From assembly GCF_001651805.1 (NCBI RefSeq), contig NZ_CP015839.1, positions 1,984,001 to 2,048,000 on the forward strand: a stretch of 64,000 nucleotides of DNA, given 5' to 3'. Under the pieces are notes generated by a model, which made no database searches, was not told where the DNA came from, and worked only from the letters and a program-made list of their open reading frames with translations. Shown here piece after piece: positions 1 through 64,000 of the stretch; position 1 is the first letter of the stretch; every line of letters starts with the position of its first letter. The stretch comes from Marinobacterium aestuarii (GTDB taxonomy: Bacteria > Pseudomonadota > Gammaproteobacteria > Pseudomonadales > Balneatricaceae). A program made the translations under genes and the position numbers.

Positions 1-17
1 AGCTGAAAGTCCTATGC

Positions 18-93
18 GTCCCATTCGTCTAGTGGCCTAGGACACTGCCCTTTCACGGCAGTAACAGGGGTTCGAACCCCCTATGGGACGCCA
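18..93 (+). tRNA. tRNA-Glu (TTC)
   Basis: A complete cloverleaf of 76 bases. The acceptor stem pairs GTCCCAT with ATGGGAC, the anticodon arm is CTGCC-CTTTCAC-GGCAG with anticodon TTC, the T arm carries GGTTCGAACCCC, and the 3' CCA is encoded at 91-93. It sits 28 bases before a tRNA-Ala on the same strand, so the two are probably cotranscribed. Confidence 0.97.
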
Positions 94-121
94 CTTTCAG
101 GTTTTGCGTGAATTGTTTTAT

Positions 122-197
122 GGGGCCTTAGCTCAGCTGGGAGAGCGCGACGCTGGCAGCGTCGAGGTCGGGGGTTCGATCCCCCCAGGCTCCACCA
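122..197 (+). tRNA. tRNA-Ala (GGC)
   Basis: A complete cloverleaf with acceptor stem GGGGCCT/AGGCTCC, anticodon arm CGACG-CTGGCAG-CGTCG giving anticodon GGC, T arm GGGGG-TTCGATC-CCCCC and encoded CCA at 195-197. It is the second gene of a tandem Glu-Ala pair. Confidence 0.97.
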
Positions 198-530
198 ATT
201 CATGCACATGATTTCCTGCTCTATCTCTCTTGTCTGCTTGTTTTCTGTCGTTTTATTCCTCCGTAATTTTTACGCTCGTTATTCGTTTTGTCCTGTGTTT
301 CCGTTGATGTTTATGCTTCCTGTCCGTTGTTGCTGGGTGCTGCTCTGAGGTGCTTGTCTCCGGCTGTTTCTCCCTTGCTTCTTTTCTTCTTTGTTCTGGT
401 GGGTCGCGTTAATCGCTATGATGGTGCCGTGTGGTTGGCGTCTCAATGTGATGTGCGTCGGTCGAGTTGTGCGTGGCGGCCTGGTGGTGTCGGTTCGCGG
501 CATTCAGTGAGTAAGAGGAGTGTGGATTGC
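198..530. other. Intergenic region without a recognisable gene
   Basis: A pyrimidine-rich stretch between tRNA-Ala and the DUF2164 gene. An open frame runs upstream into that gene from 288, but its translation before 531 resembles no protein, and a good ribosome site (AAGAGGAG at 513-520) precedes the ATG at 531. I see no convincing terminator or RNA gene. Confidence 0.6.
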
Positions 531-785
531 ATGGCCCTGATTGAGTTTTCAAAGGAAGAGAAGGCATCTGTTGTGCTGCAGATTCAGCGCTATTTTCGGG
601 ATGAGCTGGAGCAGGACATTGGTCAGTTTGATGCCGAGTTTCTGCTGGATTTTTTCTCCGAAAAAGTAGGAGCCTACTACTACAATCGTGGCTTGTCGGA
701 TGCTCAGGCGGTGCTGAATGGCAAGCTGGATGATATAGCCGAGGCTATCAGTGAGATCGAAAAGCCGACAGAGTTTCTGCGCTAG
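531..785 (+). CDS. DUF2164 family protein
   Basis: An 84-residue acidic protein that matches the DUF2164 family in length and pattern (opening MALIEFSKEEKASV, then a helical region containing QRYFRDEL and FFSEKVGAYYYNRGL). The family is widespread in proteobacteria and has no assigned function. There is no signal peptide or membrane segment, so it is presumably cytosolic. The start at 531 is chosen because AAGAGGAG lies 10 bases upstream and because the residues encoded before it look non-coding. It precedes mtfA on the same strand. Confidence 0.85.
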   Translation: MALIEFSKEEKASVVLQIQRYFRDELEQDIGQFDAEFLLDFFSEKVGAYYYNRGLSDAQAVLNGKLDDIAEAISEIEKPTEFLR

Positions 786-848
786 TGTGCGGGGCCTGAT
801 TGCGGCTGTTGATTGTCTGTGGTGCTCTGGTGATTGCAGGTGGTGCTG

Positions 849-1613
849 ATGTGGAGTTTCAGGGCCTGGCGGCGCAGGCGTCTGCTGGAGAGGGCTGCGT
901 TGCCGCAGGCGCAGTGGCAGGAGTTGGTGGCATCGCTTGGGCTCTTGCGAGGCTTGAGTGCGGAGGAGTTACGGGATCTGCAGCAGCTGGTGCTGTTGTT
1001 CCTGGTGGAAAAGTCTGTGGTGGGTGTACAGGGGTTGGTGCTGAGTGATGCCATGCGTTTGCGCATTGCGGTGCAGGCCTGTCTGCCCGTGCTGGCGCTG
1101 GGGCTGGATTGGTACCGTGACGTGCGCAGCGTGCTGGTCTATCCCGGCGGTTTTGTCGCCCGACATGAATATCAGGACGAGGATGGCGTGGTGCATGTCG
1201 AGCGTGCGGCGCTCAGTGGTGAGGCCTGGGAACAGGGGCCTGTGATCCTGTCGTGGGAGGATGTGGAGGCGGAGGCACCTGCGGGTGTCAATCTGGTGAT
1301 TCACGAGTTCGCCCATAAGCTGGATATGCTCAACGGCGCGGCCAATGGCTTGCCGCCGCTGCATGCGGGCATGTCGGTGCAGCAGTGGGCGGTGGATTTT
1401 GCTGCGGCCTATGCGGGCCTTGCGACTGAGGCTGAGTTGGGTGGGGCTATGGCGCTGGATGCCTATGCGGCACAGGATCCGGCGGAGTGTTTTGCAGTGC
1501 TGAGCGAGGCGTTCTTTGCGGCGCCTGATCTATTGCAGGGCAGCTACCCTGAGGTGTATGGGCAGCTGCGTCTGTTTTATCGGCAGGATCCGCTGTTACG
1601 CCTGGGTGGCTGA
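849..1613 (+). CDS. mtfA: MtfA zinc metallopeptidase
   Basis: A 254-residue protein of the MtfA family. In enterobacteria MtfA binds and inactivates the repressor Mlc (DgsA), so adjusting glucose phosphotransferase expression, and it has aminopeptidase activity. The zinc-binding HEFAH motif (H152-E153-xx-H156) sits in VNLVIHEFAHKLDMLNG, and the family block AYAAQDPAECFAVLSEAFF follows, supplying the third ligand region. A TTG at 834 could extend the frame by five codons; ATG 849 gives the arginine-rich MWSFRAWRRRR start common in pseudomonad homologues. Whether an Mlc partner exists in this organism cannot be seen here. Confidence 0.93.
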   Translation: MWSFRAWRRRRLLERAALPQAQWQELVASLGLLRGLSAEELRDLQQLVLLFLVEKSVVGVQGLVLSDAMRLRIAVQACLPVLALGLDWYRDVRSVLVYPGGFVARHEYQDEDGVVHVERAALSGEAWEQGPVILSWEDVEAEAPAGVNLVIHEFAHKLDMLNGAANGLPPLHAGMSVQQWAVDFAAAYAGLATEAELGGAMALDAYAAQDPAECFAVLSEAFFAAPDLLQGSYPEVYGQLRLFYRQDPLLRLGG

Positions 1614-1620
1614 AGTGGCT

Positions 1621-1896
1621 TCAGGCGGGGTTGCGGGCTGTGCGTGCGGTTTCGACCCAGAGCGCAGCGATGCCGGCCTTGTCGGCGTCGCTGAGGCGAT
1701 CAACGGCGAAGGCGCTTTCCAGGCTCAGGTTAACGCTGTTGTCTAGCAGGTCGCAGTCGGCGGGCTCGGTGCTGGCGGCCAGGCTCAGGTGGCCCAGCAG
1801 GTAGCTGCAATAGAACAGACGGTCATTGTCGTCGGTGCTCTGTTCCTGTGTTAGCAGGTAGTTGTGGAGGCTGTCGCTGTAATCGTTGGGGGTCAT
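1621..1896 (-). CDS. YfcL family protein
   Basis: A 91-residue acidic helical protein that resembles Escherichia coli YfcL in length and pattern (FYCSYLLGHLSLA near residue 29, LESAFAVDRLSDADKAGI in the second half). The function of the family is unknown. Its ATG overlaps the 3' end of the upstream DUF3108 gene by four bases (ATGA), which indicates translational coupling. It converges with mtfA with only seven bases between the stop codons. Confidence 0.85.
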   Translation of the reverse strand: MTPNDYSDSLHNYLLTQEQSTDDNDRLFYCSYLLGHLSLAASTEPADCDLLDNSVNLSLESAFAVDRLSDADKAGIAALWVETARTARNPA

Positions 1897-2612
1897 GGAG
1901 ACTCTACCTTCTTCAGTAGCAGTTGTGCTTTCTTGCCATCGCTTTCAATTTGGTAAAGCTTGACGATCATGTAATCCAGTTCGGGTGCAAACCAGATGTA
2001 GGTTTCGCGCTTGGCGTCTTCACCGCGGTCGCGCTGTACCTTGATGGCATCAAAGGTGCCGGCGGGGGTGTCGACCGACTCGGTGCCCAGAACTTCGAAG
2101 TCATATTGCTTGAGGCTGCCGCCGTCGGCGACCGGATAGCTGAGCTTGGTCTTGCCGCTGGGAAGGTCGAGGCGGATCTGCATCTGGTAACCGAGCTTGT
2201 CGAGGGTGCCGATGGGGATGTCCATCTGCCAGGGCTTGTTGTCAACGTCGTTGGTGACCCGGGTGTTGGGCCAGTCGAAGTTGAGGGTGGCGTCGCGGCG
2301 CTTGCCGAATACCTTGTGGTGGTACTGATACTCTTGCGGTACGACTTGCAGGTTATCAAGGGTGAAGCGGCTGCTTTCCTCAATGCCGGCAATGGCCGCG
2401 TCAGCGGTGCTGGTGAGTAGCCATTGGCCGTCGTTCTGCTGGCGCAGTTCGCGCACCGCTTCGAGGGTCAGTTCGATGCCAACATCCAGGTGTGATTCGT
2501 ACAGGGCGCGAAAGGGCTTCAGTTCGGTTGGGGTGCTCAGTGCCTGGGCGCTGATGCTGCTGCCCAGAAGTAGGGTGCAGCACAGGATCTGTTTTATCCG
2601 GCGGTACATCAT
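1893..2612 (-). CDS. DUF3108 periplasmic protein
   Basis: A 239-residue protein with an N-terminal signal peptide (IKQILCCTLLLGSSISAQA, cleavage expected near residue 24), hence exported to the periplasm or held at the envelope. The rest is a beta-rich DUF3108 domain (FRALYESHLDVGIELTLEAV near the mature N-terminus and ETYIWFAPELDYMIVKL near the C-terminus). The function is unknown. The gene lies downstream of purN on the same strand, an arrangement I recall from Pseudomonas. A second Met codon directly after the first is an equally possible start. Confidence 0.88.
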   Translation of the reverse strand: MMYRRIKQILCCTLLLGSSISAQALSTPTELKPFRALYESHLDVGIELTLEAVRELRQQNDGQWLLTSTADAAIAGIEESSRFTLDNLQVVPQEYQYHHKVFGKRRDATLNFDWPNTRVTNDVDNKPWQMDIPIGTLDKLGYQMQIRLDLPSGKTKLSYPVADGGSLKQYDFEVLGTESVDTPAGTFDAIKVQRDRGEDAKRETYIWFAPELDYMIVKLYQIESDGKKAQLLLKKVESP

Positions 2613-2715
2613 TGGAGCTCCGTGTGGGTTGCGCAGTGCGGTGGCTGGCGGTCAGGGTTTAAACCTGTCCGGCGCCCGCTCAGGGGTGGTGCGCCGGTTG
2701 GTCTATGCTCTGGAT

Positions 2716-3357
2716 TTATACGCGCTGTCCGCTTGCCGGTAACTGAATACCATCCAGTGTCACGCCCGTTGCCTCAAGTGTGAGGCGCTCGGCGCAGAAC
2801 CACTCTACCGCCAGTGGGTAGATGTCATGCTCGCGCACCTGGACCTGCTGTTGCAGGCTTTCGATACTGGTGTCGGCTGCGATGGGTACCGCTGCCTGCA
2901 GAATAAGCGGGCCGCCGTCGAGCTCCGGGGTCACGAAATGCACAGTGCAGCCATGTTCGCTGTCGCCGGCCTCAATCGCCCGCTGGTGCGTGTGCAGGCC
3001 CTTGTATTTGGGCAGCAGTGACGGGTGGATGTTAAACATTCGGCCCAGGTAATGGCGTACGAAGTCGGCGGTTAGGATGCGCATAAAACCCGCCAGCACG
3101 ATCAGGTCGGGTTCTTGCTGGTCGATCAGCGCCTGCAGAGCGCCGTCAAACGCCTCGCGGGATTCGTGCTGGGTGTGGTCCAGCAGCAGGGCATCGATGC
3201 CGGCATCGCGTGCACGCTCCAGGCCTCTGACGCCTGGCTTGTTGCTGATCACGGCGACGATGCGGCCATTGATGCGGCCCGACTGGGTCGCATCAATGAG
3301 TGCCTGCAGATTACTGCCGCTGCCCGAAAGCAGTACCACAATCCGCTTTTGTGTCAC
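2716..3357 (-). CDS. purN: Phosphoribosylglycinamide formyltransferase PurN
   Basis: GAR transformylase of purine biosynthesis: it transfers a formyl group from 10-formyltetrahydrofolate to glycinamide ribonucleotide. The 213-residue length matches E. coli PurN (about 212). The phosphate-binding LLSGSGSNLQALI loop is at the N-terminus, and the catalytic Asn-x-His lies in RMFNIHPSLLPKYKG, with the catalytic Asp in TPELDGGPLI. The start is taken as GTG at 3357, two bases after the purM stop codon; the frame is open further upstream, but that part is antisense-like sequence inside purM. It forms an operon with purM. Confidence 0.96.
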   Translation of the reverse strand: MTQKRIVVLLSGSGSNLQALIDATQSGRINGRIVAVISNKPGVRGLERARDAGIDALLLDHTQHESREAFDGALQALIDQQEPDLIVLAGFMRILTADFVRHYLGRMFNIHPSLLPKYKGLHTHQRAIEAGDSEHGCTVHFVTPELDGGPLILQAAVPIAADTSIESLQQQVQVREHDIYPLAVEWFCAERLTLEATGVTLDGIQLPASGQRV

Positions 3358-3359
3358 GC

Positions 3360-4418
3360 TCAGGCCTCCGCGCTGCGCAGTTCGACCTGCTCCTCGCCAT
3401 CCTGTGCGTCTTCGATCTGGCCGATCACCCAGGCATTTTCGCCGGCGGCGGTCAGCAGTGCCAGGGCGCTGTCGGCTTCGGCTGCCGGTACGGCGATAAC
3501 CATGCCGACGCCGCAATTGAAGGTGCGGTACATTTCGCGCGCATCAACATTGCCGTTGCTCTGCAGCCACTGGAATACGGGCGGCAGTTTCCAGGAGGCG
3601 GTGTTGATCACGGCCTTGCTGGACTTGGGCAGGACGCGGGGGATGTTTTCCAGCAGGCCGCCGCCGGTGATGTGGGACAGAGCGTTGACCTGGCTGTCCT
3701 TGATCAGCTGCAGTACGGACTTGACGTAGATGCGGGTCGGCGCCATCAGGGCGTCGGCCAGGGTGCCGTCGCCCATGGGCTGGTTGAGGTCGGCCTTGCT
3801 GACTTCAATGATCTTGCGGATCAGGGAGTAGCCGTTGGAGTGAGGGCCTGAAGCGGCCAGGGCAATCAGGCTGTCGCCGGCCTGTACACGGCTGCCATCG
3901 ATAATGTCGGCCTTTTCAACCACGCCCACGCAGAAGCCGGCCAGATCGTAGTCTTCGCCCTCGTACATGCCTGGCATTTCGGCGGTTTCGCCGCCTACCA
4001 GTGCGGCGCCTGCCAGTTCGCAGCCGCGGCCGATGCCGGTCACGACGTCGGCGGCGGTGTCGATGTTGAGCTTGCCGGTGGCGTAGTAGTCGAGGAAGAA
4101 CAGCGGTTCGGCGCCGGCGACAATCAGGTCGTTGACGCACATGGCAACCAGGTCAATGCCGATGGTGTCATGCTTTTTCAGGTCCATGGCCAGGCGCAGC
4201 TTGGTGCCGACCCCGTCGGTTCCGGATACGAGGACAGGCTGGCGATATCCGGCCGGGATTTCGCACAGGGCGCCGAAGCCGCCGAGTCCGCCCATGACTT
4301 CAGGGCGCGCAGTGCGTTTGGCGACGCCCTTGATACGCTCAATCAGGGCGTTACCCGCGTCGATATCGACACCAGCGTCTTTATAGCTCAGTGATGTTTT
4401 GTCGGATGCGGTAGACAT
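3360..4418 (-). CDS. purM: Phosphoribosylformylglycinamidine cyclo-ligase PurM
   Basis: AIR synthetase, 352 residues, which closes the imidazole ring of FGAM to AIR using ATP in purine biosynthesis. Typical PurM blocks are visible: [12 protein letters not shown] at the N-terminus, [34 protein letters not shown] and [13 protein letters not shown]. It is first in a purM-purN operon and diverges from the DUF2066 gene across a gap of 150 bases, which must carry promoters for both directions. Confidence 0.97.
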
Positions 4419-4568
4419 GAATCAGATAACCTTTCAGCAACGGGGATTGGCGGCAAAAAAATGAAGGCGACATTCTATCAGGTTGCGCGTGGGGCGGCTA
4501 TTGTGTGTTAGAGTTTAAGCGTCTTTTGCCTCGCTGTTCGCCGGTTTTATCGTAGTTGGGAATACCTC

Positions 4569-5621
4569 ATGTTTATCAAATGCTTGCGTCAGGTTTTTGC
4601 CTGTGCCGCGCTGCTGTGGGCGATCTCTGCCGGTGCTGTTACTGTGCCGGGGCTTTACAGTGCTGAAATAAATGTTGCCCGCGCAGGGACGGTGCCCAAT
4701 CTGCAGCAGATCACCGAAGGTTTGGCACAGGTGCTGATCAAGCTCAGCGGCAGCGCCGAGGTTGCGGCCGAGGCGGGCTATGGCGCGGTGCTGGCCCAGG
4801 CGCAGGGCTTGCTGAGCGAGTATGCCTATCGTAGCTCGGACGAGGGTGAGCACTGGCTACAGCTGCACTACGCTGCGGCGCCGCTTGATGAGCTGTTGCA
4901 GGATGCCGGTATTCGGGGCCCCGGTCAGCAACGTCCGGCGCTGCTGTTGTGGCTGGTGGCCAAGCAGGCCGGGGCGGTTGAAGACTATATTACGGCGGAT
5001 CATCCGGCCCTGCAGGCGCTGGTGGCGCAGGCGCAGCGTCGTGGTCTGGCGTTGCAGCTGCCGTTGCTGGATCTGCAGGACCTGCAGCAACTGCCGCCGG
5101 AGTTGCTCTGGCAGCAGGCCTCGGATGAGGTGCGTCTGGCATCCCAGCGCTATGCGCCCGATGCGGTGCTGGCCGGCCGGATATGGTTCGAAGGTGGATT
5201 CTGGTTCAGTGAGTTCGAATTTGCGGGTGAGCGGCGTGAGACGCAGCTTTTTACACCTTTCGGCGAGCTGGATGAGCAGATGACGGACGTCGTTGATAGG
5301 GTGGCGGATTCTTTGCTGCAGATACCTGAGCTGGCGCCGCTGGATTACCGGCCCCAGGGGCTGGTGCTGCAGATCGATGGGATTAGTGGTCAGGCGGATT
5401 ATCTCGCCCTGGTTGAGCGTTTGCGTGCGAGCGAAGGGGTTATGGCAGTTTTCCCGGAACTCATATCTGCGGGGCGTCTGCGCCTGCGGCTGCAGCTTGA
5501 TACCAGTGTGGAACAGTTGCAGGAAACGCTGCGTCTGGATAATCGCCTGACGCCGGTGGGTCGAATGGATGGCGTTTATATGCCGGACACAGGTTTGCTG
5601 CAGTATCGTTGGCAGAACTGA
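4569..5621 (+). CDS. DUF2066 domain-containing exported protein
   Basis: A 350-residue protein with an N-terminal signal peptide (FACAALLWAISAGAVTV, cleavage near residue 23) followed by a DUF2066 region (LYSAEINVARAGTVPNLQQI to LLLWLVAKQAG). The function is unknown; it probably acts in the periplasm. It heads a same-strand run with the AI-2E family permease and hda, divergent from purMN. The same neighbourhood occurs in Pseudomonas, which supports the call. Confidence 0.88.
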   Translation: MFIKCLRQVFACAALLWAISAGAVTVPGLYSAEINVARAGTVPNLQQITEGLAQVLIKLSGSAEVAAEAGYGAVLAQAQGLLSEYAYRSSDEGEHWLQLHYAAAPLDELLQDAGIRGPGQQRPALLLWLVAKQAGAVEDYITADHPALQALVAQAQRRGLALQLPLLDLQDLQQLPPELLWQQASDEVRLASQRYAPDAVLAGRIWFEGGFWFSEFEFAGERRETQLFTPFGELDEQMTDVVDRVADSLLQIPELAPLDYRPQGLVLQIDGISGQADYLALVERLRASEGVMAVFPELISAGRLRLRLQLDTSVEQLQETLRLDNRLTPVGRMDGVYMPDTGLLQYRWQN

Positions 5622-5644
5622 AACATGGATAGGGAAGGCATCGT

Positions 5645-6742
5645 ATGACGGAATCGCAACGCTGGTTTTTACTGATCGTCACCCTGATCCTGGGGGCGCT
5701 GGTGTATATGCTGGCGCCGATTCTGACGCCTTTCCTGGTGGGTGCCCTGTTGGCCTACCTGTTTGATCCGGTGGCGGATCGGCTGGAGGCGGCGAAGTTT
5801 GGCCGTACCGGCGCCGTGGTGACGGTGTTCGTGTTCATGACGGCCGTGCTGGCACTGACGGTACTGTTGCTGCTGCCGCAGCTGGGGCGTCAGATTCAGG
5901 TGCTGCTGGAACGGGTTCCCATGATTATCGATCTGGTTGAGAAGCGCCTGGTGCCGCTGCTCGAATCAACCCTGGGGGTGGATCTGGCGGCCATGGACCT
6001 GGGTACGCTGAAATCCATGCTGGCGGGCAACTGGCAGCAGACCGGCAGTCTGATGGCGCAGCTTGCAGGGGGGATTACCCGTTCAGGTCTGGCGGTGCTC
6101 GCCTGGATCGCCAACCTGGTGCTGATTCCGGTGGTGCTGTTTTATCTGCTGCGGGACTGGGATCTGATGATGGCGCGCATTCGCATGTTGCTGCCGCGCT
6201 ACCTGGAGCCCAGGGTCGCGCTCTGGGCTAACGAATGCGATGAGGTTCTGGGTGCCTTTATAAAGGGGCAGCTGCTGGTCATGCTGGCATTGGGCATCAT
6301 TTATGCCGTCGGTCTGTGGCTGGTAGGGCTTGATATTGCGCTGTTGATTGGTATGCTGGCCGGCCTTGCCAGTATCGTGCCCTATATGGGCTTTATTATC
6401 GGTATCTTTGTTGCGGGCATTGCAGCCTTTATTCAGTTTCAGGATCCGATGGTGCTGTTCTGGGTGGGGGCGGTGTTCGCCGTCGGCCAGGCGCTAGAAG
6501 GCATGGTGCTGACACCATTGCTGGTGGGGGATCGGATAGGGCTGCATCCTGTGGCCGTGATCTTTGCGATCATGGCGGGCGGGCAGCTGTTCGGGTTCGT
6601 TGGCGTATTGCTGGCGCTGCCGGTTGCAGCGGTGATCATGGTGCTGTTGCGCCATTTGCACCAGGGTTACAAGAGCAGCACGCTGTATGGGTCGGCGCAG
6701 GTTGCCGAAGTGGAATTGCTGAATACAGAAGCGGATGAATAA
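5645..6742 (+). CDS. AI-2E family transporter (PerM-like permease)
   Basis: A 365-residue inner-membrane protein with a cluster of hydrophobic helices at each end (WFLLIVTLILGALVYMLAPI at the N-terminus; LLIGMLAGLASIVPYMGFII and further helices toward the C-terminus) around a soluble central stretch. This is the AI-2E/PerM exporter arrangement and usual length. Substrates of this family vary and cannot be predicted; autoinducer export should not be assumed. AGGGAAGG lies upstream of the ATG. Its last eight bases overlap the hda start, so translation is probably coupled. Confidence 0.93.
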   Translation: MTESQRWFLLIVTLILGALVYMLAPILTPFLVGALLAYLFDPVADRLEAAKFGRTGAVVTVFVFMTAVLALTVLLLLPQLGRQIQVLLERVPMIIDLVEKRLVPLLESTLGVDLAAMDLGTLKSMLAGNWQQTGSLMAQLAGGITRSGLAVLAWIANLVLIPVVLFYLLRDWDLMMARIRMLLPRYLEPRVALWANECDEVLGAFIKGQLLVMLALGIIYAVGLWLVGLDIALLIGMLAGLASIVPYMGFIIGIFVAGIAAFIQFQDPMVLFWVGAVFAVGQALEGMVLTPLLVGDRIGLHPVAVIFAIMAGGQLFGFVGVLLALPVAAVIMVLLRHLHQGYKSSTLYGSAQVAEVELLNTEADE

Positions 6743-7439
6743 CACGGCTCCTTTCCAACTCCCGCTCGGCGTATCGCTGCGGGATGATGCGCGTTTTGAG
6801 AATTATCTGACCGGCGCCAACGGCCTGGCTCGCGCAATGTTGCAGCAGGCGGCCGAAGGTGAGGGTGAGCTGCTGCTCTACCTCTGGGGGACTCCAGGGG
6901 TTGGCTGTACCCATTTGTTGCAGGCCACCTGCCACGCCAGCGAGCCCGCACGCCGTACCGCGGTCTATCTGCCGCTGCAGGAGCTGCTGCACCTGGGCCC
7001 CGGCATTCTGGATGGCATGGAACATCTGGATCTGGTGTGCATCGACAATGTGCAGCTGGTGACGGGCAATAAGCAGTGGGAAGAAGGGCTGTTTCACTTC
7101 TTTAACCGCATCCGCGCACAGAACAACCGTCTGGTGGTGGCGGCCAGCAGTGCTCCGCGCCAGCTGGGTATCAAGCTGCCGGATCTGGCGTCGCGCCTGA
7201 GCTGGGGCATGGTGTTTCAGCTGCATGCGCTGCCGGATGAAGACAAGGAGCGCGCTCTGCAGCTGCGTGCCCAGGCCCGCGGCTTCCAGCTATCCAGTGA
7301 AGTGGTGCGCTACCTGATTCATCATGCCAGTCGCGATATGGGCGACCTGTTCGGCCTGCTCGATCGGCTGGATCAGGCATCCCTGAGTGCCAAGCGCAAG
7401 ATCACCATTCCCTTTATCAAGCAGGAGATGGGCTGGTAG
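6735..7439 (+). CDS. hda: DnaA regulatory inactivator Hda
   Basis: A 234-residue AAA+ protein related to DnaA. With the DNA-loaded sliding clamp it stimulates ATP hydrolysis by DnaA and so prevents over-initiation of replication. Seen here: the N-terminal QLPLGVSLRDDARFENYLTG that holds the clamp-binding region, a variant Walker A (WGTPGVGCTHLLQA, with Cys-Thr in place of Lys-Thr/Ser) typical of pseudomonad Hda, Walker B-like LVCIDNVQLV, and the sensor region LPDLASRLSWGMVFQL. It overlaps the upstream permease gene by eight bases. Confidence 0.95.
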   Translation: MNNTAPFQLPLGVSLRDDARFENYLTGANGLARAMLQQAAEGEGELLLYLWGTPGVGCTHLLQATCHASEPARRTAVYLPLQELLHLGPGILDGMEHLDLVCIDNVQLVTGNKQWEEGLFHFFNRIRAQNNRLVVAASSAPRQLGIKLPDLASRLSWGMVFQLHALPDEDKERALQLRAQARGFQLSSEVVRYLIHHASRDMGDLFGLLDRLDQASLSAKRKITIPFIKQEMGW

Positions 7440-7467
7440 CACCGGCTCTTACCCTGGCGTGTGTCTT

Positions 7468-7485
7468 GCCCCCGCGGGGGCTTTT
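7468..7485 (+). terminator. Possible intrinsic terminator after hda
   Basis: A 14-base perfect palindrome of GCCCCCG and CGGGGGC at 7468-7481 is followed by TTTT. The T tract is short and the loop tight, so this is a moderate candidate for the end of the DUF2066-permease-hda transcript. Confidence 0.5.
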
Positions 7486-7614
7486 CTGCATCATCCCTGT
7501 GCTGCCCGGCAGCCGTTTTCATGTCAGGCATGGCGTTGCCAACGGGCTGTGTCAACGGCTGTTGGCGATGAAAAATTTATAATCTATGTAAACCAGACCC
7601 CGGTGAGAAACAAC

Positions 7615-7830
7615 ATGTTAGACGAGCGGACAATGCGGGATTTCGGCGCCCGGGATGAAGACGAACAGCAGGCGTTTCTGACTCAGACCTGGTGCGACAA
7701 GTGTCAGCAGGCCAATCTTGGCATGCATACGGTGATCGAGTACGAACTCAAGGGTGTGCTGTTTATCGAGGGCAAGTGCACAGGCTGCGGTGAGCCGGTA
7801 CTGACCGAGCTTACGGATGACGACTTCTGA
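7615..7830 (+). CDS. Small CxxC/CxxC protein, putative zinc ribbon
   Basis: A 71-residue acidic protein with two Cys pairs, WCDKC near residue 25 and CTGC near residue 58, spaced like a small zinc ribbon. The middle (ANLGMHTVIEYELKGVLFIEG) would supply the beta strands. I do not recognise the family, and metal binding is inferred from the Cys pattern alone. The frame is open upstream from 7387, but the ATG at 7615 starts the protein-like part. The gene ends 20 bases before tcdA and may be cotranscribed with it. Confidence 0.75.
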   Translation: MLDERTMRDFGARDEDEQQAFLTQTWCDKCQQANLGMHTVIEYELKGVLFIEGKCTGCGEPVLTELTDDDF

Positions 7831-7850
7831 GTAGCAGGGTTGGGTGAACG

Positions 7851-8666
7851 GTGTCGAACGAATTTGAAAACCGCTTTGGTGGCACTCGCAGACTCTACGG
7901 TGTTGATACGGTTGAGCTTTATCGCCGCAGCCATGTATGCGTGGTGGGTATTGGTGGCGTGGGCTCCTGGGTTGCCGAGGGGCTGGCGCGCACGGCCATA
8001 GGCCGGATTACCCTGATCGATCTGGATGATATCTGTGTCACCAACACCAACCGTCAGATCCATGCGCTGAGCGGCAATATCGGCCGTTCCAAGGTCGAGG
8101 CCATGGCCGAACGGGTGCGGGCGATCAACCCCGAGGCGGTGGTTGCAGAAGTTGAGGAGTTTATCACCACGGAAAATGTCGCCGAGCTGATCAGTGGTGA
8201 CTTTGATTACGTGGTGGATGCCATCGACAGCCTGCGCGAAAAATCTGCCCTTATCGCGCACTGCAAGCGGCGCAAGATTCCGCTGATTACCATCGGCGGG
8301 GCTGGCGGCCAGGTGGACCCGACCCGCATCGACATCGCTGACCTGAGCCGCACCAGCCAGGATCCGCTGGCGGCCAAGGTGCGCTCCTGGCTGCGGCGTC
8401 ATTATGGCTTCAGTACCTCTAGAAAATTTGGCGTTGATTGCGTCTATTCGACCGAGCAGCTGGTGTACCCGCAGCCCGATGGCACTGTCTGCCAGCAGAA
8501 GACCCTCGCAGAGGGCAGTACGCGGCTGGATTGTGACGGCGGCTTTGGCGCCTCCGTTTGCGTTACCGCCAGTTTTGGTTTTGTGGCGGTCTCGCGGGTG
8601 CTGAAAAAGCTGCAGGAGCGCGAAGCCCGTCGTGTGGCGGCGCTGTCTGATGTGAGCCCGCTCTAG
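7851..8666 (+). CDS. tcdA: tRNA threonylcarbamoyladenosine dehydratase TcdA
   Basis: A 271-residue E1-like enzyme that cyclises N6-threonylcarbamoyladenosine at position 37 of tRNAs to ct6A, using ATP. The nucleotide-binding loop VVGIGGVGSWVAEGLAR is near residue 31, followed by ITLIDLDDICVTNTNRQ and DYVVDAIDSLREK, all diagnostic of this branch of the ThiF/MoeB family. Length agrees with E. coli TcdA (268). The start is GTG at 7851, because the N-terminus encoded from there (SNEFENRFGGTRRLYG) matches the family start. Confidence 0.94.
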   Translation: MSNEFENRFGGTRRLYGVDTVELYRRSHVCVVGIGGVGSWVAEGLARTAIGRITLIDLDDICVTNTNRQIHALSGNIGRSKVEAMAERVRAINPEAVVAEVEEFITTENVAELISGDFDYVVDAIDSLREKSALIAHCKRRKIPLITIGGAGGQVDPTRIDIADLSRTSQDPLAAKVRSWLRRHYGFSTSRKFGVDCVYSTEQLVYPQPDGTVCQQKTLAEGSTRLDCDGGFGASVCVTASFGFVAVSRVLKKLQEREARRVAALSDVSPL

Positions 8667-8720
8667 CCAGCGCCCTCGTGTTTTGTATGTGGTTTCTGTC
8701 TTTGAAGCACGCCTGGGTGC

Positions 8721-9326
8721 TCAGCCCAGGCCAACCTTGATTCCCAATGCCATCAATGTCACGCCTATCGCGCCTTCGATGCGCTGGCGTGCGCGCGCCA
8801 GTGCCTGCTGTACCGCGGGTCTTGTCAGCAGCATCACAACCAGGCTCAGCCACGCCAGTTCAATGCTGACCGGGGTCAGGCCGTAGAGCATGAGGGCGGG
8901 CCAGCCATGGTCCTGCTGCAGAACCTGGGAAAACATGGCCATAAAGAACAGCAATACCTTGGGATTGAACAGGCTGATCATGAGGCCGGCGAGAAAGCTG
9001 TGCTGGCTGCTCGCTGCTGTACCGGCTGTGTCGGGGTTCTCGGCCTTGCGGCTGCTGAGCAGATAAATCACACCCATATACAGCAGATAGGCGCTGCCGA
9101 GCCAGCGAATGCCGGCGTAGAGTCCCGGTGACTGGCTGATCAGGGTAGCAATACCGACGAGGGACAGGGAGGCGTGGATCAGCAATGCGGTGGCCAGGCC
9201 TGCTGCGGTGAAAAAGCCCGCTCTGCGACCGCGCCCCAGGGTATTGCGCAGCACTATGGCCATGTTTGCCCCGGGAATCATGGCGCCCAGCAGGGTGATG
9301 CCGGCAAAGAGTAACCATTCGAGCAT
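8721..9326 (-). CDS. LysE family exporter
   Basis: A 201-residue inner-membrane protein with about five to six hydrophobic segments, starting MLEWLLFAGITLLGAMIPGA and including the family motif MISLFNPKVLLFFMAMF. Members export amino acids or related small molecules; the substrate cannot be read from sequence. The frame extends 24 codons upstream, but ATG 9326 gives the usual family N-terminus. It follows the LysR gene on the same strand with an 87-base gap, so it may be controlled by, or cotranscribed with, that regulator. Confidence 0.9.
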   Translation of the reverse strand: MLEWLLFAGITLLGAMIPGANMAIVLRNTLGRGRRAGFFTAAGLATALLIHASLSLVGIATLISQSPGLYAGIRWLGSAYLLYMGVIYLLSSRKAENPDTAGTAASSQHSFLAGLMISLFNPKVLLFFMAMFSQVLQQDHGWPALMLYGLTPVSIELAWLSLVVMLLTRPAVQQALARARQRIEGAIGVTLMALGIKVGLG

Positions 9327-9413
9327 AGTGTCAGTCTCTGGAGTCTTAATCTGGACGCCCAGTGTACGCAGTGGCGCCCGGGTGCCGCCAATCCCCATTG
9401 CTGATATGGGATA

Positions 9414-10352
9414 TTACTTCTGCTTATGACTTGAGGCGGGCTTTGAAAAGCTCGATTTTTCCAGTGCCTGATAGAAGCGTTCGCGCACGAAGCGGTGGGC
9501 GGCGTCATGCTGCTGGCGCTGATGCCAGATCAGCGAATAGCGCACCCGTTCGACCTCAAAGGGTAGCGGGCGCAGCGCCAGGTCATGCCGTTGCCTGAGG
9601 TTTTCCGCCATGTGGCTGGGCAGGGTCAGAATGCCGTCACTGCTGGCGCAAAAGGCCAGCGCGGAGTGAAAGAAGGGTACGGTAATACGGATCCGTCTCA
9701 GTCTGCCCAGTGCCGCCAGGGCGTTGTCCAGGGCGCGGTTCTTGTCGCCACCGCCGCTGATGCTGATATGGTCTGCCTGGCTGTACTGATCCAGGTCGGG
9801 CCCATCATTTGCCAGCAGCGGGTGGTCGGCACGCAGCAGGCAGCTGTAGCTGTCTTCGCCGACCTGGCGGCCGTGAATATCGTCGGGTACCTCATTCAGG
9901 ATGCAGGCGGCCAGATCCATGCGGCCTTCGCGCAGGTCAGTGATCATGGCGGGTTCCCAGAGGTGGAAATGCAGTTGCAGCCCGGGGGCGGTACGGCACA
10001 GGTCCTCGACCAGTGTCGGCAGAATATGCTCGCTGGTGTAATCGGTGATGGCGATATTGAAGCGGCCCTGAAACAGCGCCGGATCGAAGTGATCGGGCAT
10101 CAGCAGGCTTTCAATGTTCAGCAGTAATGGCGCTATCTGCGCCGACAGGGCTTCGGCCCTGGGGGTTAGCTGCATCTGGTTGCCGACCCGCACCAGCAGT
10201 GGATCCCCCAGCAGGGTGCGCAGTTGAGCCAGGTTGCGGCTCATGGCGGGCTGGGTTACGAACAGGGCACGCGCGGCCTGGCTGACGCTGCGACAGCGCA
10301 GCAGCTGATGCAGTGCTGTTAGCAGGTTGAGGTTGATGCGAGATAATTCCAT
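9414..10352 (-). CDS. LysR family transcriptional regulator
   Basis: A 312-residue LysR-type regulator. The N-terminal winged HTH is clear (LNLLTALHQLLRCRSVSQAA, then ALFVTQPAMSRNLAQLR), followed by the linker and a periplasmic-binding-like effector domain from about residue 92 (GRFNIAITDYTSEHILPTL). The effector is unknown. Position directly upstream of the LysE-type exporter on the same strand suggests that it regulates export. The strand opposite its promoter leads to the hypothetical gene at 10601. Confidence 0.93.
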   Translation of the reverse strand: MELSRINLNLLTALHQLLRCRSVSQAARALFVTQPAMSRNLAQLRTLLGDPLLVRVGNQMQLTPRAEALSAQIAPLLLNIESLLMPDHFDPALFQGRFNIAITDYTSEHILPTLVEDLCRTAPGLQLHFHLWEPAMITDLREGRMDLAACILNEVPDDIHGRQVGEDSYSCLLRADHPLLANDGPDLDQYSQADHISISGGGDKNRALDNALAALGRLRRIRITVPFFHSALAFCASSDGILTLPSHMAENLRQRHDLALRPLPFEVERVRYSLIWHQRQQHDAAHRFVRERFYQALEKSSFSKPASSHKQK

Positions 10353-10600
10353 GGCGCAAGGATATCAGCTCAGGTTATACCGAAGCACGCCATTGAAAAA
10401 ATACCTTGGGTGGCACTGTAAAACAGCTCAAGGGCAGGGGGCGAGCGCCGATAGACTGGGCTCTATCAATGACAGTCTGTGAGATAAAAGCCTCAAGCCC
10501 GATCCGCGGCTTGCAAGAGGTATATAATTAGCAGACGCGCCCGCAGGCCTTGCTCAGCGGTGAGCAGCCAGATCCAGCGCTGAATAGGGAGATAGCTTGG

Positions 10601-11632
10601 ATGCAGCCTGATCGACGCCCGTCTAGTCGGACCAATATGACACTCTCAGACGCCTCTTGCGCCAAGGGGGCGGGGCTTGATCGTGGTTTTGGGAACATGC
10701 TGCAACAGGCTGCGATCTCATCGGAGCTGGTGGCTGAGCTTGCGGCGGATCACGCCAGCGAGCGGCTGGCGCCGCTCGAAAAAACACTGCTCGCGCGCTG
10801 GCCGGTAGAAAACTATGCATCGGTGCTGCGCGATCCGGTTCAGGCGCTGGGCGATGCTCGGGCAGATTACGAGTTCTTTCTTGAGGGCGCTCAGCGGGTA
10901 CTCGATGAGCTGGGCCAGTTTGATATAGCCGCACTGATTGAATTGCGCTTTCCGGTGGGTGGTGTGCAGTTTGGCTGGCATCGATTTGAACTGTCGGATC
11001 TGTTTTTGGGGCAAATGTGGCTGGCTCAGGCTCCCATGCTTGAGTGGCTGGCGGCTCATGCTCCCCGGCTCGAATCCCTTGCGGCCCGCGCCCGGCCCTA
11101 TGCGCTGGCTCAAAGTGCGCTCTGGCTCGAGCGTGATGGCGCCCAAAGTCGAGCCCGGGCCATCGATTCGGGGCAGCTTTATCCCTATTTGCAACGTCTG
11201 TTCGCCGGCGCCTTTAATCTTGTGGGTGCCTCAGCGCTACAGCCATCGAAGCTCTTGTCTGCCGGCATGGAGCCGCTGTTGCTGGCCGGAGGCGCCTCGC
11301 GCCTGGGTCAGGCTGATGCTTCGGTCGGGCAAGCGTTCGGCATGCTGGAAATCGACGTACGTCAGGCGACGCTCACGCAGTTGCGCAGCGCAGCAGGGCT
11401 TTTGTATGAAAAGCATCTGCTTGAGGCGCAGCACTATGTGCTGCTCAGTCATGGTCAGTATTTTGTGGAATGTGTTGTAGCAGGCGTGGATGACGCGAAT
11501 GACACCAAGGCGCGGGACTGGATTGACGTTTTCGAACAGGTTCTTGCGGGCCTTTGGATGCGTGGCGATCTGGGTACCTCGATTCAGGCTGTTCTGGCGT
11601 TGTTGAAACAGGCGGACAGCGCCGCTGCCTGA
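10601..11632 (+). CDS. Hypothetical protein, 343 residues
   Basis: I do not recognise this protein. It is rich in Ala, Leu and Gln, mostly helical in appearance, without signal peptide or membrane segments, and carries no motif I can name. Recognisable stretches are FPVGGVQFGWHRFELSDLF around the first third and ARDWIDVFEQVLAGLWMRGD near the C-terminus. ATG 10601 is chosen because AGGGAGA at 10586-10592 is well placed; GTG/ATG codons at 10550 and 10637 are alternatives. A TATAAT-like hexamer at 10523-10528 could belong to its promoter, but no good -35 element is visible at standard spacing. Confidence 0.75.
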   Translation: MQPDRRPSSRTNMTLSDASCAKGAGLDRGFGNMLQQAAISSELVAELAADHASERLAPLEKTLLARWPVENYASVLRDPVQALGDARADYEFFLEGAQRVLDELGQFDIAALIELRFPVGGVQFGWHRFELSDLFLGQMWLAQAPMLEWLAAHAPRLESLAARARPYALAQSALWLERDGAQSRARAIDSGQLYPYLQRLFAGAFNLVGASALQPSKLLSAGMEPLLLAGGASRLGQADASVGQAFGMLEIDVRQATLTQLRSAAGLLYEKHLLEAQHYVLLSHGQYFVECVVAGVDDANDTKARDWIDVFEQVLAGLWMRGDLGTSIQAVLALLKQADSAAA

Positions 11633-11991
11633 TCGGCGTCTGTGTGTGCAACTTTTCTCCTTATGGCTGACTGCCCAAATCTGTAATCCGTTAGTACCCC
11701 GGCACGGCCTGTGTTTGTGCTTGCAGGCGCGCGGCCAAATCTCGGCCTATGCTTGTAACAAGGATATCCGGGTTGCGGGGTATGACCAAATAGACAGGAA
11801 AATCTGAGAAATACTGGGGTTTTCGCCTTGTCTTTGACATAACTGATTGATTTTATAAGCTGTATCGCCGACCCTATCTAACTTGGCCCTGGTGCTCATC
11901 CGGGCGTTATCAGGCACCGTTACAGGCATTCTCAGTGTGGTAGCTGCGTGCTGCATAGATTCACTGAATAACAAACAAGGAAGCAGACAAC
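11633..11991. other. Intergenic region upstream of the TAXI-TRAP genes
   Basis: This 359-base stretch has no plausible gene. It holds a TTGACA at 11834-11839 followed by an AT-rich TTTTATAAGC at 11851-11860; the spacing to TATAAG (14 bases) is too short for a normal sigma-70 promoter, so a promoter is only suggested. An AAGGAAG ribosome-binding sequence lies about 10 bases before the ATG at 11992. Confidence 0.5.
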
Positions 11992-12975
11992 ATGATAAAA
12001 CTTAAATCCGCCTTTACCGCATCGGTACTGGCAGCTGGAGTCATGCTGGCAGGCGCTGTGCAGAGTGTATCTGCGGCCGATCCGACCTATGTGACTATTG
12101 GTACAGGTGGCCAGACCGGCGTCTATTATGTCGTGGGTCAGTCGATTTGCCGGCTGGTGAACCGCGGTGCCGATGATCATGGCATCAAGTGCACCGCGCC
12201 TTCTACCGGCGGCTCCGTCGCCAACCTGAATGCCATTCGTGAGGGTGGCCAGGACATGGGTGTGGCGCAGTCCGACATGCAGTTCCACGCCTATAACGGT
12301 ACCGACAAGTTTGAAGAACAGGGTGCCAACCCCGAGCTGCGGGCAGTTTTTTCCGTACATCCCGAGCCCTTCACCGTGGTTGCCCGTGCAGACTCAGGCA
12401 TCAAGGTGTTTGATGACCTCAAGGGCAAGCGTGTGAACGTCGGTAACCCGGGATCTGGTCAGCGCGGTACCATGGAAGTGCTGATGGAGCGCAAGGGCTG
12501 GACGCTGGACGATTTCAAACTCGCCTCCGAGCTCAAGTCTTCCGAGCAGTCCCAGGCGCTGTGTGATAACAAGGTTGATGCCATTATCTTCACCGTGGGT
12601 CACCCCAATGGTTCCATCAAGGAAGCCACGACCTCCTGCGATGCCCTGATGGTGCCGGTGGAAGGTGCTGAAGTGGATACGCTGATCGGTGAGAACGACT
12701 ACTACGCCAAGGCAATTATTCCGGCGGGCATGTACAAGGGTACGGATGCAGATACGGCCACCTTTGGTGTGGGCGCGACCTTTGTATCCTCAACCAAGGC
12801 TGATCCGGAAGTAATTTACCAGGTGGTCAAGGCCGTGTTCGATAACTTCGATCGTTTCAAGCGTCTGCACCCGGCGTTCGAAAATCTGGACCCTGCGCTG
12901 ATGATCAAGAACAACCTGTCTGCACCGCTGCATGACGGTGCGGTGCGGTACTACAAAGAACGTGGCTGGATGTAA
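11992..12975 (+). CDS. TAXI family TRAP transporter solute-binding protein
   Basis: A 327-residue periplasmic protein. A Sec signal peptide (AFTASVLAAGVMLAGAVQSV, cleavage after SAA near residue 29) precedes a TAXI family solute-binding domain with the hallmark TIGTGGQTGVYYVVGQSICR and GGSVANLNAIREGGQDMG. It captures a substrate for the TRAP permease encoded 106 bases downstream. TAXI proteins commonly bind dicarboxylates or amino acids such as glutamate, but the substrate cannot be assigned here. A terminator-like hairpin separates it from the permease, which fits a higher level of the binding protein than of the membrane part. Confidence 0.95.
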   Translation: MIKLKSAFTASVLAAGVMLAGAVQSVSAADPTYVTIGTGGQTGVYYVVGQSICRLVNRGADDHGIKCTAPSTGGSVANLNAIREGGQDMGVAQSDMQFHAYNGTDKFEEQGANPELRAVFSVHPEPFTVVARADSGIKVFDDLKGKRVNVGNPGSGQRGTMEVLMERKGWTLDDFKLASELKSSEQSQALCDNKVDAIIFTVGHPNGSIKEATTSCDALMVPVEGAEVDTLIGENDYYAKAIIPAGMYKGTDADTATFGVGATFVSSTKADPEVIYQVVKAVFDNFDRFKRLHPAFENLDPALMIKNNLSAPLHDGAVRYYKERGWM

Positions 12976-12990
12976 TCACGGGCTTATATT

Positions 12991-13022
12991 AAAACGGCTT
13001 GCCATATCGGCAGGCCGTTTTT
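12991..13022 (+). terminator. Intrinsic terminator or attenuator
   Basis: AAAACGGC at 12991 pairs with GCCGTTTT ending at 13021, with inner TGCC/GGCA pairing, and T residues follow. The flanking A and T runs make it potentially bidirectional. Lying between the binding-protein and permease genes, it probably lets only part of the transcripts through. Confidence 0.75.
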
Positions 13023-13081
13023 CGTTTGGCTCGCAGCGTTTTAGTGCTTAAGTGCGGGCGCAGTTAATAACCGGAGATTTT

Positions 13082-15700
13082 ATGAGCGACCCAAAGAAAG
13101 GCCCGTCAGCCATTGATGAGGCAGGGCTGCAGGACATGGTTGCAGCCACTGACAGCGGTGCGCGCACCCCCCTGGGTTTTCAGAAAATGCTGTTGCTCGG
13201 TACGGCGCTGGGGTGGTCTTTGTTCCAGCTCTGGATTGCGTCGCCCCTGCCATTTTATGACTGGCCGCTGATCGGCAGTTTTGGCGTATTCAACGATACC
13301 GAGGCGCGCTCCATCCACCTGGCGCTGGCAGTATTTCTGGCGTTTCTGGCCTATCCGGCCTTTGATGGTTCCCCCCGGGATCGGGTGCCGGCCATTGACC
13401 TTGTGCTGGCTGTGCTGGGCGCATTTTCGGCGGCCTACCTGTTTATCTTCTATGTGGAGTTGTCGACCCGCCCGGGCGCACCCCTGCTGCAGGATATGGT
13501 GGTGGCCTGTATCGGTGGTGTCCTGCTGCTGGAGGCAACCCGGCGTGCGCTGGGGCCACCGCTGGTGGCGGTGGCGCTGGTCTTTCTGATCTACACCTTT
13601 GCCGGCCCCTATATGCCGGACATTATTGCCCACAAGGGCGCGAGCCTGAAACAAGTGGTAAACCATCAGTGGGTTACCACCGAAGGGGTCTTTGGTATTG
13701 CGCTGGGTGTCTCAACCAGCTTCGTATTTCTGTTTGTGCTCTTTGGCGCGCTGCTCGACAAGGCTGGCGCCGGTAACTATTTCATCAAGGTGGCCTTTTC
13801 GCTGCTCGGCCATATGCGGGGTGGCCCCGCCAAGGCGGCGGTGGTGTCCTCCGGCATGACCGGGCTGATTTCGGGCTCCTCCATTGCCAACGTAGTGACC
13901 ACGGGTACCTTTACCATTCCGATGATGAAGCGGGTGGGTTTCAGTGCCGAAAAGGCCGGTGCGGTCGAGGTGGCCTCGTCGGTCAATGGCCAGATCATGC
14001 CACCGGTCATGGGGGCTGCGGCCTTTCTGATGGTGGAGTATGTGGGGCTGTCCTATGTCGAGGTCATTACCCATGCCTTCCTGCCGGCGCTGATTTCCTA
14101 TATAGCGCTGGTATATATCGTGCACCTTGAGGCCCTGAAACTGGGCATGGAAGGGTTGCCGCGCCGCGGTGTTGTGCGTCCCTGGCAGATGCGCCTCATG
14201 GGCCTGCTGCTGGGCTTTATGGGCACGGCGGTGGTGGCGTTTGCGGTGTACTTCGGTATCGGCTGGATCAAGCCGATACTGGGCGATGCGGCTGGTGTTG
14301 TTATCGCGCTGCTGCTGTTTGGGGTCTACGTCGGGCTGATCCGCTTTGCTGCGGGCTACCCGGAACTGGAGCTGGATGATCCCGAATCCGAGGTGGTGGA
14401 GTTGCCGGAGACAGGACCGACGGTGAAGTCGGGTCTGCACTTTATTTTACCGGTGGTGGTGCTGGTGTGGTGTCTGATGGTCGAGCGACTGTCGCCCGGG
14501 TTGTCTGCCTTTTGGGCCAGTGTGCTGATGATGGTCATACTGGTCACCCAGCGTCCGCTGTTTGCGCTGTTCCGCAACGAAGGCAGGCTTTTGGCGGCCT
14601 GTCTGTCGGGCTTTGATCAGCTGATTGATGGCCTGATTACCGGTGCCCGCAACATGATCGGTATCGGTATTGCTACGGCGACAGCCGGCATTATCGTCGG
14701 TGCCGTATCCCAGACCGGCGTAGGCTCGGTGCTGGCGGATCTGGTGGAGGTCATGTCCTTCGGTAACCTGCTGCTGATGCTGATACTCACGGCTGTGCTC
14801 AGCCTGATCCTGGGCATGGGGCTGCCAACCACGGCCAACTACATTGTGGTCTCCTCCCTGCTGGCGCCGGTGATCGTGACCCTGGGGCAGGAGTCCGGGC
14901 TCATCGTGCCGCTGATTGCGGTGCATCTGTTTGTGTTCTATTTCGGCATCATGGCCGATGTCACACCCCCGGTGGGGCTGGCGTCCTTTGCGGCGGCGGC
15001 GGTGTCTGGTGGTGATCCGATTCGCACCGGCTTTGTGGCCTTTTTCTACAGTTTGCGCACCGCCATACTGCCATTCCTGTTTATCTTCAATACCGATCTG
15101 CTGCTGATCAACGTTGATTGGCCCCATGGCATCATGGTGTTCGTGATCTCGACCATCGGCATCCTGTTGTTTACCGCCGCCACCCAGGGCTATTTCCTGG
15201 TGCGCAGCCGTGTACACGAAACGCTGTTGCTGCTGCTGATTGCCTTTTCGCTGTTTCGGCCGGGTTTCTGGATGGATCGGATTGTGGACCCCTTCGAGGT
15301 ACGTGAAGGTGCGGCACTGCTGGATGAAACTCTGGACATTCCTGCGGGAACCTCTTTGCGGCTGCATATTCTGGGTGAAGACGAAATTGGCAACGAGCGC
15401 CGTTTCGTTGTGCTGCTGCCGGCAGGTGAGGGCGACAACACGCGGGATCGGCTGATGGATGCAGGTGTCGAGTTGATGGACGACGGCGGCAAGGCGCTGG
15501 TGGATGCGGTGAGCTATGACAGCCGGGCGGAGCGTGCGGGGCTGACATTTGACCAGGTTATCGAGCGTATAGAGATTGCCCAGCCTCAGCCTGCGAAGGA
15601 GCTGATCTTTATTCCTGCGCTGTTGCTGCTGGTGCCGTTGGTGATGATGCAGCGTCGCAGGCGCGGGGTGCAGGCGCAGGGCGGAACTGCGAAGGCTTGA
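13082..15700 (+). CDS. TRAP transporter fused permease (4TM/12TM) with DUF3394
   Basis: An 872-residue inner-membrane protein combining the small (DctQ) and large (DctM) TRAP permease subunits, the usual arrangement in TAXI systems. Hydrophobic segments run through most of its length; the large-subunit signatures SGSSIANVVTTGTFTIPMMK, MPPVMGAAAFLMVEY and LGMGLPTTANYIVVSSLLAP are present, as is FYFGIMADVTPPVGLA. The C-terminal part (about 735 on) is a soluble DUF3394-like stretch (PAGTSLRLHILGEDEIGNE) followed by one last membrane helix and an Arg-rich tail. ATG 13082 follows CCGGAGAT; the frame is open ten codons further upstream. It imports the TAXI ligand using an ion gradient. Confidence 0.95.
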   Translation: MSDPKKGPSAIDEAGLQDMVAATDSGARTPLGFQKMLLLGTALGWSLFQLWIASPLPFYDWPLIGSFGVFNDTEARSIHLALAVFLAFLAYPAFDGSPRDRVPAIDLVLAVLGAFSAAYLFIFYVELSTRPGAPLLQDMVVACIGGVLLLEATRRALGPPLVAVALVFLIYTFAGPYMPDIIAHKGASLKQVVNHQWVTTEGVFGIALGVSTSFVFLFVLFGALLDKAGAGNYFIKVAFSLLGHMRGGPAKAAVVSSGMTGLISGSSIANVVTTGTFTIPMMKRVGFSAEKAGAVEVASSVNGQIMPPVMGAAAFLMVEYVGLSYVEVITHAFLPALISYIALVYIVHLEALKLGMEGLPRRGVVRPWQMRLMGLLLGFMGTAVVAFAVYFGIGWIKPILGDAAGVVIALLLFGVYVGLIRFAAGYPELELDDPESEVVELPETGPTVKSGLHFILPVVVLVWCLMVERLSPGLSAFWASVLMMVILVTQRPLFALFRNEGRLLAACLSGFDQLIDGLITGARNMIGIGIATATAGIIVGAVSQTGVGSVLADLVEVMSFGNLLLMLILTAVLSLILGMGLPTTANYIVVSSLLAPVIVTLGQESGLIVPLIAVHLFVFYFGIMADVTPPVGLASFAAAAVSGGDPIRTGFVAFFYSLRTAILPFLFIFNTDLLLINVDWPHGIMVFVISTIGILLFTAATQGYFLVRSRVHETLLLLLIAFSLFRPGFWMDRIVDPFEVREGAALLDETLDIPAGTSLRLHILGEDEIGNERRFVVLLPAGEGDNTRDRLMDAGVELMDDGGKALVDAVSYDSRAERAGLTFDQVIERIEIAQPQPAKELIFIPALLLLVPLVMMQRRRRGVQAQGGTAKA

Positions 15701-15706
15701 TAACCG

Positions 15707-15732
15707 GGCCGCCCGCCCCTGGGTGGGCGGTC
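15707..15732 (+). terminator. GC-rich hairpin between TRAP permease and uspA
   Basis: A stem of 12 pairs (two of them G-T) joins 15707-15718 to 15721-15732 directly after the permease stop codon. No T run follows, so it may act as an RNA-stabilising or pausing hairpin rather than as a full terminator. Confidence 0.4.
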
Positions 15733-15769
15733 CTGACAGAGCCGGCTCTGGGCCGGTCGAGGACCGATC

Positions 15770-16219
15770 ATGTTCAAAACTATTCTCATACCGGTTGACC
15801 TTGAAGAACCTGCTTTCGCCCAGCCTGCCATAGCGGTGGCGTTGCGTGAGCTGGACCCCAATGGTGGCACGCTGCATCTGATGACGGTGATGCCAGGTTT
15901 TGCCTCTCCCCTGGTCGCGTCGTTTTTTGATCCGGCGACGGTGAAGAAGGCGCATCAGGCAGTGGATAAGCACTTGGTGGACTTTGCTGCCCAGCAGCTC
16001 CCGGCTAATGTACCCCATAGCCTTTCGGTACATCAGGGGCATCCGGCGGAGCGGATCATCAAGCAGGCGGCGGCAATTAACGCCGATATGATCATCATGT
16101 CGGCGCATCACCGCAGCCGGCTGGACAGTGCGCTGCTGGGATCAAACTCCGCCCGCGTGGTTGAACGTGCGCAGTGTTCGGTGATGATTCTGCGCGGTGA
16201 TGCGCTTAAAGCCACCTGA
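15770..16219 (+). CDS. Universal stress protein, TRAP-associated
   Basis: A 149-residue UspA domain protein: MFKTILIPVDLEEPAFAQPA at the N-terminus, HPAERIIKQAAAINADMIIM in the middle, and an ATP-binding-type ending of the form GSNSARVVERAQCSVMILR. It would be cytosolic and probably binds ATP. Usp genes beside TRAP transporters are known (TeaD of Halomonas modulates the ectoine TRAP transporter TeaABC), so a role in tuning the neighbouring transporter is a reasonable inference. GAGGA lies just before the ATG. Confidence 0.93.
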   Translation: MFKTILIPVDLEEPAFAQPAIAVALRELDPNGGTLHLMTVMPGFASPLVASFFDPATVKKAHQAVDKHLVDFAAQQLPANVPHSLSVHQGHPAERIIKQAAAINADMIIMSAHHRSRLDSALLGSNSARVVERAQCSVMILRGDALKAT

Positions 16220-16242
16220 TCTGCAGGGTTTCAGGTTGTCCT

Positions 16243-17148
16243 TCAAGACAGCGGTGACAGTTCGCTGATCAGCTCCTCTCTGCGGCGCAGCGCCTCTATC
16301 GCTGTGTCGCCCAGCCGTGCCGCCACTTCACTCAGAAGCGCTTCCCCCAGCACAAAGAATCCCGCCATGGCATTGCTGTAAAACAGGCTGCGGTTGGGTA
16401 CGCAAAAGCTGTAGCTGGCAATGTTGTGTAGTGGTGAGTCCTGGGTGTCGGTCAGTGCAATGACTTCGATGCCATGCTGCTGTGCAATTTCCGCTGTCCT
16501 GATCACGCTGGCGGTGTAGGGAAAGCAGCTGGCGACTATCAGTAGGTCGCCTGGCTGCAGCGTGCTCAGTGCATCGGCGATGCCCTGGCGCCCGGCCTCG
16601 AGTGTGGCGACGTTGGGCCTGACCATGCCAAGGGCATAGCCCAGGAAATAGCTCAGTGCATAGAACTGACGCAGGCCGTAAATCCGCACCTGCCGGGCTC
16701 TGGCGATGAGGTCGGCGGCGCGCTTGAAGCTCTCTGGGTCCAGCTTATCGATCATGGCGCTGATGTTGCTGCATTCCTGCTGACCGACTCTGGCAGGCAG
16801 GTCAGAGGCTGCAAGACCGGGCTCACGGGCCAGATGGCGGGCCTGATCGCTGTAAAAATGCAGCGGGCTGCCGGTCAGTTCAAATCGAAAAAGCTGCTGC
16901 AGGCCGTTGAAGCCGCTCAGCCCCAGGCGGTGGGCCAGACGGGTCAGGGTGGATGCGTTGACGCCATGGCGTTCGGCAAGCTCGGTGATGGAGGTCAGGG
17001 CAACCTGTTCAGGATTAGTCAGCATGGCATTGAGTACCCGGCGCGACTGGCCGCCGAGGCGAATAGGCGCCTGCTTGCTATCAATATCGGCCAGCAGTTG
17101 CCGCAGGCTACTGAGGTCATGGGGCGGGGTGAAGCCTGATGTGTTCAT
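16243..17148 (-). CDS. MurR/RpiR family transcriptional regulator
   Basis: A 301-residue regulator with an N-terminal RpiR-type HTH (SITELAERHGVNASTLTRLA near residue 55) and a C-terminal SIS sugar-phosphate-type domain (VRIYGLRQFYALSYFLGYAL and GDLLIVASCFPYTASVIR). The ATG at 17148 gives a normal N-terminus; the frame runs 27 codons further upstream, but into the operator region. It diverges from the aminotransferase gene, and two palindromes in the gap are likely its binding sites. The effector is unknown; SIS domains in this family can bind ligands other than sugar phosphates. Confidence 0.93.
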   Translation of the reverse strand: MNTSGFTPPHDLSSLRQLLADIDSKQAPIRLGGQSRRVLNAMLTNPEQVALTSITELAERHGVNASTLTRLAHRLGLSGFNGLQQLFRFELTGSPLHFYSDQARHLAREPGLAASDLPARVGQQECSNISAMIDKLDPESFKRAADLIARARQVRIYGLRQFYALSYFLGYALGMVRPNVATLEAGRQGIADALSTLQPGDLLIVASCFPYTASVIRTAEIAQQHGIEVIALTDTQDSPLHNIASYSFCVPNRSLFYSNAMAGFFVLGEALLSEVAARLGDTAIEALRRREELISELSPLS

Positions 17149-17209
17149 CGCCAGAGTTCGCTCTATATTGTTCAGGTGTTGTTGTCGGGTGTGCAGTATA
17201 ACCTGATGG

Positions 17210-17255
17210 TTATGCAAAAATAATTGCATAATTTTTCGTATGCAAATATATTTGC
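17210..17255. promoter_or_regulatory. Tandem palindromic operators for the RpiR regulator
   Basis: Two strong dyads lie between the divergent regulator and aminotransferase genes. TTATGCAA (17210-17217) and TTGCATAA (17224-17231) are perfect inverted arms with a 6-base spacer. GCAAATATATTTGC (17242-17255) is a perfect 14-base palindrome. Both contain a TGCAAA/TTTGCA-like core, and their centres are about 28 bases apart. They are placed to block or activate transcription both ways. Binding by the adjacent RpiR protein is an inference from position. Confidence 0.7.
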
Positions 17256-17284
17256 TAAATACTAGTACTGCTGAGTGCCCCTCA

Positions 17285-18628
17285 ATGACCCATGTCTTTC
17301 ACCGCAATACCCACCAGTCCTACCCGGTCGCTGTTGCCGGTGATGGCCCCTATATTATCGCCGCTGACGGGCGCCGCTATCTGGATGCCAGTGGCGGGGC
17401 AGCGGTATCCTGTCTCGGGCACAATGCAACCGAGGTGGTCGAGGCCATTCAGAAGCAGGTGGCAAGCCTGGCGTATGCGCACACGTCGTTCTTTACCACT
17501 GAGCCGATGGAGCAGCTGGCGGACTTTCTTATCGAAAGGGCGCCTGCCGGGCTTGAGTACGTCTACTTTGTGTCCGGTGGCTCGGAGGCGGTTGAAGCGG
17601 CACTCAAGCTTGCGCGGCAGTACTTCACCGAGACGGGACAGCCGCAGCGCAGGCATCTGATTGCGCGGCGTCAGAGCTACCACGGTAACACCCTTGGGGC
17701 TCTGGCCACCGGTGGCAACGCCTGGCGCCGTGCCCAGTTCGAGCCGCTGCTGACTCAGGTCAGCCATCTGACGCCCTGTTACGCCTACCGTGAGCAGGGC
17801 GAGCAGGAATCCGATGATGCCTTCACAACGCGTCTGGCGCAGGAGCTGGAGGATGAAATTCTGCGGCTGGGGGCGGATGAGGTGATGGCCTTCGTGGCAG
17901 AACCGGTGGTGGGGGCAACGCTGGGGGCGGTGCCGCCTGTGCCGGGGTACTTTCGCAAGATTCGCGAGGTATGCGACCGCTATGGTGTACTGCTGATACT
18001 GGACGAAGTCATGTGCGGCATGGGCCGCACCGGAACCCTCTTTGCCATCGAAGAGGATGGCGTCAGCCCCGATATCACCACCATTGCCAAGGGCCTGGGG
18101 GCGGGTTATCAACCCATAGGCGCAACCCTGGTGAGTGGGCGTATTTACGCTGCCATAGCGGCGGGCACGGGTTTTTTCCAGCATGGGCACACCTACATTG
18201 GTCATGCCACCGCCTGTGCGGCGGCCCTGGCGGTACAGCAGGCCATAGAGTCGCGCCAGTTACTCTCCCGGGTGCAGGTGCTGGGTACGGCGCTGCAACA
18301 GCGCCTGCGCAGCCGCTTGGGTGATCATCCCCATATTGGTGACCTGCGCGGCCGAGGTCTGTTCCAGGGGATTGAGCTGGTGCGCGACAGGACAACCAAG
18401 GAGCCCTTTGATCCGGCGCTGAAACTGCATGCGCGCATCAAGCAGGCCGCGATGGACGAAGGGCTGATGTGCTACCCCATGGGCGGTACCCTTGATGGTC
18501 GCCAGGGCGACCATATTCTGCTGGCGCCGGCCTTTATCCTTGAAGAGTCGCATCTGGATGAGCTGGTGGAGAAACTCGAGCGTGCAATTACTCTGGCGCT
18601 GCGCGCCGTAAAGGGAGCAAGCGCATGA
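17285..18628 (+). CDS. Class III pyridoxal-phosphate aminotransferase
   Basis: A 447-residue fold-type I aminotransferase of class III, the group containing 4-aminobutyrate, omega-amino acid and taurine transaminases. Seen: the N-terminal DGRRYLDASGGAAVSCLGHN, the cofactor phosphate region YFVSGGSEAVEAALKLARQY, LLILDEVMCGMGRTGTLFA with the Asp that contacts the pyridine nitrogen, and the Schiff-base Lys K269 in TTIAKGLGAGYQPIGATL. The exact amino donor is not predictable. The frame opens at 17240, but this would lie within the operator; ATG 17285 is preferred. Its last four bases overlap the next gene (ATGA). Regulation by the divergent RpiR protein is likely. Confidence 0.93.
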   Translation: MTHVFHRNTHQSYPVAVAGDGPYIIAADGRRYLDASGGAAVSCLGHNATEVVEAIQKQVASLAYAHTSFFTTEPMEQLADFLIERAPAGLEYVYFVSGGSEAVEAALKLARQYFTETGQPQRRHLIARRQSYHGNTLGALATGGNAWRRAQFEPLLTQVSHLTPCYAYREQGEQESDDAFTTRLAQELEDEILRLGADEVMAFVAEPVVGATLGAVPPVPGYFRKIREVCDRYGVLLILDEVMCGMGRTGTLFAIEEDGVSPDITTIAKGLGAGYQPIGATLVSGRIYAAIAAGTGFFQHGHTYIGHATACAAALAVQQAIESRQLLSRVQVLGTALQQRLRSRLGDHPHIGDLRGRGLFQGIELVRDRTTKEPFDPALKLHARIKQAAMDEGLMCYPMGGTLDGRQGDHILLAPAFILEESHLDELVEKLERAITLALRAVKGASA

Positions 18629-19185
18629 AATCGCGTCTGAGTGAACTGACGCCGGGGACGATGAGCGCTGAGCAGCAGCGCGTGCTGGATGCCATTCTCA
18701 GTGGCCCGCGGGGCAATCTGGACGGCCCCTTCCTGGCCTGGGTTCACAGCCCCGGGCTGGCCGACCCAGCCCAGGCGCTGGGCGCTTACTGTCGCTACCA
18801 TACGTCAATGCCGCTGCGCCTGTCGGAGCTGGCGATTCTGGTCACGGCGGCCTGGTGGCAGTCCCAGGCCGAATGGCAGATCCACGAACCCATAGCACGC
18901 CAGTCCGGTATTGCCGATCAGGTGATTGCTGCGCTGCGCCTGGGTAACACGCCTGCATTTGAGCGCACCGACGAGCAGCTGGTGTATCAAATCGGCTGTA
19001 CTCTGTATCAAACGCGACGTATCGACGACGCACTCTATCACCGCGCCGTCGCCGAGTTTGGAGAGCCTGCACTGGTCGAGTTGGTGGGAATTCTCGGCTA
19101 TTACGCCCTGGTTGCCATGACCCTGAATGTGTTTGAGGTGCGCCGCGACACATCAACACCGCTGCCCTTTCCAGAGCCCGGTTGA
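18625..19185 (+). CDS. Carboxymuconolactone decarboxylase (AhpD-like) family protein
   Basis: A 186-residue helical protein of the CMD/AhpD-like superfamily: RLSELAILVTAAWWQSQAEW followed by IHEPIARQSGIADQVIAAL and VELVGILGYYALVAMTLNVF. It lacks a CxxC pair, so it is unlikely to be a peroxidase-linked disulfide protein, and it resembles the group acting on small organic acids. Translationally coupled to the aminotransferase by an ATGA overlap, it presumably works in the same catabolic pathway. Confidence 0.88.
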   Translation: MKSRLSELTPGTMSAEQQRVLDAILSGPRGNLDGPFLAWVHSPGLADPAQALGAYCRYHTSMPLRLSELAILVTAAWWQSQAEWQIHEPIARQSGIADQVIAALRLGNTPAFERTDEQLVYQIGCTLYQTRRIDDALYHRAVAEFGEPALVELVGILGYYALVAMTLNVFEVRRDTSTPLPFPEPG

Positions 19186-19251
19186 TACTCGAATAAACAA
19201 CGTGAAATGCTTGCAGCGGCAGAGGCCGGGCGTTAGATTATTGGAGTTCTT

Positions 19252-19326
19252 GCGGGTATCGTATAGTGGTTATTACTCGAGCTTCCCAAGCTTGCGAGGC
19301 GGGTTCGATTCCCGCTACCCGCTCCA
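19252..19326 (+). tRNA. tRNA-Gly (CCC), island attachment gene
   Basis: A complete cloverleaf: acceptor stem GCGGGTA/TACCCGC, anticodon arm CGAGC-TTCCCAA-GCTTG with anticodon CCC, T arm with GGTTCGATTCC, encoded CCA at 19324-19326. An integrase gene in the same orientation starts 232 bases downstream, so this tRNA is the expected insertion site of the island that fills the rest of the window. Confidence 0.96.
19293..19326 (+). other. Predicted attL within the 3' end of tRNA-Gly
   Basis: P4-type integrases recombine within the 3' part of tRNA genes, so the T arm and acceptor end of this tRNA should form the left attachment site. The crossover core cannot be fixed, because I found no second copy of this sequence within the window to serve as attR. 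Confidence 0.5.
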
Positions 19327-19406
19327 GTTTATGATCTCATCGCATCTCACCTAGTTTCACCCATCTTGATAAATCTTTGAAAAGACAAATAAAATCTTCC
19401 CAGTGT

Positions 19407-19519
19407 GTCTCATGATGTCTCATACTAGCTCAGGTGTTCAGGGGGTACTTGTGGGGGTATGTACTATTTTTTTAGATTTTATACCCCCATTATTTTAAAT
19501 CTATACCCCCAATGAGACA
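19407..19519. repeat. Repeat cluster between attL and the integrase gene
   Basis: TGTCTCAT occurs twice in direct orientation (19407-19414, 19417-19424) and once inverted (ATGAGACA, 19512-19519). In addition GGGGGTA occurs at 19441-19447 and 19453-19459 and its complement TACCCCC at 19482-19488 and 19504-19510. Short repeats in this place fit arm-type integrase sites or excisionase/AlpA sites, and they may also regulate the integrase promoter. The function is inferred from position. Confidence 0.55.
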
Positions 19520-19558
19520 GCAATAGATACCCCGCTGGAGGGGCAAGAGGATCGATCG

Positions 19559-20788
19559 ATGGCCCTGACAGATAAGGCTCTGAAGGCTGCTAAGCAAGCG
19601 GATAAAAACTATAAACTGTTTGATGAAAAAGGACTTTTTCTACTGGTCACAAAATCAGGGGCGAAGTATTGGCGGATGAAGTATCGCTACTTGGGGAAGG
19701 AGAAGCTGCTGGCCCTGGGGGTATATCCTGAGGTGTCTCTGAAAAAAGCTCGAGAGACCCGAGACGAGGCGCGCAAACTGCTGTCTGACGGAACCGATCC
19801 ATCGGTTGCCAAAAAAGAGAAGGTGCTGAGGTCCGAGGTGCAGAATGCGAACTCATTTGAAGTCGTAGCGCGAGAGTGGTTTGAGCGAGTCAGGGATGAG
19901 TGGACAGAGAGCTATCAGGCTAGAACAATTCATGCAATGACCGAGTACCTGTTTCCCTACGTCGGCCGTAAACCGATTGCTAAGCTTGAAGCGCCGGAGC
20001 TACTGAACGCGATCCAAAAGATAGAGAAACGGGGGAAATTGGAGACCGCCCATCGAGTGAAGGGTTATGCCAGTAAGGTATTTCAGTATGGGATAATTAC
20101 AGGACGTTGTACCCGCAATCCTGCCAATGACCTAACTGGCCTGTTGAAACCAAGGAACGTAAAGCACCACGCCGCAATTACTGAACCGGCCCAGGTGGGA
20201 CAGTTGCTGGTGGATATAGATCTTTACTCAGGGACTTATGTTGTAAAAGCGGCATTGAAATGCGCGTCCCTGTGGTTCTGTCGCCCAGGTGAAGTGCGGA
20301 GAACCTTATGGAGCGAGATAGATTTTGATGCCAAGGTGATTGTTATGCCCGGTGAGCGTATGAAAATGCGCAACGATCACCTGATTCCTTTAAGCCGGCA
20401 GTCCATGGATACTCTGGAAAGCCTCAAGGGGATTACTGGGCGTTCCAAGTACGTGTTCCCATCACTTCGGGGTAATTCCGCCTGTATATCAGAGAATACA
20501 CTGAATCAGGCACTAAGAAGAATAGGGTACGACAAAAGTACCATGACCAGTCATGGATTTAGAGCTATGGCTCGTACGCTACTCGTAGAGGAGTTGGGCA
20601 TTGACGAAGCATGGGTTGAACATCAATTAGCCCATTCCGTGAAGGATGCGAATGGCAGGGCATATAATCGAACCAAATTCCTCAATCATCGGGTCAAAAT
20701 GATGCAGCAATGGGCTGATTACTTGGATGACTTAGAGTACAAGGCCCGTAATGGGCTGCCGATTGTACGTAACTTTGCTCAGGAGTAG
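19559..20788 (+). CDS. int: P4-type tyrosine integrase
   Basis: A 409-residue tyrosine recombinase with the N-terminal DUF4102 arm-binding domain (MALTDKALKAAKQADKNYKL through LALGVYPEVSLKKARE), a core-binding domain, and a catalytic domain with Arg in LWFCRPGEVRRTLWSEI, HGFRAM, and a C-terminal YNRT tyrosine with the nearby HQLAH box. It would integrate and excise the island at the tRNA-Gly(CCC) 3' end. The gene reads away from the tRNA. All catalytic elements seem present, so it may be active. Confidence 0.95.
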   Translation: MALTDKALKAAKQADKNYKLFDEKGLFLLVTKSGAKYWRMKYRYLGKEKLLALGVYPEVSLKKARETRDEARKLLSDGTDPSVAKKEKVLRSEVQNANSFEVVAREWFERVRDEWTESYQARTIHAMTEYLFPYVGRKPIAKLEAPELLNAIQKIEKRGKLETAHRVKGYASKVFQYGIITGRCTRNPANDLTGLLKPRNVKHHAAITEPAQVGQLLVDIDLYSGTYVVKAALKCASLWFCRPGEVRRTLWSEIDFDAKVIVMPGERMKMRNDHLIPLSRQSMDTLESLKGITGRSKYVFPSLRGNSACISENTLNQALRRIGYDKSTMTSHGFRAMARTLLVEELGIDEAWVEHQLAHSVKDANGRAYNRTKFLNHRVKMMQQWADYLDDLEYKARNGLPIVRNFAQE

Positions 20789-21305
20789 TAACGATATGTG
20801 ACTTGCATTGTTGAGCATAGATGTAAGATATAAATATATACCTGATTACTTATGAACCTCAGTCACTATATAGCCCAATATCATGCTGTGACTCCAGTGA
20901 ACAGGAAGGTACAACATGATGGGTGACCAAAGCAAGGTTTGTTTTCGTCTTGATATGAGAAGTTTAAACAGGAGAGACTTTGTAATCTTTTGAATTTACT
21001 AAAGCTAAATTGGCTGAAACATGGCTGAGTTTTGTGGGTAATCAGGTAAGTTCATGAGTCAGAAGCCGTGCTGATGTATTCATGCCATATATGGGTGGAT
21101 TGGGTTACGAGGTGGGTAGGCTTTTTGCGCAAAAAATGACAGTGATTTTTCTGTATTTAAAAAGAAGATTTTTCATATGTCCCGGGGTAAGGTGTTCTTT
21201 GAGTTTTTTATTTATGACCAGTGGTTAGCTAAGAAAAAGGTAAGATAAAATTACAGATTTATTGCCTTTTGATAAGGGTTGCAGTAAGAGGTTTCTAATG
21301 TTGAC
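20789..21305. other. AT-rich intergenic region after int
   Basis: No convincing gene. A 25-codon frame at 20916-20993 begins after AGGAAGG, but is too short to judge and may be a decayed start of something longer. The rest is AT-rich with many stop codons in all frames. No terminator with a clear T run was recognised. Confidence 0.5.
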
Positions 21306-22370
21306 CTAGATGTCTGGTTGGGTCGTAAAATCTAATAGGGCTTCTAGCTCTATATTGTTCCTCTCAAGCTCTTCTATGCGCTTTTGTTGATTTTCAAATC
21401 CTTGCATAAGCTTTTCTAAAGCGTCCTGAACTGTTTTTGGTGCTTCATCTCCTATGCGCTTCGCAAACCAGATTTCGTCATTTGACTGTAAGGGGGTGTT
21501 GAAATAAAAGTTCTCATTCATGAATACTTCTGATTGAGTATTTGTGTCAATTTCCAGAATGGTGCTTTTCATCAATGAGGTCTTTTCTGAGAATATTCGT
21601 TGTGCCTGCCTAATGACTTCATCATCAATGACTGGTTCTGATTTGCTATTTTTGAGCTGTGTGATTTGGAGGCTAAGAGAATAAATCTCATCTTCAAATA
21701 GATTTAATATCGCAGTATTTATCTTATCGGCACCCTTAAGTTGTGTGTAAAGTCTTTTTATTATCGAGTTAAGTTCTTTGATTTTTATTGATGGTCTCGC
21801 TGCGTTTTTATTTTCCTTAAGGGCTTTAATATTCCTTTCGAGATGGTTAATTTTTTCCTTGTATTTTGCTTCGAAATGCAAGCTTATATTTTTATGTAGT
21901 TGTTCGTGTTCTTCAATAAGTTTGAGCACAAGTGCTTTTTTTGAACAGTTGCTTTCTCGGCAAAGCCGCTCAATTTTTTTGTTCTCATCACTATTTATGA
22001 GAATGCTTAGCTGCCGGCTTTGAGGTTTTTGACGATTTTTACGCTCGCGATAAGCTGCCTTAAATCTGTTCAGGATTAACCTTGAATGGTCACTACTAGT
22101 TAGATCGACTAGACAGTTTTCTAATCCTTCCCTGTTAGAAATTATCGGGCTAAATAAAGGAAAGTACACGCCTTTCTTATTAAAGTAATTAACTGCCCAC
22201 TGTATGTCTTCATTCGTAAGTTTCATGATTAATCTTCGTATGGCCTTATGGGCTCTATCTTGCTGGCTCACTATTGTGCTCCGCTCTAGCTTTAGTCTAA
22301 ATCTTAGTATTTGCTCTTTGTGAACAATATGGTTTACACATTCTGAAAAGTCAAACGTGTTGACAAACAT
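21306..22370 (-). CDS. MatP-like ribbon-helix-helix, coiled-coil protein
   Basis: A 354-residue protein of unknown function. Residues about 110-155 (LNRFKAAYRERKNRQ, RQLSILINSDENKKIERL, SNCSKKALVLKLIEEHEQLH) resemble the part of MatP that joins its helical bundle to its ribbon-helix-helix DNA-binding region, and Lys-Glu-rich coiled coil follows, as in MatP. A second coiled coil ends the protein (QGFENQQKRIEELERNNIEL). The resemblance is by eye and weak outside this block. ATG 22370 is the first start that does not overlap the divergent gene; ATG at about 22229 (MKLTNEDIQWAVNYFN) is a good alternative. Low-GC codon use compared with the chromosome suggests acquired DNA. Confidence 0.7.
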   Translation of the reverse strand: MFVNTFDFSECVNHIVHKEQILRFRLKLERSTIVSQQDRAHKAIRRLIMKLTNEDIQWAVNYFNKKGVYFPLFSPIISNREGLENCLVDLTSSDHSRLILNRFKAAYRERKNRQKPQSRQLSILINSDENKKIERLCRESNCSKKALVLKLIEEHEQLHKNISLHFEAKYKEKINHLERNIKALKENKNAARPSIKIKELNSIIKRLYTQLKGADKINTAILNLFEDEIYSLSLQITQLKNSKSEPVIDDEVIRQAQRIFSEKTSLMKSTILEIDTNTQSEVFMNENFYFNTPLQSNDEIWFAKRIGDEAPKTVQDALEKLMQGFENQQKRIEELERNNIELEALLDFTTQPDI

Positions 22371-22432
22371 GTTTGCTGAGTTTAATAAGGTAGGTACTAT
22401 TTGTAGTTTTAAACGATAATAAGAGGTTTGAG

Positions 22433-23971
22433 ATGTATCAGTCACTACTGAGCTGGAGAGATGAGGACTACTACCAAGTTGAGTACGGCGCGGGTGACTC
22501 ACATCGTAAGAAGAGAGTGAAACGTGCTAAGGAGTTTGGTCGTCTGACACCAGAGGGGCGCCTTGCTCTGCTGCGAGCCGTTTCAAAGTCTGATGACGAG
22601 AATTGCATTAGCGGGACAGTCATAGAGCTTGCGAAGAGTCTTGACTCAAACCCTAAAGCTGTTAGTGAAATGCTTTCTTTTTGTCTTGAGAGAGAACTGG
22701 TGCGTAAGTCATCTCTCTCAGATTTTGGTCGCCGGGGAGGAAGGTGTTTTGCATTTAGTTCAACGTTCATAGATTTGCTGCGGCATCCAACTTCACTGCC
22801 TGACCCGCGCATTGAGAATATGATTCAGTGGATTCTCGAAACCCCTACGGAGATGCTTCCAAATTATGATCACTCAATCTCAATTCGAATCGATGGAAGT
22901 AAGTCAAGGCGAGGCGGCTTTAGCCGCTCGATGCGTTGGTTATTAGCCGTCATGCTATATCATGCTGATGACTGTGGTGTTCTGCGAGACAACGGCATGG
23001 CTGATCTCAATAACCTGACGGGGATGACAGAAAAGCGTATTCGTTCGCATTTGTTGTCATTTCAGAAATTAGGGTATGTGAAGAGAGTAGTGCCTGGTGT
23101 TGTGGATCCCGGTTGGCTCGGTCGTCGAAAAAGTATCTACTATTTAAACCTCGATCACAAGGTTTTTGGAGATCATAAACGCCACAGCATCTATTTGCAT
23201 ATAAAAGGGTGCGAGCTAGCGTTTAGAGATCGTAGCTTTGCACGGTCTATTCTGTATGCGAAGAAATCTAGGGAACTGTATGTTCAAATTCCAGAAACTT
23301 ATCTTATTGTAAGACGTGATGATATAGATTTATCAAAAAGAGGGGCATACTACTTACAGATTAAACTATGTGAGTACGTGTCAAAATTGCTCCGTGAGAA
23401 TTGGGAAAGGCTGCCTGAAAGGCCTTCTGTTGTGAGTATTCGCCCAGAAGATAAAAATTTTGGGGAGGTATTGATGAGTGTTCTTAGTGAGTTGGAGGCG
23501 GATCTGCACGTTGCTGGCGAAGATGAATTTATTTCTAAAAAGAAAATCATCCAGAGCGAGTTGAGAGATGTTTCGAAGAGAAGTGATGGTGAGGAAACTT
23601 TAAGTTTATTACTAAGACCCTTGCTTGTGATGGCAGGCGAAGTTGTCCGTTTGTCCATGGTTACTAAGGCTGCGTTGCTCTGTTTTTATAACGAAAGGTG
23701 TGTTGATTCCTTCGATGCGGTGATTAGTTTACATCCGGCTTTTGGCTATAAGTTGTTTCGTGAATCGCTATCGATGGGCGCCGGGATGACCAGAAAGAAT
23801 GATGTCGCTGAAGGCGATGTGGTTGTTGAAATATTAATTAAGGATAAAGTTAATCTACACCAATTTCATGGGGATTTTCAGGCGCAGATAGAACGGGTCG
23901 GGGATTCGGGATGCAAAGTTATATCCGCAAAAATAACGAACGATAGTCAGGGAAATATTTTCAATATATAA
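22433..23971 (+). CDS. Large HTH-like protein of an integrative element
   Basis: A 512-residue protein that I cannot assign. The first half looks like two winged-helix regions (LAKSLDSNPKAVSEMLSFCL near residue 67 and DLNNLTGMTEKRIRSHLLSF near residue 190), suggesting DNA binding, possibly in replication or control of the mobile element. The second half has no motif I recognise. AGAGG precedes the ATG. It diverges from the MatP-like gene and is followed by alpA and a Gp2-type gene, the company seen in satellite-like islands. Confidence 0.7.
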   Translation: MYQSLLSWRDEDYYQVEYGAGDSHRKKRVKRAKEFGRLTPEGRLALLRAVSKSDDENCISGTVIELAKSLDSNPKAVSEMLSFCLERELVRKSSLSDFGRRGGRCFAFSSTFIDLLRHPTSLPDPRIENMIQWILETPTEMLPNYDHSISIRIDGSKSRRGGFSRSMRWLLAVMLYHADDCGVLRDNGMADLNNLTGMTEKRIRSHLLSFQKLGYVKRVVPGVVDPGWLGRRKSIYYLNLDHKVFGDHKRHSIYLHIKGCELAFRDRSFARSILYAKKSRELYVQIPETYLIVRRDDIDLSKRGAYYLQIKLCEYVSKLLRENWERLPERPSVVSIRPEDKNFGEVLMSVLSELEADLHVAGEDEFISKKKIIQSELRDVSKRSDGEETLSLLLRPLLVMAGEVVRLSMVTKAALLCFYNERCVDSFDAVISLHPAFGYKLFRESLSMGAGMTRKNDVAEGDVVVEILIKDKVNLHQFHGDFQAQIERVGDSGCKVISAKITNDSQGNIFNI

Positions 23972-24075
23972 TTAGTTGCTGTTTTTATGGCCAGCTGGAT
24001 GGATGAGTGCTTAGTGTTGGTAAAAATTAATTTTAATTGAGCTTGCTGATCTCATGAACCAATAAGGAGCCGGTC

Positions 24076-24297
24076 ATGAGAATTATCAGACTTTCAGAAG
24101 TAATGCATAACACAGGTCTTTCCCGCTCTACAATCTATCGGTATGTCGCTGATGGAAGTTTTCCAAAGCCAGTTCCTCTTGGTGGTCGAGTCGTTGGCTG
24201 GGTTGATAGTGAAGTTACGGATTGGATCCTCGAGCGGATAGAAATGCGTGAGGACAACAAAACAGTGGTCAAAGGTATACATGCAAAAGCATCTTAG
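24076..24297 (+). CDS. alpA: AlpA family regulatory protein
   Basis: A 73-residue AlpA/MerR-like winged-HTH protein (IIRLSEVMHNTGLSRSTIYR, then DGSFPKPVPLGGRVVGW and SEVTDWI). AlpA proteins control P4-type integrases and excision of prophage-like islands, which fits the integrase at the left end. AAGGAG lies eight bases before the ATG. Confidence 0.93.
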   Translation: MRIIRLSEVMHNTGLSRSTIYRYVADGSFPKPVPLGGRVVGWVDSEVTDWILERIEMREDNKTVVKGIHAKAS

Positions 24298-24479
24298 GGG
24301 GCATGTCCCCCTAAATTTCTGTTTCATCTTTTGATATATTCCGACAATTTTCATTTCCGCATGGTTATTGGTGTTGCGTACTATTACCTATCGCAGTATA
24401 GGCTCATTTTAAGTCTGTATTTGTCGGTATAGTAATATACTCTATTCTAGTGCATGACTACTCTATTAGGAGTTTTATC

Positions 24480-25145
24480 ATGAGTTATGGGATCAATAAG
24501 AGAGTTGAAAGTAATACAAACCTAAGTCGTTATTGTATGGATAGCTACTGCGGGTTACCGATATTGGTTCATAAAGGACCATGCATCGAGAGTTATTTAG
24601 AAAGATCACTTTCAACAATTGATCGAGCAATACAAGATCATCCTCGTACATTTGCAGTTCGCTTGGATATGCGGTTTCCTATTGGTCATGATATTTCTTA
24701 TGATAGTAACTACGTGATGCAAATGTTTATAAAGTCTTTGAAGTCAAGAATGAAAGTTAGATATGAGAGTATTCGTAGGAGTGAGCATAGGGCGCATGCT
24801 AGTAATTTAAGATATGTGTGGGCGAGAGAGATTGGAGGTAATGATGGGAGGCTGCACTATCACATGTTACTTCTTTTTAACAAAGATGCCTATTACACAC
24901 TGGGAAATCTGAGGCTAGAGATCGGTACTCTATACAGTATGATAAGAGCATCTTGGGCAAGTGCCATTGGGATCCATTTTGACTTTTCTGGTGGTTTGGT
25001 GAATGTGGCAGGTAGTTTTTGGCTTCAGCCTACTGATGGGTATGCCTCGCGTCCCGAACTTTTCAAAAGCGTTAGCTATCTCTGTAAAGAGCATACAAAA
25101 CACTATGGAGGTTCCGTGCGTTCTTTTGATTGTTCGAGGAATTAA
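24480..25145 (+). CDS. Inovirus Gp2/YagK-YfjJ family protein
   Basis: A 221-residue protein of the family that includes E. coli YagK and YfjJ and inovirus Gp2-like proteins. A rolling-circle-replication-type pattern is visible: FAVRLDMRFP, then YVWAREIGGNDGRLHYHMLL with His-Tyr-His and a later SVSYLCKEHTKHYG. It may start replication of the excised element or of a satellite phage; that role is inferred from the family. The ATG at 24480 follows TAGGAG; the frame opens ten codons earlier. Confidence 0.85.
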   Translation: MSYGINKRVESNTNLSRYCMDSYCGLPILVHKGPCIESYLERSLSTIDRAIQDHPRTFAVRLDMRFPIGHDISYDSNYVMQMFIKSLKSRMKVRYESIRRSEHRAHASNLRYVWAREIGGNDGRLHYHMLLLFNKDAYYTLGNLRLEIGTLYSMIRASWASAIGIHFDFSGGLVNVAGSFWLQPTDGYASRPELFKSVSYLCKEHTKHYGGSVRSFDCSRN

Positions 25146-25350
25146 TTAAAGTAGAAGTTCGGTTTTTTTGGATTTGGCCTTGCACTAATTTTTCATTTTC
25201 CTAAAATCGTAAAAAAGACACTCTGTCGATAGTCTTCATGTATAAGCGGATTCGCTTTAGCGAAATCAGTAGTATCTGTATAAGGCTCATTCGTTGGCTC
25301 CTGCATTAAATGCAGCTGGAGTCGCTTCGGCTTTCACTCGCAACACGTCG

Positions 25351-25575
25351 TCAGTGAAACAACGTTGTGGCCTGACTAGTTGATGCTTTGTCCATCGCGA
25401 TCAGGGTTGGTCCTGTGGCAGAAATCCACTGGGTAATACGCGCGGCGATATCCATTCCTGTGTGGTCTTGCTCTACCGCTTCGAGGCGCAGCTGCCCATC
25501 GACCAGCACGGACTTGGCCAACCCTACTTTTTTGGCGGCTGTCGCACAGTCAATCCCGACGATCACGATCTCCAT
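25351..25575 (-). pseudogene. Truncated DUF429 protein (N-terminal fragment)
   Basis: The 74 codons begin with VIVGIDCATAAKKVGLAKSV and reach GPTLIAMDKAS, the first strands of the DUF429 fold (a predicted RNase H-like nuclease, normally roughly 250 residues). After about residue 62 the reading departs from the family (where an Asp-Ala-Pro block is expected) and stops. No continuation was seen downstream, so this is a remnant, broken by a recombination event. Confidence 0.7.
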
Positions 25576-25855
25576 ATTACCTCTATGCCACCTTCATACC
25601 TGATGAGCTGAACAGCCATGCAGCTACGCTCAGACTTGGTTGATGCCAACAGGCGTACCTTTGCGGCTATCGGTATCCGCAGCTACTTGGTGTGGTAACC
25701 CGAGGCGCAGTACAGCTCACCCGGCCGATTAGAAAATACCGCCTAGCAACATATTTTGAGAGTAAACGTTCGGTGATCGTATACGGACAGCTGCTCGGAT
25801 CAAGGGCTAGGCAGCCGGCGGTTGTCTAGTCAGCTCGGACGACACATTCAACAGT

Positions 25856-26146
25856 ATGGGACCAATAAAAACGATGAAACAGAATACGATATTTGCCGAA
25901 ATGGAAGCCCAGCGTAAACAAGGGCAGATAAAACGTGGGAACAACCGGGGTTCCAGTGCGCATCTTCTGAGGTGTAGTGGCATTGTGTTTACCAGCAAGA
26001 ATGAGGGGGCTCACCTGATCGTGTGCGGTCATCAGGGCCCCATTGATTTTTGGCCAGGGACCGGGAAATGGAAAGGGCGCAAAGCGCGGTTGACGGGTAT
26101 GGGGGTGCGTAATCTGATTGAAAATATCAAGAACGGACGCCTATAA
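25856..26146 (+). CDS. Small phage/plasmid-type protein
   Basis: A 96-residue protein with the pattern FTSKNEGAHLIVCG, then GPIDFWPGTGKWKGR and GMGVRNLIENI, which I recall from short proteins of unknown function in phages and conjugative elements. No catalytic motif is evident. The ribosome site before 25856 is poor; ATG 25874 (MKQNTIFAEMEAQRKQ) is an alternative start that loses only six residues. It stands alone between gene remnants, evidence that this zone is assembled from fragments. Confidence 0.65.
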   Translation: MGPIKTMKQNTIFAEMEAQRKQGQIKRGNNRGSSAHLLRCSGIVFTSKNEGAHLIVCGHQGPIDFWPGTGKWKGRKARLTGMGVRNLIENIKNGRL

Positions 26147-26234
26147 CTGAGGGCAGGGCGCCCGAGATTGGCATCGTGGCCAGGCGAGGCGCCGAGCGAG
26201 TCTTGCTCTCAACTGAGAAAAGGAGCACGACGGT

Positions 26235-26393
26235 ATGATCTCGATTGCCAAGGCCTTGACGCCTGAACAGCAGACAATTCAGAAGCTGCAAGTCACAGTG
26301 GGGAGTCGGGTCTATCTTGAAAGAGTGCAACTCTCATTCGGGATAGCTATGATGGCATACAGCTTGGCAGGGGCTTTGCCATATCGCTCATAA
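26235..26393 (+). CDS. Possible small ORF, 52 residues
   Basis: A short frame (MISIAKALTPEQQTIQKLQ at the start) with a good ribosome site AAAGGAG about ten bases upstream. The first part is faintly like the start of an IS3-type orfA, the rest is not, so it may be a fused fragment. It ends 39 bases before the next large gene and could be a leader peptide. Low certainty. Confidence 0.3.
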   Translation: MISIAKALTPEQQTIQKLQVTVGSRVYLERVQLSFGIAMMAYSLAGALPYRS

Positions 26394-26431
26394 GAGGGGC
26401 CGAGAAGGCTCAGCTGGACAATGGAGTGTTC

Positions 26432-28660
26432 ATGTCGGAAGTACAGTCTGGAATGTACGATGCGAGATTCAAGCGCTGTCGGGAGGCTGGCTTAAGCGTT
26501 GATGACGCGATAACTGAGATCACCGATCAGTACCTCGACGGCAAGCCGGCTAGGCGGAGCAAGAAAAACCCCATTAAGGCGAGCGAGCGCGATACAGCTT
26601 TCTGGACTAGTGACTTCCTTGCACAACTAACGCCAGATATCTGTGCATCCAATTCATTCGTACTGGCGCTTGCGCGTTACTTTGCTCAGGATGTGGTTTC
26701 CAATCGATCATTGCTGTTGCGCATAGCAGCGCTTGTACCTTCGGCCGTCAGGCGAGCCATTCGTTACTCGCGGCTGGTAATGAGGCCTGATTCGAAAAGC
26801 TGGAGAGAGGTTGAGGCGCTGGCTGACAGCGATCCCGATCAGTTTGGTGCACTGGTCGCCATTTGCCGTCGGTTTCATATAGCGCACCAGGACCGTTTAT
26901 CGCTGCTGGAAGAGTCCCGGTCTCCACTTGCACGTCTGACACCATTGGAATTACTTTCATATTCTAGCCTCTACGCGTTCGAGTACCTGATTCCGACTGA
27001 AAAGGTGCTAGGTCAGGGGGCTGGCTCCGATAACGAGATGGAAGATCACTGGTATGCGTTCAATGACATCCTGAAGTGGAAGCTGGAATCGTTTGATTGT
27101 AGTGCTCTCAATCTATCGGTATCCGATATCGGTCGGTCGCTACAGCAGCATATGTCGCCGTTCCTGTTTCCGTCACCCGAGCACTCCGGCCAACACCTAG
27201 TCATCTACCCGTCTTTCGTAAAGCTCGTCGCGGCGCAGCTCGAGTACAACAGTTTCATGTCCCAGTCGATCGACGCATTCTGTTACGACGACAGTATCCG
27301 CTTCAAACTGGTGGGTAATGACTTGACCATCGTTGAGGTGGATGTCGAAGAACGACAGCGATGGAAGCGTGGCGGTGAGAAGCTCGCAAGGCTGCACCAG
27401 TACTGGTATTACCGTGCAGTGGCTGAGTTTTCCCGGTCAGGCATGGAGGGGAAGGTAATAGGGCTTCCTGAGAACCACGAGCGCAATCAGGCAGCAGTCA
27501 TCAAGACATTACGGATTCAGCTTCAGCTAACCGAGGTGTTCGGGTTAAGCGATCACCTGCTGACGGACAGCGGGCTTCGCGTGGATCTGTATCAAGCCCT
27601 ACTGTCAATGGAGCTAATGACTGCGTTTTACAATGCAGCCTTTATAGAGCCATTCAATCGCTATCTCGATGAAACCGGACACTGGTGTAAAGCGCTGTGC
27701 CTTCTGGCAATCGAAGGCCTTCAGGATGGGATGCAGAACCGATTTCCCATCACGTTCTCGGACCGCAAAGAAAAGATTGAAGCCATACGTGGCTGGACCG
27801 TGAACGAGGCCCTACCCAAGGGCAGCCTGAAAGCGGCAGAAGCCATACTCGATTTCTGGACCTCGGACTTGAAAGAACGGGCCGCCCAATTACGCGACAA
27901 GCGCCACGGCCCGATACCAGAACTCCATGAACGGCCGGTGCTGAAAATGGGCCGTTTCCTGTTTCAGTTACCGTGGCTGATGGCGTTCCAGAACAATTCT
28001 ACGGCGGCACTTAACAACCTGCGCCGTATTGGGGGGCGAAGACAGGAAACCCGGGATGAGACCCAGCGTATCGAGACACGGCTGGCGGAGCAGTTTGCTG
28101 CGCGTGGATTCAGAGTCGTAGCGAATTATCAGCCCCCTAAAACGGATGACTATGATCCGGGTGAAATCGATCTGATCTGCCAGCGGGATGGTCACCTGCT
28201 AGTGCTGGAGATCAAGTCTACCTTCTTGCGCAGTTCGCAGTTCGATGCCTGGCTGCACAAAACACAGACGCTGCGTAAAGCCGGGACGCAAGTAAAGCGG
28301 AAGGTCGAAGCTGTTACCGAGGTGTTGAAGACCGATATGACCCTGGCAACTAGTCTGGGACTGGAGAACGACGCTGATGGCCTGAAAATCCATGGCTGGA
28401 TTGTAGATACGTCGATTGAACACGACCATGAGCGTTTCTCGGGCTTTCTGAAGGTTTCGCTCGAGGAGGTCCTGATTGCCCTGTGGGATGATGCGTATTA
28501 TCTGAATGACCCGGCTGGCATGTTTCTAAATCCACCGGTACTGGAAGCGAAGCCTGCGGAGGCAGGGCAGGAATTTGGATCGCTTTATCAAAACGGTATT
28601 TCCGGCCGGGACTTCGTTAGCGTAATCGAGCAGGAAACTGTCTGGAATGCGACAAGTTAA
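26432..28660 (+). CDS. Large protein with C-terminal PD-(D/E)XK nuclease domain
   Basis: A 742-residue protein I cannot name. Near the C-terminus is a restriction-type nuclease core: D580 in GEIDLICQRDGH and E593-x-K595 in LLVLEIKSTF, preceded by a helix containing ETRLAEQFAARGFRVV as in other nucleases of this fold. The first 500 residues are helical and unfamiliar. There is no helicase, methyltransferase or Walker motif. The start is ATG 26432 (MSEVQSGMYDARF) with GGAG just upstream; a GTG six bases earlier is possible. It is a stand-alone gene with no cotranscribed partner, which fits a single-gene defence nuclease or an orphan of a larger system. Confidence 0.8.
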   Translation: MSEVQSGMYDARFKRCREAGLSVDDAITEITDQYLDGKPARRSKKNPIKASERDTAFWTSDFLAQLTPDICASNSFVLALARYFAQDVVSNRSLLLRIAALVPSAVRRAIRYSRLVMRPDSKSWREVEALADSDPDQFGALVAICRRFHIAHQDRLSLLEESRSPLARLTPLELLSYSSLYAFEYLIPTEKVLGQGAGSDNEMEDHWYAFNDILKWKLESFDCSALNLSVSDIGRSLQQHMSPFLFPSPEHSGQHLVIYPSFVKLVAAQLEYNSFMSQSIDAFCYDDSIRFKLVGNDLTIVEVDVEERQRWKRGGEKLARLHQYWYYRAVAEFSRSGMEGKVIGLPENHERNQAAVIKTLRIQLQLTEVFGLSDHLLTDSGLRVDLYQALLSMELMTAFYNAAFIEPFNRYLDETGHWCKALCLLAIEGLQDGMQNRFPITFSDRKEKIEAIRGWTVNEALPKGSLKAAEAILDFWTSDLKERAAQLRDKRHGPIPELHERPVLKMGRFLFQLPWLMAFQNNSTAALNNLRRIGGRRQETRDETQRIETRLAEQFAARGFRVVANYQPPKTDDYDPGEIDLICQRDGHLLVLEIKSTFLRSSQFDAWLHKTQTLRKAGTQVKRKVEAVTEVLKTDMTLATSLGLENDADGLKIHGWIVDTSIEHDHERFSGFLKVSLEEVLIALWDDAYYLNDPAGMFLNPPVLEAKPAEAGQEFGSLYQNGISGRDFVSVIEQETVWNATS

Positions 28661-29127
28661 CTGGGTTAAATTAATGATTGTTTGCTGGTTTTTCCGATAT
28701 TTCTGATGCTGCTGATTTATTGAGTGGTATGACTGTGTGCTGCAGAGATATCTGTTTGCTGTCGACCCAAAGCGGACATTGCCTGCTACCGCGCCCTGTG
28801 CATAACTCACCCTCAAAGCCTGTGCGCTTATACAGCGTATTGGACGCCATACGGCCTTATTGCGCGTTTTACAGCATTCATGTGCTCGTTTCTGACTGGT
28901 ATTAGGAGCAAAAATGTTACAGTATCAATGCCTTATGGATTGGGGCCTGTTAAATACTGCGCACGGCCTAGTACGAAAATATGCATGCACGTTTTCAACG
29001 GAGGAGAATGGCTGTGAATTCTCAAATATTGTTTCTTTTTGGTCGCTTAGGCTTTCTTAACGCTATCTTGGTCTGCGCGTAAACGAGCATGTGCAGTATT
29101 TAAATGTAATATATCTAAGGAGATTTT
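28661..29127. other. Intergenic region without a clear gene
   Basis: This 467-base stretch separates the nuclease gene from the SHOCT protein gene. Short open frames exist on both strands, but none has a ribosome site or protein-like composition. AAGGAG at 29116-29121 is the ribosome site of the next gene. Confidence 0.5.
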
Positions 29128-29712
29128 ATGACTAATCAACCACTAAATAGTAGTGACCAGAGTAAAATTTTGATATTTGGTTTGCTCATGCTGCCATCCT
29201 TAGGGTTTCTTGTAGGAGTAATTCCCGCTTTGTTTTTAGTATTTGGGATATTCATGATGAAGAAAAATGAAGATTTTTCTCATGTGGCTACAGCAGTTAG
29301 AAACTTTCGAGGTTATGTATCACTTATTTTGATCGCCTGTTTAATCGTGGCAGCGTACAGCGCAACTACTTTAAACGAAGAAGACTACTGGGATCGTCAG
29401 GACGAAGAGCTCTATTTTTCTCTAGCATTCGCTGGAACTTGTATAGCCTATTTGATTTTTGTGAAATTTCTTTTTATCAATCCACTTGATCGGCACAGCG
29501 AGTGGGTAGAGATTAATGGCATATTTTCTAGAAAGCCAAAGAGCCCCACTGAATCTGTAGCTTTAGGAGAAGTAGATATTATCAAGGGAGAAAAGCTCAA
29601 ACAATATTCAGTAGCAGATGAGCTTATAAAATGGGCAAAGCTGAAGGAAGATGGCCATATCTCCGAGGGGGAGTTCAACGAAGCCAGGAAAAAGCTTCTA
29701 AAGCGGGCATAG
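29128..29712 (+). CDS. Membrane protein with C-terminal SHOCT motif
   Basis: A 194-residue protein with about three or four membrane helices (ILIFGLLMLPSLGFLVGVIP, ALFLVFGIFMM, YVSLILIACLIVAAYSA, LAFAGTCIAYLIFVKFLFI) and a C-terminal SHOCT domain (DELIKWAKLKEDGHISEGEF, then ARKKLLKR). SHOCT is a short helical oligomerisation module. The function is unknown. It sits six bases before the frameshifted gene that follows, so the two form a pair. Confidence 0.8.
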   Translation: MTNQPLNSSDQSKILIFGLLMLPSLGFLVGVIPALFLVFGIFMMKKNEDFSHVATAVRNFRGYVSLILIACLIVAAYSATTLNEEDYWDRQDEELYFSLAFAGTCIAYLIFVKFLFINPLDRHSEWVEINGIFSRKPKSPTESVALGEVDIIKGEKLKQYSVADELIKWAKLKEDGHISEGEFNEARKKLLKRA

Positions 29713-29718
29713 GAATTT

Positions 29719-30230
29719 ATGAATATATATGAAAAGCAATTCGAATTACAGCAAGGCACTGCAGCATATTGGCATAGCAAGTCTCATGACCTGCTGGTGT
29801 CAGCTCGGACGCTGTGGCTTGCAATGCAAGAAAATCGGAACTTAGAAGTGAGTTGTTGGGCTACCTATAAAATGTTAATTGGAATGTCCTTCGAGCTTGT
29901 TTTCAAGGCTCATTGTGTCGGTAGAAAAACTGATTTTAGGAAAAATCACAAGCTGTCCGAACTTGCTTCGACGGCAGGTATTTCAATAACAGACGAGGAA
30001 AAATCAATTTTAGATATATTGACGGAGTATATTATTTGGGTGGTCGGTATCCCACCCCAAAGTTTCCTCAACACCTCAGAGACCATTGGAAAAGTCAAAA
30101 TGAGGTGCTTATAGAGGAAGTCCAGCTAGGAAGTTTGAAAGGTGGTAAAGCCAATGGAAAGTTGGATTTTGAATGCCTTCAGCCAATTTGGCGGAGATTG
30201 TCTGACGCTTATCTAGCTGCGTACAGTTGA
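29719..30230 (+). pseudogene. Frameshifted HEPN-like protein gene
   Basis: The frame opened by MNIYEKQFELQQGTAAYWHS runs to 30114, but its protein-like part ends near 30035 (DILTEYIIWVVG). A second frame continues from there as GGRYPTPKFPQHLRDHWKSQ to DAYLAAYS at 30230. Joining them would give a WxGRYPTP block in one chain of about 170 residues, so one base is missing near 30030-30040. The N-terminal helices with HKLSEL resemble HEPN-like or similar helical proteins; this assignment is tentative. It is either a pseudogene, a sequencing error or a programmed frameshift. Confidence 0.65.
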
Positions 30231-30241
30231 AATATAACAGC

Positions 30242-30320
30242 GGGCTAAAATTCATTCCGGCGACAAAAGCGTGGCCTCCACCGAACTCGCTAATGATCGC
30301 CGCCTAACCGGACGTTAGGT
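30242..30320 (+). repeat. Integron attC-like sequence
   Basis: Twelve bases after the stop codon of the frameshifted gene begins GGGCTAAAATTCATTCCGG, and the element ends in GCCTAAC-CGGAC-GTTAGGT (30302-30320). GTTAGGT fits the GTTRRRY core consensus and GCCTAAC fits RYYYAAC; CGGCGA near the left pairs with TCGCCG at 30297-30302. The left end shows an A where the AAC consensus has C. Position just after a stop codon is typical of gene cassettes. The match is imperfect, and the right end could be a plain hairpin (CCTAAC/GTTAGG). Confidence 0.35.
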
Positions 30321-30443
30321 ACTAATCGCGCAACGTCCGCTTTGTGCCGTAGCGACCATCATGGCGATCAGAGTGTCGTAGCGTTGATCGCTACAAGCTA
30401 CCATAGATGCAAAGGCTTAACCATCAGATCACAGGATATTAAA

Positions 30444-30704
30444 ATGGCAAAGGATACATCGTCGAAGTCATGGGCCGTCCCTGGTAGCGTTGGCTGGCAT
30501 AACAGCCAGGCATCAAGCTACTGGGATCGCATGCTGTCTATCGAAGAGGTTGCCTGTGTCCTGGGCGTCAGGATCACCGAGTTGAAGCATGCCGTGCAGC
30601 ATAACCTGCCGCTGAAGGGGAAGAATCCGCCGGCCCTGAATCGTGTGACGAAAGGGAAGATGTACTTTGAAGGATGCGCTGTTAAAGCCTATATCGATAA
30701 TTGA
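30444..30704 (+). CDS. Small HTH-like protein
   Basis: An 86-residue protein whose second half looks like a winged HTH (LSIEEVACVLGVRITELKHA, then LPLKGKNPPALNRVTKGKMY), similar in layout to small excisionase or regulator proteins. The family is not recognised. The ATG at 30444 is chosen because the residues encoded upstream of it are not protein-like. An inverted repeat GTAGCG/CGCTAC at 30378-30394 lies about 50 bases upstream and may be an operator. Confidence 0.6.
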   Translation: MAKDTSSKSWAVPGSVGWHNSQASSYWDRMLSIEEVACVLGVRITELKHAVQHNLPLKGKNPPALNRVTKGKMYFEGCAVKAYIDN

Positions 30705-30804
30705 TCAATACGACGTATTCGCACAGGGTCAAATGGCAGTCTGAAGCGTACACCGCACTCAGCATGATGGCCCACCCGCCGTGGGCGGAGTGGCAACTTC
30801 ACAG

Positions 30805-30838
30805 CGTTACCCTGAAGGCGCCACAGTTCAGGGTAACG
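30805..30838. repeat. Inverted repeat with 12-base perfect arms
   Basis: CGTTACCCTGAA (30805-30816) and TTCAGGGTAACG (30827-30838) are perfect complements with a 10-base loop. There is no T run after either arm. It lies downstream of the small HTH gene and of the convergent WYL gene, where it could end transcription both ways or serve as a protein-binding site. Confidence 0.55.
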
Positions 30839-30970
30839 TGGCCTGATGCTGCCAAGCCCCTCAGTACTTTCAATTTTTAATTCGTATTTGCGCCATATCC
30901 CACTTGATCAGCGCACGGCTTAACCGTTGGTTAGGCATTCGTACCGAGCCAGAAACCCGTTTCAGCATAT

Positions 30971-31864
30971 CTACGGCGCCTTTTTGGCCCCTTCAAACCG
31001 TAACGCTTCTATTTGTGAATAGTCTTCCAGTACCACTGGGTTGGCCCTGCAGAGGTTGATGTCTTCCACGTCAAGCGGGGCTGTCGGCACCTGCATGAGT
31101 TGCAGCAGGTAGATCGCCGTGGCAGCGCGGGTTTTAATGCACAGCACCTCGTCGCTGAAACAGCGTTCGTGCCGGATAAGTGCCTGCTGTTCTGGCGTCA
31201 GCCCGGGGTTGGGGATCAGTCTTAGTTCAACCTCCCGCTGCCAGAGCCTATCGTGCGTCGGATCCTCCAGCCGGGGGCCAAGTATTTCGCCGCACGCCAG
31301 AATCCTCCCGAGCAGGAAGTCGCGATAATCCCGGTTTTTCTCGCAGAAGGCACGCAGGTGCCAGCGGTAGCCACTGGAGACCAGTGAGTGCGGAGCTATG
31401 ATCCGTTCTTCTCCCTTTGGGCTGGTCATGGAGGCATAGGTCAGCTCCAGCCGCTGGCCTGTCCGGCAGGCTTCGACTACTTGACGCACGATACGTGGTT
31501 CTGCCCGGCGCTGGGGTGGACGAATAACGCAGGTGTGGCTTTGTGACAGGGCGATGCGTTCAACAAAGCCCTCAAGGAAGCTGTGTGAATCCAGCAGGTT
31601 CAGGTATTCATCTACGGTACCAGTCGTGAAGTGCGGGGTGAAGTTTACGGAAGGTATATAGCCCTTCAGATGAGCGTCGTAATCGAGGTTCTCCGGTACC
31701 ATCTGCTTGTATTGATTGATATCCCGGGAGGCCTGCTGACGCTTGATGCCAAAGGTGTTGCACAGGTGATTGGTTGTCAGGCGCCCCTCCCACAGGGCAA
31801 TGATCTCGATATAGCGATAACGCAGTAACACTTCCCACTTCAGATCTTTCAGTGCCGTCAGCAT
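30971..31864 (-). CDS. WYL-domain regulator, BrxR/CapW type
   Basis: A 297-residue transcription factor with an N-terminal winged HTH (RLTTNHLCNTFGIKRQQASR), a central WYL domain with GYRWHLRAFCEKN and YRDFLLGRIL, and a C-terminal WCX-like dimerisation part. BrxR/CapW proteins repress antiphage operons (BREX, CBASS and others) and are released on infection or DNA damage. It diverges from the block starting at 31993, with palindromes in between, so it probably represses itself and that block. ATG 31864 is preferred to the upstream 31921 because the added residues would overlap the operator region. Confidence 0.88.
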   Translation of the reverse strand: MLTALKDLKWEVLLRYRYIEIIALWEGRLTTNHLCNTFGIKRQQASRDINQYKQMVPENLDYDAHLKGYIPSVNFTPHFTTGTVDEYLNLLDSHSFLEGFVERIALSQSHTCVIRPPQRRAEPRIVRQVVEACRTGQRLELTYASMTSPKGEERIIAPHSLVSSGYRWHLRAFCEKNRDYRDFLLGRILACGEILGPRLEDPTHDRLWQREVELRLIPNPGLTPEQQALIRHERCFSDEVLCIKTRAATAIYLLQLMQVPTAPLDVEDINLCRANPVVLEDYSQIEALRFEGAKKAP

Positions 31865-31870
31865 CCTACC

Positions 31871-31928
31871 TGTCCCTTTCAGGGTACATGTCCTGTTAAG
31901 GGGACATATACATGTATACAAATCTTAC
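31871..31928. promoter_or_regulatory. Operator cluster of the WYL regulator
   Basis: Several dyads overlap between the divergent genes: TGTCCC/AGGGTACA around 31871-31888; TACATGTCC (31885-31893) with GGACATATA (31902-31910), arms matching at eight of nine positions; and the perfect 12-base palindrome TATACATGTATA (31907-31918). ACATGT recurs at 31926-31931. These are plausible sites for a dimeric WYL repressor; binding is inferred from position. Confidence 0.65.
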
Positions 31929-31992
31929 ATGTGATCAAAAGATAACCTAGTATTGGGCTCTCAACAACGGTTGATGGATAACGGAGGCGGTG

Positions 31993-32262
31993 ATGTTTTC
32001 AAAACATGCCACACAACGTATGCAGCAGCGCGGTGTTTCAGGCCTGATGGTTGATCTGCTGATCGACTATGGCGCAGTCGACTACCACCGTGGCGCACAA
32101 GTGATCTGGCTCGACAAGCGTGGCTGGCGACAGCTATGCCGGGAGCTGCCCTGTACCAGGCAAGTGCTCGACAAGGTGCGCCGCTGCTACCTGGTTATGG
32201 CGGCTGGCATCGTGGTCACCGTTGGGCACAAGACCTGCCACTTCAAGACAAAACGTCACTGA
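31993..32262 (+). CDS. DUF4258 family protein
   Basis: An 89-residue protein that begins FSKHATQRMQQRGVS, the typical DUF4258 opening, and ends with VVTVGHKTCHFKTKRH. DUF4258 proteins are small, often in toxin-antitoxin-like or mobile settings, and their activity is unsettled; a nuclease-like fold has been suggested. A GTG three bases upstream is an alternative start, and GGAGG at 31984-31988 serves either. It is the first gene of the block divergent from the WYL regulator. Confidence 0.75.
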   Translation: MFSKHATQRMQQRGVSGLMVDLLIDYGAVDYHRGAQVIWLDKRGWRQLCRELPCTRQVLDKVRRCYLVMAAGIVVTVGHKTCHFKTKRH

Positions 32263-32280
32263 AGCTTTCAAACCGAGGCG

Positions 32281-32502
32281 ATGACCATGGCGATGCTGCT
32301 TATATTGGTTGGTTTGGCCGTCATGATGGATCACCCCTTTTGGGGTGAGCTAATCGCGGGGCTTGGGGTGCTGGCTGCAAGTAACCCGAGCGAAGCTGAC
32401 ACCTGTGCGATCGGTATTGTCGGCGTAGTCGGAGGGTTGTTTCTGCTCTATGTCCTGCACTCGTGCTCAAGTGCAATGCACCAGACCGGTCTTGGCGGAT
32501 AG
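32281..32502 (+). CDS. Small membrane protein, 73 residues
   Basis: Two hydrophobic segments (MLLILVGLAVMM and IGIVGVVGGLFLLYVLHSC) in a 73-residue protein with GAGG upstream of the ATG. No family is recognised. It lies 18 bases after the DUF4258 gene and 50 before the peptidase gene, so it is likely part of the same transcript. Confidence 0.5.
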   Translation: MTMAMLLILVGLAVMMDHPFWGELIAGLGVLAASNPSEADTCAIGIVGVVGGLFLLYVLHSCSSAMHQTGLGG

Positions 32503-32552
32503 TTAAACCAACTCGGCTGATCCTGAAAAATGATAAGAACGGAGAAACTCCC

Positions 32553-33218
32553 ATGGCTAGTCAATGGACTTACGCAAAGCTGGAAGGGCTGGGTCGTACC
32601 CGGTTGTCGGAAAACTTTTTTATGCGGGAGTTTTTGCACTCCGAGATCGCCCAGGCCCATGGCTTAACCAACGCGCCGGAAAACCCGGAGCTGGCGATCG
32701 CGGCAGGTACACAGCTGTGCGAGCAGGTACTGGAGCCAATCCAGGCGGCCTGGGGCAAGGTCCATATTCGGTCCGGTTATCGATCGCCCGAGGTCAATGC
32801 CCTGGGCAACAGTGCAAAAATGAATTGCGCCAGCAACGAGAGCAATCGGGCTGCCCATATCTGGGATGCGCTGGACGCTAGCGGCCAGATGGGTGCAACC
32901 GCCTGCATTGTTATACCCGCCTGGCTGGATCAGTTCGAAAAGACGGGCGACTGGGCGTCACTGGCCTGGTGGATTCATCATCAGGTGCCCGGCTACTACG
33001 AGATGGTGTTCTTCAAGAACCTCTGCGCCTTCAATATCCGCTGGTACCAGGGCAATGATGGCAACAAGACCATCCGCTCCTTCCTACCGAACCCTGATAC
33101 GGGTGATAAAGCAGCTTTGCTCAGCAGGGGGCAGGTCCATTCGTATTACGCGTTAATGCCTGAGGCACAGCGCTGTGCAGGGGCCCAAGTCATGATCAAT
33201 TCGATACTTGCTGTTTAA
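32553..33218 (+). CDS. M15-like D-Ala-D-Ala peptidase domain protein
   Basis: A 221-residue protein whose centre reads VHIRSGYRSPEVNALGN, the typical opening of the peptidase M15 (VanY/VanX, D-Ala-D-Ala cleaving) fold, with RAAHIWDALD and HHQVPGYYEMVFF where the metal ligands should lie. The classical SxHxxGxAxD is changed (ESNRAAHIWDALDA), keeping His and Asp. No signal peptide is present, so it would act in the cytosol unless exported by another route. GGAG lies nine bases before the ATG. It is placed between a membrane protein gene and sbcD, an unusual setting for a cell-wall-type enzyme. Confidence 0.75.
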   Translation: MASQWTYAKLEGLGRTRLSENFFMREFLHSEIAQAHGLTNAPENPELAIAAGTQLCEQVLEPIQAAWGKVHIRSGYRSPEVNALGNSAKMNCASNESNRAAHIWDALDASGQMGATACIVIPAWLDQFEKTGDWASLAWWIHHQVPGYYEMVFFKNLCAFNIRWYQGNDGNKTIRSFLPNPDTGDKAALLSRGQVHSYYALMPEAQRCAGAQVMINSILAV

Positions 33219-33274
33219 GGTCCAAATGGCGGCTATGCTCTATTTCACTCGCAAGTGCAGACAAGGATGATGTG

Positions 33275-34423
33275 ATGCCACGATTTCTACACACTTCTGA
33301 TTGGCATATTGGGCGGCTGTTTCAGAACGTATCGTTACTCGATGATCAGCTGCATGTTCTGAAGCAGATCAAAAGTTATGCGAAGGAACACGGTGTAGAT
33401 GCCTTGGTCGTGGCTGGGGATATCTACGATCGCTCCGTTCCACCCGCTGAAACGGTTGATGCGCTGAGCGCATTTCTGGCCGACTTCACGGCTGAGCTTT
33501 CCATTCCAGTCATCTTGATATCCGGTAATCATGACAGTGCTAAACGATTACGATTCGGCGCTCAGTACATGTCCGGATCCGGCCTGCATATTCTCGGCGA
33601 TATCCTTAACGTTGCGACTCCAGTAACGCTCGAGACGGACAGCGGCCCGGTCCATTTCTACGGCATTCCCTATCATGATCCGGTCGAGGTGCGGGAGGCT
33701 TATGGGTGTGACGTAAAGAATTATGATGAGGCGCACACGTATCTTGCGCGACTTGCCGAACAGGCACGGACTCCTGGCATTCCTGCTGTTTTGATCAGCC
33801 ACTGTTTTATCGACGGAGCTGAGGGGTGTGACTCCGAGCGCCAACTCTCCCTTGGCGGGGCTGATCGTGTCTCCTATCAACCGCTGCAGGAGTTTGATTA
33901 TGTGGCGCTGGGTCACCTGCACGGGCCGCAGTACAAAGGCGCCGACCATATCCGGTACTCGGGTTCGCCGCTGAAGTACTCGTTTTCAGAGCACCGGCAG
34001 CAGAAAGGTGTGATCCTGGTCGAACTTACGGACGATGGCGTGATTTGGGAGCACCTAGAACTGATTCCTAAACGTGACCTGCGAGTGTTGGAGGGAACGT
34101 TGGCCGAGCTGATGGAGCAGGGGCGCAGAGATCCTCGCCAGGACGACTATATACTCGCCCGCTTAACCGATACCCAGGACCTGCTGGAGCCAATGAGCCA
34201 GTTGAGACAGGTGTATCCCAATACGCTCGAGCTGGAAAGGACCAACTTCGTCATTTCCCGTGGCAGCCAGCTTGTCGCCGATGTCAGCAGTCGACGCAGT
34301 GAGGACCAGGTGTTCAAGGATTTCTTTCGGCAAGTGATGGGTGGTGAGCTTACTGATGAACAGAACGAGTTGCTGTTTGAAGTGATTACCGAGGCTCGTG
34401 CCGGCATGGAGGAACAGGGATGA
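33275..34423 (+). CDS. sbcD: Exonuclease SbcD (Mre11 family)
   Basis: A 382-residue calcineurin-like phosphoesterase, nuclease subunit of SbcCD, which cuts hairpins and DNA ends. All metal-binding motifs are present: TSDWHIGRLF at the N-terminus, VVAGDIYDRSVPP, LISGNHDSAKR, SHCFIDG and ALGHLHGPQY. Its last four bases overlap sbcC (ATGA). As it lies inside the island among defence-type genes, it is probably an accessory copy; the host may carry another elsewhere. Confidence 0.95.
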   Translation: MPRFLHTSDWHIGRLFQNVSLLDDQLHVLKQIKSYAKEHGVDALVVAGDIYDRSVPPAETVDALSAFLADFTAELSIPVILISGNHDSAKRLRFGAQYMSGSGLHILGDILNVATPVTLETDSGPVHFYGIPYHDPVEVREAYGCDVKNYDEAHTYLARLAEQARTPGIPAVLISHCFIDGAEGCDSERQLSLGGADRVSYQPLQEFDYVALGHLHGPQYKGADHIRYSGSPLKYSFSEHRQQKGVILVELTDDGVIWEHLELIPKRDLRVLEGTLAELMEQGRRDPRQDDYILARLTDTQDLLEPMSQLRQVYPNTLELERTNFVISRGSQLVADVSSRRSEDQVFKDFFRQVMGGELTDEQNELLFEVITEARAGMEEQG

Positions 34424-37400
34424 AGCTGCATAAACTGAAACTGTCTGCCTTCGGTCCCTTCGCCGGCAATGAGTCCATCGATTTCTCGCAACTTGGTGAG
34501 AATCCGCTGTTCTTGATCGATGGCCCGACCGGGGCAGGAAAATCATCTCTTCTGCATGCGGTCTGCTATGCCCTCTATGGTGAAACGACCGATGCCGAGC
34601 GAAAAGAGCTCGGTATCCGGTGCGACAATGCAGATCCCGATGTACTCACGGAGTTGAAGCTCGAGTTCAGCATCCGTGGACAGCGTTATCGTATTCATCG
34701 AGTGCCGACACAAGTGCGCCCGGCCCGACGAGGTGATGGCGAAACGGAACAGAAAGCTACCGCACACCTGGTCCGAATTGCAGATGATGGGACTGAAGAG
34801 ACGCTGGTCCCCAAGAAGAAAACAGAGGCCGATGTCCATATCAGGGCGATACTGGGCCTGACCACTGATCAGTTCCGTCAAGTCATGGTGTTACCGCAGG
34901 GGAAGTTTCGTGAGCTGCTGTTGGCGAAATCTGACGACCGCCAGGAAATCCTGTCGACGCTATTTCAGACCGAGGTCTACAAGCGCATCGAGCAGCTATT
35001 GAAGGACAAAGCGGGCGACATAGAGAGACAACACAGAAGATTTGAAGAGAGTAAGACCGAAGCACTGCACGAAATCCACATTGCCGATGTTGACGCTTTA
35101 CTGGAGGCCATTGCTCAGTCATCCACTACTTTGGCGGAAAGAGAGAGCGCAAAGGCAAAGGCGGACACCTTCAAACGAGCTGAAGAGGCGAAGCTGAAAG
35201 CAGCTGAGGCATTGCAGAAACGCTTTGAAGAGCAGGAGACCAAGCAAACAGATCTGAAGACTCATCAGGAACGCAAGCCCGAAGTCGACGAGGCTCGAGT
35301 GCGAATCCAGAGAGCGGAGAAAGCCGCTGCCATCGCGCCGCTCTGGCAGACGTTGCAGGGACTGGATCAGCAAATTCGGGTTCAGGACGTCGAGACTAAA
35401 GCGGCGAATAGTGCGGTGAATCAGGCGAAGCTTGAAGCTGATGAAGCCGTGAGAAGCCTGCAGGAAATGGAAAAACGTTACGAATCGCGTGATGAACTGA
35501 AGGCTACGGAAACTCGTCTTGCAGGCTACCGGAAAACGCTGGAAGGCTATGAGTCGTTAAAGGCAGCTGTTCAGAAGGCTAACTTAGCGCATCAAAAAGC
35601 CCTGTCCAGGGTTGAAGCGCTCGATCACGAGATGGCCAGTATCGACAAGACTCTCGAGGGTCAGATTGAAGAAATCGAAGTGCTCGGTAAACAGATCGGG
35701 CAGAAGGCAGAGTGCATTGAGCTGCAGATTGCGGCTAAGCGTCGACTAGACACTCGAGTTAAGCTGGAGGCCGCAGCGGCATATTTGGCAACGCGCGAAA
35801 AAGCCGTGCGCGTGGCCCAGGCGGCACTAGAAGAAGCAGATAGAAGCTATAAGCAAGCGAACACCAACGCCGATCGGCTGGAGATGACCTGGTTTACCAA
35901 TCAGGCTGCAGTGCTTGCGCAAAAGCTGCAGCTGGACCAACCCTGTCCTGTGTGCGGTAGCTCCGAGCATCCTCACCCAGCTGAGTTTCCAGAAGACATA
36001 GAGAAGGTCAATCAGGACGCAGTTGATCAGGCGCGAAGAGATGCGAGCGACTGCCTGAATGCTCGGTATTCATCGGAGACGCAGCTAACTGAGTGCGTAA
36101 GTGCAGTACAGCACCAGAGAAAGCTCATTACTGAGCTGGAGTCGGAGCTGGGCGAAAATGCCACACATACGGTAGATGAGTTAACGCAGGCTCATCGTGA
36201 GCTGGAGAAGCGCTTGCAGCAGATTTGCAAGAGCGAACAGCAGTTAGAAACCGTAAAGGCAAATAGAAAGACAGAGGAGACCAAGCGGATCCCGCTGGAT
36301 ACGGAACGCACCAGTCTCAATAAGGGTATGCCGGAACTGAGTGCTGCGAAAGCGGCAGCCGAGAACCAGTTGGCAAATGCCGAGAAAGAATTGCCTGAAG
36401 CATACCGGAGCCTAGATGCGCTGAACCGGGCCATCCTAGATACCGTTCAGGCAATCAAAAAACTTGAAACAGACTACCAAGGGGCCCAGAAACGGCAGGC
36501 CGAAGCTTCAAATGCTGCTTCCGCAGCACAATCGAATCTGAAGGCACTCAACAAGCAGCTGCAAGACCTGCAGACGCGTAGAACGACTCAGTCCAGCCTT
36601 TGGCAAAGGGTGCTGTCGGATAGCGAGTTTGAAAACCAAGCAGATTTTGAAACCAGTGTGCTGGAAGAGACGACGACTGAAGAATTGCGGACCACTGTAA
36701 AGGGTTATGATGACAAACTTCGTTCGCTGAACTCCCAGCTGGAACTGATCGCACAGCAGCTGGCGGATCAACAGCCACCGGATATGGCCTCACTGGAAGC
36801 GAATCATAAAGCTTCTGAAACCGCCTACCAGGAGGCCGAGAAGGCCTGGACAGAAGCTCAGCAAGCTAAAGCGCTGCTGAATCGAACATTAGCGAAAATT
36901 CGTTCCCTGGAAACACAGCAGCAAGCGGTGCAGCGGCAATACGAAGTGGTTGGCAAAATGGCCAAGGCTGCCGGAGGAAGAGGTGACGTCCGGGTTAGCC
37001 TGGAGCGTTTTGTCCTTGGCAACCTGCTCGATTCGGTGCTCAGCGTCGCGAGCCAGCGCCTGCATGCCATGAGCAGAGGCCAGTACCGTCTCGTGCGTCA
37101 GAACGAAGCGGACCAGAAGCGGACCATGACCGCCGGGCTGGATCTGGCCATCGATGACGCTTACAGCGGCAAGACCCGGCCGGTTGCCACCTTATCGGGT
37201 GGTGAATCTTTCATGGCTTCGCTTGCATTGGCGCTGGCGTTGTCCGATGTGGTGCAGCAGCGCTCCGGGGGAATCCAGCTCGACACCCTGTTTATCGATG
37301 AAGGCTTCGGAAGCCTGGATCAGGAGTCATTGCAGTTAGCTATAAACACTCTTGTTGAGCTGCAGTCCAGCGGGCGGACCATTGGCATCATCTCTCATGT

Positions 37401-37488
37401 GTCGGAGCTGAAAGAGCAGATGCCGCTGCGGATTGATGTTAGTAGCTCGCGAGCGGGGAGCACCGTAAGAATGAGCTGTCTGCCGTGA
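34420..37488 (+). CDS. sbcC: Exonuclease SbcC (Rad50 family ATPase)
   Basis: A 1022-residue SMC-like ATPase, partner of SbcD. Walker A GPTGAGKSS starts at about residue 35; long coiled coils flank the zinc hook CPVC (C509-P-V-C512); the ABC signature LSGGESFMASLALALALS is near 925 and Walker B LFIDEGFGSLD near 957. Every catalytic element is intact. The complex would tether and process DNA ends. The gene is followed, after 258 bases with no clear gene, by the PLD-like gene on the same strand. Confidence 0.95.
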   Translation: MKLHKLKLSAFGPFAGNESIDFSQLGENPLFLIDGPTGAGKSSLLHAVCYALYGETTDAERKELGIRCDNADPDVLTELKLEFSIRGQRYRIHRVPTQVRPARRGDGETEQKATAHLVRIADDGTEETLVPKKKTEADVHIRAILGLTTDQFRQVMVLPQGKFRELLLAKSDDRQEILSTLFQTEVYKRIEQLLKDKAGDIERQHRRFEESKTEALHEIHIADVDALLEAIAQSSTTLAERESAKAKADTFKRAEEAKLKAAEALQKRFEEQETKQTDLKTHQERKPEVDEARVRIQRAEKAAAIAPLWQTLQGLDQQIRVQDVETKAANSAVNQAKLEADEAVRSLQEMEKRYESRDELKATETRLAGYRKTLEGYESLKAAVQKANLAHQKALSRVEALDHEMASIDKTLEGQIEEIEVLGKQIGQKAECIELQIAAKRRLDTRVKLEAAAAYLATREKAVRVAQAALEEADRSYKQANTNADRLEMTWFTNQAAVLAQKLQLDQPCPVCGSSEHPHPAEFPEDIEKVNQDAVDQARRDASDCLNARYSSETQLTECVSAVQHQRKLITELESELGENATHTVDELTQAHRELEKRLQQICKSEQQLETVKANRKTEETKRIPLDTERTSLNKGMPELSAAKAAAENQLANAEKELPEAYRSLDALNRAILDTVQAIKKLETDYQGAQKRQAEASNAASAAQSNLKALNKQLQDLQTRRTTQSSLWQRVLSDSEFENQADFETSVLEETTTEELRTTVKGYDDKLRSLNSQLELIAQQLADQQPPDMASLEANHKASETAYQEAEKAWTEAQQAKALLNRTLAKIRSLETQQQAVQRQYEVVGKMAKAAGGRGDVRVSLERFVLGNLLDSVLSVASQRLHAMSRGQYRLVRQNEADQKRTMTAGLDLAIDDAYSGKTRPVATLSGGESFMASLALALALSDVVQQRSGGIQLDTLFIDEGFGSLDQESLQLAINTLVELQSSGRTIGIISHVSELKEQMPLRIDVSSSRAGSTVRMSCLP

Positions 37489-37746
37489 TTAGCAGGAGCT
37501 TGGGAGTATCTGATTTGCAACGTGAGTTAGCCGGTGCGAGCTGCAACGAGATAGATGATTCAGATCCACTTTATCAGGCAGCTTTACCGTATCGATTTGT
37601 TTGATTTTTTAGCAAAGCTAATCGGATGTTTAAGAGCGCTTTCCATCCACAGTTGAAAGGCGCTGACCGAATAAGTTACTACAAATTGATTACCTTGTGT
37701 TCAGAGAGCGGCGCTAGCTGAACAAGGATGAGCAGGAGTTTGTGTT

Positions 37747-38703
37747 ATGTCGGAAATAAAATTTCTCGGTAGCGGGCTCAAGATAAAAAAAAAGCTCACG
37801 GAGCTGATCTCTACGCAACCTGACGGCGAAGCTCTACTGATGCTGGTGGCTTATTGGGGCATCGGTATAGATGATATTCTTGAGCCAGGGAAAACTTACA
37901 AAGCTGTTTGTAATTTGACAGATGGTGGGACGAACCCCGCCATCATTGAGGTGCTGCAGCACCGGGACGATATAGATATAGAGCTGCGACATCAGCTGCG
38001 GCTGCATTCGAAGGTTGTGGTGGGCGAGTCGGGAGCGCTAGTTTCCTCTGCGAATATTTCGTCGAATGGTCTCTCGCTAGGTGAGCAATCAGGCAATATT
38101 GAGGCAGGTATTTTTTTATCGTCTGCGACTGATCCGTACAACGACGTGCTCGCCTGGGCAGAGGAAGTATGGCGGTCGGCTAATGAAGTCGATCAAGAAA
38201 CCCTGCGTAAAGCGAAAGAGGCTTATGCCAAGCGGAATCCATCACAACCGATCCCCCCCAAAGATGAGAAGCCTACTGATAATGCTGAAGAATACGAGGG
38301 GGCTGAAGCTGAAGTCCGACTACCAACTTTATCGGAATATGACCTTTTTGCTCCTGAGAAGATTAATACAAACAATATACTCAGGACAGCTAGTACGCCG
38401 CTTTTGAATAGTTACCGTAAGATGACAGGACGTGATGTTAAAGGAAGAGATGGATGGATCGCTGCCTATGTGGTTAACCTGTTATGGACTCATCTTGGTC
38501 ATAGCATTTCATGGAAGCTTGGTACATTTCACCGTCCTGAGCAAGTGGTCAATCGATGGCGAGATGAAAAGGTAAAAGATGATACCGTCAAGAGGTTTTT
38601 GCGGTGGATTACTATAGAAAATAACTCAAATAGCCGTATATCCAAGGTGGCTTCTCATCTGCTAATGACTGCCTGGCAAAAGTATACAAGTGGAGATAAA
38701 TGA
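37747..38703 (+). CDS. Phospholipase D-like nuclease-family protein
   Basis: A 318-residue protein. The N-terminal third resembles one half of a PLD fold, with H87-S-K89 in LRLHSKVVVGESGALVSSAN and N103 following; the Asp of the HxKx4D motif is replaced by Glu. Only one such motif is present, so activity would need a dimer. Residues about 210-318 form a separate domain (SYRKMTGRDVKGRDGWIAAY, then WRDEKVKDDTVKRFLRW) that I do not recognise. Its TGA stop is followed at once by the ATG of the DUF262 gene, so the two are tightly coupled. Confidence 0.8.
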   Translation: MSEIKFLGSGLKIKKKLTELISTQPDGEALLMLVAYWGIGIDDILEPGKTYKAVCNLTDGGTNPAIIEVLQHRDDIDIELRHQLRLHSKVVVGESGALVSSANISSNGLSLGEQSGNIEAGIFLSSATDPYNDVLAWAEEVWRSANEVDQETLRKAKEAYAKRNPSQPIPPKDEKPTDNAEEYEGAEAEVRLPTLSEYDLFAPEKINTNNILRTASTPLLNSYRKMTGRDVKGRDGWIAAYVVNLLWTHLGHSISWKLGTFHRPEQVVNRWRDEKVKDDTVKRFLRWITIENNSNSRISKVASHLLMTAWQKYTSGDK

Positions 38704-40626
38704 ATGGAAGCCAATGCCCGCAATCTGGAACGTATTTTTGATAGCACCGTTTCATATCAGATCCCGCTGTTTCAGCGCCCTTATGTCTGGAAAGAGGAAA
38801 GCAACTGGCTACCGTTGTGGGAAGATATTCTCAGCCTGCTTGAGCGCCAATTGAATGAGGGCCGATGCCGCACGCACTTTCTGGGGGCTGTGGTGCTGGA
38901 GCAGCTTAACAATGCTTCAGGCTCGATCGAAACACGCCAGGTTATTGATGGGCAGCAACGCTTTACTACCCTGCAGCTGTTTATGATTGCGGTACGTGAC
39001 CTCTGTCGACCGGCTGAAAATGACAAGTACTTCGAGCGCTTCAACGACTTGGTAACCAACAAGGCAAACAAGGTGGATCTCGCCCTAGAAGTCTACAAGG
39101 TTTGGCCTACCAATAGCGACCGTGAGGCCTTTGAATTGGTCCACAGGTCAGGCTCTGATGAGACCATCAAGGCGGCTCTGCAAGCGGATCCACAACTGAG
39201 TTCGCAGTCTCACCAGATAATTGGCGGCTACCAGTACTTCTATGGCGTTCTGCGCAACTGGCTTGCTGGCGATCTGGATAATGAAGATTATAGCAACAAG
39301 GATATTTCAGTCGATGATCGGTTGGATGCACTTTGGCAGGTCGTGCGCAATGCGCTGCAGCTTGTCGTTATCGATCTGGACAGGGATGACGAATCCCAGG
39401 TGATATTCGAAACCTTGAATGCCCGTGGTACCCAGCTCCTCTCGGCGGATCTCGTCAAAAACTATTTGTTCCGTCGAGCGCAGGGGGAAGGTCAGGAGAT
39501 CGAACCGCTTTATGAAGACTACTGGAAGGCGTTTGACGCTAAGTTCTGGCGAAAAGAGATCAAGCAAGGGCGTCTTAAACGGCCCCGTATCGACCTCTTT
39601 ATGCAGCACTACCTGACTTTGATGATGCGAGAAGAAATTCGCCCAACTCATTTATTTGAGTCGTTCAAACATTATGTCCAGGACCTAGAGTTGGATGCTC
39701 CTGAAGCGCCTTTGGGCTATGGGGAGGATTCTGTTGAGCCATTAACAATACATCCCTGTGACACCCGGGGGCATTTAGAGTCACTCGACCGCTACGCTCG
39801 CGCATTCAAGTCCTTCGTGCAGCCAGATGTAGGATCTCGCTTGGCGCATTTCCTGCATCGCCTGGAAGCTGTCGATACCGCGACGGTCTATCCACTGTTG
39901 CTGCTTGCAGGAAATAAGCTATTGCCTACCCAGCATGAGGAGTTCGACAAGCTGCTTTATGTGCTTGAGTCCTTCCTGATGCGCCGCATGATCTGCTGTC
40001 TGACCACCAAGAACTATAACCGTCTGTTTTTGGATGCCATCAAGTTCATGGGCCGCAGCGGCGTAGTAAGCGCCGCTGTTCTTGCTGAATTTTTGAAAAA
40101 TAGCAGAGGTGGGGACAGTGTTCGTTTCCCTGATAATGATGAGCTCAGCCATGCGATAAAAATCAATCCTCTCTATAAGCGCCTTAGGCAGTACAAACTG
40201 CGAGCAGTACTTGAGGCCTTGGATATGGCAATGCATGACAAGAAAAGTGAACAGCTTCCCTTACCTGACGGGCTGACAATCGAACATATCATGCCGCGAA
40301 TCTGGCTGGAGAACTGGTCAATTCCGGAGTTGGATGCGGAGCATCCGGAGCGTAAGGTGGCCTTTGTTCAAAACCGCAATCATGCGTTACATACACTGGG
40401 CAACCTGACGCTGATCACTGGCAGCCTGAACCCTGCACTGTCCAATGGTACCTGGCACCAGAAACGTCCGGAACTCGTGAAGTACAGCAAGCTGAATCTT
40501 AATCGCTATTTCCACAGGCCTTCAGATCCAGAGGCTACGGATGAGCTGGCCGAGTGGAATGAGGAAGCAATAGCGAAGCGTGCTGAACATCTTTCCGAAT
40601 TGGCGATTCGTGTGTGGCCATATTGA
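38704..40626 (+). CDS. DUF262/DUF1524 (GmrSD-like) nuclease
   Basis: A 640-residue protein. The N-terminal DUF262 domain has the signature QIPLFQRPYVWKEE (about 19-32) and VIDGQQRFTTLQLF, a ParB/Srx-like NTP-binding fold. The C-terminal DUF1524 is an HNH-type nuclease: IEHIMPRIW with H528 and HALHTLGNLTLITGSLN with H560. This is the build of GmrSD type IV enzymes, which cut DNA carrying modified cytosines, and of related defence proteins (SspE, BrxU). It starts one base after the PLD gene stop, implying a shared complex or pathway. Confidence 0.9.
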   Translation: MEANARNLERIFDSTVSYQIPLFQRPYVWKEESNWLPLWEDILSLLERQLNEGRCRTHFLGAVVLEQLNNASGSIETRQVIDGQQRFTTLQLFMIAVRDLCRPAENDKYFERFNDLVTNKANKVDLALEVYKVWPTNSDREAFELVHRSGSDETIKAALQADPQLSSQSHQIIGGYQYFYGVLRNWLAGDLDNEDYSNKDISVDDRLDALWQVVRNALQLVVIDLDRDDESQVIFETLNARGTQLLSADLVKNYLFRRAQGEGQEIEPLYEDYWKAFDAKFWRKEIKQGRLKRPRIDLFMQHYLTLMMREEIRPTHLFESFKHYVQDLELDAPEAPLGYGEDSVEPLTIHPCDTRGHLESLDRYARAFKSFVQPDVGSRLAHFLHRLEAVDTATVYPLLLLAGNKLLPTQHEEFDKLLYVLESFLMRRMICCLTTKNYNRLFLDAIKFMGRSGVVSAAVLAEFLKNSRGGDSVRFPDNDELSHAIKINPLYKRLRQYKLRAVLEALDMAMHDKKSEQLPLPDGLTIEHIMPRIWLENWSIPELDAEHPERKVAFVQNRNHALHTLGNLTLITGSLNPALSNGTWHQKRPELVKYSKLNLNRYFHRPSDPEATDELAEWNEEAIAKRAEHLSELAIRVWPY

Positions 40627-40760
40627 ATGACGTGGAGAACCGTTGAAGTTTGAACTTAGGCATAGCGGTGTAGTGAGCTGAAGGTGAAGAATGATGAGTC
40701 ATCCAAATTGCTAACTCGACAGCTAGCCTCACGATACCAAAATTGGATTAAAGGGAAATT

Positions 40761-43490
40761 ATGTCCGTATCGATAAAGATAGGTCTTGGGCTAGATGGCA
40801 AGCTCATGATGCCTCACCCAGCACAAGCTGGTCTGATTGTTGGTGGACCATCTAAAGTTCTGGCGTGGCTGGAGGCGCAGCTCGGTCTTGCGGTACCAGA
40901 CACGGGCTTCACAAAGCGGATGTTGCAATATCTGGCGTGTCTCAAAGAGGTGGATTCTACCTCACGGTTTTACCATGAGTCTTTGCTGGTTGACCCACTG
41001 GGTGTTGCAAGGCAGATACTTCAGTGGCGAGACCATCTGTATTTAGCAGCATGGGACGGTGGACAGCTCCCCCATGTATCGCCGCGCCTGACAGACATAG
41101 AAGCGGTTGAGAAACTTGCGCGTGATCGCGTCGCATTTAACGAAGGGCAACGGGTTTTTCGAGTTATTGAAGCGCTGGAGGTTATTTCTCTCGATATCGA
41201 GTTAGAGGTCTGCGACCCAGTAACAAGCTTTCCGGCTGTCTGGCAGCGCCTCTTGAACTATCTGGAGCCTCATTATCAGCCCTTTTATGCAGAAATTCCC
41301 GCGAAGTCGGACTCCGATTTGGGGCGGCTACAAACTGCATTGCGTTCCGAGACTTCAGATGCAGTTCAGCTGGAAGGTGATGGTAGTCTGATTTTGATTC
41401 GAGCGCCTTCTCGGGCATGCTCGGCTGAATGGTTGGCACACGCAATTGCGGAAAAATTAACGGCTCAGTCTGGACAAAGTATCGGCCTTCTGTGCGACGG
41501 TCCAGCTGATGCAGTTGATCTTGCATTAAAACAGGTTGGAGTTCCTCAGCTCGCAGTAGGTCAGGCGTCGGCACTGCGCCCCGTATTTCAGGTGCTGTCA
41601 CTGGCACTGGAGTTGCTATGGGAGCCTCTCAATCCTCAGTACTTGCTGGCTTTCCTCGCTCATCCCGTAGGCCCATTACCGGTGCGACTCCGCAGACCTT
41701 TGGCTGAACTGGTAGCCAATGAGCCTGGTATCGGTGGAGAAGTCTGGGACGCCTGCATCGAAAAGATGATCGAATCGGAAATCGCTAAATGTGATATATC
41801 GGAGAAGGTTGCCGGCGTTGAAGGCAAAATTCGTGATCAATTAGCCTTTTGGCTGATGAACGAACGATACTCCAATTCCGAGGGGGCACCGCTGGAAATT
41901 GTCAAGGAACGAGTTCGAGCGATATCAACGTGGATGGGAGGGTATCGTCAGGTTCTAAGCCAGAAATCTGAATCGGAAGCGGAGATCGAGCTGATTGGCC
42001 AGGCACAAAGCCATTTATGGGAGTGCTTGGAAGCGCTAGACCAGTTAGAACAACAAAATTTGAGCCATATTGGTGCCAACGATCTGCGTCGCTTGATTAA
42101 CGAAGTTCGCGGAGACGGATTTACCCGTCCTGACGTATGGCCCGAGCTATCGGCCAATCTGCCGACAATTGACTATGCAAAGGATCCAGCATGCTGCATT
42201 AGTAATCAGGATCTGCTTGTCTGGTGGGGAATGGATGCTCCACATCAGCCTCAGCACACAGGTTGGAACAGATCCGAACGTGCTGAGTTGTGCGCCAGTG
42301 GCGTTGAGATCGATGACGTGGGCGAAACCATCAGTTGGCACGCGAACTCATGGTTACGCCCCTTGTTTGCTGCTCGCAGTCTGCTGTGCCTTGTGATTCA
42401 CGATGATGCTGAAAGTAAGCACCCAGTGCTGGACTTGATCAAGTCACGAGTGAGATGCATACCGGAGTACGACCTGCAAACGTTGATACAATCGACGGAC
42501 GAGATGGAAAATTTTCCATTGGCCGTAACGTTGCGAGACCAGACCGCCCTTTGTCTACCTTCTCGCACACGTATATGGCAGTTGCCGGAAGGGCAACTGA
42601 TTCCTCGACGGGAAAGAGAATCGTTCTCCAGTCTGGAAAGCTTCCTGTTAGGCCCATATCAGTGGGTACTCCGGTATCCGGCACGACTCAAGACTGGGGC
42701 TTTGTTGGAAATCAGCGATGATAATCGTCTGAAAGGCAATCTAGCCCACGCGCTTTTCGAAGCCTTCTTTAGCCGGCCTGAGCATGCTGCGCTTCATAGC
42801 CTTTTGCTCAGTGATGTGCGCGAGTGGTCCCGTTCGGCACTAAATGACCTTATTGCGACTCGTGGGACAGTGCTGCTGCTTCCAGGTCGTATGGCTGAGC
42901 GAGAGCGCTTCATTGAAGATAGCACTGAGGCGCTGGTAGCCCTTGTTCAACACTTACAAGCAGGCGATGTTGTCAGCGTACAGCTTGAGTCCGAGCAGGA
43001 TGGAACCTTCACCGGCGGCAAACTCGCAGGTGTGCTGGATATGATAACAACTCGACGTGATGGGCGAGAAGCCGTTATCGATTTGAAATGGGCGGGTGCA
43101 AAGTACCGTCGAGAATCGCTTCGAGAAGGTACTTGTCTACAGTTGGCTATCTACGCTCAGCTTCGGCTACAAGACAGCGGACGAATGCCGGACGTTGGCT
43201 ATTTCGTTATTTCGAGCCGAGAACTACTGATGTTTGACTCTGACTATTTCCCACAAGCGGAATCGATTCGTCCTGAGAATAACGAAGGTTTACTGCAGAT
43301 CTGGCAGCGACTCGAAACAACTTGGAAACAGCGCCGGCAACAGTTGGACCGGGGAATGATCGAGGTGAATGTCAGCGGTACAGAACCGTTGGGAGCGTTT
43401 CAGCTAGATGAAAATGCTTTGACGGTTCCGGATACCTTTGAATCATTTAACGAGTTTGTAGCGTTGGTAGGATGGGAGGCCGAAGCGTAA
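40761..43490 (+). CDS. AddB-like protein with C-terminal PD-(D/E)XK nuclease
   Basis: A 909-residue protein. The last third is a RecB/AddB-type nuclease: SLESFLLGPYQWVLRY, H663 in GNLAHALFEAFF, D760 in GKLAGVLDMITT, D774-x-K776 in AVIDLKWAG, then QLAIYAQLRL. The N-terminal two thirds resemble an inactivated helicase: no intact Walker A is seen, and the usual loop may be the degenerate LIVGGPSKVLAWLE. As in AddAB, it pairs with the downstream helicase-nuclease gene, overlapping it by one base (TAATG). I see no cysteine pattern for an iron-sulfur cluster. Confidence 0.82.
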   Translation: MSVSIKIGLGLDGKLMMPHPAQAGLIVGGPSKVLAWLEAQLGLAVPDTGFTKRMLQYLACLKEVDSTSRFYHESLLVDPLGVARQILQWRDHLYLAAWDGGQLPHVSPRLTDIEAVEKLARDRVAFNEGQRVFRVIEALEVISLDIELEVCDPVTSFPAVWQRLLNYLEPHYQPFYAEIPAKSDSDLGRLQTALRSETSDAVQLEGDGSLILIRAPSRACSAEWLAHAIAEKLTAQSGQSIGLLCDGPADAVDLALKQVGVPQLAVGQASALRPVFQVLSLALELLWEPLNPQYLLAFLAHPVGPLPVRLRRPLAELVANEPGIGGEVWDACIEKMIESEIAKCDISEKVAGVEGKIRDQLAFWLMNERYSNSEGAPLEIVKERVRAISTWMGGYRQVLSQKSESEAEIELIGQAQSHLWECLEALDQLEQQNLSHIGANDLRRLINEVRGDGFTRPDVWPELSANLPTIDYAKDPACCISNQDLLVWWGMDAPHQPQHTGWNRSERAELCASGVEIDDVGETISWHANSWLRPLFAARSLLCLVIHDDAESKHPVLDLIKSRVRCIPEYDLQTLIQSTDEMENFPLAVTLRDQTALCLPSRTRIWQLPEGQLIPRRERESFSSLESFLLGPYQWVLRYPARLKTGALLEISDDNRLKGNLAHALFEAFFSRPEHAALHSLLLSDVREWSRSALNDLIATRGTVLLLPGRMAERERFIEDSTEALVALVQHLQAGDVVSVQLESEQDGTFTGGKLAGVLDMITTRRDGREAVIDLKWAGAKYRRESLREGTCLQLAIYAQLRLQDSGRMPDVGYFVISSRELLMFDSDYFPQAESIRPENNEGLLQIWQRLETTWKQRRQQLDRGMIEVNVSGTEPLGAFQLDENALTVPDTFESFNEFVALVGWEAEA

Positions 43491-46400
43491 TGCGTAATAT
43501 TGAGTTTATCAGCGCTGGTGCCGGTAGTGGTAAAACCACAAGCTTAACGCAACGGCTAAAAGACTTCCTGGAGAACCAGGGTGTTCAGCCAGAAGGAATT
43601 ATTGCGACAACTTTTACGCGGCTAGCCGCCACTGAATTGCGAGAGCGTGTGCGACAAGCATTGCTCAAAGCGGGTAGGAATGACCTTGCGAATTCGATGG
43701 GGCTCGCTGCCATCAATACTGTGAATGGGGTCTGTGGGCAGCTCTTAAAGCGATTTGCGTTCGAAGCTGGTTTATCGCCGGAGCAGCGGGTGCTCGATGA
43801 ACCGGAAGCCAAGCAGTTGTTTGGCGAGGCGCTCGATACGGTTATCGATGCGACTCCCGATCGAGTAAGAACTCTGAATCAGCTTGCACGACGGTTGGGT
43901 CATGAAGATGGCGGCAAGCCTTTATGGCGCCGTTATGTGATCGAGCTTGTCAGTGCCGCCCGCGCCAATGATTGTAATGACAGCCAGCTGGTCCAGTTTT
44001 CGCAGCTAAGTCGAGAGGAACTCCTCAGTTTCTTTCGAAAGCCAACTGACAGAGATCTTGATCAAGAGCTCCTTCAGCAGATAGAAGGTGCGCTAGAGAC
44101 TATCGATACGGCGGCCGATACCACTAAGGCGACCAGAGACTATCTGTTACTTCTGAAACAGACCAAACGCAGCTTGACGTCTGGACAACTGAGTTGGGAC
44201 CAGTGGGTCAAAATGTCGAAGACGTCGCCTGGTGCAAAAAGTCGCGCGGCAGCAGAAGGCGTTCAACTGGTGGCTGAGGACTTTGAGGTTCATCCCCGTC
44301 TTCATCAAGACCTGAACGAATATATCGATCTGGTGTTCCAGTTGGCGGAGATCAGCCTGGAAACCTATCAGACCACAAAACGTCAACAAGGGCTGCTCGA
44401 TTTTGTCGATCAGGAGTTGCTGCTATTTCGACTGCTGGAGAGCCCAACGATTCAAGCTGTTCTGGAGGATGAGCTTCAGCTGCTGATGGTCGATGAGTTC
44501 CAGGATACAAGTCCGATTCAACTTGCATTGTTCTTACGTCTTGCGAAGTTGGCTGATCATGTCGTCTGGGTGGGAGACGTCAAACAGGCGATTTACGGTT
44601 TCCGAGGCTCCGATCCAGCGTTGATGCAACGTGTGCTGTCGGCGGTCCTGTCAGGAGGAGGGCAGACCGGAATACTTGAAAAATCATGGCGTTCGCGTCC
44701 TGCACTGGTGCACTACTGCAATGCCATTTTTTCCCACGCTTTCCAAAATACTGTACCAGCCAAGCAAGTGTGTTTGGAGCCAGCTCGCAAAGAGCAAGTT
44801 GACGAACCGGCCATTGTGCGCTGGTCCCTTTCTGGAAATATCGATAATCAGCTTGCAGCATTGGCCAGCGGAATCAGGAATCTGCTGGTAGAACGGTACC
44901 AGGTGATCGATAAAGAGACAGGTGAGCCACGTAATGTACGTCCCGGTGATATTGCAGTTTTATGTCGATCCAATGACCGGTTGAAAGTGCTTGCTCAGGC
45001 TTGTGCTGTCCAGGGGCTCGATGTCAGTTACACTCGACCTGGATTGCTAGCGACACCCGAGTGTACGCTAGCGATTGCTTGTTTGAGGCGAGTGTCTGAC
45101 CGCAATGACTCCCTGGCAACCGCGGAAATCCGCATGCTTGCTATGGGGGAAAGCGTCCCAGAGTGGCTGCCTGAACGGCTCAATTATGTGGCAGACGAGG
45201 CATCCGAATGTATTTGGGGAGAAGACGGGACCAATGACATTCTGACCTCACTGGCTGATGTACGTACTCATCTGCGTAACTTGACGCCGTCCGAATCGCT
45301 CGCTGAAGCGCTACAGCGCGGTAAAGTTCGTGAGACTGTCAATCGTTGGGGGCCTACGAGGCAACGAGTTCGCAGTCGGCACGCAAACTTGGATGCGTTG
45401 CAGGGACTGGCGGAGCAGTATGAAAGCCATTGCAAAATTCGAAGCGAGGCGGCCAACGTCTCGGGACTCATTTTATGGTTGAAAATGCTCGAAAAAGAGG
45501 GCGAGGACTGGCAAGCAACACGGCAGGATGATGATGTATTAACGCTGGTGACTTATCACGGTGCCAAGGGGCTAGAGTGGCCCGTCGTTATCGCATTTGA
45601 TCAAGACTACCCGATCAAGACCCGACTGTGGGGCGTTTCGGTTCGGGGTTCTGCTGAAGATGTCGACATTCTGGAACCGCTAGCACACCGAGTATTACGT
45701 TTCTGGCCATATCCATTTGGTAAACAGGCGAAAGATATTCCGGTGGTCGAGCGAATCCAGGCCGCTGAATCCGGCCAACAAGCCGAATTCGAGGCTCTAG
45801 AGGAGGAAAAACGACTGCAGTACGTAACCTTTACACGTGCTCGGGATCTGTTGATTCTGCCTGTAAAGGATGAACGAAGAGCTCAGGTGCCGAGTACATT
45901 GGGTGTCGAGTGGGTTTATCCGCATGATAACTGTTTGCTACTACCGGATGGTGCAAGCCTACCGGCACGGCAAGTATCCATTGAACCGCTAGAAGATCGC
46001 CAAGCGCTTGCAGATATCTATCAACCCTTGTGGATGCATACCGATCTCCAGACTGGCGTACTTTTGAGTAGAAGTGTAACGGCCTCAGCTATGGAGCCGC
46101 GGTTTGACGCAACTATTGGGGAGATCGTCGAGCTTGGCGAACGCTTGCCACTGACCGGCAAAGTCGAAGACATAGCGCGGCTAGGTACGGCCATTCACAA
46201 CTCGATCGCCGCAGATACTAATGCCGGTGAGTCTCTGACGCTGGATAGAGTCGACGAAATCCTGGTGGAATGGGGTGTTCGGGATGCTATTGCGCCGGAA
46301 TCAGCCATCGAAGCCAGCAGGCGGCTAAGACGCGCAATTTGTGACCGCTATCAGGTCGTCAGCTGGCTGGTTGAATATCCCGTCAGTTATGTGACCGAGT

Positions 46401-46636
46401 TGGGTCAGGAGATGACAGGGTTTATTGATCTACTCGTGGAAACGCCGGAAGGTTGGTTGATTATTGACCACAAATCATCCCCCGCGCGGAGAAGTGAATG
46501 GCAGGGCATAGCGCTTGGTTATTCAGGACAGCTAGCGTTGTACGAGCAGGCAATCAGTGAATTAACTTTCAAGCCTGTGCTTGGATGTTGGATTCATTTT
46601 GCAATCACTGGAGGTCTGGTGGAAGTGCGAACATGA
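43490..46636 (+). CDS. AddA/RecB-like UvrD helicase-nuclease
   Basis: A 1048-residue superfamily 1 helicase fused to a nuclease. Walker A SAGAGSGKTTSL (residues 8-19), Walker B DEFQDTSP (D335), motif III GDVKQAIYGFRGSDP, motif V TLVTYHGAKGLEWPVV and YVTFTRARDLLILP are all intact. The C-terminal PD-(D/E)XK core has D980 in GFIDLLVETPEGW and D993-H-K995, followed by YSGQLALYEQAI. With the AddB-like protein it should form an end-processing helicase-nuclease. The ATG overlaps the upstream stop codon by one base. This is a divergent pair, not the housekeeping RecBCD. Confidence 0.9.
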   Translation: MRNIEFISAGAGSGKTTSLTQRLKDFLENQGVQPEGIIATTFTRLAATELRERVRQALLKAGRNDLANSMGLAAINTVNGVCGQLLKRFAFEAGLSPEQRVLDEPEAKQLFGEALDTVIDATPDRVRTLNQLARRLGHEDGGKPLWRRYVIELVSAARANDCNDSQLVQFSQLSREELLSFFRKPTDRDLDQELLQQIEGALETIDTAADTTKATRDYLLLLKQTKRSLTSGQLSWDQWVKMSKTSPGAKSRAAAEGVQLVAEDFEVHPRLHQDLNEYIDLVFQLAEISLETYQTTKRQQGLLDFVDQELLLFRLLESPTIQAVLEDELQLLMVDEFQDTSPIQLALFLRLAKLADHVVWVGDVKQAIYGFRGSDPALMQRVLSAVLSGGGQTGILEKSWRSRPALVHYCNAIFSHAFQNTVPAKQVCLEPARKEQVDEPAIVRWSLSGNIDNQLAALASGIRNLLVERYQVIDKETGEPRNVRPGDIAVLCRSNDRLKVLAQACAVQGLDVSYTRPGLLATPECTLAIACLRRVSDRNDSLATAEIRMLAMGESVPEWLPERLNYVADEASECIWGEDGTNDILTSLADVRTHLRNLTPSESLAEALQRGKVRETVNRWGPTRQRVRSRHANLDALQGLAEQYESHCKIRSEAANVSGLILWLKMLEKEGEDWQATRQDDDVLTLVTYHGAKGLEWPVVIAFDQDYPIKTRLWGVSVRGSAEDVDILEPLAHRVLRFWPYPFGKQAKDIPVVERIQAAESGQQAEFEALEEEKRLQYVTFTRARDLLILPVKDERRAQVPSTLGVEWVYPHDNCLLLPDGASLPARQVSIEPLEDRQALADIYQPLWMHTDLQTGVLLSRSVTASAMEPRFDATIGEIVELGERLPLTGKVEDIARLGTAIHNSIAADTNAGESLTLDRVDEILVEWGVRDAIAPESAIEASRRLRRAICDRYQVVSWLVEYPVSYVTELGQEMTGFIDLLVETPEGWLIIDHKSSPARRSEWQGIALGYSGQLALYEQAISELTFKPVLGCWIHFAITGGLVEVRT

Positions 46637-46781
46637 AAAACATGCACTTTATGAGACCGATGTGCTAGCAACTCGCTCGAGCTATCTCGGTATAAACATC
46701 TAATCTAGCTTCATTCAAGTAAGCATCTGAATCTACAGGATTGTAGAATAGCGGGTCCTGGTCAAAAGGATTTAGGTTCCA

Positions 46782-49718
46782 ATGCAAATTACAGGGTATC
46801 ACGCCAAGTACTACGCGCATGAGCTTACACGTCGCCATGCCGCTGATGGTGTCGATCGCTTGTCGCAGTCACTGTTTGATGCCAGCGTAGACCTGAATCC
46901 CCACCAGATTGAGGCAGCGTTGTTCGCCCTGCGTAATCCGCTGCAGCAAGGGGTGCTGCTCGCTGATGAAGTGGGTCTAGGTAAAACCATCGAAGCGGCG
47001 TTGGTGGTGTGCCAGCTGTGGGCTGAGCGTCGCCGCAAGCTACTGATCATTGCTCCTGCCAGCCTGCGTAAGCAGTGGGCTCAGGAGCTGCTGGAGAAGT
47101 TTGCCGTGCCCACCACCGTGCTGGACGCTGTCGCCCTGCGCAAGCAGTCCGCTGGCAGTGTGCTGGATACTCTGCAACGCCTGGTTGGAAAGACCGCTAT
47201 CATCATGTCCTACCAGTTTGCCGCCCGGCTGGAGGCCGAGCTGCGTGCTGTGCCTTGGGATATAGTTGTGATTGATGAGGCACACAAGCTACGCAATGCC
47301 CATCGCCAGAGTAACCGTACCGGGCAAGCCCTTCGCCGGGCGTTGCAAGGTCGCAAGAAACTGCTCCTGACGGCCACACCGCTGCAAAATTCGCTGATGG
47401 AGCTTTATGGGCTTTCCACCATGATCGACGAACATTTGTTTGGCGATGAAAAGGCCTTCCGCAAGCAATACCTGAACAATTCCGGCGGGCTTGAAGAGCT
47501 GCGCGGCCGCCTGGCTGGCTTTACCCAGCGCACGTTGCGAAAGGATGTACTGGAGTACATTCAATACACCGAACGCAAGGCGCTTACCCAACCGTTCAAC
47601 CCCACGGACGAAGAACAGGCAGTCTACGAACGAGTATCCGTATTTCTACTGCGAGAAGAATCTTTTGCCCTACCAAAGCGCCAACGCCATCTCACCGGAC
47701 TGGTTCTGCGCAAGCTGCTTGCCTCCAGTACCTCCGCCATTGTCGCCACCCTAGCAACCATCCGTGCGCGGCTGGAGCAGATGCTGCTGGATGACGCCGC
47801 TGTGGACAAGATCAACTTGCTGGAACAGTGGGTGGAAGAGGATGATCTCGAAACCGACTATCTCGAAGAACAAGAGCTTGGCGATAGTACCGAGCTTGAA
47901 GACTCCAACCCAGGCTATCTGCCTGCCGCGGAGCAGGCACTGTCAGATCCCGAGCAGAAAAAGCAGGCTATTCAACAGGAAATAGATGAGCTGAGCGGTA
48001 TCATCGCGATGGCCCAAGGGCTCCAAAACGATACCAAAGCACAATCGTTACTTACCGCGCTACAGCTTGGTTTCGCCAATATGGCCGAGCTGGGTGCGCC
48101 CCGTAAAGCCATCATCTTTACCGAATCCAAGCGCACTCAGGAGTACCTGTACCAGTTTATGGCCGCCAACGGCTATGACAGCAAACTGATGCTGTTCAGT
48201 GGCACCAACAACCATCCGGATACCACTGCAATCTACCAACAATGGTTGGCAGAACACCAGGGCACGGATCGCGTGACCGGCTCTCCCCAAGTTGATCGGC
48301 GCACCGCCCTGATTGACCACTTCCGCAAGGACGATGGAACGGGGGCAGACATCATGATCGCCACCGAAGCCGCCGCCGAAGGGGTCAACCTGCAATTCTG
48401 TGCGTTACTGGTTAATTACGACCTGCCCTGGAACCCTCAGCGGGTAGAGCAGCGCATTGGTCGCTGCCACCGCTATGGCCAGCGCTTTGATGTGGTAGTG
48501 ATCAACTTTCTCAATACCCGCAACCAGGCCGACCAGCGTGTGCTGGAGCTGTTATCCGAAAAGCTTCATCTTTTTTCCGGTGTATTCGGTGCCTCGGATG
48601 AAATATTGGGTCGCATTGAAAGCGGCATCGATTTTGAAAAACGCATTCTCTCCATCTATCAGACCTGCCGTCATCCAGACGACATCGATCAAGCCTTTAA
48701 TGCCCTGCAGGCCGAGCTGGAAGACGCGATTAACGACCGGATCCAGGACACCCAGAGCCAACTACTGGAAAATTTCGATGAAGACGTGCACGACCGGCTC
48801 AAGCTGCGGCTGGATGAAGCTGAAGCGCGTCTCGATAAACTGGGCCGCTGGTTCTGGGGGGTAACCTGCTATGCATTACAAAAACATGTGCGCTTTGATC
48901 ACGCTTCCTATGCCTTTGCTTTGCCCCAGTCACCCGAAGGCATCGAGCCGCCGGTAGCTTCCGGTCGCTATCAGCTCATTCGTGGCGCCGCCCAGCCGGA
49001 CATGCTCGCCCATGCCTACCGTCTCAGTCATCCGCTGGGTGAATGGGCGCTGGAATCTAGCTTGAACGCGCTTACGCCCACGGCAAAGATCACCCTCGAC
49101 TATAGCGCCCACGGCACTAAGATCAGCCTGGTGGAAAAGCTGATAGATAAGTCTGGCTGGCTACGGCTGGACAGGCTACAGGTCACCGCCTTTGAAACCA
49201 CGGATACTCTGTTGTTTTCCGGCCTCACTGACGATGGCCAGCTGCTCGACCAGGAGGCTTGCGAAAAGCTGATGGCGATAGAGGCCCAAGGCAAACCTGG
49301 ACCGGTCAATGCAGCGCCGCCGACTCAACTGATGGCCAACAGTGAGCGTCATATCGCCGCAGGCATTGCCAACATTCTCGAAGCCAATCAGCGCCTGTTC
49401 AATGAAGAGCGCGACAAGCTGGAAAAATGGGCTGAAGACAAGCTGGTGGCCGCCGAAGAGGCGTTGAAGAATACCAAAGCACGAATCGCCCAGCTCAAGC
49501 GCGATGCCCGCAAGGCCATCACCCTGCAGGAGCAATCCGACATCCTGCAGGAAATCTCGTCGCTGGAAAGGCAACAGCGCCGCCAGCGGCAGGAAATTTT
49601 TGCTGTCGAAGACGAAATCATTGAGAAACGCGATGCTCTGATCGAAGCCCTGCAGCAACGCCTGCAGGAAAAAACCGAAATCAACACACTGTTCACCCTG
49701 CGCTGGCAAGTGGTGTAA
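46782..49718 (+). CDS. SNF2-type helicase/translocase
   Basis: A 978-residue SNF2-family ATPase. LLADEVGLGKTIEAAL (K68), LIIAPASLRKQWAQEL, VVIDEAHKLRNAHRQ (D165-E-A-H), LLLTATPLQNSLMELY and QRVEQRIGRCHRYGQ are the helicase motifs. An acidic insertion is at about residues 350-400, and a Glu-Lys-rich coiled coil ends the protein. The build is close to DrmD of DISARM and to RapA-like translocases. It is followed 33 bases later by a DNA methyltransferase and a Res-like enzyme, so it probably works with them on unmodified DNA. There is no nuclease motif of its own. Confidence 0.9.
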   Translation: MQITGYHAKYYAHELTRRHAADGVDRLSQSLFDASVDLNPHQIEAALFALRNPLQQGVLLADEVGLGKTIEAALVVCQLWAERRRKLLIIAPASLRKQWAQELLEKFAVPTTVLDAVALRKQSAGSVLDTLQRLVGKTAIIMSYQFAARLEAELRAVPWDIVVIDEAHKLRNAHRQSNRTGQALRRALQGRKKLLLTATPLQNSLMELYGLSTMIDEHLFGDEKAFRKQYLNNSGGLEELRGRLAGFTQRTLRKDVLEYIQYTERKALTQPFNPTDEEQAVYERVSVFLLREESFALPKRQRHLTGLVLRKLLASSTSAIVATLATIRARLEQMLLDDAAVDKINLLEQWVEEDDLETDYLEEQELGDSTELEDSNPGYLPAAEQALSDPEQKKQAIQQEIDELSGIIAMAQGLQNDTKAQSLLTALQLGFANMAELGAPRKAIIFTESKRTQEYLYQFMAANGYDSKLMLFSGTNNHPDTTAIYQQWLAEHQGTDRVTGSPQVDRRTALIDHFRKDDGTGADIMIATEAAAEGVNLQFCALLVNYDLPWNPQRVEQRIGRCHRYGQRFDVVVINFLNTRNQADQRVLELLSEKLHLFSGVFGASDEILGRIESGIDFEKRILSIYQTCRHPDDIDQAFNALQAELEDAINDRIQDTQSQLLENFDEDVHDRLKLRLDEAEARLDKLGRWFWGVTCYALQKHVRFDHASYAFALPQSPEGIEPPVASGRYQLIRGAAQPDMLAHAYRLSHPLGEWALESSLNALTPTAKITLDYSAHGTKISLVEKLIDKSGWLRLDRLQVTAFETTDTLLFSGLTDDGQLLDQEACEKLMAIEAQGKPGPVNAAPPTQLMANSERHIAAGIANILEANQRLFNEERDKLEKWAEDKLVAAEEALKNTKARIAQLKRDARKAITLQEQSDILQEISSLERQQRRQRQEIFAVEDEIIEKRDALIEALQQRLQEKTEINTLFTLRWQVV

Positions 49719-49751
49719 CACCGTATGGACACAACATTTAAGGCTTAAGAC

Positions 49752-52700
49752 ATGAGTGCAAAGCAGAACGCCAAATTTCAGGAACTCGTCACCAAACTGC
49801 GCGAGATTTTTCAGATTGACCGCCCAGACTTGGATTTTGGCATCTACCGCATCCTCAATGCCCGTGCGGATGAAATCAATGATTATTTGGAGAAGCGCTT
49901 ACCCGAAAAAGTGCAGGCTGCATTGAACAGTGGCAACGAAGCACAGCGCGAGCATGCCGCCAAAGAACTGAAGGAAAAAGAAGAGCAGTACGCCGCTGAT
50001 GGCCTCAACCCGGACACTGTACCCAAGGTTCAGGAGCTGCGGCAAAAACTGGCCGAATACAGTGCCGGCGCCTCAGAGCATGAAAATGCCGTCTTCTCGC
50101 ACCTGTTGACCTTTTTCTCCCGCTACTACGACAACGGCGACTTTATCAGCCAACGCCGTTACAAAGGGGATACCTACGCCATTCCCTACGCAGGTGAAGA
50201 AGTCATGCTGCACTGGGCCAACAAGGACCAGTACTACACCAAGAGCGGCGAGAACTTTGCCAACTACAGCTTCAAGCTCCAAGACGGTCGTACCGTACAC
50301 TTCCGTCTGGTGTCTGCCGATACGGCCAAGGATAACCGCAAGGACAACGATAAAGAACGTCGCTTCACGCTGATTCAGCACAAAACCGTCACCCGCATTG
50401 ATGAGCAAGGTGATGAATACGACGAAATACTGCCCCCTGTCGAAGAAGTGGACGGCACTAACGGCAAGGAACTGATTATCCGCTTTGAGTACGCACTTCA
50501 ACCCAAGGGCACCAAACAGGGCGTCCTGGTCAGCCAGGCGGTGAATGTCATACTCGCCGACGAGGCCGTCAAGACCCGCTGGCTGGATCTGGAAAATCGA
50601 GCCCCCACTGAGAAAAACCCTCAGCGCACCCTGCTGGTAAAACACCTTGTGGATTACACCACCAAGAACACCGCTGACTATTTCATCCACAAGGACCTGG
50701 GCGGCTTCCTGCGCCGGGAGCTGGATTTCTATATCAAGAACGAAGTTATGCACCTGGACGATGTGCAGAATGCCGACGCCTTTGCCAACATCGAAAAGAA
50801 CTTACGCATGATCCAGTGCCTGCGGGCGATTTCGCTGGAGGTTGTTGATTTTCTCGCTCAGCTAGAAAATTTCCAGAAGAAGCTCTGGTTAAAGAAGAAG
50901 TTTGTGGTGTCCAGCCATTACTGCATCACGTTGGATCGGGTGCCGGCGGAGCTGTACCCGGAGATTGTGGCGAATGAAAGGCAGTGGGAGCAGTGGAGGC
51001 AGCTTGGGGTGTGGAATGGAGTGACGCACGGCACGGTTGAGGACCTGGAGGCTGGGTCGTTTCGGATGGTAGATACCAGCTTGTTTGCAGAATCATTCCG
51101 TCATGCCTTGCTTAACCTTATATCCGAATTGGAATCAGGAATAAATGGGGTTCTTATTCACGGGGATAATTTTCAAGCTCTCTCAATTTTGGGAGAGCGC
51201 TATAAGAGCAACATTGACTCCGTTTACATTGACCCTCCTTACAACACAGATGGAAGCCCAATCGCTTACAAAAACGGATACAAAAAATCAAGTTGGAACG
51301 CGTTGATTGATACAAGGCTAAGGCGAACCGTTCCACTAATGTCGGAGAATGGGTTGCTTTGTGCGACAATTGATGATTTCCAGAAGGAAGATCTGACATT
51401 TGTCATGCAGGACGTTTTTGGCGTAGATGGAATTGCAGGCACTGTCGCAATTCGTTCAAATCCATCAGGACGGCCTGTTCCAAGCGGATTTGCTCAATCA
51501 CATGAGTATGCAATTTATGCACATAAGTCAGCCACTGCAAAGATAGGGACATTGCCGCGGTCAGAAGCGCAGCTCCAGCGGTATCGGGAAGAGGATAGTA
51601 ACGGGCGATACATGTGGGAGCTTTTCAGAAAGCGAGGCTCGGCGTCACTCCGATCTGATCGTCGCACTATGTACTACCCACTATACTTCAACGGAAGTGA
51701 GGTCCGCGTCCCTGAGATGGAATGGAATGAGGATGAGAAGGATTGGATTCTCACTGAAAATCCATCTATTCATGAAGAAATTCTCTGGCCTATTGACGAG
51801 CAGGGGTTACAGCGCCGGTGGCGTTGGAGTCCCACCAGAGTGAAAAAAGATTACTCTCAGTTTAAAGTAAAGGAAGAAGGGGGAGTTAAAACTGTTTACT
51901 ACAAGTATCGGCCGCAAAGTGAGACAGTGCTTCCTCCAACCGCCTGGGTAGATGCTAAGTATTCTGCAACAGAGCATGGAACAGGTGTTGTTAAGGACCT
52001 ATTTGGAACGTCAGCAGTATTTGACTTCCCAAAAAGTATCCATGCAGTTTTTGATTGCATATGGATTGGTGGCGCTGCCGGCAAAGATTCCGTTGTTCTA
52101 GATTATTTCGGTGGTTCAGGAACAACGGCACATGCTGTTATAGCCATGAATCGAGCTTACGGAGGGCAGCGGAAATACATCTTGGCAGATCAAGGTGAAT
52201 ACTTTGATAAGGTAATAAAGGGGCGTGTGCAGAAGGTAGTTTATTCGCAGGATTGGAAGGATGGTAAACCTTCCGCTCCCGCAACCGGCATTTCCCACTG
52301 CTTTAAGGTGCTCAAGCTGGAAAGCTACGAAGACACGCTGAACAACCTGCAACTGCACCGTGAAACTCGGCAGCACCAGACACTTGGCCTGTTGAACCAA
52401 CAGGCCACGGAGGATTACCTGTTGCACTACATGCTGGACGTAGAAAGCCGTGGTTCGTTGCTGTCGGTGGAGGATTTCAAGAAGCCCTTTGACTATGAAA
52501 TGAACATCGCTACGGATTCGGCGGGCGCCTACGAGCAGCGCAAGGTCGATCTTGTGGAAACCTTCAACTACTTGATCGGCTTGCGCGTTAAGCATATCGA
52601 CGCCCAGCCAGAGCGGGGTTTTGTCACCGTTACCGGTACCCTGCCCAGCGGCGAAAGTTGCCTGGTGCTGTGGCGCGACTGTGAGCTGTTGGATTACGAC

Positions 52701-52898
52701 GGTGTTAGTGGGCTCTGCGACAAGCTGGCCATCAACCCGGCGGATAACGAATTCGATGTGGTCTATATCAACGGTGACCACAATATTCCAACCGTGCTGA
52801 CCCAATCCGCCGAGGACGGCGGTGCGACTCGGGTACTCAAGCTGCGCCAGATCGAGTCGGAGTTCCTCGAACGCATGTTTGCGATGGAGGATGTGTGA
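49752..52898 (+). CDS. Type III-like DNA adenine/cytosine-N4 methyltransferase (Mod)
   Basis: A 1048-residue protein. Catalytic motif IV DPPY (D494-P-P-Y497, in VYIDPPYNTDGSP) comes before the AdoMet loop DYFGGSGTTAHA (784-795), the beta-class order typical of type III Mod enzymes. The N-terminal 440 residues (KRLPEKVQAALNSGNEAQRE and on) and the C-terminal part are probably for complex formation. Bases from about 51,080 to 52,270, encoding the catalytic and target-recognition region, are clearly AT-richer than both ends of the gene, which suggests a recombined segment. The stop codon overlaps the Res start (TGATG). Confidence 0.92.
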   Translation: MSAKQNAKFQELVTKLREIFQIDRPDLDFGIYRILNARADEINDYLEKRLPEKVQAALNSGNEAQREHAAKELKEKEEQYAADGLNPDTVPKVQELRQKLAEYSAGASEHENAVFSHLLTFFSRYYDNGDFISQRRYKGDTYAIPYAGEEVMLHWANKDQYYTKSGENFANYSFKLQDGRTVHFRLVSADTAKDNRKDNDKERRFTLIQHKTVTRIDEQGDEYDEILPPVEEVDGTNGKELIIRFEYALQPKGTKQGVLVSQAVNVILADEAVKTRWLDLENRAPTEKNPQRTLLVKHLVDYTTKNTADYFIHKDLGGFLRRELDFYIKNEVMHLDDVQNADAFANIEKNLRMIQCLRAISLEVVDFLAQLENFQKKLWLKKKFVVSSHYCITLDRVPAELYPEIVANERQWEQWRQLGVWNGVTHGTVEDLEAGSFRMVDTSLFAESFRHALLNLISELESGINGVLIHGDNFQALSILGERYKSNIDSVYIDPPYNTDGSPIAYKNGYKKSSWNALIDTRLRRTVPLMSENGLLCATIDDFQKEDLTFVMQDVFGVDGIAGTVAIRSNPSGRPVPSGFAQSHEYAIYAHKSATAKIGTLPRSEAQLQRYREEDSNGRYMWELFRKRGSASLRSDRRTMYYPLYFNGSEVRVPEMEWNEDEKDWILTENPSIHEEILWPIDEQGLQRRWRWSPTRVKKDYSQFKVKEEGGVKTVYYKYRPQSETVLPPTAWVDAKYSATEHGTGVVKDLFGTSAVFDFPKSIHAVFDCIWIGGAAGKDSVVLDYFGGSGTTAHAVIAMNRAYGGQRKYILADQGEYFDKVIKGRVQKVVYSQDWKDGKPSAPATGISHCFKVLKLESYEDTLNNLQLHRETRQHQTLGLLNQQATEDYLLHYMLDVESRGSLLSVEDFKKPFDYEMNIATDSAGAYEQRKVDLVETFNYLIGLRVKHIDAQPERGFVTVTGTLPSGESCLVLWRDCELLDYDGVSGLCDKLAINPADNEFDVVYINGDHNIPTVLTQSAEDGGATRVLKLRQIESEFLERMFAMEDV

Positions 52899-55800
52899 TG
52901 GCAGGAGTACGCAAAAAGGCCGGTGTAAAGAAGCGCAGCTTCCATCAGGAACTGGTTCTAAACCGCTGGATGGTGGGCTTTTTTAAGGGTGGCAGCCTGG
53001 GTGCCTTGAAGCTGCGCCTTGGTGATGACCGGCATGAAGGCCTCGACGAGGATGGGCAAACCAAGTTTTTCCATGAGCTGACACGTAATCTGTTTGAAGT
53101 GGATCGCGTGTCCGAGATCGACCTGCGCCGCTATGACCTGAATATCGTCCGCTATTGGCAAGAAATTACGGCTGAGCGCAACAAGCTGGAAGGTCACGAG
53201 CTACAGATGAAGTACTTCCAGTACCTGTCGCTACTGTTCACCGAGATCTACCTGGATTGGTACTTCAACAAGCGTCAGACATTGCTTGATGGCCTGAACG
53301 AGGAGATGGCGCGTTATCGTGATGAAAAAGGGGCAGAGTCTTTCCGCGACTTCGTGGCAGACGACCTGAACAAGGTAGCCTTCTGGAATGCAACAGGTAG
53401 CGGAAAAACACTGCTGCTGCACGTCAACATCAAGCAGTATATGCATTATTTCCAAGCAGGTATAAAAGATCATTTCCCCAGCAAGATAATCCTGTTGACG
53501 CCCAACGAAGGACTGTCGCGTCAACACTTGGAAGAATTGAAACTGTCTGGCTTTGCCGCGCAATACTTCAACAAGAGCCAAACGCTGCGTTACCCCGGCA
53601 TGGTCGAGATCATCGATATCAACAAGCTGGGCGATGAGATGGGCGACAAGACGGTCGCAGTGGAGGCCTTCGAGGGCAATAACCTGGTGCTGGTGGATGA
53701 AGGCCACCGGGGTACAGGTACGGCAGCCGGTGCGTGGATGAGTCGCCGCGAAGCCTTGGTGCGCGGTGGCTTTGCCTTCGAATACTCCGCCACCTTCGGA
53801 CAGGCCGTCGCCAAAGGCTTTACCGTAGAAACTGCTGAGTTAGAGCTTCAGAAAAAGCGCGCTAAAATGCTGTTTGGCACCGCCAGCCTAAGAAAACTGG
53901 AAGAAGACCAGATGGCGCAGTTGGTCTTGACTCATGAGGAAAAGCGCCTCGCACGCGTCACAGCCACCCGCGAAATCTATGCCAAATGTATTCTGTTTGA
54001 CTACTCTTACAAGTTCTTTTATGAGGATGGCTACGGCAAGGAGTCGCTGATCCTCAATATGAACGGCGAGGCCTACGAGCAGGCAGACAATGCCCGAAAA
54101 TATTTCACTGCTTGCCTGCTAGCCTTCTATCAGCAGCTGTGGCTATGGAGTACCCATCGTGAAACGCTAAGCGACTTCAATATCGAAAAGCCGTTATGGG
54201 TATTCGTAGGTAATACGGTATCTGGCGAAGAGTCGGATATTCTGGAAGTGGTGAATTTTCTGGCCGACTTCCTCAATAACGATGCTCAGATCAAGACCTG
54301 GCTGGCCGACATGATTGCCGACAGGGCCCAGATTCTGGACGCCAAGGGCAGCAACATTTTCAAAGGGCGGTTCACCCCCTTAATGGGTTTGACGGACAAG
54401 GTGGATGCGCTCTATGCTGACATTCTGCTGCGGGTATTCAACGCCCCTGCTCGGCAACGGCTGAAACTGGTCAATATCAAGAGCAGTAAAGGCGAGCTGG
54501 CACTGCGCATCGGGGATGCATCGCCTTTCGGTTTGATCAATATCGGGGAGGATAGCAAGTTTTTCAGCCAGGCCGAGGATGCGGAGGCCTTTGACAGCGA
54601 ACGTGACGACTTTGGTGGTGCAATGTTCGGCACCCTGAATAACAAGGACAGCCAGCTCAATGTCCTGATCGGCTCACGCAAATTCACCGAGGGCTGGAGT
54701 AGTTGGCGTGTCTCCACCATGGGTCTGTTGAACATGGGGCAGGGTGAAGGCTCGCAGATCATACAGTTGTTCGGTCGCGGCGTGCGTCTGAAAGGCAAGG
54801 GATTTTCGCTCAAACGTACCACCCCGCAGGAGCGACCCAAAGGCGTGCACTTGGACAAGCTGGAAGCACTCAACATCTTCGGTGTACGTGCTAGCTATAT
54901 GGCTGCGTTCAAGGACTATCTGCGTGAGGAAGGCATTACCCCCAGCGATGAGATTCTGGAGCTGGATTTCCCAACTCGGGCCAACCTGCCCGCTGGCAAG
55001 CTCAAAACCCTGACGCTGAAAGATGGCTATAAGGACAATCAGAAGCTGGGCTTCAAGCGTACTCATTTCCCATGGCTGTACGAAATTCCTGAGCAGTTTC
55101 AGGACAAGATCAAAGTGCCTCATGTGATGCTGGATCTGTATCCGCGTGTGGAAGCGCTTAGCACCCAGCGAAGTGCCCCGCAAGGCAAAGGCCCCCAGAT
55201 AGCCACTGAAGCCCGGTACAAAGGCAAACTGAATACCGATCTGTTTGCCCTGTTTGATTGGGATCGCATCTATTTGGCGTTGCATGAGTACAAAATCCAA
55301 CGCAGTTGGAGCAACCTGCGTTTGGATCGGCAAAAGCTGGTCGCTTTCTGCTCCGGCTCAGCGGACTGGTACACGCTGTTCATTCCTGTAGTCGAGTTGA
55401 CAGTTAGAAATTTCGGTGACATTCGCAAGCAGGAAGACATCCTGATTCGATTGCTGATCGACTACACCGACCGCTTCTACAATGCCTTGAAAAAAGGCTA
55501 TGAAGGTCAGTTTTACGATATTACTCGTATTGATGAAGACCACGGTTCGGTGCTCAAACTCTACCAGTTCGAAATCGAAAATAACGACGACGGTCTGGAA
55601 TATCAGAAAAAACTGGAAGTGCTGAAGCAGTTGGTGACTGATGGCAAAATTGGCGAGGCTAGCCAGTGGAGCGCACCGCACATGGTGGCCATTAGCTTCG
55701 ACCGACACCTTTACTACCCGCTTCTGGCACTGGAAGACAAGGACGCAGTGCCATTGAAGCTGCGACCGTTAGCCTTCGATGCACCGAGTGAATGGGAGTT

Positions 55801-56266
55801 TGTGCACGACCTTGAGGCCTTCTACAACTCGCCCGATGGCAAGGAAGCTATTGGTGCTCGCAGCCTTTACTTGTTGCGGAACGCCGATAGCGAGAAGAAA
55901 GGCCTGGGGTTTGCCCTGGCTGGCAATTTTTACCCTGATTTTTTGCTGTGGCTGGTTGATGATGCCACGGGCAAACAGTGGTTGACCTTGGTCGATCCCA
56001 AGGGTCTTCGCAACCTGGATCTCTCGCACCCTAAATTGGGGCTGTACAAAGAAGTGAAGACGCTGGAAAAAACGCTGGCAGATCAGGCGAAGCCTGGTGA
56101 GTCACCGCTTGTTTTGAATGCCTTTGTGCTTTCACCGACGAAGTTCTCGGATCTGCTCAATGTGGGTGACCCCACCAAAAAAGCAGAGCTTGAAGACCAT
56201 CATGTCCTGTTCATGGAAGAGGGCGGTGCTCGATACCTCACTAAAATGTTTGCGAAATTGGTTTAA
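52898..56266 (+). CDS. Type III restriction (Res)-like helicase-nuclease
   Basis: A 1122-residue superfamily 2 helicase: Walker A NATGSGKTLL (K170), DEGHRG (D267-E-G-H270) and FEYSATFGQ, then FTEGWSSWRVSTMGLLNMG and QLFGRGVRLKG. The C-terminal nuclease core is YPDFLLWLVDD (D1014) with VDPKGLR (D1033-P-K1035), as in type III Res subunits. It is considerably larger than an ordinary Res. It is read directly after Mod, overlapping by one base, so the pair should form a restriction-modification unit, with the SNF2 protein as third member. Confidence 0.92.
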   Translation: MAGVRKKAGVKKRSFHQELVLNRWMVGFFKGGSLGALKLRLGDDRHEGLDEDGQTKFFHELTRNLFEVDRVSEIDLRRYDLNIVRYWQEITAERNKLEGHELQMKYFQYLSLLFTEIYLDWYFNKRQTLLDGLNEEMARYRDEKGAESFRDFVADDLNKVAFWNATGSGKTLLLHVNIKQYMHYFQAGIKDHFPSKIILLTPNEGLSRQHLEELKLSGFAAQYFNKSQTLRYPGMVEIIDINKLGDEMGDKTVAVEAFEGNNLVLVDEGHRGTGTAAGAWMSRREALVRGGFAFEYSATFGQAVAKGFTVETAELELQKKRAKMLFGTASLRKLEEDQMAQLVLTHEEKRLARVTATREIYAKCILFDYSYKFFYEDGYGKESLILNMNGEAYEQADNARKYFTACLLAFYQQLWLWSTHRETLSDFNIEKPLWVFVGNTVSGEESDILEVVNFLADFLNNDAQIKTWLADMIADRAQILDAKGSNIFKGRFTPLMGLTDKVDALYADILLRVFNAPARQRLKLVNIKSSKGELALRIGDASPFGLINIGEDSKFFSQAEDAEAFDSERDDFGGAMFGTLNNKDSQLNVLIGSRKFTEGWSSWRVSTMGLLNMGQGEGSQIIQLFGRGVRLKGKGFSLKRTTPQERPKGVHLDKLEALNIFGVRASYMAAFKDYLREEGITPSDEILELDFPTRANLPAGKLKTLTLKDGYKDNQKLGFKRTHFPWLYEIPEQFQDKIKVPHVMLDLYPRVEALSTQRSAPQGKGPQIATEARYKGKLNTDLFALFDWDRIYLALHEYKIQRSWSNLRLDRQKLVAFCSGSADWYTLFIPVVELTVRNFGDIRKQEDILIRLLIDYTDRFYNALKKGYEGQFYDITRIDEDHGSVLKLYQFEIENNDDGLEYQKKLEVLKQLVTDGKIGEASQWSAPHMVAISFDRHLYYPLLALEDKDAVPLKLRPLAFDAPSEWEFVHDLEAFYNSPDGKEAIGARSLYLLRNADSEKKGLGFALAGNFYPDFLLWLVDDATGKQWLTLVDPKGLRNLDLSHPKLGLYKEVKTLEKTLADQAKPGESPLVLNAFVLSPTKFSDLLNVGDPTKKAELEDHHVLFMEEGGARYLTKMFAKLV

Positions 56267-56289
56267 AAAAATAAATAGATAATTAATCA

Positions 56290-56893
56290 GGGGTAAACCC
56301 CCGGCTATGCCGGGGTGACTCGCATAGGTTTGACCGAGGCTACGGTCAATGTACCTTCGTCTTTCGACCAAGAAAGCAGAAGGAAACCCTATGCGAGACT
56401 ATGAAAGTTTGGCGCATACGCGCTGGGATTGTAAGTACCACGTGGTGTTCATCCCGAAGAAGAGGCGAAAGGTGATCTATGGGAAGTTGCGCCGGTACAT
56501 GGGAGAAATTTTCCATGAGCTTGCAGGACGCAAGGGCGTGAAGATCGTTGAGGGACACCTGATGCCGGATCACATCCACATGTGTATCAGCATTCCGCCC
56601 AAGTACTCGGTATCCAACGTGGTTGGCTACCTCAAGGGCAAAAGTGCGATCGCTATCGCAAGACAATTCAGAGGTCGTCAGAGAAATTTCAATGGCGAAA
56701 ATTTTTGGGCAAGAGGCTACTTCGTCTCGACGGTGGCCTGGATGAAGAGATGGTTCGTGAGTACATCCGTAATCAGGAGAAAGCGGATGAACATCGGGAT
56801 CAACTGAGGTTGGGGATGATGTAGCGCCTTGGGCGCAACTGATAGCCCTTTGAGGGCGTCCCCTGATAAGCCTCCGGCTTTGCCGGAGGTCAT
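56290..56893 (+). mobile_element. IS200/IS605-type insertion sequence, inactive
   Basis: The element lies just after the Res gene. Its left end carries the hairpin CCCCGGC-TAT-GCCGGGG (56299-56315) and its right end CCTCCGGC-TTT-GCCGGAGG (56871-56889), the subterminal hairpins that Y1 transposases recognise. Between them is a single frameshifted tnpA and no tnpB. Exact ends are estimated from these hairpins. Confidence 0.8.
56391..56824 (+). pseudogene. tnpA: IS200-type transposase TnpA, frameshifted
   Basis: A Y1 transposase gene starting MRDYESLAHTRWDCKYHVVF, with the HUH motif D60-H-I-H63 intact. The reading breaks near 56735: frame one gives STVAWMKRW, whereas the other frame gives GLDEEMVREYIRNQEKADEH up to the stop at 56824. 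A single G is missing there. The lost part includes the tyrosine of REYIRNQ that should cut DNA, so the product cannot be active. The ATG has AGAAGGAAA upstream. Confidence 0.88.
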
Positions 56894-56954
56894 TTAACTA
56901 AGGGGGCTGGCGCAATAGTAATTTCTTAATCAATTCACCTTGATAAAAGCTAGA

Positions 56955-57007
56955 TGACCTCCGGCATTGCCGGAGGCTTATCAGAGAACACGCTCGAAGG
57001 GCTATCA
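56955..57007 (-). repeat. Inverted second copy of the IS right end
   Basis: These 53 bases are the reverse complement, with a small number of mismatches (mainly in the stretch between the hairpin and the outer end), of 56840-56892, the right end of the IS element. The hairpin CCTCCGGCA-AT-GCCGGAGG is retained. It is the isolated end of another, diverged element in opposite orientation, or a residue of an earlier insertion. Confidence 0.8.
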
Positions 57008-57082
57008 GATTAACTCTGCTAGAAAAAAACGGGGGCGTCAGCAGTGGCTATCGCCGATTGGGGCTGATGAGTCGTTGGGCCT

Positions 57083-57385
57083 TTACAGCCAGTGACTCGG
57101 CACCTCGATGCTATAGTTCTTCGCTACAATCTGGAGGGTAGATAGGATCTCTGCATGCCGGGCCAGATCGGCTGGTTGCCAGCTTGTGCGGCGGCCCAGC
57201 AGGTCTTTCAATTCGCCCAGGTTGTACATGCCCAGCCGATGGAAGTTACCCCAACTGGGGATGCCGAACAGGTTGTAAATAACAACAGTTGCGTCACGCT
57301 CACTGGCGAGGCGCTTTTCACCGACCAACTTGCTGGTGGCCGCTTCGGCTTCGTCTTCGTCGTCGTATGTGTTGAGCAATTTCAT
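57083..57385 (-). CDS. Small protein of unknown function, autoregulated?
   Basis: A 100-residue mixed protein (MKLLNTYDDEDEAEAATSKL, then NLFGIPSWGNFHRLGMYNLG and SIEVPSHWL at the end). I do not recognise the family. There is no membrane segment. A long dyad lies just upstream of its ATG (57400-57431), the usual place for an operator of a self-regulated gene such as an antitoxin. It is the only leftward gene in this part of the island. Confidence 0.6.
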   Translation of the reverse strand: MKLLNTYDDEDEAEAATSKLVGEKRLASERDATVVIYNLFGIPSWGNFHRLGMYNLGELKDLLGRRTSWQPADLARHAEILSTLQIVAKNYSIEVPSHWL

Positions 57386-57399
57386 GGATTAAGTATAAA

Positions 57400-57431
57400 T
57401 TTGGCTATAAATTCAAGTAATTATAGCTAAA
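57400..57431. promoter_or_regulatory. Operator-like inverted repeat
   Basis: TTTGGCTATAA (57400-57410) and TTATAGCTAAA (57421-57431) are inverted arms with ten of eleven matching positions and a 10-base spacer. The AT-rich arms overlap the region where a -10 element for the leftward gene should lie. The rest of the interval 57432-57701 holds no further clear signal. Confidence 0.6.
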
Positions 57432-57701
57432 CTTACGTCTTATAGTAACCTCAACGAGTTGTTGTCGCACAAGGACAGTATGAATAATATCGACGTATGG
57501 AGACGTTGCAAGGCCCTCTCAATCTCAGTTTTCAATATACCGCTGCACAGCGATAATCGTGCCGTTTCGGTTGTGTTTGGTTAGATGGTCGATCCCTGAA
57601 TTTATACGGCGTTCAGCAACATTGTAATTCATAAAAACTGTGCTACCGCTTGGTGCCTCGTGCAGAAGTTTTTGTGCACAGAGCCCAGTCTTTAAAAAAT
57701 A

Positions 57702-57917
57702 ATGACATTAAAAAGAAAGCTGCTCAGGCTGACTTGGTTAAGGAACCGGAATATCGATCTTGTCGAGTTCCTGGTGCGCCCAGATGGTTTCCTCGTAGGA
57801 AGAGCGTGCCATCCTGCAGCCAGTATGGGCTTTGATGAGTTTCGATTTGCAGCCTATGTCTTGGCCGCCGAAGCAGATAGGTTAGAGTACATGATTAAAG
57901 AACCGGATGAGTACTGA
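57702..57917 (+). CDS. Small protein preceding the Jet/Mks operon
   Basis: A 71-residue protein (TLKRKLLRLTWLRNRNIDLV, then EFLVRPDGFLVGRACHPAAS and LAAEADRLEYMIKEPDEY). The regular composition suggests a real gene, but I know no family for it, and its ribosome site is weak. It lies 107 bases before jetA on the same strand; a link to that operon is only positional. Confidence 0.45.
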   Translation: MTLKRKLLRLTWLRNRNIDLVEFLVRPDGFLVGRACHPAASMGFDEFRFAAYVLAAEADRLEYMIKEPDEY

Positions 57918-58024
57918 ATAAGATTTGTGCTTGTATGGGGAGGTAGGGCCACACAGCCAGTCACCGACCTGTGGCAGACTATAGCTCTCTGTGGATCTCA
58001 CTGTTCTAAACGGAATTTGCCACT

Positions 58025-59302
58025 ATGGCTGTACCCAAAAATCTGGTTCTTCATCTCTATCGACACTGGGAGGTGATCGAGTACCTGTGTCGGCTGTCGC
58101 GTGAGCTACCGGCCTTCGAGCAGTTTCGGGTGCTTGCAGCCATTGAGCGCTTTTCCTCTCAAGCAAATCAGCAGGCCCCCGCGGAGGTGCTGCGATCACT
58201 CTGTTCAGCCGACCTGCTCCAACCCTTGAGTCGCTCGGAAGATCTTCAGATCAATCCGCTGGTGCTGGACTTTGTACGTGGTTTGACTCGGGAACACGAG
58301 CTGGGCCTATCGGCCGTACTCAAGGCTCGTGTCGAAGCTGTCCGTGACGCGACTCGCCAACTGGCCGATGGCATTGAGCAACAGGGTACGGACAGCATGC
58401 GCACGGGCGCTGCGCGTTTGTCGGAGTTGTTCCGCCAGATCGCTCAACAGCTGGACCAAGACCGCCACGCAATCCTGGAACTGGCCGAGAAGGCCAAGTC
58501 CAGTGATGCTTCCATGCCGATTGCACGACGTTATCGGTCGGTGCTGGACGCCTACGACCAGTACGTCGAACCCATGAACGAGATGATGGATAGCGGGCTG
58601 GGCGGTACATTTTATCCGCATCTTGAACTGGCGGTGCAGACCCTGGACCGGGCTGAAGAATATCTCTCGATTCGCGGTGCTCTGTACACTCAGCGTTTGC
58701 AGCTTCGCCAGGTGGCCCAGCAGGCCAAGGAACTACGTAGGCTGGGACGCGTGGTAGCTCAGCAGTGTGCCGATACTCTGCTGCCCTTGCGGGAGGAGGC
58801 TCGTCAGCACAATGCGTTGTCCACAGCTATTAGTGAACTTCTGGGGCTTGTCCGCAAACGTGGTCTGAAAACGGTGTTGCGCAACAAGTCCAGAGTGGGT
58901 GCTCTGCCGGGGTGGCAACGTGAACGCCGTACCCGCATACATCTTGGTGATGAGACCCGCACGCTAATGGCCGAGGCGCAATATTTCGAGCCGCAGATGC
59001 AGGCCTTCCCCGAAGCAGTACTGGGTGATCCTGCTGATCTGAATGTCTGGGTCGATGAGCGGGGCTTGCGGCAGATTTTAGCGCAGGCCTTGCCAGTGGA
59101 GAATCTGCTGCTTTGGCTGCAACAACACAACCCGAAATTGCCTGATGCCGTGCTCTTACGCCTGTATCATGATTTGGTCCGCGAGCCGGACTGGCAGGCA
59201 CAACTGCTGTTGCAGGAAACGCGTACTGACCTTCAAATTGTTAGGGTGAGTTACCATCCGCACCGGTTGTTGCCCCTGTCTGCAACGAAAGGAGGAGCTT
59301 AG
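58025..59302 (+). CDS. jetA: JetA/MksF kleisin-like subunit
   Basis: A 425-residue largely helical protein of the MukF/MksF/JetA type, the kleisin that bridges the two heads of an SMC dimer. Supporting features are the N-terminal winged-helix region (LVLHLYRHWEVIEYLCRLSR), long central helices (DATRQLADGIEQQGTDSMRT), the C-terminal domain (DLNVWVDERGLRQILAQALP) and its place in a four-gene operon F-E-B-G. It starts a defence-type condensin that acts on plasmid DNA in Wadjet, or on the chromosome in MksBEF. Confidence 0.87.
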   Translation: MAVPKNLVLHLYRHWEVIEYLCRLSRELPAFEQFRVLAAIERFSSQANQQAPAEVLRSLCSADLLQPLSRSEDLQINPLVLDFVRGLTREHELGLSAVLKARVEAVRDATRQLADGIEQQGTDSMRTGAARLSELFRQIAQQLDQDRHAILELAEKAKSSDASMPIARRYRSVLDAYDQYVEPMNEMMDSGLGGTFYPHLELAVQTLDRAEEYLSIRGALYTQRLQLRQVAQQAKELRRLGRVVAQQCADTLLPLREEARQHNALSTAISELLGLVRKRGLKTVLRNKSRVGALPGWQRERRTRIHLGDETRTLMAEAQYFEPQMQAFPEAVLGDPADLNVWVDERGLRQILAQALPVENLLLWLQQHNPKLPDAVLLRLYHDLVREPDWQAQLLLQETRTDLQIVRVSYHPHRLLPLSATKGGA

Positions 59303-59303
59303 G

Positions 59304-59939
59304 ATGAGCGGTAATATCGAACTGCAGCGGCTGCGACATTTGGCTGAGCTGTTCAAGCTATTCAACGGTGGCAAGCATCTGAACCGTCTGTCCGATGCGG
59401 CTCTCTGGGCCGAGCTGGAACAGGAACAAGAAGTTTACACGGCGTTGTTCCAGGCATTGGGGTACGAACTTTGTGTCGATGGCCGCGGTTTTGCCTGGTT
59501 CCACAGCGATGACTTGAGCCCAACGGTGAGTAATCAGTCACGCCAACTGGCGCTGCTGTTCATGGTGATTTTTGACACCCAGGCCGATGCGGGCAAGGCA
59601 CTGAACCGATGCAGCGAGTGGCGGGTCGAGCGCTCGCTGATGGAGGTTGTCTTCGACCAGCATCAGGACCTGCTGGTCGCCGAGGGGCTGGATGCGGACA
59701 CCTTGCTGGGCTTGTTGGACAAGGCAGAAACCTTCGGCTTTGCAAGACGGATGTCCGGTCACTGGGAACTGCTGCCGGCAGTTTGCCGTTATCTAGACCA
59801 TTTCGAGGCACTGGCCGAACAGGCGCGTGAACAAGCAACTGCGCTTGATACTGACCTTGATGAATCCGATAGCCATAATACAGAAATTCACGACTCCGCC
59901 AGGACAGTGGATAACGATGAAAATAAGGTATTGGTATGA
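59304..59939 (+). CDS. jetB: JetB/MksE-like subunit
   Basis: A 211-residue protein with tandem winged-helix character, the MukE/MksE/JetB type, which binds the kleisin and DNA (HLAELFKLFNGGKHLNRLSD, then ALFQALGYELCVDGRGFAWF). Acidic tail at the C-terminus (DLDESDSHNTEIHDS). It starts one base after the jetA stop and overlaps jetC by four bases (ATGA), as expected for subunits made in fixed ratio. Confidence 0.86.
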   Translation: MSGNIELQRLRHLAELFKLFNGGKHLNRLSDAALWAELEQEQEVYTALFQALGYELCVDGRGFAWFHSDDLSPTVSNQSRQLALLFMVIFDTQADAGKALNRCSEWRVERSLMEVVFDQHQDLLVAEGLDADTLLGLLDKAETFGFARRMSGHWELLPAVCRYLDHFEALAEQAREQATALDTDLDESDSHNTEIHDSARTVDNDENKVLV

Positions 59940-62713
59940 TGCGCTACGGCTTTCAGCGTCTGGTGCTGCTGGGCAGCGCCGGCTACCAACGGGCGGAACT
60001 GCCACTGGACGATGCAGTATCCCTGATCGCGCCGAACAACACAGGTAAGACCAGCCTGATCAACGCGCTGCAGTTTCTGCTGATAATCGACCAGCGGCGG
60101 ATGGATTTCGGCTCCCACGAGTGGGGTAAAACCCGTAGGTTCTACTTTCCCAACAACAGTGCTTACATTTTGCTGGAAGTGGTATTGCCCCAGACCGGCA
60201 CAGTGGTATTCGGCTGTGTCGGCAAGGGGGTCAGTCACGAGTACGAGTATTTTGCCTACAAAGGGGAGCTGAATGTGGACGATTTTCGTCAGCTCCAAGA
60301 AACCCTGGTACAGCAACCGCAGTTGATCGGCCACCTGGCTGGAAAAGGACGGACAGTCTATCGCTACGATTCGAGTGATTTTTCTCGGTTGATCTACGGT
60401 GGCAATCGTGGGAGGCGCAGTGCCGAACCGGATTTCACGGTTTTCAAGCTGGAGCACGCCAGTGATGCGAGGGTGTTCCAGCAAGTTCTGACACGGACGC
60501 TGCGGCTGGACAAGCTGACCTCTACCGATGTGAAAGCATATCTGTTGCAGATATTCCGACGTGACCTGCCGGATGCCAGTATCGATTTCAAGCAGGAGTG
60601 GGACAAGGCGTTTCATGACGTAAATGCCGATCGCGCCCAGTATGAAGCCGCAGACAGGCAGCAGGATCGCATCCGCAAGCTGGAACAGTTCTATGAGATG
60701 CGTTTGGCCCTGCGAGGCAAGCTGATTGACTGGCGAGGGCGGATCGATGATGGCTTGTCTCGCTGGCAGGCACACTATCAGCAACGGCAGGGGGAGCTGA
60801 ATGCCCAGGTCCAGCAGATGCATGCACACCAGAGTGAACATACAGAGCAAATTCGCAAATTGGTGGAAACCGAAGTAGAGCTGAAGCAGCAGGATCAACG
60901 GATACAGCTGGAAGAAGCGCAACAGGAAAAACTGCAGAAACGGTTTGCCCTGGTCAGCGAACGCCGGGTGCTGGAACAACAGCTGGAGGCGACACAAGCC
61001 GAGTTGGATCAGGTGACTTCTATACTGTTACAGGCCGATGGTCGCTCGCCGGCTGTTATCCAGCAAGCACTGCGCCGGCAGCGCGAAGACCTGGATACCC
61101 TGAAACGACAAAGGCGTCATCTGGACGACAACCTGTATCGGCGTTTGGCTGAAGTTCTGTCCGTCGAAGAACTGGAACGGCTTAACCGTGTATTGAGCGG
61201 ACAGGCGATGGTGCTCGCAGTGGACGCGTTTTCGCTTGACCCGGAGCCTTTGCGTGCTGCTCTGGCAACAACCTCGGGCGACAGGCTTGCGCTGGCAGGG
61301 CTGGAACTGACGCTGGAGAACCTGAGCCCTCAACATCAACAGCTGACGGCGGCGGAGCTGGATGAGCAGATCGGCGATGGCGAGCGTCAAGTCTCCGCTC
61401 TACAACAGCAGCTTGAAGCCGCGCAATCGCTGGAAATGACACAGCAGCGTAAAAGGACGCTGGAGAAAGATAAGCGGCAGTGCGAACAGGATCTGGCCGA
61501 TTTCGATCAGTTACAGACCCTGCTTCAGAAGGCTCCGGAGCGGCAGGCACAACTGCAGAAAGTTAGCGCCGAGCTACGGACGGTTGAACACGAGTTGGCG
61601 AATTCGCAACAGCAGTCTGAGCAGTTGCGAATGCAACTGGATGAGGTGATTCGGCAGCAGAACAGGCTGGAGCACGATCACCGAGTGATTGAACAGTTGC
61701 GCAACCACAGGGCCGATACCGCAGAGGAATACAGCTATGTAGCAGACATGCCGCATCACCCCTGGTTGGGTGAAACCGAGTGGCCGCTGGAGCAGTTGGC
61801 CGAGCGCTTGCAGACCTATCAGCATGACTGCAAACAACTTCAACAGCTTAATGCCGAACTGAATCTCGGACTGAATGAGCTGCATACTGGAGGGCTGACC
61901 AAGTATCAGTACACTGATATCCGCGACCTGGAGCTGAAGCGCATCATCGAATTCAGCCATCAGCTACCGCAGGAGCGGGAGGCACTGGAGAAAAAGGCCC
62001 GCAGTGCCGTTGTGAATGTGACCGCCAGCCTGAGAGAGCTGCGTGATGGACTCTGGGCGTTTCAGAACAAGATGCGTGAGTTCAACCGCCTGATCGGACA
62101 CCGGCAGCTGTCGGATCTGAAAACTTTCAAGATTGAGGCCGAGGATGAAATCCATTTGGTTGAAGCGATTGATGCTCTGATCGACAAGGCGGAGCAGGTT
62201 GAGACCGGTGACAGCTTCGAACTTTTCAACCAGGCGAGCGTGCTGGATGACGACAAGCTAGACCGCGCCAAGCAGGTTCTGATCGACGAAGGTAACGCCC
62301 GGCAGGGGCTGAAAGTGGCAGACCTGTTCCGGTTGGTGTTCGTAGTGGGTAAGGTGGATCAAACGCCAGAGTCTTTTCAGGAGATCGATGGTGCCGCCTC
62401 CAATGGCACAGTGTTGATGGCCAAACTGGTGACGGGCCTGGCCATGCTGCACTTGATGCAGGACAAGCGCCACAACCTTCACGCCGTTTGCTATCTGGAT
62501 GAAGCACTGGCTCTGGACAGTCGCAACCAGGCCAGTCTGATCGCCACTGCCCAGGAGTTTGGCTTCTCATTGATCTTTGCCTCACCGGCACCGCTGACCA
62601 CGGTGCGTTACTGTGTCCCGATTCATCATCACAAGGGGGCCAACCATATCAGCCGGGACAGCTGGCAGATCCTGGAGCCACTGGACGAAAAACCGACCGA
62701 GGTGGCTCTATGA
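59936..62713 (+). CDS. jetC: JetC/MksB SMC-like ATPase
   Basis: A 925-residue SMC-like protein. The head opens with SLIAPNNTGKTSLINALQFL (K38), where the first Gly of the classical P loop is Ala. Coiled coils fill the middle (about 250-700), with a hinge-like interruption near ALATTSGDRLALAG. Walker B is CYLDEALALD (D855-E856). The usual LSGGE signature is replaced by GAASNGTVLMAKLVTGLAML, a divergence I associate with the MukB/MksB/JetC branch. Length is near that of Pseudomonas MksB, short for a type I JetC. It would extrude DNA loops. Confidence 0.9.
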   Translation: MMRYGFQRLVLLGSAGYQRAELPLDDAVSLIAPNNTGKTSLINALQFLLIIDQRRMDFGSHEWGKTRRFYFPNNSAYILLEVVLPQTGTVVFGCVGKGVSHEYEYFAYKGELNVDDFRQLQETLVQQPQLIGHLAGKGRTVYRYDSSDFSRLIYGGNRGRRSAEPDFTVFKLEHASDARVFQQVLTRTLRLDKLTSTDVKAYLLQIFRRDLPDASIDFKQEWDKAFHDVNADRAQYEAADRQQDRIRKLEQFYEMRLALRGKLIDWRGRIDDGLSRWQAHYQQRQGELNAQVQQMHAHQSEHTEQIRKLVETEVELKQQDQRIQLEEAQQEKLQKRFALVSERRVLEQQLEATQAELDQVTSILLQADGRSPAVIQQALRRQREDLDTLKRQRRHLDDNLYRRLAEVLSVEELERLNRVLSGQAMVLAVDAFSLDPEPLRAALATTSGDRLALAGLELTLENLSPQHQQLTAAELDEQIGDGERQVSALQQQLEAAQSLEMTQQRKRTLEKDKRQCEQDLADFDQLQTLLQKAPERQAQLQKVSAELRTVEHELANSQQQSEQLRMQLDEVIRQQNRLEHDHRVIEQLRNHRADTAEEYSYVADMPHHPWLGETEWPLEQLAERLQTYQHDCKQLQQLNAELNLGLNELHTGGLTKYQYTDIRDLELKRIIEFSHQLPQEREALEKKARSAVVNVTASLRELRDGLWAFQNKMREFNRLIGHRQLSDLKTFKIEAEDEIHLVEAIDALIDKAEQVETGDSFELFNQASVLDDDKLDRAKQVLIDEGNARQGLKVADLFRLVFVVGKVDQTPESFQEIDGAASNGTVLMAKLVTGLAMLHLMQDKRHNLHAVCYLDEALALDSRNQASLIATAQEFGFSLIFASPAPLTTVRYCVPIHHHKGANHISRDSWQILEPLDEKPTEVAL

Positions 62714-63594
62714 CCAGGGCGCTGCAACCCGCGCTTACGCGCCTTTTACAATCGGAAAATGAACAGATATCCGCGTCTCAGCTGACCTCGTCCCAGCGCC
62801 GTGCGCTGGATGACTTTCGGGTCCGCACCGGTTCGATAGTGCAGCAAAGCAGCGGGCGGGGATCTGTCTATCGAATTGTGAACAGAGCCGTCATCGAGCA
62901 GCATCTGCACGAACAGGCCCCCCTTGCCAATACGAGGATGGATGATGCCTTGCCGCAACGTGCCGCCAATATCGGCCGTGCACGTTCCAGCAAGATCGGC
63001 CAACATGCCCATGAACTTTATTATCTGCTGCTCAAAGCACGTGGGCCGGTTGTTTGGTACCAAAATGGTGGGCAGTGCCTCGATCTGGAGTCCGTGACCC
63101 GGCAGCAGGGCGCTGCCGTTTTTGCTATTGGGGGCGAGACAGGGCAAGGCTGGTATACCGAAGGACCACTTTGGCTGGTAGAAAATCAGGCGCTGTTCGA
63201 CCAGTTGGACTGGCTGCCGGGTGATCAGGCCGCAACGGTGGTCTGGTACAGCGGCCAACTGCGGACCTCGTTTATTGAGTGGCTGGCGCAGCGTCCACGT
63301 GCCAGCACCATCCACATGTTTCCCGACTACGACGGCGTTGGCTTACATAACTATCTGCGGTTGAAACTGCGGCTGGGCGATCAGGTTAGTTTCTGGTTGA
63401 TGCCTCAGTGGGAGCATAAGCTACAACGCTTCGGCAGCAACACGCTCTGGCAGGCTACAGCCAGAGACTTTCATGCTGCCTTGCCGGGGCTGCAACCTAT
63501 CATGGAATCCGATAAGGTATTAAATCAACTGGTTATTGCCATGCAGTCGCAAGGCTTGGCATTGGAGCAAGAAGCAGTGTGGCTGGAAGCTTGA
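62710..63594 (+). CDS. jetD: JetD/MksG toprim-type nuclease subunit
   Basis: A 294-residue protein related to topoisomerase VI A subunits, the nuclease that cuts plasmid DNA in Wadjet. The toprim-like metal residues can be placed at E158 in LWLVENQALFDQ and at D206-x-D208 in MFPDYDGVGLHNYLRL. A winged-helix part precedes them (SSQRRALDDFRVRTGSIVQQ). At 294 residues it is shorter than JetD of well-studied type I systems. ATGA overlap with jetC. Presence of this gene favours a plasmid-cutting defence over a pure chromosome condensin. Confidence 0.86.
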   Translation: MTRALQPALTRLLQSENEQISASQLTSSQRRALDDFRVRTGSIVQQSSGRGSVYRIVNRAVIEQHLHEQAPLANTRMDDALPQRAANIGRARSSKIGQHAHELYYLLLKARGPVVWYQNGGQCLDLESVTRQQGAAVFAIGGETGQGWYTEGPLWLVENQALFDQLDWLPGDQAATVVWYSGQLRTSFIEWLAQRPRASTIHMFPDYDGVGLHNYLRLKLRLGDQVSFWLMPQWEHKLQRFGSNTLWQATARDFHAALPGLQPIMESDKVLNQLVIAMQSQGLALEQEAVWLEA

Positions 63595-63663
63595 AGTGAA
63601 ACTATATGTTTCAATCCTCGCCCTGATAGACCTGTAGATACTCGAAAACGTGAGCGAGACCCT

Positions 63664-63747
63664 CTAACGAGAATAGCCTTGCTCCGTGACCAGTCGGACC
63701 GCGTCCTGTTTAAACTCTTTGGTGTATTTCTTTCTCGTCGTCATCAT
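63664..63747 (-). pseudogene. Remnant of IS3-type orfA
   Basis: Reading leftward from ATG 63747 (or 63744) gives MTTRKKYTKEFKQDAVRLV and then TEQGYSR before a stop, the usual first 27 residues of an IS3-family OrfA HTH protein. No further transposase sequence follows toward jetD, so only the left tip of an insertion sequence is present. Confidence 0.8.
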
Positions 63748-64000
63748 CTACCTCGGTTTCAGAGATTATCGTTTAACTGAGGTGTCCGGCAGCATTAGCC
63801 CACGTCACGTTTACGTATTTTTGATATTTATCCAAAAAAAATTAATATCGAGATTGTGAATTGACGCGAAGGGGAAGAGAGCTGGGGAAATCGGTTGGAT
63901 TCCCCTTGTATTGTTATAAAGATCATGCGGTATTGAGTTAGTCGAATTTCACAGAAGCGCCCGCTCCGCCAGAGACACATGCCCCTCGGTACTGACGACA
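63748..64000. other. Right edge of window, no gene recognised
   Basis: The stretch starts with the upstream leader of the IS3-type orfA remnant, then becomes AT-rich (63820-63950). No open frame of note, and no copy of the tRNA-Gly 3' end that would mark attR. Confidence 0.5.

Follow-up and report, generated by a model that had tools for sequence, protein, structure and literature searches.

A diverged AddAB-like gene pair in a likely composite defense-island stretch of Marinobacterium aestuarii

INTRODUCTION

Restriction enzymes only cut, and the destruction of the resulting fragments is usually credited to the host RecBCD. The closest published precedent for the locus described here is UvrD-Cas4 beside type III restriction-modification (RM) genes. 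According to Hudaiberdiev et al. 2017 (PMC5704561), these fusions of an SF1 helicase with a Cas4/RecB-type nuclease are predicted to be ancillary components of several defense systems, adjoin type III Mod/Res and WYL genes, and occur in bacteria that mostly carry RecB too. For Gabija, activity is reported on DNA ends where RecBCD cannot load (PMC12407980).

The window analyzed here, a stretch of 64,000 nucleotides from Marinobacterium aestuarii, resembles UvrD-Cas4 as outlined in PMC5704561: its host has RecB, and its helicase-nuclease lies in a neighborhood with type III Mod and Res and a WYL gene. It differs in that the published protein is one fused chain lacking AddB, whereas the window holds two genes, one of them encoding a separate AddB-fold protein. 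The type III context of that account is present in the window, whereas most other AddAB loci are without type III genes.

RESULTS

Comparison with known defense systems

Type III RM activity is predicted for Mod and Res, which are adjacent and overlapping and match PADLOC models over their full length. The window departs from type III RM in having an SNF2/DrmD-type helicase ahead of Mod-Res; such a helicase is likewise placed in class I DISARM and ARMADA (PMC12458937). From class I DISARM (drmA, drmB, drmC, drmD, drmMI), the window has only the DrmD-like SNF2 protein and a weakly DrmC-like PLD protein, whereas its methyltransferase matches type III models. The helicase scored 640 against the NCBIfam DrmD_b cut-off of 950, and no YprA-type helicase was among the matches of the scanned window proteins. 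SNF2-Mod-Res was found alone in the other-genome neighborhoods that were read, and a search of phages for Mod gave zero matches.

The DUF262/DUF1524 protein resembles type IV GmrSD enzymes in carrying GmrSD_N and GmrSD_C in one chain, both above cut-off, which supports its GmrSD-like label; it is predicted to cleave modified DNA and also matched PADLOC Orf5, mREase_IV, and HEC-06. Unlike in four plasmid relatives, none of which has an adjoining PLD gene, a PLD-like gene lies directly upstream in the window, and PLD-DUF262 was thus rejected as a repeated pair. Gabija is approached through its combination of a nuclease with a UvrD-type helicase, and the AddA-like protein matched GajB at 131 bits; in contrast to Gabija, the AddB-like protein had no GajA among the matches listed and the AddA-like helicase itself bears a nuclease domain. 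No PADLOC system fits the gene combination, in agreement with the original prediction that it belongs to no named system.

Organization of the island and its gene run

The view of this region as a mobile-looking defense region was strengthened by a tRNA-Gly, an adjoining integrase, and a drop in GC from ~0.57-0.60 to 0.41 past tRNA-Gly(ccc) (Table 1). A second copy of the tRNA-Gly 3' end was searched for within the 64-kb window, and none was found.

Table 1. Features of the window discussed in the text
Feature	Coordinates	Strand	Evidence
tRNA-Gly(ccc)	19252..19326	+	ARAGORN; likely island insertion site
Tyrosine integrase, 409 aa ORF adjoining the tRNA	19559..20788	+	Label by sequence reading
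WYL-domain regulator, divergent from the block	30971..31921	-	PF13280 53.8 bits, cut-off 21.8
DUF4258-like small protein	31993..32262	+	21.3 bits, Pfam cut-off 25
Small membrane protein, 73 aa	32281..32502	+	ORF; hydrophobicity judged by eye
M15-like peptidase family protein	32553..33218	+	19.3 bits, cut-off 23.2
SbcD	33272..34423	+	Metallophos and SbcD_C over Pfam cut-offs; TIGR00619 180.4 bits
SbcC	34420..37488	+	AAA_23 and SbcC_Walker_B over Pfam cut-offs
PLD-like protein	37747..38703	+	Weak DrmC matches; partial PLD-family relatives
GmrSD-like DUF262/DUF1524 endonuclease	38704..40626	+	GmrSD_N 122.6, GmrSD_C 83.5 bits
AddB-like subunit, 909 aa	40761..43490	+	PDDEXK_1 57.8 bits; AddB fold, PD-(D/E)XK site intact, no Fe-S cysteines
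AddA-like subunit, UvrD helicase and PD-(D/E)XK nuclease	43490..46636	+	UvrD-helicase 161.7, PDDEXK_1 37.2 bits
SNF2/DrmD-type helicase	46782..49718	+	SNF2-rel_dom 119.6 bits; PADLOC DrmD 637 bits
Type III-like Mod methyltransferase	49752..52898	+	PADLOC MTase_III PDLC03646 1179 bits, full length
Type III-like Res	52895..56266	+	PADLOC REase_III PDLC03654 1613 bits, full length

The nine ORFs from the DUF4258-like gene through addA were recovered where the original prediction had placed them, on a single strand and diverging from the WYL gene, together with the 4-base SbcD/SbcC overlap and the zero gap between PLD and DUF262. The two wider spacings, 258 and 134 bases, were likewise confirmed. 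The one-base AddB/AddA overlap holds if AddA starts at 43490, a start at 43472 being the alternative. The block had been taken to end at 46636, which was wrong: the SNF2 gene begins 145 bases past this point, and the same-strand run extends through the three genes SNF2-Mod-Res (46782-56266). All twelve plus-strand ORFs are open. Promoter-like matches in 30700-47000 numbered 10 (10.6 expected by chance) and terminator-like matches 17 (13.1 by chance, sd 3.8); given the tight junctions and no clear terminator, a single long operon is possible. GC3 varied by module, from 0.44 in PLD through 0.50/0.51 in AddB/AddA and 0.60/0.59 in SbcD/SbcC to 0.64/0.59/0.64 in SNF2/Mod/Res and 0.64-0.68 in WYL through M15.

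Regulator, small upstream genes, SbcCD, and the PLD-like protein

The regulator had been called BrxR/CapW-type with operator dyads. Its WYL domain is clear. The putative dyad GTACATGTCC-8-GGACATATAC at 31884-31911 in the divergent promoter does not clearly exceed chance: it was equaled in 70 of 1,000 same-length windows of the region, and a perfect 12-bp palindrome was present in 36 of 1,000 such windows. Relatives of the WYL protein (42-47%) adjoin AddAB in locus L171 and M15 in L141. Among the small genes, the membrane protein corresponds to an ORF as proposed; the DUF4258 label has a match, but one under the curated cut-off, and M15 likewise scores under its cut-off but has relatives at 50-56% identity on 10 plasmid records.

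The identity of SbcCD was confirmed by four Pfam domains above cut-offs. A view of this SbcCD as the sole copy of the genome, from one match with 2 of 28 candidates scored, was refuted by a second host SbcD at C1:3045831, which reaches 231.6 bits with TIGR00619. In SbcD distances, the window copy groups with genomes of the same order (nearest paths 1.34-1.62), and the SbcD proteins adjoining other AddAB pairs stand apart from it on end branches of 4 to 10. This tree, in which 10 of 18 inner branches are open and L007, L008, and L034 form long branches, gives no support to joint inheritance of SbcD with AddAB, an idea that was rejected. The L007 protein may be another nuclease, because it is strongly diverged (end branch ~10).

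The PLD label is carried by the weak DrmC matches and by partial matches (44-64% of length) to proteins annotated "phospholipase D family"; Pfam gave nothing at E 0.01. A single-sequence structure model of this protein, made with no alignment, had a pLDDT of 33.7 and was discarded as unusable. No close relative of it was found by tblastn (E up to 1e-6) near AddAB in L003-L052. Viral contigs scanned with the PLD-like protein and with the DUF262 protein yielded zero confirmed relatives, and E. coli searched with the SbcC-PLD DNA yielded zero matches.

The AddAB-like pair is a diverged relative of AddAB

The AddAB-like label given originally was upheld by structure prediction and the AddB fold. 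The AlphaFold2 (AF2) model of the AddB-like protein (pLDDT 83.6) had AddB of AddAB as its best Foldseek match in the PDB (4ceh_B, E 7.5e-23, TMq 0.57), followed by RecC (8b1t_C, 6.2e-16) and AdnA (9np6_A, 1.2e-14), and the best PDB match of the AddA-like sequence was AddA (3u44_A, E 1.5e-28). A PDB sequence search with the A1 profile gave zero matches at E up to 0.1. The likeness to AddAB, RecBCD, and AdnAB thus comprises the AddB fold, an AddA-like protein made of UvrD and PD-(D/E)XK domains, and the tandem two-gene order. The pair differs from AddAB in that the AddB-like protein is only 13-14% identical to solved AddB and has 909 residues against ~1150, shows no GKT-type Walker A at its N terminus by eye, and is without the four Fe-S cysteines; the pair is moreover rare and mobile. 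Both proteins fall far under the NCBIfam cut-offs for canonical AddA, AddB, and RecB (AddA, 204.1 bits against 707.65; AddB, 22.9 against 486.5). Since both the AddA and AddB cut-offs were missed, we describe the pair as working like AddAB and do not class it as AddAB.

The nuclease residues E743, D760, D774, and K776 of the AddB-like protein are kept in 32 of 32 aligned rows. The four cysteines, which correspond to the Fe-S ligands of AddB and Cas4, are all present in 25 rows and jointly lost in 7 of 32, the window included; in a tree of 44 rows, the eight that lack the C-terminal CxxC..C group together as a single clade with 100/100 support. PADLOC 2.0.0 and NCBIfam 20.0 held no dedicated model of the pair among the matches listed. 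A literature search largely without subscription papers found no AddAB-like defense pair, which is weak evidence of novelty; the pair is apparently a previously undescribed two-gene relative of AddAB. One paper, on staphylococcal repair, uses the term "AddAB-like".

Recurrence and neighbors of the pair

One peptide pattern returned 38 loci, 34 of which were examined; those left out were L037, a copy of L027, and L050-L052, matched only over ~residues 610-807. An AddA-like sequence follows AddB immediately in 33 of the 34, in one of these (L043) as a fusion. Among 30 intact pairs, the two genes overlap in at most 28, since each AddA was counted from its farthest upstream start. Distances of AddA and AddB mirror each other closely (r = 0.985 over 44 loci; 2,000 permutations peak at 0.224); this test dropped genome loci L018, L020, L021, L023, L041, L043, and L044, plasmid loci L005 and L008 of 12, and L166 and L169 of the later set.

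At 1e-5, the 127 ORFs flanking these 34 loci matched 406 PADLOC families, with BilD in five ORFs, WYL in four, and ZacC and HEC-06 in three each. In a control from other genomes, with three ORFs per side against two for the AddAB loci, 108 ORFs flanking canonical-type SbcCD matched 43 families. The pair occurs on 26 plasmid records, 17 of them typed conjugative, and many matches lie on large rhizobial plasmids. It is absent in all six congeners examined. The host has RecB (1094.5 bits) as well as the second SbcD, and the pair is therefore an extra. Among 398 sampled genomes, 14 had the pair, 9 of them in a single family (f237). In these, no canonical AddB turned up, and only one genome had a RecB above the cut-off; because of this, the pair could be a resident repair enzyme in that family. 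Two f237 loci of one genus shared neighbors, and the other two that were read did not. No relative was confirmed among 35 candidate stretches of viral contigs, and the single matching record among 50,697 in a phage collection reads as a bacterial defense island itself.

Gene sets were counted in 53 AddAB loci, giving WYL in 11, SNF2 in 5, DUF262 in 4, SbcD in 3, and the full set in none; the profiles were partly trained on the same loci, which favors AddAB loci over controls, and the counted stretches were bounded by contig ends, leaving some loci incomplete. The 53 did not include L185 and L169. The MTase_beta profile matched in one of the 53, the Mod of L179 lying outside the counted stretch, and five PLD matches came from a profile that takes in other PLD subfamilies. 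A single nine-gene system, as first proposed, was therefore rejected as the main reading: its modules are separable and most relatives lie apart. Purely separate occurrence, named with the original prediction as a result that would refute it, was not observed either: DUF262-AddB-AddA-SNF2 recurs in L165 and WYL-SbcCD-AddAB in L034, and the WYL set was also noted as WYL-SbcCD-AddAB-dGTPase. The partial sets in L034 and L165 thus make the linkage loose, not absent.

DISCUSSION

We consider it fairly probable that this locus is a composite defense-island stretch in which an autonomous, mobile AddAB-like pair lies between a GmrSD-like module and SNF2-Mod-Res and serves as an accessory degrader of DNA ends, with WYL, the M15/small-protein group, and an extra SbcCD upstream. 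This reading is built on the gene content, the AddB fold and nuclease residues, the AddA-AddB pairing, the defense neighbors, and the host RecB and SbcD; cooperation between modules is our inference. The f237 pattern, the differing design of the neighbor control, and the possible long operon speak against it. Recognition and cutting of incoming DNA would most likely fall to Res and the GmrSD-like protein, perhaps joined by the PLD protein. The AddAB-like pair would load on the resulting ends, unwind, and degrade them; SbcCD could open hairpin or protein-blocked ends; and the WYL protein would hold expression low. This order of action, the regulation, and any phage or plasmid resistance are likewise presumed.

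A tighter arrangement, quite unlikely in our judgment, is one integrated twelve-gene system under WYL control, in which cutting by the nucleases is followed by end clearance by SbcCD and the AddAB-like pair, self DNA is marked by Mod, and no part is dispensable. The single strand, the overlaps, and the divergent WYL gene speak for it, as do partial orders elsewhere: DUF262-AddB-AddA-two ORFs-SNF2 (truncated, 222 aa) in L165, as in the window; AddB-AddA-two ORFs-SNF2-two ORFs-type III Mod in L166/L179, followed by a helicase-like ORF at the position of Res; and WYL-SbcD-SbcC-AddB-AddA in L034. However, none of the 53 AddAB loci holds the full set, the window SbcD goes with that of its order and not with AddAB-adjoining copies, and GC3 is unequal between modules. 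The same patchwork GC3 and separable modules would suit chance accumulation at an insertion hot spot without cooperation, which we regard as highly improbable given the overlaps and zero gaps within modules, the intact frames of the twelve ORFs, and the recurrence of AddAB beside WYL, DUF262, SNF2, and SbcD.

It is also conceivable, though rather doubtful, that the pair and the extra SbcCD are repair or recombination aids to element establishment and lie in defense islands merely as mobile cargo. Their homology to repair enzymes, the many rhizobial plasmid matches, and the f237 pattern agree with such a role, whereas the neighbors are of a defense profile, neither the viral contigs nor the phage collection yielded a relative outside a defense island-like record, and an unsystematic look at the loci read noticed no recurrent recombinase neighbor.

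A more specific role can be put forward, though with a rather low probability. Lambda Gam blocks RecBCD and SbcCD, and the island AddAB-like pair and SbcCD may be inhibitor-proof spares of the end-processing machines that phages disarm, finishing genomes cut by the type III or GmrSD-like enzymes. Such spares would be too diverged for phage RecBCD/SbcCD inhibitors and would act once the phage shuts the host enzymes down.

The AddB lineage offers a clean example of the loss of four cysteines with nuclease residues retained. With a mobile, diverged AddAB-type pair among defense genes in a RecB-positive host, the idea of a "second shredder" becomes testable, and if the spares reading is true, the AddAB-like pair would be a general mobile accessory to restriction systems.

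Layout of the island and the nine-gene block

The host genome comprises one contig of 5,191,608 bases. Within the window lies a region of lower GC, bounded on the left by a tRNA-Gly gene and an integrase-like ORF. The nine genes of the original prediction are real and lie at their claimed places, but three of the labels (DUF4258, M15, and PLD) are weak at the sequence level; the operator dyad claimed for the WYL divergent region is not clearly above chance. The same-strand run extends past the ninth gene into SNF2, Mod, and Res, and GC3 (third-codon-position GC) shifts from module to module along the block. Judged from its sequence, the four-gene run near the right end of the window is a candidate Mks or Wadjet-like anti-plasmid locus, with weak PADLOC scores.

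Coordinates of the window features and of two loci compared with them
Location	Coordinates	Strand	Feature
Host genome	G000:C1:1984001-2048000	+	Window
Window	26426-28660		NERD-domain protein, 744 aa (PADLOC NERD, 65 bits)
Window	30971-31921	-	WYL regulator, divergent from the block
Window	31993-46636	+	Block: DUF4258, membrane protein, M15, SbcD, SbcC, PLD, DUF262 (GmrSD-like), AddB-like, AddA-like
Window	40761-43490	+	AddB-like protein, 909 aa
Window	43490-46636	+	AddA-like protein
Window	46782-56266	+	SNF2, Mod, Res
Window	56349-56807		Transposase ORF, IS200-like by eye; separates Res from the second four-gene run
Window	58025-63594		Second four-gene run, including MksE-like protein (Pfam MksE, 116 bits), SMC-like ATPase, and DUF7281/JetD-like protein
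L043 (Beijerinckia)	10019-15724		Single ORF holding both AddB and AddA, 1901 aa when counted from a start near the AddB match
L141 (P. aeruginosa plasmid)	8648-10621		WYL gene, small protein, and M15 relative together

A paired AddB-like and AddA-like enzyme

The analysis of the last two block genes establishes the folds of their products, the intact AddB nuclease residues, the AddA helicase and nuclease domains, and the pairing of the two proteins. Pfam matches only the C-terminal nuclease of the AddB-like protein, and AddB of AddAB takes all of the first five places among the PDB matches of its structural model (pLDDT 83.6, pTM 0.77; from the 32-row alignment A2), with RecC and AdnA next. 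The nuclease residues are unchanged in 32 of 32 rows, barring one G-to-S at position 757, and the four cysteines are all present in 25 rows and all missing in 7. In a 44-row AddB-like tree, the proteins lacking the C-terminal cysteine motif group in a single clade with full support, to which the window protein belongs on a long branch. The AddA-like protein has UvrD and nuclease domains, its nearest solved relative being AddA, and neither protein reaches the NCBIfam equivalog cut-offs.

An AddA-like sequence follows AddB in 33 of the 34 genome loci examined (from 38), and a UvrD-type gene directly follows AddB in the 12 plasmid neighbourhoods examined (from 26 records); AddA and AddB distance matrices correlate at 0.985 across 44 loci. 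At individual loci, both genes are annotated as split (L008), the AddB frame is broken (L020, L044), the AddA ORF is short (L023), the locus is cut off by a contig end (L041), or no AddA-like sequence lies within the stretch examined (L021).

Neighbourhoods of AddAB-like loci

ORFs nearest the AddAB loci match far more PADLOC families than control ORFs, the counts being of families rather than proteins, and one protein can match many families. Within 10 kb of 53 AddAB loci we found WYL (11), ThiF (6), SNF2 (5), PLD (5), DUF262 (4), HsdM (4), SbcD (3), and a beta-type methyltransferase (1), compared with SNF2 at 2 of 19 SbcCD control loci and no other profile there (SbcD left out of the control count). 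Ten SNF2-Mod-Res loci had no counted profile besides their own SNF2 and methyltransferase. The three SbcD genes, one doubtful, stand against about 0.3 expected by rough post hoc arithmetic, which takes 1.5 copies in every 4.5 Mb and a flanking length of 820 kb. The ThiF-type genes lie at L004, L009, L012, L025, L031, and L046, and BilD-type PADLOC matches occur in 5 of 127 neighbouring ORFs. In L015 and L017 a Sir2-like gene (by motif) ends about 40 bases upstream of AddB, and in L018 the distance is much the same.

Parts of the window gene order recur elsewhere. In L165 (family f237, same phylum), DUF262 is followed after 65 bases by AddB, AddA, two ORFs, and a truncated SNF2, which shares 73% identity with the window SNF2 over its first 182 residues. 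L166/L179, from the genus of L165, carries AddB, AddA, the same two ORFs, and a full SNF2 (57% identity); two more ORFs separate this SNF2 from a type III Mod (629.6 bits), after which comes a helicase-like ORF of 907 aa. A WYL gene diverges from SbcD-SbcC in L034 (Parvibaculum), with AddB-AddA and a dGTPase (216 bits) following, and in L171 (same class) a WYL gene of 42% identity diverges from two ORFs, AddB, and AddA. DUF262 directly follows AddA in L018 and lies two ORFs past it in L027. The pair closest in identity to the window's (32/41% for AddB/AddA; L185) is surrounded by WYL, ZorA/ZorB-like, and IetA-like genes (PADLOC). This record, MT835507.1, is filed as 'Bacteriophage sp.' (unverified) and has type I RM-like ORFs by eye; from its gene content it reads as a bacterial defence island.

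Separation of the modules in other genomes

The modules of the predicted block separate from one another. SNF2-Mod-Res occurs without the upstream block genes in plasmids and chromosomes elsewhere: the three families sit side by side on four plasmids (L053, L054, L056, L057; on three of these, other genes are inserted among them), on three E. coli chromosomes, and in five of nine further genomes examined from the host order. Of the other four genomes, three are represented by short contig fragments, and the fourth, L137, by a 20-kb stretch without an SNF2 match. Identities to the window reach 85/66/86% in another genome (G330). Mod-Res DNA is matched in part by 165 of 5,426 E. coli genomes, none over more than 80% of its length, and Mod relatives lie on Klebsiella plasmids in 11 of 24 records. 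An AAA ATPase is inserted inside the operon with DUF4276 in L053 (Aeromonas) and with hypothetical genes in L057 (Hymenobacter).

WYL, PLD, DUF262, and AddB had no match in 19 stretches around SbcC relatives (from 39 host-order genomes with an SbcC match), and a second SbcD lies elsewhere in the host genome. PLD neighboured DUF262 in none of four plasmid loci examined from 36 matching records. The WYL/M15 group of L141, whose WYL ORF matches only in its first part, adjoins genes whose annotations are dynamin, restriction-modification, and zorA; the M15 relative of Acinetobacter L142 has no neighbours of these kinds.

Proposed role and distribution

Enzymes of the AddAB type attach to DNA ends, which they degrade, type III Res and GmrSD enzymes are DNA cutters, and SbcCD opens hairpins and blocked ends. 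The AddAB-like pair would clear DNA that adjoining restriction modules have cut. For UvrD-Cas4 fusions that neighbour type III Mod/Res and WYL genes, an ancillary role in defence has been predicted (Hudaiberdiev et al. 2017, PMC5704561). The AddAB-like pair shares this logic in two subunits, one of them of AddB type. In a bolder version, the pair would be a spare, unbound by phage inhibitors of host enzymes; phages block RecBCD at ends and bacteria exploit that block, according to passages of the Gabija preprint (PMC12407980) that make no mention of the pair. No published description of it was found in our incomplete coverage of the literature.

Matches occur in one of seven genomes of the genus and, with a single-protein query, in one of 274 of the class sample, in both cases the window's own. 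In the phylum sample, a profile search at 1e-30 gives matches in 14 of 398 genomes. Among these 14, RecB is above the cut-off in four and alpha-type AddB in one, so that at least five genomes carry the pair on top of a canonical enzyme. Nine of the 14 belong to family f237, in which the AddAB-like pair may be the resident enzyme.
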